From assembly GCA_947646735.1 (NCBI GenBank), contig CANTFK010000024.1, positions 186,001-250,000 of the forward strand: a stretch of 64,000 nt of DNA, written 5' to 3'. Positions 1-64,000 of this stretch are shown piece after piece. Both the position numbers and the translations under genes were made by a program. Position 1 is the first letter of the stretch. Each line of letters begins with the position of its first letter. Below the pieces are notes generated by a model. It made no database searches, was not told the origin of the DNA, and saw only the letters and a list, made by a program, of their open reading frames with translations. The DNA comes from Peronospora farinosa (lineage: Eukaryota > Oomycota > Peronosporomycetes > Peronosporales > Peronosporaceae).

Positions 1-126
1 TGGCGAGTACTGCTTTACAGAAGGAACAAGGTGTGGTCATCATTACGGAAGGAGATCGCCAAGACCTCATTACCCTTAAAAGACTGGATGAGTTGTTGAA
101 GTCGAAGCAGACCGAATCGGTGGTTT
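1..126 (+). pseudogene. Fragment of pol: end of the second RNase H domain (C0)
   Basis: The frame starting at base 3 reads ASTALQKEQGVV and onward to a TAA at 124-126. It matches the tail of the second RNase H domain and the adjoining linker of element C (about 49063-49190). In C the reading continues through this point; here one extra T creates the stop. Integrase does not follow because of the internal deletion. It is a relic only. Confidence 0.7.
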
Positions 127-443
127 AAGTTGCTGCGATTACCAGATCAACCCGGAGAAGACGTCAAACACCCGAGATCTTGCAATAAGAATTTGAGCAC
201 GAACAAGCTCGCCGTAATCGTTTCGAAGTTATGCAGTCTCATGAAGAGGGAAAAGCTGAAGATTAGTGAATTGGTTATTTCGATTAAGGATAGTGAAAAT
301 GGCTGTACAAGATGGTTGTATAGCTGGGGGAACGAGGATATTTGTGTATAATGAGTTTAGCGATCGAAGATCTGAGAGAATGGATCGCGGCTGAAAAGGT
401 TTAAAACAAGAAGACAATTTTTAGGACGACCAGAAGAATGCAA

Positions 444-1877
444 CTAACACGGTGAAATTGTATTGAATGCTGAAGAAATGAAATCAGATCGCGCCGAAGT
501 ACCAGATCGCGCCGAAGTACCAGATCGCGCCGAAGTTATAGATCGCGTTGGAGTACCAGATCGCGTCAGAGTACCAGATCGCGTTGGAGTATTAGATCGC
601 GTCGATGTACTAGATTGCGTCGAAGTACCAGATCGCGTCGAAGTACCAGATCGCGTCGAAGTAACAGATCGCGTCAGGGTACCAGATCGCGCTGAAGTAT
701 CAGATCGCGTCAGGGTACCAGATTGCGGTGGAATGCCAGATCGCTCCGAGGTCGCGGATTGAGTGGAAGTACCGCAATCGCTGCGGTGAAGTTTGCAGGG
801 GACGTCCAGAGTCGGTGAAGATGACGCACGTTTGCGATTGGGCGACGAGGGATTGGAAAGCGCTAGAAGGCTAGTCGGAGAAGGAAGTAAGCCCGTAGCC
901 AATTCTGCCAGATGCGAACGAAGTAAATCTCGATCCTGGATGGCCAGATCGCGCTCCGCCTCTCGATCTGCAACTTCGGTACGAAGTCGACCCAAAGCTG
1001 CGTCGTTCCGAATACTCGCACTCAGGAGGCGATCAAGATCGAGCGCGCTCAACGTGTCTTGTAGTTGTTTCGCGGCTTGATGGGCCTGATAGCGAACATT
1101 TTTGTACTTGGACGCCTTGCTTTTCATGCGTCGAAAATCAGCGGCCAAAGCACTGTCTGCCGTATTACGCTGTGCGAGGATGGAGTCCAGTTGCTGTTGG
1201 AGGGATGCGATCTGCTGCCGAAATTTCCCTTTCAGAGTTCGCTAAAGATTGGCCGCCTCACGGCGGAATTAATCTTGAATGCGATGTATCTCTGCATTGG
1301 CTCGAAACAAATCATTCTTCAGATCCGCGTTCTCTTGAGACTGATCCGTTAGCTGGTTCAGTTCTTGGTCGAGATTTTCGGCCATGTGGAGAGTGGCATC
1401 AAGCTGGTGACGCAACTCTTCATCTCGACGCAAGACGAATGTGCACAGTCGAGGCACCAACTCGTGATACGAATTGAGTTCCGTCTCCAGCTGATTTCCA
1501 CGAAATTCCTGCTCCTGCAAGACATTTTCCATGGAGTGATAGCTTTCCACGATGGTATCCTGGGCTTCCAGGCGGTCATACAATGAAGAAACCAAAGAGA
1601 TTGCGTTTTGACGATTCGTAACGCGAGAAAGGATTATCCGGGTAGACGGGAGCAGGATACGCGATCCGGTAGAGGAATTCATCGTTGGATCGCGCGTGAC
1701 GAGCACACCAGTTTGGGGGTGGCGATCGTTTTCGGGTGTAGATCTGGCCATAGGGGACGAAGGGACGAGAAGTATGAAATGAGACAGTGCACAGCTAGGC
1801 CAACACTGTATGTGGGCTAACGGTGCAGGGGGCGATTGTGGCGAAGCGAAGGAGTGAATTTGGCAAAGTGTGATCAC
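444..1877 (-). pseudogene. Antisense coiled-coil/Ser-Arg-repeat ORF of copy C0 (aORF1)
   Basis: Read on the minus strand from 1877 (or the internal Met at about 1751), this starts at the edge of the 3' LTR and runs away from it. The first block (1877-1269, 202 codons) has the heptad-like, Glu/Gln/Leu-rich character of a coiled coil and ends in RIQD plus a TAA at 1269-1271. A second in-frame stop lies at 1242-1244. The same frame then stays open to 444 through another coiled-coil stretch and a tail of TSARSG-type repeats. Element C has the same two stops at the same places (53401-54009 and below). The product, if any, is unknown. Confidence 0.6.
463..770. repeat. 18-bp minisatellite, GATCGCG-rich
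   Basis: About 16 degenerate tandem copies of an 18-bp unit close to GAAGTACCAGATCGCGCC. Because 18 is a multiple of three, the array stays open in several frames: PDRAEV repeats on plus, and Ser/Arg/Thr/Gly repeats on minus, where it forms the tail of the antisense ORF. The homologous array in element C (52290-52895) is longer. Confidence 0.9.
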
Positions 1878-3096
1878 ATATTTTCGGTTAAGTCCGAAAT
1901 GGCCAATATTGATGAATCGCGATCTCGCAGAAAGGTTTCAAGATGATGTCAAATGGGATGGAAAACAGTGAATGGTGGAGTTTGCAGTTCTATGTGGGTT
2001 AAATATGGACTAGAAACTACGCAATTGCGATCTCCAGTATTTGTCGGTGGCGATCCGCGTGAACGCGATTGCTAAGAAAGAGGATTGTTACATCCAAGTA
2101 TGTGGAAGACGGTCTGGTGTAGATTACGTTGTTTTGTAAGACTGGAATGGTGGATATGATATGTCACATAGATGGACCATCTCACATGACCCGAGGAACG
2201 GTGAAGAAGACAAGTCGTGATCCGGCGGACCGCGATCCGATTCTAATTATTAGTACTGCGATCCGATACTAATTATTTAGTACCGCGATCCGATACTAAT
2301 TATTTAGTACCGCGATCCGATACTAATTATTTAGTACCGCGATCTGATACTAATTATTTAGTACCGCGATCCGATACTAATTATTAGTTCCACTAAAATG
2401 GTATTAGATCCAAGCGAGGTAGCGATCCAGATCGCGGCGATATTGGAGTGGACCACATTACAAGATCTGATTTTTCCGAAAGGGCGATACGTGGCAACAG
2501 ATCCTGAGCTATAGATAGTCAAGATCATAGATTTTGGTATTTGATTGGTTAACATTAACAGAGTTCAATTTGCTTCTAAGTACACGTGTCGACTCCTCTT
2601 CCGGGCTGGATTCTTTGGCCTCCCAACGTCTCAAGGAATTCTACATACTACGCAAGTCATATCCCTGGATTGTTTGGCCAGGAATTGCAAGAATTCTCAG
2701 CAAAACAACTCAAGCTGCGACTGGACGCAGAGGACTAAGAAGTCCAGATACAATATCGCGAGACGGCTCAAGTGGTCAGAAGGCAAGCGTATCAAGTATC
2801 AACCAATTGGATAAGGCGATCTCAAGGGAGATCAGGGCGACTCAAATAGAGCACCCCAAGAACAACTGCGATCGTGTGAGGAATTCCACTCGATCGCCCC
2901 CACCTATCCCTAACACGGTTAAGTTCAGCATCGACTCAAGTCCACCGAGAAGAGTGCTACCCGCCCTACCGACGGGTACACAAGGTGAGGAAGGAAGCTG
3001 CACGGAAACGGAGTACCCCCTCCGATAGTCGGTTGTCTGGGCGTCAGTGGAGAATTAGGATGTCATCAGAAATTTTGTGAACCCCGCTCCACCACA
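1837..3096 (+). repeat. 3' LTR of copy C0
   Basis: It starts TGTGGCGAAG and ends CTCCACCACA, the ends seen in both LTRs of element C (41708-42985 and 53969-55271), and is colinear with them throughout. The terminal bases TGTGG/CCACA are an inverted repeat. Scattered substitutions and small indels (for example around 1990-2110 and 2950-3060) make it more diverged from the C pair than those two are from each other. Short ORFs inside (2534-3028) are also present in the other LTRs and need not be genes. Confidence 0.88.
2228..2392. repeat. 27-bp tandem array inside the C0 LTR
   Basis: Six copies of a unit of about 27 bp alternating a GC-rich core (CCGCGATCCGATACTAA) with TTATTTAG. The same array has six units in the 5' LTR of element C and eight in its 3' LTR. 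Its position inside the LTR would suit a regulatory role, but nothing here proves one. Confidence 0.85.
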
Positions 3097-3886
3097 AGTG
3101 CGAACTGGACGCACGCCGTCTGCGACTTGACCTGGTCAAGTTGCACTGCAGGAAGATCACATTGTGTATGGAGTAAACGGAAAAAGTTCACACTCAATAT
3201 ATTTCACTTTCTACTTTCTACTACTTTTGCACGAGTGCAACAACGAACACAACTTTCTAACAGCTCTAACCCATATAAGCTACGTCGTAGTCTGTACACC
3301 CATCAAGTGCAAATTCGACGGCATGGGTGCCTCCGTGAAAACGTCTTCTTCCAATCACCATTCAAAACGCCGTGTTCACGTCAAAATTGCCTAGATACAA
3401 ATTGCACGTTGCAACAAACTCACAAAAACTTACGAATTGTATTTGAGCATGCAACAGGTAAATTTGTGTCGAAGTAATCAAAACCATGCGTGTGCAGATA
3501 TCCGAGGGCAATCAAACGCGCTTTTTAACAAGCATCATTGCCGTCTTTATCTTACTTGTGCCTAAATACCCACTTGTGGCCTATGGCCTTGCCACTTGGT
3601 GGACGGTAGACAGCGTCCCATGTGTGGTTTATGATGAACATAAATCTCTGCTTGAATTGCAGCTTTCCGTATTTGGCGTCCATTGACTGCGACGCCTCTC
3701 GTAAATTTATCGGTTCATCAGTAGCAGAAAGCGTAATTTTGTTACCGTCAACACATTGACGTTTAGGGTCCGGCTCATCTTGCTCGATATCCACCGGCGA
3801 TCTATCATCTGGAAGCGGTAGATTAACCTTCTCAGCGTCAACGCCATCATTCGTAAGAAAAAAAGATGACGTGAAGCTAGTATAAG

Positions 3887-4909
3887 TGTACTCTCCGACT
3901 ATAATGATAACATTATAGTGATGAAAGTGATAGCAGGTGCCTCAAAACCTCTCTTACACAAGAGACAAAGGAAGCTTATCAACTAAGCAAATGCAGAAGG
4001 GCGTCTCGTAAAGAAGGTGCCACGTACTACGCAGGCACACCTTCAAGCAGAGCGAGGAAGCGGTTGTACCGTCTTACCTCCGCGTGCGGTGGTGGTTGCG
4101 TTGGTCGGTGCCGAACCAAACCATTGCTGGTCGCTTAGAGCGGTCCGCGCAACGAACAACTAAGAAGTGATCACACAGAAGCTTATCAAGCTTCTCGTGC
4201 ACAGTGGAAAGTAATTAGTAAATTCAAGACTGAATTATATTTAATTGAGATTAAACTACATATAAGTTTAACTACTGATGAGCTAATTATGCAAAGATCG
4301 GATACGCGTCTCTTTAGAAGCGTAATCTTACGTGCGAGCTTAAAATATATTTGAGCTCGCTGATGAAGTCTGTTTGAAGCGTCACCATGACACCTAGTCC
4401 CAACTGGCGTCATCCTCGTTGAATGTAAATCCATCCATGGATATCACATTCACGAGGGTGGGTCACATTGATGTGCCACACCCAAGTGCAGGCCTAAGGT
4501 ACCTCGTACCTTTTTAGGCCTGCCCGCTAGGTATTCGATACTTAACGAACCGTGTAACTTTTAGCCCGTTAAAAAATGCTTAGTTGAGAAGGAATAGAGA
4601 ACTGTATTTAATATAGTTAACTGTCTAATAAAACTAAATCATTGATTCCCTATATTAGATATAATAAACTACAACGATGTATGTTGACAATTTGCCCTCC
4701 ACTCATTGCGCGCGTCTATCGGTCATTGGTCAGCGCCTTGGTTGACATAATGGCCCATATCAACCAATTAGAGGGCATCTCCAACTTCAAGGAGATGCAA
4801 GGACAATATCATGTGAAAAGATAATATTGTCAATTTTCTAGTTATAATAATATATATACTGACACTTCATATAATTGTCAATATTATGTAACGGGCTCAC
4901 CCCGTTACA
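3887..4909 (-). repeat. Solo LTR of family B inserted in the copia relic, itself interrupted
   Basis: On the minus strand it begins TGTAACGGGGTGAGCC at 4909 and ends at TGTA/TACA at 3887, matching the B 3' LTR at 55590-56054, including the short hairpin around GACACTTCAT/AGTGTC and the segment ATCTCCTTGAAGTTGGAGAT. It is flanked by a perfect 5-bp target-site duplication ATAAG (3882-3886 and 4910-4914). Its length (1023 bp against 465) is explained by a second LTR inside it at about 3995-4573. Confidence 0.85.
3995..4573 (-). repeat. Family-D solo LTR nested in the B solo LTR
   Basis: The reverse complement matches the D LTR at 60202-60823: near-start AACGGGCTAAAAGTTACACGG, then CCACCCTCGTGAATGTGA, GAAGCTTGATAAGCTTC and a GC-rich tail (CTTGAAGGTGTGCCTGC). 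AAATGC flanks it on both sides (3989-3994 and 4574-4579), a candidate target-site duplication, although the LTR termini are not clean TG/CA. The boundaries are good to a few bases. Confidence 0.7.
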
Positions 4910-6539
4910 ATAAGGCCTTTTGTTTGAATTCGATTACATCTCCATTCGGTCATCTGGGGGCGGGGATTCTCACGAAGTACAATAACTCGCGACTGATCAG
5001 GTATTCATGAGAGCATGTGTGTACTATTATTGCTACTCCCAGCGATGGAGTGCGACTTTGTATTAAATTGATCGTGTCAATGACTTGTATGACTGTGCAC
5101 TCCCTCTCAATCGGAATAACGTCTGAGTTGTGTGACGGATTGAAATTTTCAGACGCATCCATAACCATTTCTTCCCAACTAGTATCATTTTCAGCAGTCT
5201 CATTAACGTCCATATCGTCAGCCTCGTGATTTATGTACGAATCAGGTGATCCCGCCTGTACTTTGTATGAATCATCATGAAAATGTATGCATTGAGCAAT
5301 AGGTTCACTTAAACAACAACATCCTTGTACCGAGAAGGAGGTCTCTCGTTTAGCGTAACGGACCTAGTCTGACCAATTATTTTCGCGCCATACCTTACAC
5401 TCGGTACGCCATAAAGTTTTCGAATACCCAAGCAAAGTGCACTTGTTTGCCTTTCTGTCCCATTTAGCTCGCTTACAATCCGCGATTCGTAGATATCTAG
5501 TCGAACCAAACACGCGAAAATGACTAAAATCTGGCTTCGACCTATACAGCGTTTAAAAAGGGCTAATGCTGGGTTGCGCAATACTCGGAATTCGATTGAT
5601 GGTGTAGGCAGACGCCATAAACACCTCAATTTACCAAGAAAGATCAACTTCTATGTGATACACTTTTTAGCGGGCCATCTCGAATAGAGTTCGATTCATC
5701 CTCTCTGCTAAGATGCTTTGTTGAGGCTTGTACGGCACGCTTGTCTGGTGGATCATACCTAGAGTAGTACAGTACTTGTTGAAGCAATTATTTGTATACT
5801 CATCACTATTGTCACTACGGATGCACTTAAACTTGCACTCCGTTTGCGTCTCCACCATAGCACAAAACGCCTTAAATCGTTCAAATCCTGGGATTTTGTC
5901 GCTAGCAAGTATACGTGAACATATCGACTGTAGTCGTCGACATATGTGAGTACGTACAGAGCCACGCCCTTCGTCTTCGGGTCCATAGATCCCAAAACAT
6001 CGGTGTGTACAATTTCAAGTGGTTGACTTGCTTTAATATTACTTCCTGAAGTATGATTGAACGGGTTGTTTGTCAAATTTCCGCGTGCACATGCATCAGA
6101 TACACCGCCATCAGATGCAACAACTCTCGAAATACCATCGCAAGACTTCATTGCTTGCTTGATCTTGTTTGTAGACACATGACCTAGGCGTGCATGCTAT
6201 AGCCTACTAGTGTCATTTATCGCATCACTGCTCTCAGCCTTGTGGGCCTCTAATGTAACATGCTGTTCACATTCCACGCAAAAAGCTTTCCCATTCGTTT
6301 AATTACTGCTACAGTCACGTTGTGGCTCATCAGAACTTCTAGATCGCCCTTAAACTGAACAAGCACGCATCAGGCTGTCACAGCTGCTATAGACACAAGT
6401 TTCTTGTCCATCCCAGGCACATGTAACACCTCCATAAGCTTGTGTGGAGAAGTGCCAGAAGAATCGGGGCCCCTGAGGATATCACAATAAAGTGGAAAAG
6501 AATCCAGGCCTCGCAAGGTTCCAAGGTTCACACGAGGGT

Positions 6540-6905
6540 CATCAGGAACAGGGTTTCCAGTCACCAGGGACAGGGTTTCCAGTCACCAAGGACAGGGTTT
6601 CCAGTCATTAGGGACAGGATTTTCAGTCACCAGGGACAGGGTTTGCAGTCACCGAGGACAGGGGTATCATCACCAGGAACATCACCAGGGAAAGGATTTT
6701 CAGTCACCGTGAATAGGGCTTTTAGTCACCGGGGACAGGGGTATCAGACACCGGGGACAGGATTTCCAGTCACCGAGGACAGGGGTACCAGTTACCGGGG
6801 ACAGGTGTACCATTCACCGGGGACAGGGGAATCAGTCACCAGGAGCAGAGTTTACAGTCACCAGGGACAGGGGTACCAGTTATTGGGGACAGGGGTACCG
6901 AAGGT
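6540..6905. repeat. Degenerate minisatellite (GTCACCAGGGACAGGG type)
   Basis: About 15 imperfect units of roughly 20-25 bp around CAGTCACCRGGGACAGGG. The array lies directly beyond the 5' end of the copia relic and fades into similar CAGGG/GGTACAAGG-rich sequence to about 7260. The plus frame across it stays open but the translation is only the repeat; it is not called a gene. Confidence 0.85.
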
Positions 6906-7599
6906 CCAGGATCCTGAATTCATAGAAGGTACAAGGTTTCCCTACCGTGAGCACAGCCTGTACACCAGGACCCCGAAAGGTCCAGTGCTCCGAGGTGGTC
7001 CAGGGTGCTAAGGTCAAAGAAGGTACAAAGTTTTTCTGCATGCAGAGTCGGTACAAGTCCAGGACCTCAAGACCAAGGCCCCAAGGGACCAAAAATTCAG
7101 GGTACAAGTTCCCCGGGTTAATAAGGCCTCAGGGTACTTGGACTCCAGGTTCAAGGAGCCCAGGTTACAGGGGCTTTAGGGTACAAGGGTCCAATGCCCG
7201 AGGGTGCAGAAACGGTACACGGAACCCCGAAGATTACAGAAAGTACAGATACCAAGGAGGCCTTTTTTCTCATAAGAGTCAACACGTGGCACTATCTAGA
7301 GCGAAGGGTTAGAATTAGGCAAGAAAAGCATACAAAGTATAAGATAAATTACGCACTCGAATTTGCATTACACCAAAGTTTAGCTCGTTTTAATCGAAAT
7401 TGATAAAGTCAGAAAAATATCAGAAACTTTTCGATTATAAACCTCTTCGCAGATCAGCAGCAGAAACAGGCTCTAAAATCAAAATTGACATGATGACCAC
7501 GCGAAACGGCTGTGTACTGTATTAAATAATGTTTATTTCTTAACTGGCTGAGCTTGACAGTAGCGTCAAATCGCCTACTGCCCCCAACACTTACTTCCA

Positions 7600-8866
7600 T
7601 CACGCAAAAGCTCTACCCAGCGCAGTAATTTGGTCGACTTTGTTTATGTTCCCGGCCTCCCCACACTCGTCACAATTGATCGCGTTTTACAAATGGTATT
7701 GGCTATACCGACGATTAAATGCTGCGATGATGCCTGCATCCATCGGCTAGATCTTGGATGTCGTATATTGGGGTAGCAGCTGTGCCTTGACATTTGTTAA
7801 TTCCAGGCCATCTGTGATATGCGACGCAGCATTGTCGAACAAATGAAGATTTTTTTTGTTTTTGCTCTTATTAGAATATAATGTTATAATCAATAGAGAA
7901 TAGAAGTCATTGTTTACAGCTCATAACGCACCTTTACTGTTTTGTCCACATTTGCAAGCCATTCCTGAAAGATCAGGCCCGTCATCAAAGTCTTTGTGTT
8001 ATTTCGGTAAGAAAAAATTTGTGCTTGGCCTGACTTCTTCTTAAAGCACCGGGGCTTCTTTGCTTTTCGATAAAAACAGGCTGCAACTTGTCAGATCCAT
8101 CAGTATTTGCAGTGAGCGCAATTAAGATTCGCTTCTGCAAATGATGTCAGCGCATACACTGTGTTAGTAAATAACAATAAGCCATCTAAGAATAAACTTA
8201 CTTTTTTTCTTGTGTCCTTGAAATTCTTGGTGAGAAATGGTACTGTCAGGTGTCATGCTGTAGAACAGTCCTGAAATATAGCCAAATTTTAATTCGATCA
8301 TTACAGGTAATAATCAGACAGGAAAATATATCGGTTTCATCCATGTTGTAAATATCACACAGAGCGTACTCGGCAATGACCATCTTCAGATCAAGCAGAG
8401 CTTCATTATGAGCCTCTACGTCCACCGAACCACTTTCACCGTGGATACGAATAGGATGGAGCTTTTGACATTGTTGGAAGTTTTATAGCTATCCGTGCGA
8501 GATAACGATGGCGTCGCTTAGAATTTCAAGCGATTGTTCAAGTGGTTGGGTCTTCGCGCAAATGAGTTACACAGATATATTCACCTTGCGATGTTGACAC
8601 CGTGGGATCCAAAGAGACAAAGCTTCTTCCATTAAGAATATTGAGCCAGCTGCTGGCGCTTCGCATTTAGACTGCTTGAATTCACGATCTCCAGATTAGC
8701 CCGCTTTTTGGATTATCTTGCTAATTGATGCCTGTGACAGCGTTCTGGCAAGGCCGAAATCCTTCGTTGCCCATTTAGCCAGTGCCGTCTGAGCTAATTC
8801 TGGATTCTCATCCTTGTACTTGCAAATTTGAAGACGCTGTCCATTGGCAAGCCGGATTTGCGACAT
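7600..8866 (-). pseudogene. Decayed pogo/Tigger-like DDE transposase
   Basis: Read on the minus strand from ATG at 8866: MSQIRLANGQRLQICKY, then a helix-turn-helix-like stretch (LAKWATKDFGLARTLSQ) as in CENP-B/pogo N-termini. YNMDETDIF (near 8340) supplies the first catalytic Asp, then LTANTDGSDKLQPVFI and TLMTGLIFQEWLANVD (near 8100-7950), FDNAASHITD (near 7830, second Asp) and the third Asp in PMDAGIIAAFNRR (near 7730). Stops and frameshifts interrupt it, including a stop in place of Gln before PMD. At about 8140-8200 a GTAAGT...TACTAACACAG segment looks like an intron between blocks. A stop lies at 7600-7602. Terminal inverted repeats were not found; 7265-7560 is AT-rich with nothing recognised. 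Confidence 0.75.
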
Positions 8867-9140
8867 CTTCAACTGTCTAGGTACATTAGCAGGTAAGACA
8901 CTGTAAAATTACATATAGCTTTCACAATTAGCACAGGCGAAACAAACTGACGGCATGTCTCACACCTCTAGGCACGGGTTAAATAAACTAAGGAGTCTGA
9001 GACTTGAGCTCTGTCAGCAGTCTGAACCTTAGGGCTGGATCCTGATCTGTTTTAGGAGGAAGTGGGAATGGTCTGGTCCGCATGTTATTATCTAAGTTCT
9101 CTTATGTACAATACACATAATCCGATAAGTCATAATCTCT

Positions 9141-9795
9141 GTTAAGTTATGGGTATTGTCGTCCACCATACCCATAACTTAACGGAGGGAGCTTTGTAAA
9201 AGGTATCAGTTATGTCTCTAACTATCGGTATCAGTTTCATAATGAATACAGTAGTACTAAGTACAACATACACTGACGATTGGATGATTCTATATCCAGA
9301 TACAAGCAATGGAATACTATAATTACACATTATGGTAATTGATTAAGTGTAGGGCACAAAATCTTTATGCATTAATATAATTAGATTTTACTTTGAGTTT
9401 AAGGTCACAACGCTCGAAAAGACTTGTTCTCTTGTGCACTTCGTGCGCTATTTTTCTAAGCTTCTAGCTTGTTCTTGCACTCTGTGCGTTGGTTCTCTGA
9501 CCTTTAAGCAATTGCTTATAGACTAAAAGTCCCTCCTAATTCCTTAGAACATGATGACTTCTTAGTCGTTTGATTAGTTCCTTAGAACTATGTGGCTTTT
9601 AGCCGTCAACTTTAATTAGTTCTACTGAACTAAGAGGCTTTTAGCCTAATAAAACCTTCCTCTGACCAAAGAGCTGTGTAGCTCCCCTACAGTTCCTTAA
9701 ACTTAGTGGCTGTAAGCCGAAGCTTTGATAAGTTCTCTAGAACTAACAGGCTTTCAGCCTAAAAAGTCTTTCTCTGACTGTAGAGCTGTGTATGT
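9141..9795. repeat. LTR-like repeat E, first copy, with a strong hairpin at one end
   Basis: It begins TGTTAAGTTATGGGTAT; the reverse complement of GTTAAGTTATGGGTAT follows 11 bases later, a 16-bp stem. From about 9250 it matches 59396-59857 (GTAGTACTAAGTACAAC, GACGATTGGATGATTC, CTTCGTGCG, CTCCTAATTCCTTA, GAGCTGTGTAGCTCC). The last 100 bp is a second partial copy of the preceding 120 bp (blocks around GTTCCTTA...GAGCTGTGT). The TGTTA start would suit a copia-type LTR, but no linked internal region is seen. Confidence 0.6.
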
Positions 9796-10712
9796 TGCAA
9801 TCTCGCTTTATTGCACTTGGGAGGAACATATCACAACAGTGTATCTACGCTACACTATCTGATTAGTACCGAAGTGATCAATGTAAAGCTTCATATTTTC
9901 ATTTATTAGGCGTTTGGGGACACGTTTTACGAACTTAGTTGTAGGGAAAAGAGGATGTACCGAAGTTATAATTAACTCATAAAAGCGCTAAATTTAGAGT
10001 ATAAATTACCGCTCTTATATCTAAAAACAATCCCAGAAAAACTCAGAAACCGTTTACTGTATAAGTTTGGCCTAAAGTACACCAAGCCAAACTTCCGCGT
10101 CAACAAACTTGTGCAAAAAAGTCCGATCAGAGACTTCTACGGTGCAAATCTATATAATCGGGCGATTGTTAACGAAAATGACGAGGGATTATAAAACCCA
10201 ATCATCTTTATTGACAGTGCCTCATGAAGACTTAATGTGCAATACAAATTTGCTGATTTAGAATTTGGTAATGTTGTTCTTAATCTCGTACGACAACGCT
10301 ACAGTTGATCTATAAGACAAAAATGTGATGTTTGCCGAGTTAACACAAGCGGCGACTTTGGTTTTAACATGAATTACAAGACTATCCACAGATTTTAATG
10401 TTTGTTTCAATTTCAAAAGCCTCGCTTGTTGTTGTCGTTTGATCGAGGTGTTGCAAAAATCAGATGTAGTGATGTATTGGACCTACTGAAGAGTATAACG
10501 ACAGTCGTGAACCGTGTCATCTTGTCACGAACTACAAGTATTTCTCTATCAGAGTCAGATCGCACGAAAACCTGTCACTCTGTCTGATAACGAAAGCAAA
10601 TACGCTGAAAACCCAACGGATTTGGTGCCAACGTACGCAATCTGATTATATAACGCAATGCTAAGCGACTTGGCCATCTCCACTGCATTTCCGACCTGAG
10701 GCATCCCACAAT
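9796..10712. other. Intergenic stretch without recognisable gene
   Basis: AT-rich sequence between repeat E and the glucanase gene. No frame gives a convincing protein and there is no tRNA-like fold. The last few hundred bases presumably contain the upstream region of the glucanase gene. The sequence from 8867 to 9140, on the other side of repeat E, is equally featureless. Confidence 0.5.
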
Positions 10713-10722
10713 TCATTCTCAC
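10713..10722 (+). promoter_or_regulatory. Possible oomycete initiator-like element upstream of the glucanase gene
   Basis: TCATTCTCAC lies 55 bp before the ATG. It resembles the pyrimidine-rich CATTYY core described for oomycete transcription starts, in the usual distance range, but the 3' half of that consensus is not matched well. No TATA box is evident. Confidence 0.3.
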
Positions 10723-10777
10723 ACGCAAAGAATACAATTGCGACCAAAGCGCAAAACACCACAACGGCATCCTAGCG

Positions 10778-12010
10778 ATGAATCTTGCATACGCCTTCGC
10801 GGTTTTAGCAACGTGTTTTGTCACGTCGGTTGTCTCCGTCTTTGACAATGGCACACAAGTTAAAATGTCGACGGAATATACCCATGTCCAAGCAAAAATA
10901 CGCGATGGCGTCGTGAAAAGTCGAGGCGTCAATCTTGGCGGATGGCTGGTAGCTGAGCATTGGATGACGGCAAACGCAGCGTTTTGGCAAGGTATCGAGA
11001 GTCGCTTTGCTAACTCTGGTGAGTATACGGCAATCACGAAAGCGACAAGTCTAAGCAGTATTCACTCCAAGCTAAGCGATCACCACGCCACCTTCATCTC
11101 CGAGAGTGATATCGAGCAGATCGCGGCAGCAGGACTCAATACAGTTCGAGTGCCTGTGGGTTTTTGGATCCTAGGCTACGACAACCACGACCCAGCGAAC
11201 CAGCGCGAGTGGGAAGCTTACACTCGAGGAACGATCGTGCACTTGGACCATCTCATCCGAAGCTGGGCTAAGAAACACAATGTGGCGGTGCTGGTCAGCT
11301 TGCACGCTGCCAAAGGTTCGCAGAATGGTGCTGACCATTCATCACCTTCAAGTCCAGGACATACGTTTTGGAGCCAATACTCAGAGAATGTTGCCAACAC
11401 TATCGAGGTGGCAAGGTTTCTTGCCGATCGATACCTTCACGACGAGGCATTCCTCGGCATTGGTCTTTTAAACGAGCCCAACGGCGGTACGGACGAAAAA
11501 GTGCTGTACCAGTACTACATGGACGCGTATCGAGCCGTGCGGTCAACTGGAAGCGATTGCGTGCTAAGTGTTATGCCAATGCTGCAAAAACAGAGCCCCG
11601 ACGAGATGGTGGGATTTATGACAATGCCAGAGTTTTCAAACGTCTGGGTCGAATGGCACCCATACTTTATCTGGGGCTTCGAGCACACATCGGACGAGCA
11701 GTTAGTGAACGTGGCTATTCAACGCGACTACAAGGAGCGCGTGGCCAAGTGGAACGAGCGTCCGAAACATAATCGACTGTTCATTGGTGAGTGGAGCCTG
11801 GCTACGTCTTCCAACATACGCCACAACAACCCCAATTTGTTCTACAAATTTGCAATAGAGCAGCTCAAGGTGCACGAACAAGCGGAAGGAGGTTGGACTC
11901 TCTGGACGTGGAAGGCAACAGGAGACGCCACTAGCGACGTGAAGGCCTGGTCTTTGCAGAAACTCCTTGCAGACGACCGAATTGGCAACATTCTGCGCAT
12001 GAATTCGTAG
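10778..12010 (+). CDS. Secreted exo-beta-1,3-glucanase (glycoside hydrolase family 5)
   Basis: 410 codons, no intron. The N-terminus (MNLAYAFAVLATCFVTSVVS) is a typical signal peptide. KSRGVNLGGWLVAEHWM (residues 47-63) is the start of GH5 exo-1,3-glucanases; NTVRVPVGFWILG follows at 121-133. The acid/base Glu is in LNEPN (E233) and the nucleophile Glu in IGEWS (E338); HPYF at 294-297 and WTLWTWK near the end complete the active-site set. Family knowledge: these enzymes release glucose from beta-1,3-glucan, a main oomycete wall polymer, so wall remodelling or reserve mobilisation is the likely role. Length is about that of single-domain fungal enzymes; no GPI signal or extra domain is seen. 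The upstream ATG context (CATCCTAGCGATGA) and the signal peptide support this start. Confidence 0.95.
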   Translation: MNLAYAFAVLATCFVTSVVSVFDNGTQVKMSTEYTHVQAKIRDGVVKSRGVNLGGWLVAEHWMTANAAFWQGIESRFANSGEYTAITKATSLSSIHSKLSDHHATFISESDIEQIAAAGLNTVRVPVGFWILGYDNHDPANQREWEAYTRGTIVHLDHLIRSWAKKHNVAVLVSLHAAKGSQNGADHSSPSSPGHTFWSQYSENVANTIEVARFLADRYLHDEAFLGIGLLNEPNGGTDEKVLYQYYMDAYRAVRSTGSDCVLSVMPMLQKQSPDEMVGFMTMPEFSNVWVEWHPYFIWGFEHTSDEQLVNVAIQRDYKERVAKWNERPKHNRLFIGEWSLATSSNIRHNNPNLFYKFAIEQLKVHEQAEGGWTLWTWKATGDATSDVKAWSLQKLLADDRIGNILRMNS

Positions 12011-12290
12011 ATCGTCTTACTAATGACAGGACAGTTTCAAGTTGAATGCAAGTCTATTGATTGACACAAAAATTCGCAATTGATAATAGGAATCTAATAA
12101 TAGGCTCCTTCATATTAATGTCATCCAAACTATTGAGCAATTGCCCAAAATCTTAACGTTCACTTAATTTCTTGTATGATTTGTGTTGTTCTAGGGGTGT
12201 AGTTGTTCAACACGTGTCTATCCACTATGTCATCCATCTTTCCTTTCATCGAACATGCTTATGCTAAATCAAAGTTCACCTCGCCTTAGC

Positions 12291-12304
12291 CTCAGTTCTT
12301 CAGA
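12291..12304 (+). promoter_or_regulatory. Possible initiator-like element before OGDH
   Basis: CTCAGTTCTTCAGA, 34 bp upstream of the OGDH start codon, is close to the oomycete initiator pattern CTCATTYYNCA with one inserted base. The 327-bp gap between the two host genes (12011-12337) shows nothing else: no ORF, no repeat, no clear terminator. Confidence 0.3.
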
Positions 12305-12337
12305 TCTGCGGCCCAGAATCAAGCAAGTAGATAAAAA

Positions 12338-15300
12338 ATGACGCAGCAATGGCTTGCCAAGGCTGTGCGCCATAGTGTGCGTTGTAATGTTGCTGCACGT
12401 GTAGCCCTCTCTCGTCTTAACGTCTCTAGTAACGTGGCGTCACGTTGGACGCGTGCCTTGTCGTCTACACCACATCCAAGTGAGACTTTTATGACGGGCA
12501 CGAATAATGCCTATGTAGAGGCGATGTATTCTAGCTGGAAGAGTGACCCCAAGAGGTAAATAATACAATCATTCCTGCTGGCCGACAAAACGACCATCAT
12601 TCAGAAGTATACACATACATTTTAACTTTTTACTTGTGTATACACGTTTTGTCATTTATTATTTTAGTGTCCACACATCATGGGACGTATACTTTCGTCA
12701 GATTGAGAGTGGGAGCGTACCTGGTGAAGCCTTTATTCCGCCACCTACTATCCAGCAAGGAGTGACACCCGTCCGTTCTGTCGGTGGTACTGAAGCGTTG
12801 TCGTCTAGCGAGTTGAATGAAGCTCTGGGATTGAGTTATCTGATCCGAGCATACCAAGTGCGTGGCCATGAGGCCGCCAATCTGGACCCACTGGAATTAC
12901 ATGAACGTCCGGATCTACCCGAACTGGATATCCGGATGTACGGGTTTAAGGAAAAGGACTTGGACCGCGTGATTGTTATTCCCAAGAACTTGTACGTGAT
13001 TCTTCTTTAAGGATGCGTATACTGTATAGTGTTTACAATGAAGAGAGGGGCTGACGTAGTTGTACTGCTGTAGTTCGTCGGGTGTCTCAGGCTTCTTGGA
13101 AGAGCTGGCTGGTGGCAATAACAGTATGACGCTGGGCGAAATCATTCATCGCCTCAAGGAAACATATTGCAGCTCAATTGGAGTGGTAAGGAGTAGCCAT
13201 TTGCTAACAATAAGGTGGCTGTGCAAAGATGTTGACGTGTTTTTTTACTTCTCGGCACCTTTTTTGCAGCAATACATGCACATATTGGATCGTGAGCAGT
13301 GCAACTGGATCCGTACAAAAATGGAGCATTTGGTAAAGCACGAAGAGTCGAAGGAGAAAAAGTTACACATTTTAGAGAGACTGGCTTTTTCCGTGGTGTT
13401 TGAGCGCTTCTTGGGCAACAAATATAACACGACCAAGCGTTTCGGTCTGGATGGTGCAGAGAGTCTTATCCCCGGTCTGAAGTTCATGATTGACCGCGGC
13501 ACGGAGCTTGGCATGGAGCATTTGGTGATCGGCATGCCTCACCGTGGCCGACTTAATGTGCTGTCGAATGTGATCCGTAAGCCGATCCAGCAAATTTTTA
13601 AGGAGTTTCAGGGGACGCACATTGACGTCGAGTCTTACAATGATCGCGATGTGGAAGACTGGTCAAACTCTGGTGATGTCAAGTACCACCTTGGCACGTC
13701 GTATGACCGCACGTACCCAGATGGCCGTCAAGTGCACCTTTCGCTGGTGGCCAACCCGTCCCACCTAGAGGCTGTTGACCCTGTTGTGGTCGGCAAGGTT
13801 CGTGCGAAGCAGTTTTACCTTGGCAACGATGCGGATGCCGAGAAGAAGGTTATGCCGCTGTTGCTGCACGGCGATGCCGCCTTTAGCGGCCAGGGTGTTG
13901 TTTACGAAACGATGCATCTATCCGGCCTTGACAACTACGACACGGGTGGTACCGTGCACGTGGTGGTAAACAACCAGATTGGTTTTACGACCGACCCAAA
14001 GAACTCTCGTTCATCGCAGTACTGCACAGACCTAGGCAAGGCCATGGATGTGCCTATCTTGCACGTAAACAGTGACGATCCGGTGTCAGTGGTGAAGGTG
14101 TTCGAGTTTGCGGCCGAGTGGCGCCAGAAATGGCGGTCGGATGCGATCATCAACCTGACGTGCTACCGTCGCTTCGGCCACAACGAAGTGGACAATCCGT
14201 TCTTTACTCAGCCACTTATGTACAAGAAGATTGGTCAGATGAAGTCGGTTCTTGACACGTTCGTTGACCAGCAGGTGGCTGCTGGCACTGCCACTAAGGA
14301 GGAGTGTGATGCCATTGTGTCCAAGGTATGGAACTTTTTCCAGACAACGTTTGATGAGACGGAGAAGTGGGAGGACACTAAGCAGAGCGACTGGCTTGCG
14401 AACCGTTGGGACTCATTCAAGAGTCCCAACCAGCAATCTCGTATTCGGCCTACGGGTGTGCACATGAGCGTACTGAAGCACGTTGGAGAGAAGATCAGTA
14501 CCGTTACCCCAGGTTTCAAGGTTAACCGCCAGTTGGACCGCATCATGGGAGCCAAGAAGAGTGCGATCGAGTCGGGCGAAGGTATCGATTGGGGAACTGC
14601 TGAGGCTTTAGCCTGGGGTACGTTGCTGCTCGAGGGCAACCACGTCCGTATCAGTGGACAGGATGTAGAACGTGGAACGTTCAGCCATCGCCACGCTGTG
14701 TTACACGACCAGGAGACCAACGAGGTGTTTGTGCCCTTGAATCACTTGGCCACGAAGACGATCCCTTCAGCTCCTCTGGAGTACAGGACTCCTGGTGGTG
14801 GCACCGTCCCGGACACGCAGGCCGAGTTCGTGGCATCCAACAGTTCCCTGTCGGAATTCGGTGTGCTGGGCTTTGAGCTCGGCTACTCGCTGGAGAACCC
14901 CAATGCTTTGGTCATGTGGGAAGCCCAGTTTGGTGACTTTGCTAACGGTGCCCAGATCATGATCGATCAGTTCCTGAGCGCTGGGGAGGATAAATGGATG
15001 CGACAGTCGGGTCTTGTGATGTTGCTGCCCCACGGTTATGAGGGTCAAGGCGCCGAGCATTCGTCGTGCCGCGTGGAGCGCTATCTGCAAAGCACCGATG
15101 ATGACCCGAACGTCGTGCCACTCATGGATGAAGAGAACCGCATGCAGATTCAGCACACGAACTGGCAGGTGGTGTACTGCTCTACACCCGCCCAGTACTT
15201 CCACGTATTGCGTCGTCAGATCCACCGTGATTTCCGTAAACCGCTGATCTCGGTGCAGCCAAAGCACTTGCTTCGTCTGCGTCAGGCTTCGTCGAAGATG

Positions 15301-15747
15301 GAGGACATGGCTGAGGGCACAAAATTCCAGCGTTTGATCCCCGAAGTGGCCCCAGAAAAGCTAGTCGAGGACGACAAGGTGAAGCGAGTGGTCTTCTGCT
15401 CGGGCAAGATCTACTACGAGCTGGCCCAGGAACGTGACGAGAAAAACATTAAGGACGTGGCGATTGTGCGGGTGGAGCAGATCGCCCCGTTCCCGTTCGA
15501 CAAGGTAGCAGAACAGGCCGCTCGCTACCCGAACGCCGACATTAAGTGGGTGCAGGAGGAGCCGTTGAACATGGGCTTCTGGACGTACGTGTCGCCGCGC
15601 ATCGAGACGGCGCTGACGCAGTTAAACAGTGACTCTCGCAGGCCTGCATTCATTGGCCGTGCCCCTGCCGCGGCACCGGCTACGGGCTACAACGCTGTGC
15701 ACCAGATCGAGCAGGACCGCATCATCAAGAAGGCGTTAAAGGTGTAA
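12338..15747 (+). CDS. OGDH: 2-oxoglutarate dehydrogenase E1 component, mitochondrial (4 exons)
   Basis: Exons 12338-12555, 12668-12991, 13074-13185 and 13270-15747 join to 3132 bases: 1043 residues plus stop, close to the roughly 1000 residues usual for the family. The introns are GTAAAT..TTTTAG, GTACGT..CTGTAG and GTAAGG..TTGCAG. The Arg/Ser/Ala-rich, acid-poor N-terminus is a mitochondrial presequence. It is followed by the E1 N-terminal motif (YVEAMYSSWKSDP), GMPHRGRLNVLSNV (about 306), the ThDP-binding block HGDAAFSGQG (about 418) to NNQIGFTTDP (about 453), the transketolase-type pyrimidine domain (LEGNHVRISGQDVERGTF) and the C-terminal domain ending TGYNAVHQIEQDRI. The enzyme decarboxylates 2-oxoglutarate in the TCA cycle as part of the OGDH complex. 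The splice site of intron 2 is inferred from frame; intron 3 has no in-frame stop. Confidence 0.96.
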
Positions 15748-16379
15748 TCGCTGGTGGGACGAGGAGGTTCAAGGGGCTCTGGTTAAAAACGCAAGCAGCC
15801 TAAGCGGACCTTTGTTCCGATAGAAGGGCTTTGCATTCTTTTGGTAGCTATGCTGCTTGCTGTCTACTGTACATGTCTGACATGAAGAAAATGGAAAGAT
15901 AGAAATGCTGCAGTCACATAATGCACACGTAAGGAGAAAAAAACTTGCATACGTAAAATTCATATAGTCTCTTTCTCAGAAGGGTAGAAAAAATCTGCTA
16001 GCTGAAAGTATTAATTTGTTAGGTTAAGAATCACTATACCTATGACAACAACACGTTTCATAAATCGAGTTCAATATAAGCGTTAGCGACTTGGCTGATG
16101 CAGCGAAACAACCAAGAAGGAAGCAAATGTGCTTATCGATCTCTTAGAAGCCGTAAATACCGACAAGTACCATGTTTTTAGCCGTCATACACGAAGTCAA
16201 GAGGATGTCTATCCGCTTTTTGATCTGGTCATGCGTAGTAATTAGCAGGCGCCATTTTTTCGGCATAGCTTGCATCTACCCGTCGATAGCAAACAGCAAG
16301 TGATAGTTGGCCTAAATACACATTGACTTTGATACCTATAAATTTACCTGATTTAGCAGAGTGATTGACCAGTATACAT
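15748..16379. other. 3' flank of OGDH, no gene seen
   Basis: Downstream of the OGDH stop the sequence becomes AT-rich with no supported coding frame, RNA gene or repeat. It probably includes the OGDH 3' UTR and polyadenylation region; no precise signal can be assigned. Family-F repeat begins at about 16380. Confidence 0.5.
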
Positions 16380-18974
16380 CTACTGTAGGGGTATCCGTCG
16401 GAACGACGGGTAAATACCCTAGTTAGTTATAATAATATTCTTATTGACACTTCACATAAGTGTCAATATTATGTAGTAATATAAACCCGTCGTTCCACCG
16501 GATACACATTAGAGAATTTCTCTAACGCGTTAATATACAGTCATTTATTTTTAGATAATGCCTACACCCTAGTGAATCGATAGACGATAGCACCATGTTT
16601 CATCGACCCACCTCTTCTATGGTGTCCACCCTTCGTTCTGATGGTGCAAAGTAGAAAATATTGGCGTGTTAAACGCCCCAATTTGCTCGGATGTATACCC
16701 GTCATTCCAGCGGATATGGTGCGCAAGTCGACGCCTGTAATATATTGACCTTTACATCATCGTTTTACCAATTTGGTTGACTACATTAAAATGGTGATAT
16801 AAAGGTCAATGTGTACTTGTCGTTCAAACGGACATGGTGACTAAAGTTTGCCTTTTAACCTTCGAATCCAACATTTTCCCTTACGATGTTAAGGTAAAGT
16901 GATGGGTATGAGAATTAATGTGTACTCGTCGTTCCGACGGATAGTAGCGTGCGGACCGAATAGACAGATGTAATAGTGTATATAGGACCGTATGTAAATT
17001 AATTTATGTCTGTCAATCAATTTATAATACAACATTTTACTGTGTGCAGCTATATGATAGTGCCCGTTGTTCCGACAGGTAGGTGCGCGAATCTACGCTG
17101 ATAGAACCCTGGCCCACCATATATCTTAAAGTAGGGATGCTCACTCGTCGTTCCGACGGACATGGTGAGCAAACATCTGCTAGATAATCTTCGTACCCAC
17201 TTATTATTCTGGTTGAGTCAGATAATTGCTACATATGATGTCAATAAGTATGAAAAGCAAGGTACGCTGGTCAATGTGTACCTGTCGTTTCGAAGGTCAA
17301 TATGTACCTGTCGTTCCTTACGAACACAGTTAGCGAAGTATGTCTTTAAATTTCGTATAATCAGTCATATAAATCAAACTATGGGTATGAAGGTGAACGT
17401 GTACCCGTCGTTCCGTAAATTTTCATGTCATTATATTACACGACAAACGGAATTTTATTGTAATGATCTTACGATATATATTTCAGTCATGCTATCCATT
17501 TTTATAAAGATGTCCGACGGATTCATTGCTAAACCTCATACTTCTATTCATATCTGTTGGTCTTCTTTCGGTGTGTCAAACAGCATTGTTAATGCAACGT
17601 TTAGCCTGTAGACCTGCTCGCATTAATATGCAAAATCAGCCAATCCAAAATTAGCGAATAATACAAAATAGCCAATCCGAATGCCGGAAAAGGATCGCAC
17701 GGACAGACAGACGGACACTATTCTTTTATTATATAGACTAGGGTGCTCACCCGTCGTTCCGACGGACATGGTTTTTGCTGTTATTAGTACATATAGGGGT
17801 GTTCCCGTCGTTCCGACCGATAGATGCACAAATTTGACGCTGATCGTATATTGACTTCGGTAATTGATTAGTTCTAAAAGGTAATGTGCATGAAGGTCAA
17901 TGTGTGCCTGTCGTTTCGAAAATTAGATTTTTCACCCGTCGTTTCGACGAACATGGTCTGCCTTTTGACCTGTAAACTAATCATTTTGTATTAAAAACTA
18001 AATCGACTTATGGGGTAAAAATGGATTTGAAGGTTAATGTGGACTCGTCGATCCGTAAATGTTTCATTGATCACCCGTCGTTCTCACGATACAAAGTAGT
18101 ATATATAGGTATCTTAAACGTAGGGTGTAAAGTTGTCGTTCCGACAGAAATTGCGCATGAAGCATATGCTGGTAGTATATAGAGGCACGCTTAAAAAACG
18201 CAACGCTTCGCTTGGATGTGTGCCCGTCGTTTTGACGGTAGGCGCGCGCGGACTGAACATAAAAATTCAACTTCTTATAAACAGAAGTGAATGTTGGTGT
18301 GTTAAACAGCTTTTTTAAGCTTCTTTTATCCAAAATGCAGCTTGTCGATGCTCCCCGTCGTTCCGACGCATAGGTGCGCGAATTCTCCACTAATAGTATA
18401 CTGGCCCGTCATTTAACGTAGAATATCTTAAGATTAATTTATAGGATATAAGAACGAAAGCCAATGTGTAGGAAGGTCAGTGTGTATCTGTCGTTTTGAC
18501 GGACATGGAGAGTGAAGTCTACTTTTTTGATTTTCGTACCTATCTATTTACTTTATATATTTGATTAACTCTGGTACATTTATAGGTCATATACTGTACT
18601 ATACATATGGGTCACTTCGCTTATTGGAACTTATTCCAGTTCAACCTAGTAACAACGTTTGCTTTAACCACATTTAGTATAATGTCAAAGCACTGAACTC
18701 ATGTGTTTTTAAAACGAATCGAAAGCATGTGTCTAATCAAATATTCTAATAATATGCTGTGTTCGATATAGCTACAGTGTATATGTAAAGATGGGTAGAA
18801 GGTTGATGTGTACCCACCATTTCGTATGCAAATCTGCTCAGGTTATTATTATCAATGCAAAATACAATATCAGCCAATGCAAAATTAGCCAGTAATGCAA
18901 AATTAGCCAATCCGAATGCCGGAAAGGAGCACTACGGACGGACGGACGGACACAATTCTTTTATTATATAGAGG
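16380..18974. repeat. Family F: interspersed palindrome repeat CCGTCGTTCCGACGG, first locus
   Basis: About 21 copies, exact or degenerate, of a 15-16-bp palindrome close to CCCGTCGTTCCGACGG are spaced irregularly 25-300 bp apart in AT-rich DNA (for example near 16391 inverted, 16923, 17145, 17752, 17806, 18222, 18354). Two contexts recur: CCGACGGACATGG or a GGTGCGCG-containing tail, and AATGTGTACCCGTCGTTCCGTAAA. Two terminal-looking blocks (17636-17745 and 18854-18974) read CCAATCCGAATGCCGG, GGACGGACGGAC and TTCTTTTATTATATAGA. The first runs straight into CTAGGGTGCTCACCCGTCG, as if one unit ends and the next begins. No transposase was found; the small ORF at 17162-17611 is repeat-derived (VNVYLSFRR, VNVYPSFRK). 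Confidence 0.75.
16425..16482 (-). repeat. Displaced, inverted fragment of the B-LTR 5' region
   Basis: The reverse complement (CATAATATTGACACTTATG, then AAGTGTCAATAAGAATATT) matches bases about 25-85 of the B LTR (55614-55670). That is just the piece missing from the truncated B 5' LTR at 18975. It is flanked on both sides by family-F palindromes in opposite orientation. Confidence 0.7.
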
Positions 18975-19353
18975 ATAATATTTGACAATATTATTTTTTC
19001 CTATAATATTGTCCTCGCATCTCCTTGAAGTTGGAGATGCCCTCTAATTGGTTAATATAGGCCATCATATCAACCAACGCGCTGAATTACCGATGGACGC
19101 GCGAAATGAGTGGAGGGCAAGTTTTCAAGATACATAGTTGTACTTTAATATAGTTAAGACAAGGTTATTAATGATTTAGTTTTATTAGATAGTTTAACTG
19201 TATTAAATAAAGTTCTCTTTTCCTCTACTTCTAAGCTTGTTGTTTAGAAGAAAAGATTCCTCTGCCTCTTTGTATAAGGGAGGTTTTGAGGCACCTGCTT
19301 TCAATGTAATCAGTGTAAGTAGACTGTATATAGTCGGAGGGTGACCCACTACA
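18975..19353 (+). repeat. 5' LTR of element B (5'-truncated)
   Basis: It matches the 3' LTR 55665-56054 from the poly-T stretch through ATCTCCTTGAAGTTGGAGAT, the GAAGAAAAGATTCC block and CGGAGGGTG to the end CACTACA. Substitutions against the 3' LTR show that the copy is not recent. The missing start seems to lie inverted at 16425-16482. Confidence 0.85.
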
Positions 19354-19355
19354 CC

Positions 19356-19371
19356 TGGTAGCACTTCGTGG
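19356..19371 (+). other. Primer-binding site of element B
   Basis: TGGTAGCACTTCGTGG lies two bases after the LTR end, where a sequence complementary to a tRNA 3' end (starting TGG for CCA) is expected. Element A has the nearly identical TGGTAGCACTTTGTAG in the same place. I could not name the tRNA. Confidence 0.7.
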
Positions 19372-19487
19372 TCCGTTCAGCTTCCACCGCACCATCCGCT
19401 ATGGAATCAGCGGGTGATGAACGTCATCACGCAACGCGTGATGATTCCGCCATTTAAGTGATTTCGAATGGAATGCGGTTCAGTGTA

Positions 19488-20275
19488 TGGCTGGATCCAT
19501 CGGCAGCCCTGCCGTTGGTGCCATGTTGCTCTCTCTTAGCGGAGTCGACCAACATGCAACCATCGCCAAGTTCATACAACATGAGCTTGACGAAGTTGTA
19601 AAGAACTCACCTTGCTACAGGAGCAAGGTTCTCAACAGGTTGACCTGTTGAGAGAACAAGGCGCTCAACAAGCTAACTTGTTGATGCAGCAGGGTGCTCA
19701 ACAGTCTGAAATGTTGAGACAACAGCAGACTAGTGCTGAATCTGCCGGGTCGGCGTATACACGTCGACCCGAGTCCTTGAAGATTGATGTCTACAAGTAC
19801 AAGGCAGCCGAAAGTGACTCCTTGTTAAGATGGTTCGTCGAACTCGACGATGCCATTGAGGCTCGTCGCATCGATGACAGTGCGATGAAGGTCAAGTTCG
19901 CCATGTCGAACTTGACAGGACGTGCCAAAACTTGGCCCTTAGGGCTCAAACTGCATGACCCATACGTTATCCCAACGTATGATGTCTTCAAGGCGCGGCT
20001 CAAACACAGGTTTGAACCGCCTCGCGCCGAATTCAGGGCTCGGGCTGAGCTCCTAGATTTGAAACAGGGTATACGTGATATACACGCTTACGCCCAACAC
20101 GTACGATACCTCGTTAGTTGTATCGTGCTGAACCCAATCGATGAACACACGCAGGTTGCTGTGTTCATCAAGGGTCTGACAGATGGTCCCGTCAAGACCC
20201 GTATGTTCCGCTTGGAACTAGAATCGCTGGATCAAGCGATCTCTGCAGCGGAACAGGAGGACTTTAGCCTACAAC
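19488..20275 (+). pseudogene. gag of element B, 5' part
   Basis: From ATG at 19488 (MAGSIGSPAVGAM) the frame is lost near 19600 by a one-base change and resumes at 19612 in a Gln-rich coiled-coil stretch (LREQGAQQANLLMQQG). The capsid-like region follows (LRWFVELDDAIEARR, FAMSNLTGRAKTW, LKQGIRDIHAY), homologous to the A gag ([13 protein letters not shown]). It stops at 20275 where A-outer is inserted; the rest of gag is at 35790-36102. In the virtual uninterrupted gene the codons run straight through the target ACAAC. Confidence 0.85.
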
Positions 20276-20617
20276 TGTAATGGGCTACATTACACATATA
20301 GCATTAACACAAATAAACAATTACATGTGTAGGCAGGTGCTGGGCCCGAATAGCGGGCACAGCGTGGTAATTTATTATTGGTTTATTATTGGGCCTAAAG
20401 TCCCCAATATGGACCAATGATAAATCAACCTGAAATTGTGTGGTTCCCGAAAGGCGGGAACACTGTCGTATTTATTACGACTAAAATCTTCGTAATTAGT
20501 ACGAATTAAAACCAAAATAAAAATCAGAGTTAAATTTACTTAATACCTAATACTTGGGCTTGAGTCTTCCTCAAGCGCACGTGTAAGCTAGTGACGGTAC
20601 GTTCTAGCCCCGTTACA
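20276..20617 (+). repeat. LTR L1 (originally the 5' LTR of A-outer)
   Basis: 342 bp, starting TGTAATGGGCTACATTACA and ending CCCCGTTACA; TGTAA/TTACA are inverted ends. Left-end variants match L4, while one right-end variant (ACTTGGGC) matches L2, as expected if L1 and L3 exchanged partners at the inversion. It now lies before the PBS and gag of A-inner. Confidence 0.9.
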
Positions 20618-20619
20618 CC

Positions 20620-20635
20620 TGGTAGCACTTTGTAG
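20620..20635 (+). other. Primer-binding site of element A
   Basis: TGGTAGCACTTTGTAG, two bases after the LTR, nearly identical to the element B site. The mirror copy in the inverted 5' half of A-outer adjoins L3 (30943-30958, minus). Confidence 0.7.
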
Positions 20636-20643
20636 TCCTTCCT

Positions 20644-21693
20644 ATGCCCGAGTTTGGGATGAGCGAATCGTCGTACTTTGACGCTCCAGATTTATTTCTG
20701 GAGCACGCGACCTTCCCCCATCTTACTGGTGTTGAGTGGGATGCCCTTAATCGCCTCGCGGCGATATCGGGAGAGGCATTCGTCGCGTCGCTGATGAGAT
20801 CAGCGACCCCTGACGCGCAACGTCTCGCCATACATGAGTTTATGGCACGCGAGCTCGCCGAATCCAACCGGCGAGGCTTAACTCCCTCGCGCCCTTCACG
20901 TAATGAGGCCGTGAAGATGGAAACCTCCTCCTACTCTGGAGAAGGTAAGGACCGGTTATCGCTGAACCGGTGGTTCCGAGAAGTTGATATCGCCATCGCC
21001 TCGAGACTTCTTGAGGCTCCACAGGCGAAGGTCAACTTTCTTCTTTCCCGCCTCACCGGGAAGGCCAAGGAGTGGGCCCTTGGTAAACTCGTTGTGGACG
21101 AGCACGCATTTCCCACCTTGGATACCATCCAGGACGATCTCCGTCTTGCCTTCGAGCCACCACAAGAGGAGAAACTGGTGCGATCAAGATTCCTGTCGAT
21201 GCGACAGGGTAAAATGGCGATGCGCGACTACGTACAGATGGCTAGGCATCTGGCGTCGTGTATTATCACGCACCCCATGGACATGTACACACAGGTGAAT
21301 GTCTTTGTGGATGGTATGCGTGAGGGGCAGACCCGCTTATCGCTGGAGCGCGCCGAGCCTGCCACATTGGAGGAGGCATTCGCCATCGCACTCCGTGAAG
21401 ACTTTAGGGTCACAAAGGCCTATGCCAAACCCTCGGTCGTCAGCGTTCCCCGGCCTTCTGGCCCAGAACCTATGGAGATCGACGTTATTGAGTCGTCGGG
21501 TGACCGGCGACGTGTCTTTCATCATAAAGGTGACGCTCGCACCGGGCGTCCAATGGTTTGCTTTCGTTGTCGCAAGCCAGGACATCGCGCGGCAGAGTGC
21601 CGTGCGCCAGCCCCATTATCGGTGCAAGTAGTGGACGCCCATCATGAGGGTGCTGTACCGGCCGCACGTCCAAAAAACGGTCGGGACCAGTAG
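20644..21693 (+). CDS. Gag polyprotein, A-inner
   Basis: 349 codons starting 27 bp after the LTR. N-terminal helical region, then the retrotransposon gag core ([47 protein letters not shown]) at roughly residues 100-255, and a single CCHC zinc knuckle [14 protein letters not shown] near residue 310, followed by a basic tail. Gag packages element RNA and forms the particle in the cytoplasm. The copy in A-outer (29885-30934, minus) has the same amino-acid sequence, so both copies are young or this gene was recently constrained. Pol begins 45 bp downstream in another frame, so pol is either a separate translation or reached by reinitiation or frameshift; the sequence does not decide. Confidence 0.9.
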
Positions 21694-21737
21694 GTGCAGG
21701 GCGCCCTACTGGTTGGAACGGAGGTCCGGGTCCCCCG

Positions 21738-24700
21738 GTGGCAGCCCAACCTTCCAGTCCTCCTGCGCTACGCGCACGGTTAAATGCCACCACTACGAGT
21801 GGTGATTCACGTCTGATTATTGTCAGTTTACATGTCGCCGGCGTCCGGCGACCTCTGCGAGCACTCCTGGACTCAGGAGCAACAAACAATTTCTTTCGTG
21901 AATCTTGTTTGTCGATGCTGCCTCCCAGCATTCAGGTCCGTGAGGGACCTGGCCAAGTCGTCGTCAAGTTGGCTGACGGGAAACCACACCGCGTATCGCG
22001 GCGCGAAGTGTCGTTGCCGTATACGTTTGATGGCTTTCGCAGTAATGATGATTTCTTGGTGATCGCGATGAATTATGCATTCGATTGCATACTGGGCATG
22101 CCATGGTTGGCACGTTATAAGCCCCAGATCGACTGGTTAGCCAGATCAGTGAGACGTCGACGCAAGTTCGATGTCAGTGAAGTGTTTACCCATCTCTTGG
22201 TATCTCCAAGTGACTGGCCAAACGTCACAGTCGTGGATCGCGATTCCACGACGTTGGCGGTGCACAGAGCGAGCGATGGCCCTCTCTGCACTGCTTGTGC
22301 TGTTCTTCGGGACACAAGTGACAGTGACTCCTCGCTACAGAGCGAAGAGGACAACGAGGACGACGCGGTCGAGCAGGGGTTCCCGCGCGTCATTAATGCG
22401 GTTGAACAGGGGTTCCCGCACGTGAATGCAGTGGTTGAACCGGGGTTCCCATCTGCACCTATTGTGGTCGAGCAGGGGCTCCCACAAGGGCATTGTGGCG
22501 ACGAGCAAGAGCTCGCCAGCGAGTGTGACGTGGACGGACAGGAGTCCCCACGCGAGAGCATGATGGTCGAACCGGGGTTCCCATCATCACCCACTGTGGT
22601 CGAACCGAGGTTCCCACATGGGCATATTGTGGTTGAGCAGGGGCTCCCACGCGGGTTTATGGCGGCCGAGCAGGAGCTCCCGCATCAAGTGTCGACGGTC
22701 GAGTTTGGGGTACTCCCGTCCAGTGTTTCCGGCATCTTGGATGACGACATCCAGTGCCTAGAGGGGGGTGATGGTTTATCACCTGACTGCGGTTCGCCAG
22801 CTTCGAGTAGTGACTCGAAGCACGATGGGGACAACAGCACCGAGAATTTAGCGTTGGAATGTGTCCACGCTATCGTGTACGTGGAAGGGAGTCCACAAAG
22901 GCGCCAATATATCGAGGTCGAGAGTCCTCCTCGTAATGCGTCTTCCATTACAAGTCTTCCAGGGCTTTCCTGGAAGCATTTCCTACGTGACCTTAAGGGA
23001 GGCACTGTGGAACAAGTGTGTCTAATCACCAACGAGGTGGTTACCGTGGCAAACGAGGAGCATATGGCGCGTCCTCGAAGCGCTGAGCCGAAGTCTGCGC
23101 GTGAAGAAAGGTTTGCATCACAGTCATGGGAGGCCCTGCGAGAGTCTGGTAACCCCGTCTACGACATTGCTCGTGAGTATGCAGACGTGTTCCCGGACAA
23201 GATCCCGGCTGAACTTCCTGCGGACCGCGGTGTTCGGCACGAGATTGATCTCGTGCCAGGGTCGAAGTATTGTGTGACACGGCAGTGGCCGTTGCCTCGA
23301 GATCAAGTCGAAGCTATTGACGCATTCTTCGAAGGCCGCCGCAAAGCGGGTCATGTGCGGGAGAGTATCTCACCACATTCGAGTCCAACCTTCTGCGTGA
23401 AGAAGGCTACGGGAGGCTGGCGGATAGTGCATGCGTTCAATAAGTTGAATGATGCCACTATTCCTGCGCAAACGCCAATTCCCAGGAAGGACATGGTGCT
23501 GAATTCCATGTCAGGTAGTGTCATCTTCAGTGCCATCGACTTGACCGATGGCTTTTACCAGATTTTGATGCGCCCGAGCGATATCCCACTCACCGCGGTG
23601 AGCACCCCGAGTGGCATGTTATGGGAGTGGCTGGTAATGCCACAAGGGTTGAAGAACGCTCCGGCCACTTTCAATCGCATGGTGTCTCAAGTGTTGAGAC
23701 CTCTTCGGAACTTTGCCCCAAGTTATTTTGACGATATCTTCGTCCATAGTCGCGCCGAGGGCAACCTCAACGATGTCCAAGTTCACCTTCAACACCTGAA
23801 GCAAGTGTTTCAAGTTATGCGGGACAACAAGTTGTACGCGAATCTCAAGAAGTGTGTATTTTGTGCACCGGAGATCATCCGGTGTTAGGTTGCTATGTGA
23901 GTAAATCGGGAGTTCGAGCTGATCCAGAGAAGGTGTCGTCCATCTGTTCTTGGCCCACGCCCAAGAACCCTACGGAGTTGCGCCAGTGGCTCGGCTTGGC
24001 TAATTATTTGCACAAGTATACGAAGGATTATGCTGGTTCTATCCAGCCTTTGTCGTCACTCTTGAAGAAAGACGCCACGTGGTTGTGGCGTCCCGAGCAC
24101 CAAGCAGCCTTCGAAGCAGTAAAGAAGAGCCTAGCGTCAGCGCCAGTCCTGGTCCTACCAGACGATTCCAAGCCGTTCCACGTGGTTTGCGACGCCAGTG
24201 ATTTTGCAATCGGTTGTGCCCTCATGCAATTTGATGATGAGGGCCGTGAACGAGTCGTGAGTTATCAGTCGCGACAGATGAAGCCAGCTGAGAAGAACTA
24301 TCCGGTTCACGACAAGGTGTTATTAGCGATGCGCTATGCACTCATCAAGTTTCGCGTGCATCTCCTTGGTGAAAGTACGTTTGCTTTGTACACCGATCAT
24401 GCATCGCTGCGCACAGCGATGAAGAGCCCACACCTGTCCCAACGGATGGCACGATGGCTCTCATTCTTCTCTGAGTACAACTTCGTCGTGCATTACAAGC
24501 CAGGCAAGACCAATATTCTCGCTGACGCCTTGTCACGACGTCCCGACTACGATCCTCGGACTGCTCTGAGTCGCCAGGCTACTGATGACGAGGACGATGA
24601 TGACCGATGTGCAATGTGTGTATCGCTGAACTTAACTCGGGTTACACCCGAGCCGTGTTTATTTGATGAGATCGTCGCAGCGTACAAGGTTGACTCAGAT

Positions 24701-27007
24701 TATGCAGACATTATCGAGTATCTGCGTGCTCCCAGCGATGCTGCCCTGGGAGCATTATCCCGTACCAAGCGCGACCATATTCATCGATACAGTTTAGATG
24801 GCGATTTGCTTCTGTATAGCATCGACCAATTCGATGCTCCTCGCACGGTGATTGCCAATGACATGGATTTGCGTGCAAGAATCATTCACGAGTATCACGA
24901 TGCTCCTGCTGGCGGCCATTTAGGCCGCGAAAAGACTTTCGCGGCTGTGTCTCGAGACTTCTTCTGGCCCCACATGTATAAGTGGGTACGCAACTGGATC
25001 CGAACGTGCGAAATATGCCAGCGTGTGAAGCCATCTCCATCGTCACAGGCTCCCTTGCGATCGTTGCCAATTGCAGCAGAGGCCTGGAGATCAGTTTTGA
25101 TGGACTTTATCTTCGGGCTTGCGCCCGATAGCCAAGCTCGAACGGGCATCTTGGTCTTTGTTGACAGATTCAGCAAGATGACACATCTCGTGCCTGTTCA
25201 CGCTAAGGTCACCGCGGCAGAGACCGCGGCGCACTTCATCGACGCGGTGTTCCGTCATCATGGCCTTCCAGAAAACATTGTTTCGGACCGTGATCCGCGA
25301 TTTACGTCCGCATTTTGGACATCACTTTTCGAGCTCCTCGGGACAAAACTGCTGATGTCGACGGCAGCCCATCCGGAAACGGATGGGCAGACCGAGCGCG
25401 TGAACCGGGTCCTCGAAGACGTTCTTCGGAGTTATGCTACGTCATTTACAAGTTGGAGTGCATTTTTACCACTCGCTGAGTTCGCACTCAACAACGCCGT
25501 ACACGCGTCAACAGGGTTGACGCCATTTTTTGTGAATTCGGCTCGTCACCCTCGTGTTCCTACTGTCCTGGCCGTGGGGCGACCCACAACACCTAGTGGC
25601 TCCACTCTGGGGGGGGATAAAGGTGATAAACAAGGATCGAGTGCAGCTCACGGTATTTTGAGCGCGAATGCAGTAACACGATCCAAGGCAAAGACGGCCA
25701 TTTTGACGCCATCAGACGTGGCGTCCCCATTCGCTCGATGGACTGCGCAGACATTGATTGACCCGTCTTCGGGTAAGCGTTCCCCTACCGCCAACTACGC
25801 GCCGATTGAGTCGGCGCGACCAATTGATGACATGGCCGTGTCGGAATTTATACTCCAACGTCAAGCCATCACCAGGTTTGTACGCGACGCACTACAAACT
25901 GCTGTAGACCTACAGAAGGAGAACGCTGACAAACATGGACGAAAGAACATGAGCAAGTTTGAGAAAGGTGACCGTGTATTATTATCGACGGAAGGTTTAA
26001 GGGATTCTGCGGTCACTAATCTGGGCGCGAGCAAACTCGCGCCACGCTTCATCGGTCCATTCAAGGTTCTGAAGGCAATTGGCGACGCTTATACACTCGA
26101 CGTCCCCTCTTCACTGCGACTCCACCCGACATTCTATGTCGGGCGGCTGAAGGAATATCGTCCGGCTACGCTTCACGGTTTGGCTCCGACGCCGGCTTCA
26201 GGGGTTCGTAAGTCGAACGGCCTTCCCGTCGCGCTCGACGCGCCGATGACATGGGGCGGGGTCTCGATCCCGTCTGAACCTGACCAAGCATCTGGCGCTC
26301 CAGAATCCTTATCCGCTCGAGCAGTTCACGGTTCGACTGCCGGGTCTCACTCGAAGTCTTCTCCGCCTGGGCAGCACGTTCACTGGCAGCCTCAGCCTCC
26401 AGCCGAGCATCGGCAGCTATATTCACGGCCTGATCAACATCGTCCTGAGCAACCAGGACGCCAGCTCTACCACCGCGAGGGCCCTCCTCCGCTTGTTGAT
26501 GCGGAGGGACAGGTGCGCTGGATTGTAGACCGCATTGTGGGTCACGAGGACCCTCCACAACCATTACTGCAGTCGGCTCATGAGAAGCGTGCGGTTCCAT
26601 CCGTGCGTAGGTACCGAGTACGTTGGCTTGGATTCCCTCCCGAGCAGGATACATGGGAACCACGTTCCTCGCTCCTTCGTGACGTTCCAGATGTGGTTCT
26701 GTCGTATGAAGCCACGAAGTCGGACTATTCCAAGGCGGGCGAGCACGCGAACGCTCTCGTGACAAACGAGAGCGGTAAGGAGATTCACGTTGTCGGGAAC
26801 GGGAACGATGACCAGAACGAGAACGATGTCGCGAACGAGAACGACGCCGTGAACGAGAACGTCGCGGTGAATACACATCACGATTGCGAGGCGAGAATCG
26901 CGAAGCAGGACGGACAAGCGAACGTGTCGCTGCCCTGCGCTGATGATCCCGCGGAGATTGACTCCGCTGTCGCGAGTGGTGCTGCCAGCGAGGCGCACCA
27001 CGAATAA
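21738..27007 (+). pseudogene. Pol polyprotein, A-inner (PR-RT-RNaseH-IN-chromodomain), one frameshift
   Basis: The first open part (21738-23888) holds the aspartic protease ([11 protein letters not shown] near 21870), a linker of VEQGFP-type repeats (22366-22680), and RT with YFDD at 23724-23735. The frame breaks at about 23875 and resumes to 27007: RNase H (FHVVCDASDFAIGC, LYTDHASLRTA), integrase zinc finger (H..H..CEICQRVK), DDE core (MDFIFGL, SDRDPRF, DGQTERV), a GPF module (PRFIGPFKV) and a chromodomain ([19 protein letters not shown]) near 26590-26680. The C-terminal tail is Asn/Glu-rich ([16 protein letters not shown]). Apart from the frameshift the protein looks complete. The last 842 bp overlap the antisense ORF. 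Confidence 0.9.
22366..22690 (+). repeat. VEQGFP-type degenerate repeats in the protease-RT linker
   Basis: About nine imperfect units of 30-45 bp coding V(E/V)xGFP plus spacer, for example [11 protein letters not shown] and [11 protein letters not shown], between protease and RT. A-outer has one extra block of 44 codons (starting [11 protein letters not shown]), giving it a 132-bp longer linker at 28776-29221 (minus). The repeat is acidic and Pro-rich and probably unstructured. Confidence 0.8.
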
Positions 27008-27593
27008 CTGCGCTTCTCCGTTCGCCCAGACTTCGCTCATACTTTGCAATCCAACTTCGTTCGCGATCGCTGAGTGGACACTCAGCGATGTGTCGTCGCC
27101 ATTCGTCATGAGTTGGGCGTGGAGTCGAGTCACAAGATTGGCATCCTTCATTGACATGGACGAAGCAGAGACGGTCCTCATTCCAAGCTTCCTCACACAC
27201 TCTTTCGCGTAGCGCGCCGATGGAGTGATCGGCGCGAAGTTCCTCTCGATTGGTGAGCCATAACTGGAAGTTGCTACCATCCTCGAGCATCCGATTCCAA
27301 CGTTGGATGAAGGCGCACCAAGAACGTTGTAGAGCTTCATGCTCGATTCCATCAAGACCTTTCCCGCGCAGTTTTCGAAATCGGCGGAAGTATTCCCGCA
27401 TCATGTCCAGTGAGTCCGGAGCGTGAGCTCCGGACAAGTCGTACAGCGACCAAGGTATGAGCTGCCGCGCCATGATGCTGGTTGATGCATTCCCGCTGAT
27501 GTATCCTTGGGCGTCCTGCTGGATTGGGTGTTGGGTCTCCAGACATTGCTTGTTCGTTTGTGAGCAAAGGGTTTTCGACAGTTGAGCACTCAC
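26166..27593 (-). CDS. Antisense ORF (aORF) of A-inner: Trp/Cys domain, Arg-Ser domain, coiled coil
   Basis: 475 codons, intact, starting 33 bp inside the 3' LTR and running against pol, overlapping its last 842 bp. Residues about 60-190: helical region with WCAFIQRWNRM, FQLWLTNREEL and CFVHVNEGCQSC, with a possible zinc site C151-x2-C154...H168-x3-C172. Residues 202-285: strongly Arg/Ser-rich ([17 protein letters not shown]), like RS domains of RNA-binding proteins. Residues 385-440: Ala/Glu-rich coiled coil. In the overlap its third codon base faces the second base of pol codons. Element B has a counterpart in the same relative frame. Function is unknown to me; a regulatory or RNA-handling role is only a guess. 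A chance open frame remains possible, but conservation in B argues against it. Confidence 0.65.
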   Translation of the reverse strand: MSAQLSKTLCSQTNKQCLETQHPIQQDAQGYISGNASTSIMARQLIPWSLYDLSGAHAPDSLDMMREYFRRFRKLRGKGLDGIEHEALQRSWCAFIQRWNRMLEDGSNFQLWLTNREELRADHSIGALRERVCEEAWNEDRLCFVHVNEGCQSCDSTPRPTHDEWRRHIAECPLSDRERSWIAKYERSLGERRSAVIRGAPRWQHHSRQRSQSPRDHQRRAATRSLVRPASRFSPRNRDVYSPRRSRSRRRSRSRHRSRSGHRSRSRQRESPYRSRLSRERSRARPPWNSPTSWLHTTEPHLERHEGARNVVPMYPAREGIQANVLGTYARMEPHASHEPTAVMVVEGPRDPQCGLQSSAPVPPHQQAEEGPRGGRAGVLVAQDDVDQAVNIAADARLEAEAASERAAQAEKTSSETRQSNRELLERIRILERQMLGQVQTGSRPRPMSSARRARREGRSTYEPLKPASEPNREA

Positions 27594-27612
27594 GGTTGGT
27601 GAGTGCTGTCAT

Positions 27613-27625
27613 GAGAAGGGGGTGA
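27613..27625 (+). other. Polypurine tract, A-inner
   Basis: GAGAAGGGGGTGA abuts the start of the LTR at 27626, the usual position for plus-strand priming. The same tract precedes L4 (35435-35447). Confidence 0.75.
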
Positions 27626-27966
27626 TGTAATGGGCTACATTACACAATAGTATTAACATGAATAAACAATTACATATGTAGGCAGGTGCTGGGCCCGAAT
27701 AGCGGGCACAGCGTGGTAATTTATTATTGGTTTATTATTGGGCCTAAAGTCCCCAATATGGACCAATGATAAATCAACCTGAAATTGTGTGGTTCCCGAA
27801 AGGCGGGAACACTGTCGTATTTATTACGACTAAAATCTTCGTAATTAGTACGAATTAAAACCAAAATAAAAATCAGAGTTAAATTTACTTAATACCTAAT
27901 ACTTGGGCTTGAGTCTTCCTCAAGCGCGCGTGTAAGCTAGTGACGGTACGTTCTAGCCCCGTTACA
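27626..27966 (+). repeat. LTR L2 (3' LTR of A-inner)
   Basis: 341 bp, TGTAATGGGC to CCCCGTTACA. It is followed by ATTGG (27967-27971), the complement of the CCAAT found after L3, which marks the insertion target of A-inner inside the A-outer pol. Confidence 0.9.
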
Positions 27967-29840
27967 ATTGGCGTTTGCGCAGGAATAGTGGCATCATTCA
28001 ACTTATTGAACGCATGCACTATCCGCCAGCCTCCCGTAGCCTTCTTCACGCAGAAGGTTGGACTCGAATGTGGAGAGATACTCTACCGCACATGACCCGC
28101 TTTGCGGCGGCCTTCGAAGAATGCGTCAATAGCTTCGACTTGATCTCGAGGCAACGGCCACTGACGTGTCACACAATACTTCGACCCTGGCACGAGATCA
28201 ATCTCGTGCCGAACACCGCGGTCCGCAGGAAGTTCAGCCGGGATCTTGTCCGGGAACACGTCTGCATACTCACGAGCAATGTCGTAGACGGGGTTACCAG
28301 ACTCTCGCAGGGTCTCCCATGACTGTGATGCAAACCTTTCTTCACGCGCAGACTTCGGCTCAGCGCTTCGAGGACGCGCCATATGCTCCTCGTTTGCCAC
28401 GGTAACCACCTCGTTGGTGATTAGACACACTTGTTCCACAGTGCTTCCCTTAAGGTCACGTAGGAAATGCTTCCAGGAAAGCCCTGGAAGACTTGTAATG
28501 GAAGACGCATTACGAGGAGGACTCTCGACCTCGATATATTGGCGCCTTTGTGGACTCCCTTCCACGTACACGATAGCGTGGACACATTCCAACGCTAAAT
28601 TCTCGGTGCTGTTGTCCCCATCGTGCTTCGAGTCACTACTCGAAGCTGGCGAACCGCAGTCAGGTGATAAACCATCACCCCCCTCTAGGCACTGGATGTC
28701 GTCATCCAAGATGCCGGAAACACTGGACGGGAGTACCCCAAACTCGACCGTCGACACTTGATGCGGGAGCTCCTGCTCGGCCGCCATAAACCCGCGTGGG
28801 AGCCCCTGCTCAACCACAGTATGCCCATGTGGGAACCTCGGTTCGACCACAGTGGGTGATGATGGGAACCCCGGTTCGACCATCATGCTCTCGCGTGGGG
28901 ACTCCTGTCCGTCCACGTTGTACTCGTGTGGGAGCCCCTGCTCGACCACAATATGCCCATGTGGGAACCTCGGTTCGACCACAGTGGGTGATGATGGGAA
29001 CCCCGGTTCGACCATCATGCTCTCGCGTGAGGACTCCTGTCCGTCCACGTCACACTCGCTGGCGAGCTCTTGCTCGTCGCCACAATGCCCTTGTGGGAGC
29101 CCCTGCTCGACCACAATAGGTGCAGATGGGAACCCCGGTTCAACCACTGCATTCACGTGCGGGAACCCCTGTTCAACCGCATTAATGACGCGCGGGAACC
29201 CCTGCTCGACCGCGTCGTCCTCGTTGTCCTCTTCGCTCTGTAGCGAGGAGTCACTGTCACTTGTGTCCCGAAGAACAGCACAAGCAGTGCAGAGAGGGCC
29301 ATCGCTCGCTCTGTGCACCGCCAACGTCGTGGAATCGCGATCCACGACTGTGACGTTTGGCCAGTCACTTGGAGATACCAAGAGATGGGTAAACACTTCA
29401 CTGACATCGAACTTGCGTCGACGTCTCACTGATCTGGCTAACCAGTCGATCTGGGGCTTATAACGTGCCAACCATGGCATGCCCAGTATGCAATCGAATG
29501 CATAATTCATCGCGATCACCAAGAAATCATCATTACTGCGAAAGCCATCAAACGTATACGGCAACGACACTTCGCGCCGCGATACGCGGTGTGGTTTTCC
29601 GTCAGCCAACTTGACGACGACTTGTCCAGGTCCATCACGGACCTGAATGCTGGGAGGCAGCATCGACAAACAAGATTCACGAAAGAAATTGTTTGTTGCT
29701 CCTGAGTCCAGGAGTGTTCGCAGAGGTCGCCGGACGCCGGCGACATGTAAACTGACAATAATCAGACGTGAATCACCACTCGTAGTGGTGGCATTTAACC
29801 GTGCGCGTAGCGCAGGAGGACTGGAAGGTTGGGCTGCCAC
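27967..29840 (-). pseudogene. Pol 5' half of A-outer (protease, linker, start of RT), inverted
   Basis: From 29840 leftward this reads protease ([11 protein letters not shown]), the expanded VEQGFP linker, and the pre-RT region to GRRKAGHVR, where a GAG-to-TAG change gives a stop at 28083-28085. RT sequence continues ([17 protein letters not shown]) to 27967 and breaks exactly at CCAAT. The continuation is at 31299 on the plus strand ([12 protein letters not shown]). It is the same gene as 31299-34830, separated by A-inner and the inversion. Confidence 0.88.
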
Positions 29841-29884
29841 CGGGGGACCCGGACCTCCGTTCCAACCAGTAGGGCGCCCTGCAC

Positions 29885-30934
29885 CTACTGGTCCCGACCG
29901 TTTTTTGGACGTGCGGCCGGTACAGCACCCTCATGATGGGCGTCCACTACTTGCACCGATAATGGGGCTGGCGCACGGCACTCTGCCGCGCGATGTCCTG
30001 GCTTGCGACAACGAAAGCAAACCATTGGACGCCCGGTGCGAGCGTCACCTTTATGATGAAAGACACGTCGCCGGTCACCCGACGACTCAATAACGTCGAT
30101 CTCCATAGGTTCTGGGCCAGAAGGCCGGGGAACGCTGACGACCGAGGGTTTGGCATAGGCCTTTGTGACCCTAAAGTCTTCACGGAGTGCGATGGCGAAT
30201 GCCTCCTCCAATGTGGCAGGCTCGGCGCGCTCCAACGATAAGCGGGTCTGCCCCTCACGCATACCATCCACAAAGACATTCACCTGTGTGTACATGTCCA
30301 TGGGGTGCGTGATAATACACGACGCCAGATGCCTAGCCATCTGTACGTAGTCGCGCATCGCCATTTTACCCTGTCGCATCGACAGGAATCTTGATCGCAC
30401 CAGTTTCTCCTCTTGTGGTGGCTCGAAGGCAAGACGGAGATCGTCCTGGATGGTATCCAAGGTGGGAAATGCGTGCTCGTCCACAACGAGTTTACCAAGG
30501 GCCCACTCCTTGGCCTTCCCGGTGAGGCGGGAAAGAAGAAAGTTGACCTTCGCCTGTGGAGCCTCAAGAAGTCTCGAGGCGATGGCGATATCAACTTCTC
30601 GGAACCACCGGTTCAGCGATAACCGGTCCTTACCTTCTCCAGAGTAGGAGGAGGTTTCCATCTTCACGGCCTCATTACGTGAAGGGCGCGAGGGAGTTAA
30701 GCCTCGCCGGTTGGATTCGGCGAGCTCGCGTGCCATAAACTCATGTATGGCGAGACGTTGCGCGTCAGGGGTCGCTGATCTCATCAGCGACGCGACGAAT
30801 GCCTCTCCCGATATCGCCGCGAGGCGATTAAGGGCATCCCACTCAACACCAGTAAGATGGGGGAAGGTCGCGTGCTCCAGAAATAAGTCTGGAGCGTCAA
30901 AGTACGACGATTCGCTCATCCCAAACTCGGGCAT
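29885..30934 (-). CDS. Gag polyprotein, A-outer (on the inverted segment)
   Basis: 349 codons, amino-acid identical to the A-inner gag, with the same gag core and [14 protein letters not shown] knuckle. It starts 27 bp from L3 with the PBS between. The frame is intact, but the rest of the element is broken, so any role would be in trans. A few silent changes separate it from the A-inner copy (for example at the codon near 30238). Confidence 0.85.
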
Positions 30935-30960
30935 AGGAAGGACTACAAAGTGCTACCAGG

Positions 30961-31298
30961 TGTAACGGGGCTAGAACGTACCGTCACTAACTTACACGCG
31001 CGCTTGAGGAAGACTCAAGCCCGAGTATTAGGTATTAAGTAAATTTAACTCTGATTTTTATTTTGGTTTTAATTCGTACTAATTACGAAGATTTTAGTCG
31101 TAATAAATACGACAGTGTTCCCGCCTTTCGGGAACCACACAATTTCAGGTTGATTTATCATTGGTCCATATTGGGGACTTTAGGCCCAATAATAAACCAA
31201 TGATAAATTACCACGCTGTGCCCGCTATTCGGGCCCAGCACCTGCCTACATATGTAATTGTTTATTCATATTAATACTATGTAATGTAGCCCATTACA
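30961..31298 (-). repeat. LTR L3 (originally the 5' LTR of A-inner)
   Basis: 338 bp on the minus strand. Its left-end variants (TAGTATTAATATG) pair it with L2, while ACTCGGGC agrees with L4, again consistent with an exchange with L1. CCAAT (31299-31303) adjoins it. It now serves as neighbour to the PBS and gag of A-outer. Confidence 0.9.
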
Positions 31299-34200
31299 CC
31301 AATTCCCAGGAAGGACATGGTGCTGAATTCCATGTCAGGTAGTGTCATCTTCAGTGCCATCGACTTGATCGATGGCTTTTACCAGATTTTGATGCGCCCG
31401 AGCGATATCCCACTCACCGCGGTGAGTACCCCGAGTGGCATGTTATGGGAGTGGATGGTAATGCCACAAGGGTTGAAGAACGCTCCGGCCACTTTCAATC
31501 GCATGGCGTCTCAAGTGTTGAGACCTCTTCGGAACTTTGCCCCAAGTTATTTTGACGCTATCTTCGTCCATAGTCGCGCCGAGGGCAACCTCAACGATGT
31601 CCAAGTTCACCTTCAACACCTGAAGCAAGTGTTTCAAGTTATGCGGGACAACAAGTTGTACGCGAATCTCAAGAAGTGTGTATTTTGTGCACCGGAATCA
31701 TCCGGTGTTACGTTGCTATGTGAGTAAATCGGGAGTTTGAGCTGATCCAGAGAAGGTGTCGTCCATCTGTTCTTGGCCCACGCCCAAGAACCCTACGGAG
31801 TTGCGCCAGTGGCTCGGCTTGGCTAATTATTTGCACAAGTATACAAAGGATTATGCTGGTTCTATCCAGCCTTTGTCGTCACTCTTGAAGAAAGACGCCA
31901 CGTGGTTGTGGCGTCCCGAGCACCAAGCAGCCTTCGAAGCAGTAAAGAAGAGCCTAGCGTCAGCGCCAGTCCTGGTCCTACCAGACGATTCCAAGCCGTT
32001 CCACGTGGTTTGCGACGCCAGTGATTTTGCAATCGGCTGTGCCCTCATGCAATTTGATGATGAGGGCCGTGAACGAGTCGTGAGTTATCAGTCGCGACAG
32101 ATGAAGCCAGCTGAGAAGAACTATCCGGTTCACGACAAGGTGTTATTAGCGATGCGCTATGCACTCATCAAGTTTCGCGTGCATCTCCTTGGTGAAAGTA
32201 CGTTTGCTTTGTACACCGATCATGCATCGCTGCGCACAGCGATGAAGAGCCCACACCTGTCCCAACGGATGGCACGATGGCTCTCATTCTTCTCTGAGTA
32301 CAACTTCGTCGTGCATTACAAGCCAGGCAAGACCAATATTCTCGCTGACGCCTTGTCACGACGTCCCGACTACGATCCTCGGACTGCTCTGAGTCGCCAG
32401 GCTACTGATGACGAGGACGATGATGACCGATGTGCAATGTGTGTATCGCTGAACTTAACTCGGGTTACACCCGAGCCGTGTTTATTTGATGAGATCGTCG
32501 CAGCGTACAAGGTTGACTCAGATTATGCAGACATTATCGAGTATCTGCGTGCTCCCAGCGATGCTGCCCTGGGAGCATTATCCCGTACCAAGCGCGACCA
32601 TATTCATCGATACAGTTTAGATGGCGATTTGCTTCTGTATAGCATCGACCAATTCGATGCTCCTCGCACGGTGATTGCCAATGACATGGATTTGCGTGCA
32701 AGAATCATTCACGAGTATCACGATGCTCCTGCTGGCGGCCATTTAGGCCGCGAAAAGACTTTCGCGGCTGTGTCTCGAGACTTCTTCTGGCCCCACATGT
32801 ATAAGTGGGTACGCAACTGGATCCGAACGTGCGAAATATGCCAGCGTGTGAAGCCATCTCCATCGTCACAGGCTCCCTTGCGATCGTTGCCAATTGCAGC
32901 AGAGGCCTGGAGATCAGTTTTGATGGACTTTATCTTCGGGCTTGCGCCCGATAGCCAAGCTCGAACGGGCATCTTGGTCTTTGTTGACAGATTCAGCAAG
33001 ATGACACATCTCGTGCCTGTTCACGCTAAGGTCACCGCGGCAGAGACCGCGGCGCACTTCATCGACGCGGTGTTCCGTCATCATGGCCTTCCATAAAACA
33101 TTGTTTCGGACCGTGATCCGCGATTTACGTCCGCATTTTGGACATCACTTTTCGAGCTCCTCGGGACAAAACTGCTGATGTCGACGGCAGCCCATCCGGA
33201 AACGGATGGGCAGACCGAGCGCGTGAACCGAGTCCTCGAAGATGTTCTTCGGAGTTATGCTACGTCATTTACAAGTTGGAGTGCATTTTTACCACTCGCT
33301 GAGTTCGCACTCAACAACGCCGTACACGCGTCAACAGGGTTGACGCCATTTTTTGTGAATTCGGCTCGTCACCCTCGTGTTCCTACTGTCCTGGCCGTGG
33401 GGCGACCAACAACACCTAGTGGCTCCACTCTGGGGGGGGATAAAGGTGATAAACAAGGATCGAGTGCAGATCACGGTATTTTGAGCGCGAATGCAGTAAC
33501 ACGATCCAAGGCAAAGACGGCCATTTTGACGCCATCAGACGTGGCGTCCCCATTCGATCGATGGACTGCGCAGACATTGATTGACCCGTCTTCGGGTAAG
33601 CGTTCCCCTACCGCCAACTACGCGCCGATTGAGTCGGCGCGACCAATTGATGACATGGCCGTGTCGGAATTTATACTCCAACGTCAAGCCATCACCAGGT
33701 TTGTACGCGACGCACTACAAACTGCTGTAGACCAACAGAAGGAGAACGCTGACAAACATGGAAGAAAGAACATGAGCAAGTTTGAGAAAGGTGACCGTGT
33801 ATTATTATCGACGGAAGGTTTAAGGGATTCTGCGGTCACTAATCTGGGCGCGAGCAAACTCGCGCCACGCTTCATCGGTCCATTCAAGGTTCTGAAGGCA
33901 ATTGGCGACGCTTATACACTCGACGTCCCCTCTTCACTGCGACTCCACCCGACATTCTATGTCGGGCGGCTGAAGGAATATCGTCCGGCTACGCTTCACG
34001 GTTTGGCTCCGACGCCGGCTTCAGGCGCTCGTAAGTCGAACGGCCTTCCCGTCGCGCTCGACGCGCCGATGACATGGGGCGGGGTCTCGATCCCGTCTGA
34101 ACCTGACCAAGCATCTGGCTCTCCAGAATCCTTATCCGCTCGAGCAGTTCACGGTTCGACTGGCGGGTTTCACTCGAAGTCTTCTCCGCCTGGGCAGCAC

Positions 34201-34830
34201 GTTCACTGGCAGCCTCAGCCTCCAGCCGAGCATCGGCAGCTATATTCACGGCCTGATCAACATCGTCCTGAGCAACCAGGACGCCAGCTCTACCACCGCG
34301 AGGGCCCTCCTCCGCTTGTTGATGCGGAGGGACAGGTGCGCTGGATTGTAGACCGCATTGTGGGTCACGAGGACCCTCCACAACCATTACTGCAGTCGGC
34401 TCATGAGAAGCGTGCGGTTCCATCCGTGCGTAGGTACCGAGTACGTTGGCTTGGATTCCCTACCGAGCAGGATACATGGGAACCACGTTCCTCGCTCCTT
34501 CGTGACGTTCCAGATGTGGTTCTGTCGTATGAAGCCACGAAGTCGGACTATTCCAAGGCGGGCGAGCACGCGAACGCTCTCGTGACAAACGAGAGCGGTA
34601 AGGAGATTCACGTTGTCGGGAACGGGAACGATGACCAGAACGAGAACGATGTCGCGAACGAGAACGACGCCGTGAACGAGAACGTCGCGGTGAATACATA
34701 TCACGATTGCGAGGCGAGAATCGCGAAGCAGGACGGACAAGCGAACGTGTCGCTGCCCTGCGCTGATGATCCCGCGGAGATTGACTCCGCTGTCGCGAGT
34801 GGTGCTGCCAGCGAGGCGCACCACGAATAA
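31299..34830 (+). pseudogene. Pol 3' part of A-outer (RT to chromodomain), disabled
   Basis: It continues the RT from [12 protein letters not shown]. Lesions: the RT catalytic box reads YFDA instead of YFDD (GCT at 31557-31559); a frameshift near 31695 at the same spot as in A-inner; TGA at 31738-31740 where A-inner has CGA; and TAA at 33094-33096 in the integrase between the first and second catalytic Asp. The remaining RNase H, integrase, GPF module, chromodomain and [12 protein letters not shown] tail are nearly identical to A-inner. The copy cannot make active RT. Confidence 0.9.
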
Positions 34831-35415
34831 CTGCGCTTCTCCGTTCGCCCAGACTTCGCTCATACTTTGCAATCCAACTTCGTTCGCGATCGCTGAGTGG
34901 ACACTCAGCGATGTGTCGTCGCCATTCGTCATGAGTTGGGCGTGGAGTCGAGTCACAAGATCGGCATCCTTCATTGACATGGACGAAGCAGAGACGGTCC
35001 TCATTCCAAGCTTCCTCACACACTCTTTCGCGTAGCGCGCCGATGGAGTGATCGGCGCGAAGTTCCTCTCGATTGGCGAGCCATAACTGGAAGTTGCTAC
35101 CATCCTCGAGCATCCGATTCCAACGTTGGATGAAGGCGCACCAAGAACGTTGTAGAGCTTCATGCTCGATTCCATCAAGACCTTTCCCGCGCAGTTTTCG
35201 AAATCGGCGGAAGTATTCCTGCATCATGTCCAGTGAGTCCGGAGCGTGAGCTCCGGACAAGTCGTACAGCGACCAAGGTATGAGCTGCCGCGCCATGATG
35301 CTGGTTGATGCATTCCCGCTGATGTATCTTGGGCGTCCTGCTGGATTGGGTGTTGGGTCTCCAGACATTGCTTATTCGTTTGTGGGCGAAGGGTTTTCGA
35401 CAGTTGAGCACTCAC
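33989..35415 (-). pseudogene. Antisense ORF of A-outer, frameshifted
   Basis: This is the counterpart of the 475-codon ORF of A-inner. It starts at 35415 (MSAQLSKTLRP), again 33 bp inside the LTR at 35448, but single-base indels near 35330 and 34440 split it into open pieces 35368-34460 (302 codons with the Trp/Cys and Arg/Ser parts) and 34423-33989 (144 codons, coiled coil). The amino-acid sequence of the pieces is almost unchanged. Confidence 0.65.
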
Positions 35416-35447
35416 GGTTGGTGAGTGCTGTCATGAGAAGGGGGTGA

Positions 35448-35789
35448 TGTAATGGGCTACATTACACATATAGCATTAACACAAATAAACAAATACATAT
35501 GTAGGCAGGTGCTGGGCCCGAATAGCGGGCACAGCGTGGTAATTTATTATTGGTTTATTATTGGGCCTAAAGTCCCCAATATGGACCAATGATAAATCAA
35601 CCTGAACTTGTGTGGTTCCCGAAAGGCGGGAACACTGTCGTATTTATTACGACTAAAACCTTCGTAATTAGTACGAATTAAAACCAAAATAAAAATCAGA
35701 GTTAAATTTACTTAATACCTAATACTCGGGCTTGAGTCTTCCTCAAGCGCACGTGTAAGCTAGTGACGGTACGTTCTAGCCCCGTTGCA
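35448..35789 (+). repeat. LTR L4 (3' LTR of A-outer)
   Basis: 342 bp. The last bases are GTTGCA instead of GTTACA. It shares CATATAGCATTAACAC with L1. It is followed by the target duplication ACAAC (35790-35794) and then by element B gag. Confidence 0.9.
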
Positions 35790-36102
35790 ACAACAGGCTC
35801 ACGTCCACTTGGGGTCCTATCGTCCACCGAGGCGACAGGAGAGCCGAGGTCCAGAACCAATGGACCTCTCCTATGTAGAGAGCGAGCGACCTCGCTCGCC
35901 AGGGTACAAGCGATTGCAAAAGTGCAATCGCTGTCAAAAGATGGTCCACTACGCTTATGAGTGTAGTTCCCCACGCCCAGTGTCTCGTAACACTGGGAGT
36001 TACGATCGTCCGTCTGCCAAGAAGGGCCAGAGACGTGGGTCCCACGTTGCTGCAAAATCGCAACAACGTGGTGGACCATCAAAAAGCGGTCGGGGTCAGT
36101 AG
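35790..36102 (+). pseudogene. gag of element B, 3' part
   Basis: It continues the B gag after the A nest: QAHVHLGSYRPPRR, PEPMDLSYVESERP, then one CCHC knuckle (CNRCQKMVHYAYEC) and a basic tail ending SGRGQ. The frame is intact in this piece and in phase with 19612-20275 once one ACAAC is removed. Confidence 0.85.
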
Positions 36103-36199
36103 GGGCGGAGCGCCCTACTGATCCAGAAACGTCATGAGAGTTCGCGGGACTCTTGACGAGGGTTGCTCCCAACACACAGTCACTGTGTGTTGCCGCTCC

Positions 36200-39100
36200 C
36201 AGTGATGAGGTATCCCTCATCACCTTGAAGATCGAAGTGACAAAGAACATGTCACTTCAAGCCCTAGTTGACTGTGGGGCGTCGAACAACTTTTTTTGAC
36301 GCCAATCGCTAGATGATCGTAGGCTCAAATATGTTGAGCGCGAGACCCCTCCAACGAGTATGACGGTGCGCCTTGCAACTGGCGCATCCGTAACAGTAAA
36401 GAAACGTGTAGTGGGAATTCAATACACGCTTAAAGGAAAAAAGTACGATGATGACTTCATCGTACTCGATCTGGATGACAAATTTGATGTCATTCTGGGT
36501 TTAACATGGCTCAGAAGGTGGTCATCTGGCGGCATCGATCCGTGAAGATGCCTGCCACTTGCTCATTAAAATGGCCATCTGATGAACGTCTTGGAGCGTT
36601 TACAAGCGTTTACAAGCGTGTGAATGTACTACGAGCGAGTACGATGGCCTCACTTGTGGTTTGATCGTAAGCATGACTGCACAAGAACTCAGTATGATAG
36701 AGAGACATACCGTGGAACAAGCTGCCGGCGGCTGTGGACAAGCACAGGCAGCGCCGGAGGTCCACCACTCGTATAAGTCGAGTTAATCGGGACGTGAATG
36801 CTCGCCTAGAGGGTAGCATTTACCGAAGAGTAAACGGGTTGCCCAGAAGTGACGAAACGTTTATTCTCTATCAAGTGAATAGTTATTTGTTAAGGATCTC
36901 GCTGTGGTTGTGCTACCACAGTTAGAGGAAGTCGAAGAAATAAGTTCCATCGAGCCTAAGGAAATTAAGTTACCAGGAGGTTATCGAGACGTTGAACGTA
37001 TTGGCTAATGACGGATCAAACGTAGGGCACTTATACGCTTGATCTGATCGCGCCTCCGAAGTTAACTTCGGAGATAACTCAGTTGCCTACGCTAGAAAAT
37101 AAAAGGTTCTTGCGTGATCTGCGTAGTGGCAAAGTCAAGCAGATCTGTGTGCTCGTCGCAGAGGACGAGTACATGACTGACATCAGGTCAGCAACAGTTT
37201 TTGCCGAGAACGAACGGGTTCTCAGCAGCTCATCAATGGACGAAAGTGTCCTTGATGAGAAGACTCGGATTGAGCGATATACATCGCAATCCTGGGAGTC
37301 GCTGAAGTCAAATCCTTTGTATAAGGATTTGGTCGAATTCAAGGATGTATTCCCTGAATCCGTTCCGTGCGAGTTGCCTAAGGATAAAGGTACTCGACAC
37401 GAGATCGACCCTGTTCCTGGCATCAAATATTGTGTCATGAAGCAGTGGCCACTGCCTCGGGAACAGGTCGAGGCGATCGACAAGTTCTTTGCTGATCGCC
37501 TAGCAGCGCTATGTGAGGGAGTCAACTTCACCTCACAGCTCTCCGACCTTCTGTGTGCGCAAGGCCACAGGAGGGTGGCGGATAGTACACGCGTTCAACA
37601 AGTTGAACGCTGCAACGATACCGGCACAAACGCCGATACCGAGAAAGGGCGTAATCATAGATGGTATGTCTAACAGTACCATCTTTTCGTCCATGGATCT
37701 GATGGATAATTTCTATCAGATCCTAATGCGTGAACGGGACATCCCGTACACAGCAGTGAGCACTCCCAGTGGTATGATCTGGAAATGGTAGCTGATGCCG
37801 TAAGGGCTCAGTAATGCACCAGCCACATTCAATAGATGTGTTTCACATCTATTGAGACCGGTGCGCGAATTCGCACCGAGTTACTTCGATGATGTGTTCG
37901 TCCATAGTCGAGCTATGGACGAGAAAACAGACGTGGAAGTCTATAGACTACACGTCCGTAAGGTTCTTACACTTATGCGCAAGCATAAGTTGCACGCCGA
38001 CATTAAAGAGTGTATAGTCGCATCTAGCGCAATACCACTTCTTAGGTGCATTGTCGGAAAGAACGGCGTACGCCCTGATCCAAAAAAGATCAAGGCGATC
38101 ACCGACTGACCAGTGCCAGTCGATGTCAAGGGACTAAGGAAGTTCTTTGGGCTAGCGGCGTATTTGTACAAGTACTCGCGCAATCACGCCGAAATGACAG
38201 TACATCTTTCTTGTTTACTCAAGAAAAATGTGAAGTGGAACTGGAACACTGAACATCAGATTTCTTTTGAACGTATCAAGCAAAGCTTGATGCAATCGCC
38301 AGTATTGGCGATTGCAGATCAAGACAGACCATTTCATGTGGTCTGTGACGCCAGTGATTTTGCAATCGGCTGTGCAATGATGAAATATGATACAGACGGC
38401 GCACAGCGTGTCGTCTGTAAATAATCGCGTCAGCTGCAACCGGCCGAGCGCAATTACCCGGTGCATGACAAGGAACTCCTTGCCATGAAGTATGCACTTG
38501 CTAAGTTTCGCGTCTATCTCTTACGAGATAGACCGTTCATTGTATATACAGACCATGAGTCACTACGCACGGCTGTAAATAGTCCACACCTCTCGCAACG
38601 AATGGCGAGATGGTTGTCGCTCTTCGCGGAGTACAACTTCTCCGTGGGGTATAAACCGGGACGACTTAACGTCGTCGCCGATGCTCTTTCACTTCGGCCT
38701 GACCTAGAGGCAACTGTGCAATCCGGCAGTGATGTGAACACCACTGTCGCCACGCTGAGTACCAGCGTCTTGTCGTCTAGCTTACTCGACGACATTAGAA
38801 GGGCATGCGCACATATAATGATCTTGTACGCCTGATGTAGTACCTCAAGGACCCATCCAAGCAAGCTAAGCAGCGCTTGCCTGCCATGTATCGATCTTCT
38901 ATAGATCGATACACCCAGCGGAACGGCTTGCGGTATTACACAGCCGTCAACAACGACACGCCTCGTGTCGTTGTACCGCCACAATATGATCTCAGGTTAC
39001 TGATCATGTTTGAATGTCACGATGCACCAATAAGTGGACATCGCGGCCGTGAGAAGCCTTACCTCACGTTCAGTCGCGACTTTTACAGGCCGCGCCAGTA

Positions 39101-40884
39101 TAAGTTCGTGCGCAAGTACGTGCGTGCTTGCGAGGTGTGTCAAAGAGTGAAGCCTAGTCCTTCACTCCGTGCACCGTTGCAGCCTCTACCTGTTCCGGCA
39201 GAGTGCTGGGAGTCCGTATCAATGGACTTCGTCTTTGGGTTTCCCAAATACGCTCACGGGAATAATGGTATTCTCGAGATTGTAGACAGGTTCAGCAAGA
39301 TGGTTCATCTTTTTTCTGTACCTGAATCGATCATAGTAGAGGGCTTTGCTCGAGTGTTTATCGATACAATCTTTCGATTGCACGGTCTACCTCGTTAACT
39401 TTGTCCGATAGGGACTCCCGGTTCACGGCTAAGTTTTGGCGTTTTGTGTTCCAAGCACTTGGAACACGGCTCACAATGTCTACTTCTGACCATCCAGAAG
39501 CTGATGGTCAGACTGAACGCGCCAATCGCGTCCTCGAAGAGATTCTTCGAGGGTACGACCACTCGTTTACGAGTTGGAGTGAGTTCTTGTCGATGGTCGA
39601 ATTCGCCATCATCAACTCAGTGCATGCGTCCACGGCGCATACACCATTCTAAGTGAATGTGTTTCGCCATCCACGTGTCCCCACCTTAGTAGAGGGTAAC
39701 TCTATCTTAAGGAGGGGGGAACTCGCTCGAGCGAGAACCAATCTGGCTCTTGCTATTCACGCGACGATGTTATGGTCGACGCGAAAGTAACTGAAGTCGT
39801 ACCATTCGACTTCGGTAAAGAGGAAGAAAGTAAGAGCGATGACGCTCTTACTGATAACGATGCTGGAGATATCAGCATCGTTCGAGGTATCACAAGTGAG
39901 AACAGTAATGTTCTCGCTGAATTAGTAACCGATATCTCTGCAGTGCATTCACAATGCACTGCAGCCAAAAGCAACGAGTCAGCTGAGGATTTATTGCTGA
40001 CTCGTGAAGCGGTAGTCCGTTTCGTGCAAGACTCCATCGCAGAAGCGGTGGATAAGCAAAAGCGAAATGCAGACAATAATGAAAGGGCAAATGCTCAGAC
40101 ATTTATTGAATGTGATTTTGTTTTACTGTCAACAGTAAACCTACCTAAACATGTAATGACTAACGTGGGCAGCAATAAATTGTTGCACAAGTACATCGGC
40201 CTGTTTCGTGTATTGCGCCGCCTAGGCAACCCATACACAATACAGTTGCCACACAGGATGCGTACGCATCCTACGTTTTACGTGGTACGTCTTCGTCCGT
40301 ACGTTCAGTACGCGGCTTCTTCGAACGACGAAGATAGCCATTATTTTCAAGAATCCCCTTCAGATTCTTGTTGTCACGAAACAGATTCGATACCTGGTCG
40401 TGTAGAGATGAGATCTTCCCATGATATTGGACGATCTTTTGACAAGCTGTCGCCAGCTCGTTACTTAGAGAATGAAGCCGCCGTTCATTCTCCAATAGTG
40501 CGACAGCATTGTTTGCCCGAGACTTCTCATGGTCAAACCCAAGCTGTCGCACAATGTCCTCTAAGCGGCGACGCTTATTCCGTTCGTGATCAATATCACA
40601 ACGTAGCTCACGAGTTACACGGGCAAACCCGTCTAACTCAGCAGCCAAGTCCGATGAAAGAATCGGACAGGGTTTTCCCTCCACCACCGCATCCGCTGGT
40701 GGACTCCCATGGTGGGAAGCGCTTCCTTGTCGTACGCTTACTAAATCACCGCGAGGTGAAGGGACGTCGGACGATTTATCTCGTCCGATGGCGCGGCTAT
40801 CCGCCTTCGGCGGATAGCTGGGAACCTCGAGCCCAACTGATGGCTGACGTTCTTGGCCTTGTCGAACGGTACACCCGATGGTGA
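36200..40884 (+). pseudogene. Pol of element B, heavily mutated
   Basis: Protease at 36230-36540 with the active-site triad altered to DCGA (36270-36281) and a nearby stop; RT 37083-38100 with YFDD retained at 37883-37894 but stops at the KW.LMP.GL block; RNase H 38110-38700 (FHVVCDASDFAIGC, YTDHESLRTA) with a stop near 38422; integrase 38930-39660 (CEVCQRVK, MDFVFGF, SDRDSRF, DGQTERA) with stops near 38835, 39398 and 39652. The C-terminal 370-codon stretch 39772-40884 is open and carries the GPF-like module (KYIGLFRVL) and chromodomain (YLVRWRGYPPSADSWEP). 36540-37080 is too decayed to assign. Confidence 0.85.
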
Positions 40885-41707
40885 AGGACCATCGGAAAAA
40901 TTGCAAAGTATCAATCCATTCACGCATCTTTTCCTAGATGCGAAATCTCCACCAGGGATCGTCAAGTAGATACACCTCCTTAGGCGCTCTTGACGAGATG
41001 CTTAAGCACCCCGGGCATGGGTCGCCCCAAGAGAGGCATAACAGGCCTGCCTCTCTAGATAACAGGTGCAAACGATAGCATTCACCGGACGTGCTTCGTT
41101 TCTCAAACTTATTGCGGCTAGCATAAAGTCTTTGAAACCAAGCCTCTTTCCCAACGTTTAAAACGTTGGTGATAAACGCGTTCCAAGATTGGAGGAACGC
41201 GTCAGCCTCACGCTTCTTGTGTGAGCCATACCATAGATGTTCAAGAAACACATCGATGCAATAGTCCTTCTCAGTGCAAAAGTACTTCGCACTGGCGTCA
41301 AGGCCATGAAGCTATGACGCATCAAACAACGGCATGGGAAACCGTTCGTTGGTCTTTCCAGACCAACGATCAAGCAGATGCTTAGGTAGCATCCATGGCT
41401 TGCGATCAGGAGCAAGACACGATACGTTGCGGTCTAAAGCCTCCTGCGTGGTGTAAACAGAAGTACTGACATTACGTGCATTGATGTCAGTAGAAGTACT
41501 AACATCACCCTTACCGTCCCCACACGAGTCACTCTCTCTCGACTCGTTTGGCGAGTCGTCTGATTCATCAGACGACCCGAACATTTTACGGTACAATGAT
41601 TTCACTCAATGTACCACGGTCCCTCTTTGCAGGAATCGACGACGACATATCACCCCGGAAAGAGCCCGGGAGTGACACAAGTAGCTTTGATTCGGATGCG
41701 TCATCCG
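40271..41707 (-). pseudogene. Antisense ORF of element B, C-terminal part
   Basis: The 5' end is at 55489 (separate entry); after the insertion point it continues 41707-41586 (DASESKLLVSLPG), then in shifted frames at 41605-41312, 41251-40934 (DAFLQSWNAFI, WFQRLYASRNKF, GDPCPGC, PWWRF) and 40927-40271. The last block is open for 218 codons and ends in a coiled coil (RKRRRLEDIVRQLG-like, LLENERRLHSLSNEL). It overlaps pol 40271-40884 with the same antisense phase as in element A. WNAFI/RWNRM and CPGC/CQSC match the A protein. Several frameshifts mean it is not functional here. Confidence 0.6.
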
Positions 41708-42985
41708 TGTGGCGAAGCGAAGGAGTGAATTTGGCAAAGTGTGATCGCATATTTTCGGTTAAGTCCGAAATGGCCAATATTAATGAGTCGCGATCTCGTG
41801 GCCAATATTGATGAGTCGCGATCTCGCAGAAAGGTTTCAAGATGATGTCAAATGGGATGGAAAACAGTGAATGGAGTAGTTTGCACTTCTATGTGGGGTC
41901 AAATATGGCCTAGAAACTACGCTATTGCGATCTCCAGTATTTCCGATGGCGATCCGCGTGGATCAAGATCGCTAAGGAGGAGGATGGGTACATCCAAGCA
42001 TGTGGAAGACGGTCTGGTGTGGATCACGTCGCTATGGAGGACTGGAATGGTGGATATGATATGTCACATAGATGAATTATCTCACATGACCCGAGGAACG
42101 GTGAAGAAGACAAGTCGTGATCCGGCGGACCGCGATCCGATTCTAATTATTAGTACCGCGATCTGATACTAATTATTTAGTACCGCGATCCGATACTAAT
42201 TATTTAGTACCGCGATCCGATACTAATTATTTAGTACCGCGATCCGATACTAATTATTTAGTATCGCGATCCGATACTAAAATGGTATTAGATCCAAGCG
42301 AGGTAGCGATCCAGATCGCGGCGATATTGGAGTGGACCACATTACAAGATCTGATTTTCCGAAAGGGCGATACGTGACAACAGATCCTGAGCTACAGATA
42401 ACCAAGATCATAGGTTTTGGTTTATTTGATTGGTTAACATTAACAGAGTTCAATTTTCTTCTAAGTACACGTGTCGACTCCTCTTCCGGGCTGGATTCTT
42501 TGGCCTCCCAACGTCTCAAGGAATTCTGCATACTACGCAAGTCATATCCCTGGATTGTTTGGCCAGGAATTGCAAGAATTCTCAGCAAAACAACTCAAGC
42601 TGCGATTGGACGCAGAGGACTAAGAAGTCCAGATACAATATCGCGAGACGGCTCAAGTGGTCAGAAGGCAAGCGTATCAAGTATCAACCAATTGGACAAG
42701 GCGATCTCAAGGGAGATCAGGGCGACTCAAATAGAGCACCCCAAGAACAACTGCGATCGTGTGAGGAATTCCACTCGATCGCCCCCCCATCTATCCCTAA
42801 CACAATCAAGTTCAACATCGACTCAAGTCTACCGAGAAGCGAGCAACCCGCCCTACCGACGGGTACACAAGGTGAATAAGGCTGTACACACGGAATCGGG
42901 GTACCCCCTCCGTTAGTCGGTTTTTCGGGCGCCAGTCGAGAGTTGGGATTCGCATCAGCAATTTTGCGAATCCCACTCCACCACA
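41708..42985 (+). repeat. 5' LTR of element C
   Basis: 1278 bp, TGTGGCGAAG to CTCCACCACA. Compared with the 3' LTR it has a duplicated 29-bp block near 41790-41820 (GGCCAATATTGATGAGTCGC) and two fewer 27-bp units; the two differences (+29, -54) explain the 25-bp length difference. Short ORFs (42332-42916) recur in all three C LTRs. Confidence 0.92.
42127..42284. repeat. 27-bp tandem array in the C 5' LTR (6 units)
   Basis: Six units with core CCGCGATCCGATACTAA, the last truncated to TACTAAAATGG. It is the same array as at 2228-2392 and 54362-54568. Confidence 0.88.
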
Positions 42986-42986
42986 A

Positions 42987-43003
42987 TGGTGCGCGTGCCC
43001 GGA
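42987..43003 (+). other. Primer-binding site of element C
   Basis: TGGTGCGCGTGCCCGG starts one base after the LTR, begins with TGG as expected for pairing with a tRNA CCA end, and differs from the A/B site. The tRNA is not identified. Confidence 0.6.
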
Positions 43004-43371
43004 TCTTCTGGTGACTCGGGATTTCACCGTGAGTCCCTAAGAGAAGATGTAAAGGTCAAAAGGTACCTAAGATTGAAGCGTCAGCGGCAAAGGGATCACG
43101 GCAGACGCGTGAAGAAAAAAGATCCCCGGATCATCAGCGTTTTGGGAGGGGCGCATATGAGAAGAAAACCAAAGAGGAAGATCAAGAGATTGATCTGGAA
43201 GAAAAACCTCTACCCCCTCCCCAGGTCCTTTCGAGGACCCCTGCGGATCGCGTTGCAAAACGAACCGAAGGAAATTTATCCAAAACCCCTCCGAATTCGA
43301 AGAAGGAGAAGAGATCGAAGCCATCACAGGTGAAGATGGAGGCGCTTGAATAGGATCATAAGGATAACGAC

Positions 43372-45174
43372 ATGAAGCTGGCGCATGAGGAAGACAAAGC
43401 GAAAGGATGGCAACTGGATCAGCTGGAATGGTGTTTTTATTGGAAGGCGCTTAAAGATCTGTTGTCAAGCGATCCCGTTCTAAAGATTTTGAAACCGAAG
43501 TTGATTGGATCGCTGCGAGGACCAATTTCAGCTCCCATGCCGACACCAAACCAGTTGGAAGCGATCCGTCGGCTTATGGAGTTGCTCCAGAACGCTGGAC
43601 TCACCGCTGGAGCTTTTGACGCGCAGGTGCTGTTGGAATGCGATCATGATCGGGTGATCCAAGCAGGGCGATCTCTTTTTTTAAAGCTAGTTCCGCTTAC
43701 TGGAGAGTGCAATTCAGTGGATCAGGCGATACAGCCGATTGTAGATATACCAAAAGGATATCATACTGGATCTTCGCAGTATATGTCAGCGTAATCCAAG
43801 GGAGAGTCGGACGACTCGATTATTATGCAGCGAATGTCACTTGGACCGGCTGGTGCAGCGCATATTCGCGAGCGACTGGCACCGATTAAGGCCGGAGAAC
43901 AATCTACGACGGCACTCACAGCTGAAGACATGAATGTGACTGGATCAGGTCAATTGCAATCCTATATTGAAGCTGACATGAGAAAGTACGAGCAGGATCA
44001 AGCTCGCATGATCGCTAGTCGATCCGCGATCCCCTCAAACACCCCAAAAGTTTGCATTTCGGATGTGGATATGGAATCGGCCGGATCGCGTCAATCGCGA
44101 TCCAATAATTACGATCCGGACGATTTGGGGTTGGAGGATCTAAGACGGTCACAAGTCGCAAGTGCAGGCGCTGTACCTGATGGTGGACTTGTCACGCAGC
44201 GGATTCGAATATCTGCGATCGCAGATCTAAAATAATTTACAGGACGGGACAAGGATGAAGATCGAGCGAGAAGTTGGGTAAACAAGGCCAAGTCGGCGTT
44301 CTTACGCGACCAAACCCCGGATGATAAAAAATGCCTAGTATTTGGTGATTTACTCACGGGGCCGGCACGAAATTGGTATAGCCAGTTAAGTCGATCCACT
44401 CGGAACTCTTGGAAGTCGTTGTTGGAAACCTTCATGATCCAGTATTGTGGATATGGTATGTCTGTCGGGAAACAACACTATCATGCGAAGAAGCGATCCG
44501 ATGAAACGCCATTGTAATATTTGTATCGGCTGAATGTAGCCGCGATCCGAGCAAAAACTCCCATTCGGGAGGGATCGCCCTCAATTCGCCGAGAGCATGT
44601 GGAACATTTCATTGGTACACTTGATGATCGCGATCTGGCCAAGCAGTTGACGTTGTTACGCCTTGGAGACGCCGACGATATGGAAGAGACTCTTCGAACA
44701 TATCAACGCATGGAGGGAAGACAGTATCCGAGTGCAATGGGGTCAAGCAACTTTCTTCAGCGATCTGCGTCAGCATCCACTCCGGCACCCTCGAAACCTA
44801 CTCGTGCCGTGAGAGCGATTCGTCTGGAAGGCAGTAGCAGTGAGTCAGACTCGGACCTTAGTGGATCAGACGCAGAAACAGATCGACGCAACCTTTACGT
44901 GACTACAGTACCAGATCGCGTGAAGAGATATAGTGATCAACGCGCGGGATCGGACCATTTGGATCAAGATCGCGGTCCAGATCGCGTGGTGAATCAGAAG
45001 GCTTGTACTCATTGTGGGTCGAAGAAACACGATGATCGTGAATGCTGTAAGAGACTAACGTGTCAGAAGTGTGGTCGTAAAGGACATCCTTCGGACAAGT
45101 GTTTTTACACCTGTGCTGCCTGCGGAGATATCCATGAGCATGGAAAATGTCGATGGAAGAATTATACAACATAA
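43372..45174 (+). pseudogene. gag of element C, with three CCHC knuckles
   Basis: Three open pieces (43372-43794, 43825-44235, 44521-45174) plus bridging sequence form one gag with stops near 43792, 44233 and 44516. The gag core lies at 44236-44500 (SWVNKAKSAFL, LLTGPARNWYSQL). The C-terminal part has CTHCGSKKHDDREC, CQKCGRKGHPSDKC and CAACGDIHEHGKC, a triple knuckle where A and B have one. 42986-43371 is the basic, Lys/Arg-rich 5' leader or gag N-terminus; its reading is uncertain. Confidence 0.8.
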
Positions 45175-45495
45175 TACGCAAGTGGTATGTCCCAACTAAG
45201 CATGCTGGAATGCTTCCGCCGAAGGCAGAAGAAATGTTAAACTAGGACGCTCGCCAGGTTGAAATCTGGTACGAGCCGAGCGTTCTAGGCTCTACATTTC
45301 TGCATTTGTGGAAAGAAGATCGACAGATCAGGGCTTTAACACTCAGATCGACCCGAATAATACATGTGAAGATTCAAAATTTTACGTTCAATATTAAGCG
45401 TCGTAAGAGTTGATTAATATGCCCGATCGCCTGCGAAAATGGAGCTCAACTTAGCACCAGGGGATATTGGAAATATCATACCCCAGGAAAATGGT

Positions 45496-45962
45496 TCAAG
45501 CAAGCCAAGGCAACGGGCAAGATCAACAATGAAAAGGCGATTATGTTATTTGATTCTGGAGCCGAAGTCTCAATCGTCGACACCACCTTTGCTCGTAAGG
45601 TGGGATGTGTCATTGACGAGAGTCAGAAGCAAGAATGTGTTGGAATTGGTGAGAACAGATACATGACGGATGGTCGTACAAGAATCAAGATCACGATGAA
45701 TGGATCGCTAGTCTATTATTTCGATGCTTAAGTAGGAGATCAAGTATGTCAAGACGCGATCCTAGGAATGGATTTCATGGTCCCAACTGGAATACGCCTG
45801 TATTTAGCAGATGGAACACTTTGTTTACCTGATGAGGTCAGGATACTACTGAATGGACGAAGACCTCCTTACCGGGCGACCATACAAGCGATCACAATTC
45901 CAGATCAATATGTGGTGATCCCAGTGGGTAAATTAAACATAATAATAAAACATAAGGTGTAA
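45496..45962 (+). pseudogene. Aspartic protease of element C
   Basis: LFDSGAEVSIVDTTF gives the active-site DSGA at about 45550. A stop follows FDA at 45729-45731, and the flap-to-second-half continues as AILGMDFMVPTGIRLYL, the usual hydrophobic-ILG-D motif. So the domain is complete but interrupted. 45180-45490 upstream has no clear domain. Confidence 0.8.
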
Positions 45963-46562
45963 AGAATAAAGTAGCTTTAGGACTGAAGTGAAGATTGGGG
46001 TTAGTCCTCCTAAAGCCAAGATCTGGGTGAGGCGCGATCCGAAGTGGGTACCTACAGTAACTACGGGACCAGTTCAGATCAAGTATCTATAGCTGAATAA
46101 TATCGGCGATCAAGAAGTGATTTAGAGTCATGGATCGCCATTAGGTTGGTGGATGGTCGCTGATATCGTACCTCGGTCCCCAGGATATGTCTCGGTGGGA
46201 TCGCGTCGGTATAACGAATTGCCGACATTAGCGTTCGAAGCGACAACGGATCGAGAAGAAGAACTACTGGAAGAATTTACCGGACCGCTAGTGGATCATC
46301 CTTTGTACCCTACGCCGAAGAGGATCTTAACACGCTCAAAAGAGGAAGCATAAGAAAGGACTACGGAAACGATGAAACTCACGACACGATCCAATAATGA
46401 AGGCGATGCGATAAGAGGAATCGGTGGCAACAATGTAGAAGATCTGGTGATCGAAGATGAAAGTGAACAAGTAGCGCAATCTCCATGGGTAATCAATGCG
46501 ATCAGAGGGATGTCAAAGGTCGATCAAGCGCAAGGGCCGTGGGGTGAAGATAATTACACTCA

Positions 46563-46755
46563 CAATAACCATACACCGAAATTTATGAAGCGCGATCCGA
46601 CAATTAATGACCGCGGTCTGGCTGATATGGCAATAAATGACCGCGATCTGGCCGATCTGGATCGCGATGACCGCGATCCGAAAATTAAGGACTGCGATCT
46701 GGCCGATCCGTTAGTTGAGGACCGCGATCTGGCCGACCCGGATCGCGATCTGTGA
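46563..46755. repeat. NDRDLAD-type repeats in the C protease-RT linker
   Basis: About seven imperfect units of 24-30 bp around GACCGCGATCTGGCCGAT, coding (N/E)DRDLAD(L/P). Like the VEQGFP repeats of element A it lies between protease and RT and is acidic. The unit carries the GCGATC motif typical of this element. Confidence 0.8.
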
Positions 46756-46821
46756 GAACAGGAGCAAGCTAGTGATACTACTATCAACGACGAATGTATT
46801 CTAGCCGGAGGAAGTGTAAAG

Positions 46822-48759
46822 ATGAAGCCTAAAGACTCGATGTATTATCACGAGTGTGGTGAATTGCATGCCGAAGACGTGGATCAACATATGGCTGTCT
46901 TGCCTGAGATTGTGTCATCCAGCGAAGAAGTTACGATTGATGATATCCAAGTGGGCGATCCGGGAGTTCCTCTAACCAAGGACCAGGAAGGTCTACGGCA
47001 ATTGATTTGGGCGAACCGACACTTACTCATTGGCAAAGGAAATGCGCTTCCTCCTGCAGCTCGAGGAGCAGTATGTGATATCGATGTTGGTGGAGCACAC
47101 CCGATCGCACAACGAGTACGACCGGTCGCTCCCAAATTTCGCGAGAAGTTAGCTGACCTAATCAAAGGATTACTATCAGCCAGGATTATCCAGCCGTCAT
47201 CATCACCATGGGCTTCGCCGATTGTGGTAATTTTAAAAAAGAATGGTGTCGACATCCGGTTATGTATTGACTATCGGCGGGTGAATCAACTCACGAGATT
47301 GATGGTGTATCCTATGCCTCTGATTAGCGAGTTATTGCAAGATATGGATAAAGCTATGTGGTATTGTTCGTTGAATATGGCCAGTGGATTTTGGGTCGTG
47401 GAAATGACCGAGCGAGCAAGGATGATTTCTGCATTTATCACGCCGTCAGGCCTGTTCGAGTGGTTACGAATGCCGTTTGGGCTAAAAAACGCTCCACAGA
47501 TTTACCAACGTCTAATTGATAATGCACTGTATGGATACCTCAAGATCGGTACGGATCCAAACGCAATTGCCACAGGATCACTCGACTCCGCTGATACGGT
47601 AACGGGATCGCCAAAGCTGGTTGATGTATTCACAGAAGGCGAACCGGATACTAGCCAGAAGCCATCTTTTCTCGGCCGAAGGTCATATATTGATGGCATA
47701 ATGTCCAGCAACCTCGTGGGCCTCCTTATATGATAAGGTAAAGCGATTGCTAGAAGTATGCAATGAATGGAATTTGTCGATCAGTCTCGCTAAAAGTTTC
47801 TGGGGACGACGTAAAGTGGATTACCTGGGTCATCAAGTCTCATTTGCAGGAATCGAAGCTCATCCAAAGGATTTGGGATCGCTGGTGAATATTCCGTTCC
47901 CAAAAACGTTGCGATCGATGCAATCGTTCTGGGAAGCTTGAATTACTATAGTCAATTTGTCGAAGACTTTGCGATTTATGCGTCAGTGCTATATGAATTA
48001 CGGGAAGCAGATTTCCATGAAATCCGCTGTTCCGACAAGATGAATGCATTGGATTCGAATATCGCCACCAGGAATGATTCAGATCAAAATTCCGACATTG
48101 AGGACGACCCAGATCCAGAAGGACGGACTCGATGGGAAAAAGCGATGATCGCATTTACCATGTTGAAAGCCAAGATCGCTAATACCCCGATCCTCAGACA
48201 CTTCGATCCAGATCGGCCTCCGGTAATTGTCGTATATGCGAGTAAATGGGCAGTTTCAGAAGCTTTGTTGCAGGAGTATGATGGCACATATTGGCCAGTT
48301 ACGTTTAAAAGCAGAACGCTGAAGCCGAATGAGATCAATTACGGAATGGTCGAGAAGGAGATACTAGCATTACTTCGGATTTTGGATATATGTTATCGCA
48401 TGCTATTCTCGCGAGAGATTAAAGTTCTTACGCGTTTCTCGACGATGGCCTGGTTGGTGCAATCCTCCGGTCTCAATGGCAGGCTAGGTAGGTGGGCCGC
48501 ATTATTATCGACCTGGACTTTGGAGATGAAGAAATGTGAAAAGGGCGAAGATGAAATACTCGGTGCCCTGGCTGCAAGTGTAACTCCCCGTGAAGAAGTC
48601 GATGAAGTGTTGATCGCGATCGCTCCCCGGAAACAACCAAGGCAAACTCTAAGTATGCCACCGCCTACGGTGGAAGAAGATGAAAGTCTTTTGGTCGTCA
48701 GTTTCGATGGATCGGCACGAACCAAGCGAAAGGGGGGATCGTACATTGCGATAATATGA
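46822..48759 (+). pseudogene. RT and first RNase H of element C
   Basis: RT 46822-47733: PIAQRVRPVAPKFRE, SSSPWASPIVVILKKNG, LCIDYRRVNQLT and PFGLKNAPQIYQRL are well kept. The catalytic box reads YIDG instead of YIDD (GGC at 47695-47697), then the frame shifts near 47715; RT continues at 47747-47941 (FWGRRKVDYLGHQVSF). The RNase H of the usual gypsy type lies at 48130-48420 (VIVVYASKWAVSEALLQEYDG, FKSRTLKPNEINYG, EKEILALL). Stops lie at about 47732, 47939 and 48757. Confidence 0.85.
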
Positions 48760-49240
48760 AAACCTTCCTAAGTGGACTATTGTGGCTGCTGCATCGGAAT
48801 ATGCAACGGACTTAACAGTGAACGAAGCCGAGTATCGTGGTTTACTATTAGACATTGATATGTTGGAGAATCAGACTAGGGGACGAGTTATCATTTGTGG
48901 CGACTCCAACCTAGTGATTCGACAGATGCGGGGTGAAATCGATTGCAAGGCTCCGGGACTGCAGTTGTTGCGACAGAAGGCAATGGAGAAGCTTCGACCG
49001 TGGCCGATCCATAAATTCTTACATATGAAACGCGACTTGAACCAAAGTGCAGATCGACTGGCGAGTACTGCTTTACAGAAGTAACAAGGTGTGGTCATCA
49101 CTTCGGAAGGAGATCGCCAAGACCTCATTACCCTTAAAAGACTGGATGAGTTGTTGAATTCGAAGTGGACCGAATCGGTGGTTAAAGTTGCTGCGATTAC
49201 CAGAGCAACCCGGAGAAGACGTCAACCACCCGAGATCTTG
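48690..49240 (+). pseudogene. Second, cellular/archaeal-like RNase H domain of element C
   Basis: VVSFDGSARTKRKGGSY (first catalytic Asp), a stop at 48757-48759, NEAEYRGLLLDIDML (Glu), VIICGDSNLVIRQMRG (second Asp), then LLRQKAMEKLRPWPIHKF and LNQSADRLASTALQ (third Asp region). This follows the ordinary gypsy RNase H and precedes integrase, the position of the extra RNase H (aRNH) known in plant Tat/Ogre elements and, from memory, in some oomycete gypsy elements. A stop at 49082-49084 and frame changes interrupt it. Confidence 0.8.
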
Positions 49241-49384
49241 CAATAAGAATTTTTGCAGCAAATTCGAAGTGAACGTATACGACAAGCTCAAGATGAGGAA
49301 TGTTGGATCGCTAACCTAAATTTTTTTTTCTGATTGGTGATATAACGAATCTCAGTATGGAAGAAGCGAATTCATGCGCCAAGA

Positions 49385-50896
49385 TTGCAAGTAATTACGA
49401 AGTGGATGAGAGCGATCTTCTATTTTTTCTGCCCGGGAGCTGTGAGAAATCGGAAGATCGTGATGGAATTTGCTCATTTGGTGGTGCCAGAAACTCTTCA
49501 GCAAGATTTTCTGCATCACTACCATGCCAGTTTGGAAGGAGGGCACCAGGGAATCGGTAGGACGTATCAACGGATCCGATCTCGTTTTCATTGGAGAGGC
49601 CTGTATCGCAGTGTACAACGATATGTGAGCGAATGCACTGACTGCAAGACTGGGAAAGAACGTCCTGTTATTAATGGAGAGTCTCCGGGAAATTTACAAG
49701 CTACTTATCCGTTCCAGATTATTGCCATGGATCATATTCCGTCGCTGCCTAGATCTTTCAAAGGCAACACTGAATTATTGATCTGGGTCGATCTCTTTTC
49801 GGGCTATGTGGTTGCCAAGGCGAGAAAATCTAGAACAGCTCAGACGATCGCCGAGAATTACGAGGAGTGTATCTTTCGACGATTTGGTGCGAGTGAAGCG
49901 ATACGGCACGATCGGGAACCTGGATTTATCTCGGATTTTTTTCGTGCGTTCAATCGACTTATTGGGCAAAAGCAAAGGGCAATGATGGCATATCGCCCTC
50001 AAGCGAATGGGACTGCGGAACGTATGGTGCAAACTCTGACTCGTTCATTAAAGATGTGTGTCTCTGACGCTAATCAACAAGACTGGGATGAGTATGCCGA
50101 ACGTCTAACTTTTGCAATCAATACCGCCCAAGATCGGGTGCGCGGCGAAACGCCATTTTTCTTGATTCATGGTTGGGACCCGCGATCTACGTTGGAAGCT
50201 ACATTACCATTAGGGAGTACGAGGCGTCGGGATCGCGATCCACGTAGGTGGCGATATCATATGCAGCGGCATTATCAGCTGGCGAGAGAAGCAATAAATG
50301 AGAGACTCAGGACTGCGATCCAAACACGTGCTGATCGCCACAATGAAAATCTCAAGCCTCACGAAATTGAGCCAGGGGCGCAAGTCTGGTTATATTTGGA
50401 TCGTGTGAAAGAAGGGTACGCTCGAAAGATAGCACATATGTGGCATGGACCTTTTCGAGTAAAAGAAATATGTGGAGATCACGCTGTCCGACAGGAGATT
50501 TCTGGTACGCCATATCGATTATTTCCCGTCGTACATATATCCAAGTTGAAGAGAGTAAAGACGTTCCCTGATCGTCCAAAAAAATTTCTGACGATCGAAG
50601 AAGAATATCGATTCGATTTTGATGAAGCGCTTTTGCCGGAAGACAGTTTCGAAGGTAATCTGGAAGACGATGAATTCGAAGTGGAAAAGATTGTGGATGT
50701 ACGATCTGATAGAAAGACACGTTTTGGACGAGTACATAGACAGTTTAAAGTCTACTGGAAAGGTCATGCTAAACCATCCTGGGTGGATGAAGCCGACTTA
50801 AGTTGTGGTGCCTTATTGCGAGATTTTGAACGTGGCAAGATTAGCCGGAATCATTTTGAAGTGATGCAATCACATGAAGAGGGATCTGGTGGCTAA
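49385..50896 (+). CDS. Integrase of element C with chromodomain-like C-terminus (long open frame)
   Basis: 503 codons, the longest unbroken frame of element C. HHCC zinc finger (HYHASLEGGHQGIG, CTDCKTGK), DDE core (AMDHIPSLP, RHDREPGF, RPQANGTAERM), GPF-like module (HMWHGPFRVKEI), then EVEKIVDVRS and FKVYWKGHAKPSWVDEADL, a chromodomain-like fold at about residues 425-480. Upstream frames are broken (49080-49384), so here it is only a remnant of a Pol polyprotein, and the ATG used is not a natural start. In copy C0 this entire region is deleted. Confidence 0.8.
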   Translation: MQVITKWMRAIFYFFCPGAVRNRKIVMEFAHLVVPETLQQDFLHHYHASLEGGHQGIGRTYQRIRSRFHWRGLYRSVQRYVSECTDCKTGKERPVINGESPGNLQATYPFQIIAMDHIPSLPRSFKGNTELLIWVDLFSGYVVAKARKSRTAQTIAENYEECIFRRFGASEAIRHDREPGFISDFFRAFNRLIGQKQRAMMAYRPQANGTAERMVQTLTRSLKMCVSDANQQDWDEYAERLTFAINTAQDRVRGETPFFLIHGWDPRSTLEATLPLGSTRRRDRDPRRWRYHMQRHYQLAREAINERLRTAIQTRADRHNENLKPHEIEPGAQVWLYLDRVKEGYARKIAHMWHGPFRVKEICGDHAVRQEISGTPYRLFPVVHISKLKRVKTFPDRPKKFLTIEEEYRFDFDEALLPEDSFEGNLEDDEFEVEKIVDVRSDRKTRFGRVHRQFKVYWKGHAKPSWVDEADLSCGALLRDFERGKISRNHFEVMQSHEEGSGG

Positions 50897-51079
50897 CGAA
50901 GATCGAGTGTTTGGGATGGTACAATATGCAAGGAGGTTGCATAGGATGGTGAAAAGGATTTTTTGTGTGTAATGGGTATGGCGATCGAAGGTCTGGAAGA
51001 CGAGATCGCGGCTAAAAAGCCCAACAAAAGAAGACAATTTTAACGAAAAGGAGAAACAAAATAGAATTGTATTGAACGA

Positions 51080-52116
51080 TCAAGAAGTGTTATCGGATCC
51101 CGACTGCTGTTTGGGGAAAAATTTACTGGATAAACGGGCGAGGGATGAACCGGGGTGATCCGCGATTGAGGACCGATATTGGTTCCGCCAAGGCTCCGCA
51201 GAATCCAATAACGACAGTGCAGTAATCAGGTTGGGAATGTTTTTCTGCTTGCAATCTAAACCAGGATACCATGGTCGCACTTCTGCGTACACTGGAAAGT
51301 GGAGGATGTATGGATCCAACAAAATGTCCAGATCACAGTGTCCTTCGATCATCCCTTAGAGAATAACGCGAAGAATAGTCTTCCAGCGGGGTCCAGGTCT
51401 CGACCGACGCTGCTTGCGTTGCTGACAAAATTGCGCCAGCTCTGGATACTCCTTCCGATGTTCGCGGGAGATATACAGGAAGTGGGTTGCCTCCCACAAG
51501 GCTTGCCTATGGCGATCTTCATATTCCAGGTAAATGTCCGCCAGATCTTTGAACTAACCGGTCAGAGGGAAAGAGATGGGAGCAATCGGCCGACGAGTGA
51601 CGTTCCACGGTTCCTGATCGTAAAGCGCAGTAACTTGTGCCGGGGTGATCAGTCGGGGAATCCATTCAGAATCAAGAAGAGATTTGGGATTGGCTTGAGG
51701 GGTGAAGATATACCCTCTCGGTCGGGACAAGTGTCGATAGAAGAACTCCACTCCCAATTCGGCAACAATGGTCAGACCCGTTGGGCGGACCATGGAGCAA
51801 CCTGAGTTGACTATTGGGGCTTTCGCTCACGATATCCTGGGATCCACGCATCACGTGATTTTTGGAGATCCGGCAGGTCGGCGTATTGAGCGGGAGTGAG
51901 CAACGGGTTTAAATCTTCACGGATGTCACTGGAAACGCTAATCTTCCCGTCCGAGTCGCTAGAAGATTCGCCAAAAAGGTCGACCTTGGAAATCTTGGTC
52001 GTAAGGCTAGGGGGCGTATCAGGACTCGAGACTGGTGATTGTCTGGAGGGTGGGCTACCATTGTGAATTATGATAGGGGACTGAGACGATCCGGTGTTGC
52101 CAGAGAGTTTCGTCAT
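51080..52116 (-). pseudogene. Second antisense ORF of element C (aORF2)
   Basis: From ATG at 52116 (MTKLSGNTGSSQSPIII) an acidic Ser-rich N-terminus (LFGESSSDSDGKISVSS) runs to a stop at 51811. The reading resumes at 51793-51554 (LDSEWIPRLITPAQV) and, after a stop, as FKDLADIYLEYEDR, ALWEATHFLYISREH to about 51360. It ends with PWYPGLDCKQ and SLLDSAEPWRN near 51250-51180. The Ser/Asp-rich start, Trp-containing helices and PWYPGLDC/PWRN resemble the B antisense protein (SGESDDASES, GDPCPGC, LLDDPWW). It lies between pol and the minisatellite and does not overlap pol. 50897-51079 holds no gene. Confidence 0.45.
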
Positions 52117-52289
52117 GGTGTTGCGACGCCTCGCGGTTGAAAACGCGATCCGGATAGAGCAGCAAGTGTAGCGTCTTCGGGATCGGAAGACCATCCGTCA
52201 TACTCAGAGTCAGGCGAAGGCGAGGGACACGTTTTGCGTGTCCTTTTAGCTTTCGACGAAACATTGGGTCGCGTTGTAATAACGGATCG

Positions 52290-52895
52290 CACCGACTTGG
52301 CAGACCGTTCTGAGGTATCAGATCGCGTCGAAGTCTTAGGTCGCGCCGGATACCAGATCGCGGCGGAGTACCAGATCGCGCTGAAGTACCAGATCGCGCG
52401 GAGTGCCAGATCGCGTTGAAGTACAAATCGGTGAAGTACAGATGCGCCGGAGTACCAGATCGCGCTGAAGTGCCAGATCGCGCTGAAGTGTCAGATCGCG
52501 CTGAAGTGCCAGATCGCGCTGAAGTTCCAGATCGCGCTGAAGTACCAGATCGCGCCGGAGTACAGATCGCGCCAAAGTATTAGACTGTGCCGAAATACCG
52601 GATTGTGCCGGAGTACCAGATCGCGGCGGAAGTACCAGATCGCGGGGAAGTACCAGATCGCGCTGAAGTGCCAGATCGCGCTGAAGTACCAGATCGCGCT
52701 GAAGTGCCAGATCGCGCTGAAGTACCAGATCGCGCTAAATTACCAGATCGCGGTGGAGTACCAGATCGCGCCGAATTATTAGACTGTGCCGAAGTACCGG
52801 ATTGTACCAAAATTTCAGATCGCGTCGAGGTCCCAGATCGCGCCGGGGTGCCAGATCGCGTTGGAATGCCCGATCCCTCCGAGGTCGCAGATTGA
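52290..52895. repeat. 18-bp GATCGCG minisatellite of element C
   Basis: About 33 degenerate units of GAAGTACCAGATCGCGCC type in two blocks (52290-52570, 52587-52895). It translates as PDRAEV repeats on plus and as TSARSG/RDLALQ repeats on minus. It forms the Ser/Arg-rich tail of aORF1. Copy C0 has about half as many units. Confidence 0.9.
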
Positions 52896-53954
52896 GCAGA
52901 AGTACCGGAAGCGCTGCGGGGACGTTTACAGGGGACGTCCAGAGTCGGTGAATATGAAGCACGTTTGCGATTGGGAGACGAGGGATTGGAAAGCGCTAGA
53001 AGGCTAGTCGGAGAAGGAAGTAAGCCCGTAGCCAGCTCTTCCAAATGCGAACGAAGTAAATCTCGATCCTGGATGGCCAGATCGCGCTCCGCCTCTCGAT
53101 CTGCTACTTCGGTACGAAGTCGACCCAAAGCTGCGTCGTTCCGAATACTCGCACTCAGGAGGCGATTAAGATCGAGCGCGCTCAACGTGTCTTGTAGTTG
53201 TTTCGCGGCTTGATGGGCCTGATAGCGAGCTTTTTGTACTTGTATGCCTTGCTTTTCATGCGTCGAAAGTCAGCGGCCAAAGCACTGTCTGCCGTATTAC
53301 GCTGTGCGAGGATGGAGTCCAGTTGCTGTTGGAGGGATGCGATCTGCTGCCGAAATTTCCCTTTCAGAGTTCGCTAAAGATTGGCCGCCTCACGGCGGAA
53401 TTAATCTTGAATGCGATGTATCTCTGCATTGGCTCGAATCAAATCATTCTTCAGATCCGCGATCTCTTGAGACTGATCCGTTAGCTGGTTCAGTTCTTGG
53501 CCGAGATTTTCGGCCATGTGGAGAGCGGCGTCAAGTTGTTGACGCAACTCATCATCTCGACGCAAGACGAATGTGCACAGTCGAGGCACCAACTCGTGAT
53601 ACGAATTGAGTTCCGTCTCCAGCTGATTTCCACGAAATTCCTGCTCCTGCAAGGCATTTTCCATGGAGTGATAGCTTTCCACGATGGTATCTTGGGCTTC
53701 CAGACGGTCATACAATGAAGAAACCAAAGAGATTGCGTTTTGACGATTCGTAACGCGAGAAAGGATTCTCCGGGTAGACGGGAGCAGGATACGCGATCCG
53801 GTAGAGGAATTCATCGTTGGATCGCGCGTGACGAGCACACCAGTTTGGGGGTGGCGATCGTTTTCGGGTGTAGATCTGGCCATAGGGGACGAAGGGACGA
53901 GAAGTATGAAACGAGACAGTGCACAGCTAGGCCAACACTGTATGTGGGCTATCG

Positions 53955-53968
53955 GTGCAGGGGGCGAT
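53955..53968 (+). other. Polypurine tract of element C
   Basis: GTGCAGGGGGCGAT directly precedes the 3' LTR; the same tract precedes the C0 LTR (1823-1836). It is less pure than the tracts of A and B. Confidence 0.6.
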
Positions 53969-55271
53969 TGTGGCGAAGTGAAGGAGTGAATTTGGCAAAG
54001 TGTGATCACATATTTTCGGTTAAGTCCGAAATGGCCAATATTGATGAATCGCGATCTCGCAGAAAGGTTTCAAGATGATGTCAAATGGGATGGAAAACAG
54101 TGAATGGTGGAGTTTGCACTTCTATGTGGGGTCAAATATGGCCTAGAAACTACGCTATTGCGATCTCCAGTATTTCCGATGGCGATCCGCGTGGATCAAG
54201 ATCGCTAAGGAGGAGGATGGGTACATCCAAGCATGTGGAAGACGGTCTGGTGTGGATCACGTCGCTATGGAGGACTGGAATGGTGGATATGATATGTCAC
54301 ATAGATGAATTATCTCACATGACCCGAGGAACGGTGAAGAAGACAAGTCGTGATCCGGCGGACCGCGATCCGATTCTAATTATTAGTACCGCGATCTGAT
54401 ACTAATTATTTAGTACCGCGATCCGATACTAATTATTTAGTACCGCGATCCGATACTAATTATTTAGTACCGCGATCCGATACTAATTATTTAGTATCGC
54501 GATCCGATACTAATTATTTAGTACCGCGATCCGATACTAATTATTTAGTATCGCGATCCGATACTAAAATGGTATTAGATCCAAGCGAGGTAGCGATCCA
54601 GATCGCGGCGATATTGGAGTGGACCACATTACAAGATCTGATTTTTCCGAAAGGGCGATACGTGGCAACAGATCCTGAGCTACAGATAACCAAGATCATA
54701 GGTTTTGGTTTATTTGATTGGTTAACATTAACAGAGTTCAATTTGCTTCTAAGTACACGTGTCGACTCCTCTTCCGGGCTGGATTCTTTGGCCTCCCAAC
54801 GTCTCAAGGAATTCTGCATACTACGCAAGTCATATCCCTGGATTGTTTGGCCAGGAATTGCAAGAATTCTCAGCAAAACAACTCAAGCTGCGACTGGACG
54901 CAGAGGACTAAGAAGTCCAGATACAATATCGCGAGACGGCTCAAGTGGTCAGAAGGCAAGCGTATCAAGTATCAACCAATTGGACAAGGCGATCTCAAGG
55001 GAGATCAGGGCGACTCAAATAGAGCACCCCAAGAACAACTGCGATCGTGTGAGGAATTCCACTCGATCGCCCCCCATCTATCCCTAACACAATCAAGTTC
55101 AACATCGACTCAAGTCTACCGAGAAGCGAGCAACCCGCCCTACCGACGGGTACACAAGGTGAATAAGGCTGTACACACGGAATCGGGGTACCCCCTCCGT
55201 TAGTCGGTCGTCCGGGCGCCAGTGGAAAGCTGGGATCGCATCAGCAATTTTGCGAATCCCACTCCACCACA
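53969..55271 (+). repeat. 3' LTR of element C
   Basis: 1303 bp, TGTGGCGAAG to CTCCACCACA, followed by the target duplication TCCG. It differs from the 5' LTR by two additional 27-bp units, absence of the 29-bp duplication and a few substitutions. Confidence 0.92.
54362..54568. repeat. 27-bp tandem array in the C 3' LTR (8 units)
   Basis: Eight units against six in the 5' LTR; the extra pair repeats the alternation TAGTATCGCG/TAGTACCGCG, so a two-unit block was duplicated (or lost from the other LTR). Confidence 0.88.
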
Positions 55272-55272
55272 T

Positions 55273-55489
55273 CCGACTCACCAGAGTAGTCAACGACTAA
55301 CTCTGGGGCAACATCTTCACATGGCGAAGCGCTACGTGAACCTGGAACAGGCGTTGCAGAATGATGTTGACTTCTAAAAGACACATTAGTGTCTGCTGGC
55401 TGAGGCTGTGAAGCCTCAGTAGCGGCTGCACACAGGCGTGGAGCCGAGCTCTTAGCTGCCTTAGCATCGACGCGCATTAAATTTGTCAT
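55273..55489 (-). pseudogene. Antisense ORF of element B, N-terminal part
   Basis: Starts at 55489, 101 bp inside the 3' LTR: MTNLMRVDAKAAKSS, then ADTNVSFRSQHHSATP and LVVDYSGESD at the insertion point of element C. Reading on at 41707 with one TCCG removed stays in frame (SGESDDASESKLL). The N-terminus resembles the D antisense fragment (NVSF motif). Confidence 0.65.
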
Positions 55490-55573
55490 AGCGTGAAATT
55501 GGTAAAAAAAATAGAAAACCCAACAAGTGCTTCTTTCCCATAGTCACTAAACAGTCACTAATTTGACTGTTCG

Positions 55574-55589
55574 TTGAGGGGGAGGATGA
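55574..55589 (+). other. Polypurine tract of element B
   Basis: TTGAGGGGGAGGATGA adjoins the 3' LTR start, the expected position and composition. Confidence 0.75.
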
Positions 55590-56054
55590 TGTAACGGGGT
55601 GAGCCCGTTACATAATATTGACACTTAAATGAAGTGTCAATAAAAATATTATTATTACTAATAATATTGTGACAATATTATTTTTTCCTATAATATTGTC
55701 CTCGCATCTCCTTGAAGTTGGAGATGCTCTCTAACTGGTTAATATAGGCCATCTTATCAATCAACGCTCTGACCAATTACCGATGGACGCGCGCAATGAG
55801 TGGAGGGCAAGTTGTCAAGATACATAGTTGTACTTTAATATAGCTAAGACAAGGTTATTAATGATTTAGTTTTATTAGATCGTTTAACTATATTAAATGA
55901 AGTTCTCTTTTCTCTCCACTTCTAAGCTTGTTGTTTAGAAGAAAAGATTCCTCTGCCTCTTTGTATAAGAGAGGTTTTGAGGCACCTGCTTTCAATGTGA
56001 TCAGTGTAAGTAGACTGTACTGTTATCAGTATAGTCGGAGGGTGCCCCACTACA
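55590..56054 (+). repeat. 3' LTR of element B
   Basis: 465 bp, TGTAACGGGGTGAGCC to CCCCACTACA. It starts with a short palindrome (AACGGGGTGAGCCCGTT) and an AT-rich hairpin around GACACTTAAATGAAGTGTC. It is complete and serves as reference for the truncated 5' LTR and the solo LTR at 3887-4909. Confidence 0.9.
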
Positions 56055-58135
56055 GACCTGATCTATACGCAGCGACTCAAGGTCATCGAACGAGTCGCGA
56101 AGACCATTAGTCACCGGCTGCCCGGGGAAGAGTAGCGTGACATATTATCATTTGGTCTAGGTCAAGAGATTTGTGGAAAAAAAACTTGAGACACTAGTCG
56201 ACGTAACAATTGGAGCGAGGTTGATCGACGACAGAAAACACGGCGTGGAAAGACACAAGAACATCGATACGACCATTGTGGTCCACAGGACGAGTCGTGG
56301 TACGATCGACCTGACTGTAGTGGCTCTTATTCTAGCGAACGCCATGAAAACATTTACGGTCTTGAGGGCACATTTGCCTCTGCGATAGGTGATGATCGTC
56401 GGGCAACTCTTTCCAAACGTAGATTGATTTGTATTACTAATTTATATGATTGTCGTTGATGGAAGCACCTTCAACTGGGCAATTAGTTTGGGTTGGAGCC
56501 TGACTTACATTGCATAAGTACTGGGGTAAAGAGTGAGTCGTCCATGATTTCCTCGCAGGAGAATTATACTGTATACGTTCATTTACTTCGTGCAATGCCG
56601 CTCATATAACTAAATAGGGGTCAATTGAGTGGTCGGCTGCGGCAAATGGGTTCGACTTCAATTATTTGTGAGTGTGGGTTAGGGTCTCCTTCTATATTGT
56701 GTCTTCCCAGAAATTCCGTTTGGATTAGCAGCTGTTTACTAGTTCTGATGTTCGACAGCAATGTAGTTCATTTCCTAATTGGCATTGCAACCATCACATC
56801 ATACCAGCATTTCTATTATGGACTACGCACCATGAAGTTATTGCACGAGCTGGTATTGGAAGCTGTGGTTTTGCTGTGTAAGAATCCTGCAACGGGTGCT
56901 ACACGCAGACTTCGTGAAATAACGTCCGGAAGAAATTTTATAATAGTGATTTCTGCAGTCCAGGCAGAAATCCAGGGTAATCCGCATCCAGACTCTCGTA
57001 GATTACATGGATATGTTTTGGTCAAAGTACTCCCAAAGAAATTCGATGTTCCGCCATGTGACAGCTGGTCGGAATACGGTAAGCCTGGAACGGGTTAACC
57101 CCCGACCCCATAAATGGCTTCTGGAAATCGTCCGGTCGATACTTGAGTTTTCCAGTGGACCCCGTCGATGTGGGAGGGGAACTGGATTTGGATTTCCCAG
57201 TGAACCTCGTCGATGTAGGAGAGACACTGTTTTTGGGTTTCCCAATGGACCCCGTCGATGTGGGAAGGGAGCTAAATTTGGATTTTCCCGGTGAACAGGT
57301 TTATCACCTCCGGATCAGGGCCCCCCACAGAATCCACCGGACTGACTCTTTGCCACGCAAATTTGACATGGCATACGACACCATCTGGTGTCGTCTTCGA
57401 TGAGCTGCGTCATACCGCATTGCTCCACGGCTAAATGTTAGTAGAAAAATGTATGTGGGGCAATCCCATCAAACTTCAGAAATTCCATCCAAATGGACCT
57501 GAGACTGGGCAGAGAGCGTCTCAACAGCTCTGTTAAGCGCCTCATTCCGATCTTGTTCACGCAAAAGCTAATTCTGAGTCTTACTGATAGACTGAGCTAA
57601 CTGAAAGAGACACGTTTCCATCTTACCCTCCCGAGTCGACTCGACAATTTTTTTCATAAAAGCGAACACTCAGAACGACCATAGCTATCGGATATCTCGT
57701 TTAAATGTCGGTCATATGAACCATCTTAATGTAAGCTTAATTACATCTCTGTGCTGCAAAATGGAAAGTAGTATTAAGAGTTGTACTTCAAGTATAAATT
57801 CTCAGACTAGTTACATTTACTGATCACTCAATCTAGATCATTCGAAGACCACTGTCCATGTAAGCTGCCCTTCACACGACACGCACATCACTGTCGTAGT
57901 TCGTACTCCTCTTCAGCTTTCACTCTCGCGAAGTCCAATTTCATCGCGTCGTCGCATCAATTCCGGAGCACCAAGTGGCTGAATCAGGTAAACAGTAAGT
58001 TGCATAGCTGACAAAACATGTTTGAGCTGGGTCTTACCTTGCTAAATGTGGTTTGAGCATTCGATACTGCATATAATGTATTTTATATACCGATCTTTTT
58101 CAAATGGGGTATCATATATGAGTGACATTATAAGG
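56055..58135. other. Unrecognised, probably decayed sequence right of element B
   Basis: No convincing gene. The plus frame 56625-57098 (157 codons) lacks any motif I recognise. On the minus strand 57660-57420 a stretch such as KKIVESTREGKMET, LLREQDRNEALNRAVETL has coiled-coil character, broken by stops, and may be an old gag. A 45-bp tandem repeat lies at 57148-57282. Confidence 0.5.
57148..57282 (+). repeat. 45-bp tandem repeat, three units
   Basis: Three head-to-tail 45-bp units (57148-57192, 57193-57237, 57238-57282), in frame coding FPVDPVDVGGELDLD, FPVNLVDVGETLFLG and FPMDPVDVGRELNLD. The surrounding frame is short (57143-57403), so coding is doubtful. Confidence 0.8.
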
Positions 58136-59367
58136 TATCACTTATATCTTATTAGGGTGTTCATCCGTCGTTCCGACGGCGCGAAGTTATATATATATAG
58201 GCATTTTATTGTAGCACTTTGCTAGGGTTTTCGCCCGTCGTTCCGACGGTGCGCAGTTGTATATTTAGGCATCTAGAGTGTTCACCCGTCGTTCAGACGG
58301 TACGAAATTGTTCTTTTAGGAATCTTAAAGCAGCGATTTGCTAAAGTATTTACTATTCATTCCGACATAATTAGTACGCGAAGCCTATAATAATAATTTA
58401 TTTGCTAAGTATATCATGTCGTTTCGATGAAACGCTGCGCTAAGTCGACGCTGCTAGGGTGTGTGCCTGTCGCTCCGACGAATAGGACGGCGAACTCTAC
58501 GCTGATAGTATTTTTTTTCATTCAGGGTGTTCACCCGCCGCTTCGACGGACATGAAGCAAACACATTTGCAGAAATTATACAGGCCCATCACTCTCCTTC
58601 GAATACTAGGTTGATATTAGTAAATTAGTAAGTATGATAGTCAATGAGGGCCAGTATAATGACCCATCAATTTACTTTTGGTATCCGGTTAAGTTAGGTA
58701 ATTGCCAAAATATGAAGTCAAGGTGTATGAAAGTCAGGCTGTACCTGTCGACGCCGGTCAATGTATACCTGTCGTTTCGCAAGTCACTGTGTACCCGTCG
58801 TTTTAACGGACACAGTAAGCGAGTTCTGTCTTTTGATCTTCGTACCCATCATCACTTTACTTCAATATATACCCGGTTGACTAAGATGAATGATGGGTTT
58901 AAAGGTGAATGTAAACCCGTCGTTCCGTACTGTAGAATGTCCGGTTGACTCAGGTAAATGAATAAGTATAATGCATGATATATGTGTCGATTCGCTTATT
59001 GTAACGAAATCCACTTAAACCTGATAATTACGCTTGCTTTTGCCACTTTTTAGTGTACTATTTAAAGGACGGAGCTCATGTTTTTGGAAAACGGATCAAA
59101 AATATGTGTTTTATCATATATTTAAAAAAAGCTGTGTTTGATATTGCAATATGAAATGATAAATATGAAATATATGTCTGCCATCGCTTCGTATATTCAT
59201 TTTATAGATAGAAGCACGACATATGGACACGCTGTTATGGAGATCCGCACATACAATTAGAAATGCAAAATGCAAACTCTGCTAATGCAGAATAGATACG
59301 AAAAACATTTTCAGCCAATCCGAATGCCAGAAAAGGATCGACGGACGGACAGTAAAATATTATTATG
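58136..59367. repeat. Family F repeat, second locus
   Basis: About 11 copies of the CCCGTCGTTCCGACGG-type palindrome (near 58159, 58231, 58282, 58463, 58532, 58791, 58914 and degenerate ones), with the same two contexts as at 16380-18974 (AATGTATACCTGTCGTTTCG; GTTCACCCG...GACGG). It ends in the same block (CCAATCCGAATGCCAG, GACGGACGGACAG, TATTATTATGTAGA at 59310-59367). No coding capacity. Confidence 0.75.
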
Positions 59368-59395
59368 TAGATACTATCGCTATCAGTCTTATAAT

Positions 59396-59857
59396 TGATA
59401 ACGTAGTACTAAGTACAACATACACTGACGATTGGATGATTCATTATCCAGATACAAGCAATGGCTAATAATTGATCTAGTGTAGGGTACTTGAAGTAGC
59501 CTCTTTTCACAAAATGTAAACGCATGAATATGATTTAATATCATTTTGACTATATGATCACATGTCTCAATAAGACTTGTTCTTTTGCGCACTTCGTGCG
59601 TTGGTTCGCTAAAAACCTTTAAGCTTCTAGCTTGTTCTTGCACATAGTGCGTCAGTTCTCTGAACATTCTAGCTTTTAGATTGTTCTTGCACTTTGTGCG
59701 TTGGTTTCTTAATCTATAGCTATCTTTTGTAGACTAGAAGTCCCTCCTAATTCCTTAAAACAGGGTGACTTCTTAGTCGATAAATTAGTTCTATAAAACA
59801 AAGGCTTTTACCCTAAAAAGTCTTCATCTGACTAAAGAGCTGTGTAGCTCCGCTACA
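59396..59857. repeat. LTR-like repeat E, second copy
   Basis: Matches 9250-9690 over GTAGTACTAAGTACAAC, GACGATTGGATGATTC, the CTTCGTGCG stretch and GAGCTGTGTAGCTCC, ending GCTACA at 59857. It lacks the terminal hairpin of the first copy, so it is truncated on the left next to family F. Confidence 0.6.
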
Positions 59858-59946
59858 CCTGGTGAGAATGGCTCTAGTGATAGGAACATAATCCCATCAA
59901 CGGGCTATGCTCATCACCACTCTGAGGTGATGGCTATGGAGTGATC

Positions 59947-60153
59947 TCATTGTAGTCTAATCATAGACAGATCTTCGACCGCACCATAGTGGGATGGACC
60001 AGTGTTCTCTGCTGAGAAGCTGACATTGAATGTCGGCGTTGTCACAGAGACACTTAGCGACGGCTGCGAGTTATCGCGGCGTGAGCGCTTTGTGTTGGTA
60101 CGCATGGGCGCCTTTGCAGGCGACCCATCAGATTTTCCGCGTTTCGGTAGCAT
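59947..60153 (-). pseudogene. N-terminal fragment of an antisense ORF of element D
   Basis: 68 codons from Met at 60153, 49 bp inside the D LTR, running away from it: MLPKRGKSDGSPAKAPM, then TPTFNVSFSAENTGPS. Position, orientation and the T..NVSF motif match the start of the B antisense ORF. It is cut by a stop at 59947 and the rest of element D is missing beyond repeat E. Confidence 0.5.
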
Positions 60154-60201
60154 CTTTTTGATGTTTTACAAAATGTAAACATCGTCTTGAAGAGAGGATG
60201 G

Positions 60202-60823
60202 TGTAACGGGCTGAAAGTTACACGGTACATTAATTATTCGAATACTTAGCGGACATGCCTCAATGGGTACGAGTTACATTAGACTTACCACTTCGGTGAG
60301 GCATATCAATGTGGCCGACCCTCGTGAATGTAATTTTTCATTAATAGATACACAATCGACGGGGAGGACGCCCAGTTGATACTAGACATCATCAAATGAC
60401 GTCAGTCAATTACGTCACTTAGCGAGCTCAAATGTATCTAAGGTCGCACGATGGGATGCGCATCTGCCGAGATGGCACCTATCATAACATATTAATCAAT
60501 TAGTAGTTAGATTCATATTAAGCAATTATTATTAATTTTAGATCAGTCTTATAATTAATAAAAATAGCTAAATATGAATTTGCACACTAAAGATCACCCA
60601 CGAGAAGCTATATAAGCTTCGGCGTGGCGCAAATAAAGGACTTGCTTAGAAGTTCTTTGCGCGGTTCGATTCGGCGATCGGCACACGTTGTTACTACCGC
60701 TATAGTGGTCAACCAGCCACCCCACCAACGCGCACAGAGAAAGTCAGTTTTGCCGTTTCCTCATGTGCTTGAAGGTGGGTGCCAGAGTAGCACGTGGCAG
60801 CTTCTTTGAAGAGTTCGTCTACA
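60202..60823 (+). repeat. 3' LTR of element D
   Basis: It starts TGTAACGGGCTGAAAG after a purine tract (GAAGAGAGGATGG) and ends near GTTCGTCTACA. It matches the reverse complement of 3995-4573. Contains a CTATATAAGCTTCGG block that could be a TATA region. The family relates to B at its first bases only. Confidence 0.7.
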
Positions 60824-61249
60824 TAGGTGTTATAATACGATGCTCTAACGACCTAAACCCAATGATAGGGTAAGGCTGCATTATTTCCTTGTAATTGCCT
60901 CCCAACGTGCATCACATGCGCACGTAGTAGGAAAAGATGGCACTAAAATGACGGCAGTTAATGTTGTAAGGGCCATATTTAGAAATACAAAGGCCTATTA
61001 TCCCCTTCTACTAAGTCCGACCGCATGACATAAGTGTTATTCAGTGCTTTGCGAAATGTGGAGAATCAAGGGGGCAGTTATATTAAAGGGACAAGGGACC
61101 GCGCACCAGGGAGAAGGAGCCAAGCACCAAAGGGAAGAGACCGGAGAGAAAGGGAACCTGGGAGCGAAGCGATCGCTGGCTGAGAATTAGGACGGCCAAC
61201 AAAGGGGTTGGATCATTACCGGGCACTGGTTAAACGGTAACAAAAGGAG
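60824..61249. other. No gene seen
   Basis: Mixed sequence turning purine-rich (GGGAGAAGGAGCC type) toward the minisatellite at 61250. No frame or RNA fold could be supported. Confidence 0.5.
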
Positions 61250-61535
61250 TCGACCATGGTCCCCTCATTTGTAGACTTGGGTCTCTCACTGGCAGACCTG
61301 GTCTTTCGTCGGACGACCTCGATCCCTCCTTATCGGTAGACCTGGGTCCCTCATCAATCTGTCTAGGTCCCTCATTGACAGACCTGGCCTTCAGCCCCTT
61401 ATCGGTAGATCTGGGTCCCTCGTCAAAAGACCAGGTCCCTCATTGGTAGGCCTGGGTCCCTCGTCAGAATACACGGTCTCTCATCGGTAGACCTGGGCCC
61501 CTCTTCGGTACACCCGGTTCCTTTTTGGTACTCAT
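61250..61535. repeat. Degenerate minisatellite (GTAGACCTGGGTCCCTC type)
   Basis: About 13 imperfect units of 20-25 bp around GGTAGACCTGGGTCCCTCAT. Composition resembles the array at 6540-6905 in style (GGGAC/GTCCC) but the units are not the same. Confidence 0.8.
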
Positions 61536-62079
61536 GATTTAGGCAATTGTGACCAGTAAACACAAGGATTAGACCAGCCAACACAATAATGAGGGCTTCG
61601 GGCAAAGATAGGGTAAAGGACTTTATGGGACTATAATAAACACTACTCAGTTTGCGATCTACTTGGCACGTCTTTGTCGCGCTCAACGATGCTCAATTCT
61701 AATCACACGCCTGCTCCAAGAGGGAAATATTTTGGCCCCCCGTTGAAGACATTTCCGTGGTTAAGTTCCAGTGCGAATAGAGCTCCAAGATATATTTGGC
61801 CTGTGAGCTCGTTCGAGTAGCATCCCTCCCAAGACCCGCTATCGGAAGCGCCTCCTTAACCTCACGGCCCGGGAGAAAAGTAAAGGTCATGTGGTTGATA
61901 CCCCTGAAACAAGAAGGACAAGACCAGGGATAAGCTCCCTGAAGAATTTGGATTCAAGTCCACTCTCGACAAGGTCGGTCGAGTGGCCACCTACCGGCCC
62001 ACCGAGTAAATCATATCTACTCGATCCTTCCAGGTCTACCTCCCTCAAGGCAGACGTCTACGTCCTCAACAAGTTATCC

Positions 62080-62222
62080 GAAGAGCGCCCCGCCAGCTGA
62101 CGGGTACAAAAGAAGAAAGAAGGTCCATACGCGGCATCGGCGATCCTCTCTAACAGTCGGTAGTCCGTTACAGTGAGTGGTGTGTAACATTATCATGCAA
62201 TTTTTAGAATCCACTTCACCAC
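62080..62222 (+). repeat. Relic of the 3' end of a C-like LTR
   Basis: Elements in the same order as the last 140 bp of the C LTRs: GACGGGTACA, GGCATCGG, TAACAGTCGGTAGTCCG, CAGTGAG, GCAATTTTTAGAATCCACTTCACCAC. It is too diverged to be a recent copy. The start of this LTR was not located; 61536-62079 has no recognisable gene. Confidence 0.6.
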
Positions 62223-63831
62223 GATAGACTCTGGCGGCTGCATTCGTGGCCAATGACTGGCTATGCCGTCTTTTTCTCATGCGAAAACAAACTTTTAAAT
62301 TATAAATCGCATAAACACGTATGACAAGTTGCCTTGTGTACATGTAGACAACTGCTTCGTCCATAGGGATCCCCCCTGGTGCCTTAATTATGCACCGGCC
62401 TGTGTCGTACGTGGCGCAGATTCAAATCCCCCCTCGACTAACCCAAAGTCCAAAAACAATGTGGTACACACCATTCTTACTGGTACTCTCCCTCCGGGAA
62501 CTCTAATACCAGTGAGTACGGTTCCTCGTAGAAGCATGAAATCCCAATACAAAAAAGTTGGGGCTATCCCGATTGGCTGGCACCTAGCGCTTCCGGCAGA
62601 AAAGCCCCGTCCGTGGTACGATAGCCATGACCGGTCAGGGATGTCAGTTACTCGCCGAAGAAGACAGTATCAGGTCGCTAGATATACTGAATGAACCGGC
62701 TGAACCTAAGGAAAAAAACTTGCCGCATCCCATTACCACACTGGATTACATAAACTAAACGATAAGATGGAGTGCTGCAGACAAAAATTTCAACGTAAGG
62801 AGAAACGTACATACTTCAAAGTCAAAACAGTCTATTTTTTAAAAGAGATCGCTTTGGAACTGCCCACCCCCTCCCATACTGCACTTCACGCGAGGTAGTG
62901 ATGCTTATAGCCTAATACGGGTTGTTGTGGCGGATGTGAGACGTGCACGATAAATAGGTGGTTTTGGAAGAATGGTCTATGCTACGCGACTGCTATAATG
63001 GTAGTCGGTCGAACTTGTTTGAGACGTCAGTGCTCTAGTATAGGTGTTTGATACGACAGAGCGAAGCAGCTAAGCTTCTTACGAGTGTCGACTCGCTACA
63101 GCAGTTTGACGACCACAAAGACGTTTCGACGGAAACTCTCGAAAACGACAGTATAATTTTTTTGTAGATGAATGTTGCACTCCTTTAAATAGTGCCATGG
63201 AGCTTGAATCGAAGTGAGGCTTGTAAAGAAAGTCGTCAATAAAAAACTTTACTATTGGCGAATGGGAATCTGTAATTACCACGACGCGAAGACAGAGATT
63301 ATTTTTTTATTGTGTTGAGTGTCGTTACTCAACGGCCCATGTTGATAGCAGTCGCTTTAATCAGTGCGTTATATAGATGTTCTGAGCAATACAAGCTGGC
63401 CGAGGGGCAACATTCGTTTAAAAATATTGATTTGGGTGGCCAGAGGGACGACAGTGAATTCCACAATTATTTTGTGTACATTCGGTATTTGGATATAGCT
63501 CTGTATAATTCATATGTTGATAATTTAGCTCTCTACGTGTGGATGCATCTTTATGCTTCCATGCAGACATATACTATATGAACGACCCTACGAGAACGAT
63601 CTTCTCAAGATGGATCGTGCCAAGCCAGCTAAAAAAGGCATCGTGAGTGTTGACAGCCCGAATTGAATTAGCTATAACTAACTATCAACCCGTAAGGCTT
63701 TAGGTAGCTCGATACTAGCTCAGGCCTTTTGACGGATACTTTCGCGGCATCTGTCAGTTTTTGACGTGCCTCTATCTCTACACACCTTTCTCTTGCCGCT
63801 CTCACCCCCAGCCGCCAGCCAAGCCGCCACG
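62223..63831. other. Stretch without supported gene
   Basis: Two small frames were considered: 62329-62694 (121 codons, no motif, no supporting context) and 63312-63581 (89 codons, with a hydrophobic N-terminus MLIAVALISALYRC but no RxLR, EER or other effector motif). Neither is called. From about 63740 the sequence becomes GC-richer and pyrimidine-rich, which suits a gene leader. Confidence 0.4.
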
Positions 63832-64000
63832 ATGTACGGCGCCACGCCCGAAGTCTCGAAGTCCTCGCATCGTCGCTTAGGCACGCTCGCGTAATCCTTT
63901 GTTCCACGGTGCAAGCAACAAGAGACCTCTCCCTGGGTGCGACCTATTGAGAAGATTAACATCCAAGGGATCCAAGCAAAGAAACCTACCGCTGGACACC
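63832..64000 (+). CDS. Possible 5' end of a host gene running off the window
   Basis: A pyrimidine-rich leader is followed by GCCGCCACGATGTACGGC, a strong start context. The frame reads MYGATPEVSKSSHRRLGTLA, then TAA at 63892-63894, then stays open to the end of the window (WVRPIEKINIQGIQAKK). A GT at 63891 could open an intron that removes the stop, but no acceptor at a usual distance is certain. Base composition is unlike the AT-rich repeats to the left. Product not recognised. Confidence 0.25.

Follow-up and report, generated by a model that had tools for sequence, protein, structure and literature searches.

Ty3/gypsy elements and antisense reading frames in the window

The window analyzed here is a 64,000-nucleotide stretch of the Peronospora farinosa genome (contig CANTFK010000024.1), in which LTR retrotransposons of four families, designated A to D, lie alongside apparent host genes, namely a GH5 cellulase-like ORF (10778–12010) and a 2-oxoglutarate dehydrogenase E1-like ORF of 895 aa (13060–15747). 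On contig C55 of the same genome, TPI and GAPDH domains were found within one 606-aa open frame; TPI–GAPDH fusion is a typical stramenopile trait.

The family A element contains, on the forward strand, a gag gene (20644–21693; Retrotrans_gag E 2.5e-8, with a zinc knuckle) and a pol region (21738–27007) in two overlapping frames (21738–23888 and 23852–27007). The second frame encodes RNase H, integrase, an SH3-like domain and a chromodomain (30.4 bits), and the RT region of A pol is also present in another locus (L007). The 3' LTR (27626–27966, forward) is 341 bp in length and bounded by TGTAAT...GTTACA. On the minus strand, an ORF of 475 aa (26166–27593) runs tail-to-tail with pol, as the initial annotation had described; it overlaps the end of pol (27007) by about 840 bp. 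The ORF had also been thought to start some 33 bp inside the 3' LTR, which proved wrong: its start lies 32 bp short of the LTR, in the internal region. Moreover, the N-terminus of this copy is a false one, owing to a single inserted base pair. The ATG at which the frame begins in related copies matches window positions 27544–27546 (MSGDP...), and the insertion splits it from the long frame in the window copy.

A total of 22 A copies were compared, comprising 20 copies taken whole from 40 listed places and the two copies in the window. The full antisense ORF had 459 aa in 10 of these copies and 457 aa in one more. From an alternative ATG located 22 codons upstream, 8 of the 22 copies run into a stop codon (codon 21), and thus the downstream ATG is the likelier start. 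The antisense ORF of the second A copy in the window (33989–35371, minus strand) is broken by one in-frame stop, between 33989–34459 and 34460–35371. Among the 20 fetched copies, 11 had a full-length antisense ORF and 13 a full-length gag frame, the latter located through an N-terminal tag; tagged pol pieces lay in more than one frame in 12, for which a natural pol frameshift is possible. Family A is recent: LTR pairs were 0.3–2.4% apart in the 18 copies with both LTRs measurable, and six of the ten copies with an LTR divergence of at most 0.6% have kept the antisense ORF.

The A locus itself is rearranged and nested. Between the two A copies (27957–31700), gag and part of pol (28083–30934) are inverted, and a direct pol fragment follows from about 31290. 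A 33-bp repeat in A pol (22365–22679 and 28765–29226) codes for a VVEPGFP-type repeat whose copy number varies among copies. The gag of a different Ty3/gypsy element (19591–20280) extends up to the 5' LTR of the first A copy, by which it was apparently interrupted.

The B element in the window retains a pol end with an SH3-like domain and a chromodomain (39700–40884, forward; 42.3 bits). Its antisense gene is split by the insertion of a C element into a broken C-terminal part (40274–41708, minus strand; residues 88–588 of intact B, spread over two frames and interrupted by stops) and an N-terminal part beyond the insertion (55271–55513, minus strand; residues 9–89). The segment 40271–41707 had been read as a single ORF, which is incorrect, as it contains at least two in-frame stops (40934–40936 and 41312–41314) and a frame change near 41601–41626. 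On the other hand, the proposal that the B frame was continuous across the landing site of C was confirmed, since the flanking pieces correspond to residues 9–89 and 88–123 of intact B. In other B copies the antisense ORF has 588 aa, and it overlaps pol by several hundred bases.

The C element has an integrase with a chromodomain-like end (49346–50896, forward), for which the Chromo score was 24.2 bits against a cut-off of 25.1. Its 3' LTR (53969–55271, forward; TGTGG...CCACA) is accompanied by a 4-bp target-site duplication, TCCG on both sides. An antisense gene is present in C as predicted (51083–53883, minus strand), yet in the window it is broken into five pieces, no part of which lies within pol; in another copy (L048) it is open over 867 aa. 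A fragment of the antisense gene of a second C copy (residues 1–416) was found at 450–1751, also on the minus strand. Inside the C antisense gene, an 18-bp tandem repeat (52408–52923) codes for an ARSGTS-type repeat, the length of which varies among C copies (for example, L048 and L049).

Searching the genome with C, and then with E, uncovered two further families, E and F, with antisense ORFs of 718 aa (L050) and 741 aa (L059), respectively. Their layout is like that of C: the end of pol on one strand, followed by the antisense ORF on the other. In none of C, E and F does the antisense ORF overlap pol. A sense-strand gene in the same stretch of C and E could be ruled out, since all three sense frames contained 17–25 stops per copy. 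For family D, the window contains a stub of only 68 aa (59947–60153, minus strand); longer frames in D-like matches elsewhere in the genome are putative counterparts of it.

Open-frame length and shared layout

The genome searched comprised 46.85 Mb in 274 contigs; only the best candidates were scored and at most about 150 matches listed per search, and the match counts are therefore lower bounds. Matched stretches free of stops were found in at least 16 of the 150 listed matches for A (488–502 aa from stop to stop), at least 13 of 152 for B (560–657 aa) and at least 15 of 152 for C (905–973 aa from stop to stop). At least seven of the 150 listed D-like relatives had open frames of 444–500 aa whose matched part was free of stops, and at least six F frames of 705–771 aa were open among the 149 listed matches of C, E and F combined. 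The convergent layout was common to L028, L029, L048, L049, L050 and L059, and all five families (A, B, C, E and F) position and orient the antisense ORF alike, its 5' end adjoining the 3' LTR.

We compared the observed open lengths with first-order Markov shuffles (1000 per ORF). None of the 1000 shuffles reached the observed length for the whole ORF of A, B, C, E or F. When only the 600 nt of A that lie outside pol were considered, one shuffle in 1000 did so.

Selection on the antisense frame

Because mutations in young copies mostly arose after insertion, the key test is the stretch outside pol compared between related families. For A and its 64% relative L055, pN/pS outside pol was 0.41 (0.30–0.54), compared with 0.98–1.39 in four control frames and 0.49 in the frame that shares wobble positions with the ORF. 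Inside the pol overlap, the ratio was 0.85 (0.66–1.11) and not significant. Similarly, the comparison of B with its 59% relative L058 gave 0.53 (0.43–0.67) outside the pol overlap, with four control frames at 0.93–1.15 and the wobble-sharing frame at 0.63; the ORF frame contained no stop, compared with 13–36 stops in the other five frames. With the close relative L057, the B ratio was 0.68 (0.40–1.23) and not significant. Between C and E, pN/pS was 0.53 overall and 0.38 over the C-terminal 259 codons, values that should be read with saturated dS in mind.

Within-family ratios were obtained from 22 A, 12 B, 11 C and 4 E copies, with L045 left out as it occupies the same place as L048. The ratio within A was 0.82 (0.44–1.68) outside pol, which was not significant, and 1.02 where the frame overlaps pol. 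Among the B copies it was 0.65 (0.47–0.93), where the control frames (0.68–1.14) overlapped the ORF frame. Lower ratios were observed within C (0.55, 0.47–0.66; wobble-sharing frame 0.57) and E (0.37, 0.28–0.51; wobble-sharing frame 0.41). It should be noted that the wobble-sharing frame was always low (0.41–0.63), though rich in stops in C, E and B; in C and E it had about 18 and 23 stops per copy, respectively, compared with about one or fewer in the ORF frame. The dN/dS comparison proposed by the initial annotation, carried out in this genome, gave ratios below 1 between families outside pol, whereas the results within A, in the A overlap and for B with L057 were not significant. On this basis, purifying selection between related families acts on the antisense frame where it does not overlap pol, and a chance ORF could be ruled out by this selection together with the shuffles.

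Relationships among the antisense proteins

A C-terminal domain with 36–57% identity is common to the antisense proteins of C, E and F; it contains an ALWEATH core, an RKxRRSR stretch and a CDLDIxLDP motif and is preceded by a Ser/Arg-rich sequence and, according to a crude heptad score, a coiled-coil-like segment. As judged from this sequence similarity, the three proteins are clearly homologous. The proteins of A and B share a region with W..FI and CxxC only weakly, and each has a coiled-coil-like segment towards the C-terminus by the same crude score. The shared A–B motifs noted at first thus persisted in weak form: the A–B score was reached in 63 of 2000 shuffles; with the relatives L055 and L058 standing in, the counts were 33, 573 and 364 of 2000. 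Profile–profile comparison, which had also been proposed, gave an hhalign P of 0.013 with a probability of 3.3% for A–B. Taken together, the sequences are no more than suggestive of homology between the A and B proteins.

The other motifs on which a relationship among all four families had been based were absent. The score of the supposed common N-terminus of B and D was reached in 1627 of 2000 shuffles, and that of the motif attributed to B and C in 730 of 2000. Sequence comparison detected no homology for A–C, B–C or B–D, and a single antisense protein family spanning A to D via shared motifs found no support in the shuffle tests, the A–B link being weak and B–C and B–D undetected.

Pfam and NCBIfam searches with the antisense proteins returned no match above the curated cut-offs, including none to Gag, capsid or nucleocapsid, and bZIP gave no match at E up to 1 in six antisense proteins. 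In the Pfam search they matched no plant family. No relative of the antisense proteins was confirmed in viral contigs, nor any relative of the C/E/F domain in prokaryote genomes. For the C/E domain, a sequence search of PDB with an E limit of 10 found nothing, and the best match of the A protein (E 0.31) was not credible. AlphaFold models were poor (mean pLDDT 45 and 48), and no fold is therefore claimed; a fold search with the low-confidence C/E/F model gave 44 matches at E up to 10, the best at 3.9 and none at 0.001, and was uninformative.

The host elements and their relation to known systems

The host elements are Ty3/gypsy chromodomain elements, the chromodomains of E and F having been judged by eye. 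Pol pieces of A and B were 49–72% identical (32% at the chromodomain end), and C was 68% identical to E and 64% to F over different parts of the integrase, compared with 25–31% identity between the pol of A or B and that of C. Thus, the antisense genes occur in two pol groups. The order of Gag, RT, RNase H, integrase and chromodomain is that of Ty3/gypsy chromoviruses, to which the antisense gene is added here.

Plant Ty3/gypsy elements of the Tat lineage (Ogre, Grande and their kin) carry a selected minus-strand ORF between pol and the 3' LTR; they are not known to have a chromodomain. The oomycete elements resemble them in having a minus-strand ORF in this position and differ in their chromodomains and, in A and B, in the overlap of the ORF with pol. 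Because of the chromodomains we do not file them as Tat elements, which they resemble in carrying an antisense accessory gene. Antisense protein genes near the 3' LTR are also represented by HBZ of HTLV-1 and ASP of HIV-1. In contrast with these, the proteins described here match neither bZIP nor any other known domain and belong to another class of element, with a predicted minus-strand transcript.

Interpretation and alternative explanations

On the basis of the layout and the pN/pS ratios, the ambisense plan with a selected antisense protein gene that the initial annotation had suggested is supported for A, B and C/E/F. We conclude, with a probability of roughly 0.88, that these Ty3/gypsy elements carry a true minus-strand accessory protein gene, convergent with gag-pol and beginning next to the 3' LTR. 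The fact that only 11 of 22 A copies kept the full antisense frame counts against a coding gene. For expression, a minus-strand transcript would have to begin within the 3' LTR or close to it. Few sites emerged when oomycete initiator-like and TATA-like motifs were sought in a crude scan: the C stretch had two initiator-like sites, both on its antisense strand, the D stretch had one TATA-like site per strand, and the A and B stretches had neither kind.

The product might be a nuclear protein, largely disordered and self-associating, that would bind RNA or chromatin and tune how its own element is expressed or replicated. Stretches that are basic or rich in Ser/Arg, together with the coiled-coil-like segments, point to such a role, whereas the near-neutral charge of the E and F proteins disfavors nucleic-acid binding. 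We regard this regulator as a tentative proposal, with the odds somewhat against it. Rather less likely is a structural or replication role for the same real gene, as a second assembly protein or nucleic-acid chaperone. Coiled-coil-like segments and basic stretches occur in structural proteins too, and the CxxC of A and B would fit; the lack of a Gag, capsid or nucleocapsid match and the presence of gag with a zinc knuckle on the sense strand speak against this role, neither being decisive.

It appears improbable that the ORF represents a host gene taken up by the elements, or another, unrelated element that landed in reverse orientation close to the 3' end. In favor of this, no common origin could be detected for the A/B, C/E/F and D proteins, but the same position and orientation recur in five families, and every listed match that was read adjoins the pol of an element. 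Even less probable is an antisense transcript acting as a regulatory RNA against pol, with the protein being secondary: a minus-strand transcript of A or B would pair with the 3' end of pol, but selection acts on the amino acids of the antisense frame, and the ORF of C, E and F does not overlap pol at all. Finally, that the frame is open by chance or through pol codon usage, with no product, is hardly credible and already contradicted by the between-family ratios: the A and B frame does overlap pol by several hundred bases, the ratio within A is not below 1 and the A overlap seems unconstrained (0.85), but C has about 867 codons open without any overlap, A, B, C and E show selection outside any overlap, and shuffles did not reach the observed lengths.

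Returning to the accessory gene, it is conceivable, if rather doubtful, that it is ancestral to the chromodomain Ty3/gypsy elements of this lineage. The A/B, C/E/F and D proteins would then be fast-diverging versions of one nuclear regulator, and the elements would form an ambisense clade independent of plant Tat and of the retroviral antisense genes.

Plant Tat elements and a few retroviruses are known to carry selected antisense genes, and the novelty of the oomycete genes described here is provisional. Since family A is recent, its transcripts, protein and function are directly testable. For annotators, such antisense ORFs should be treated as genes of the elements and not as host genes. 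The occurrence of antisense genes in at least five families and two pol groups of one genome suggests that convergent antisense accessory genes may arise or persist more widely in LTR elements.
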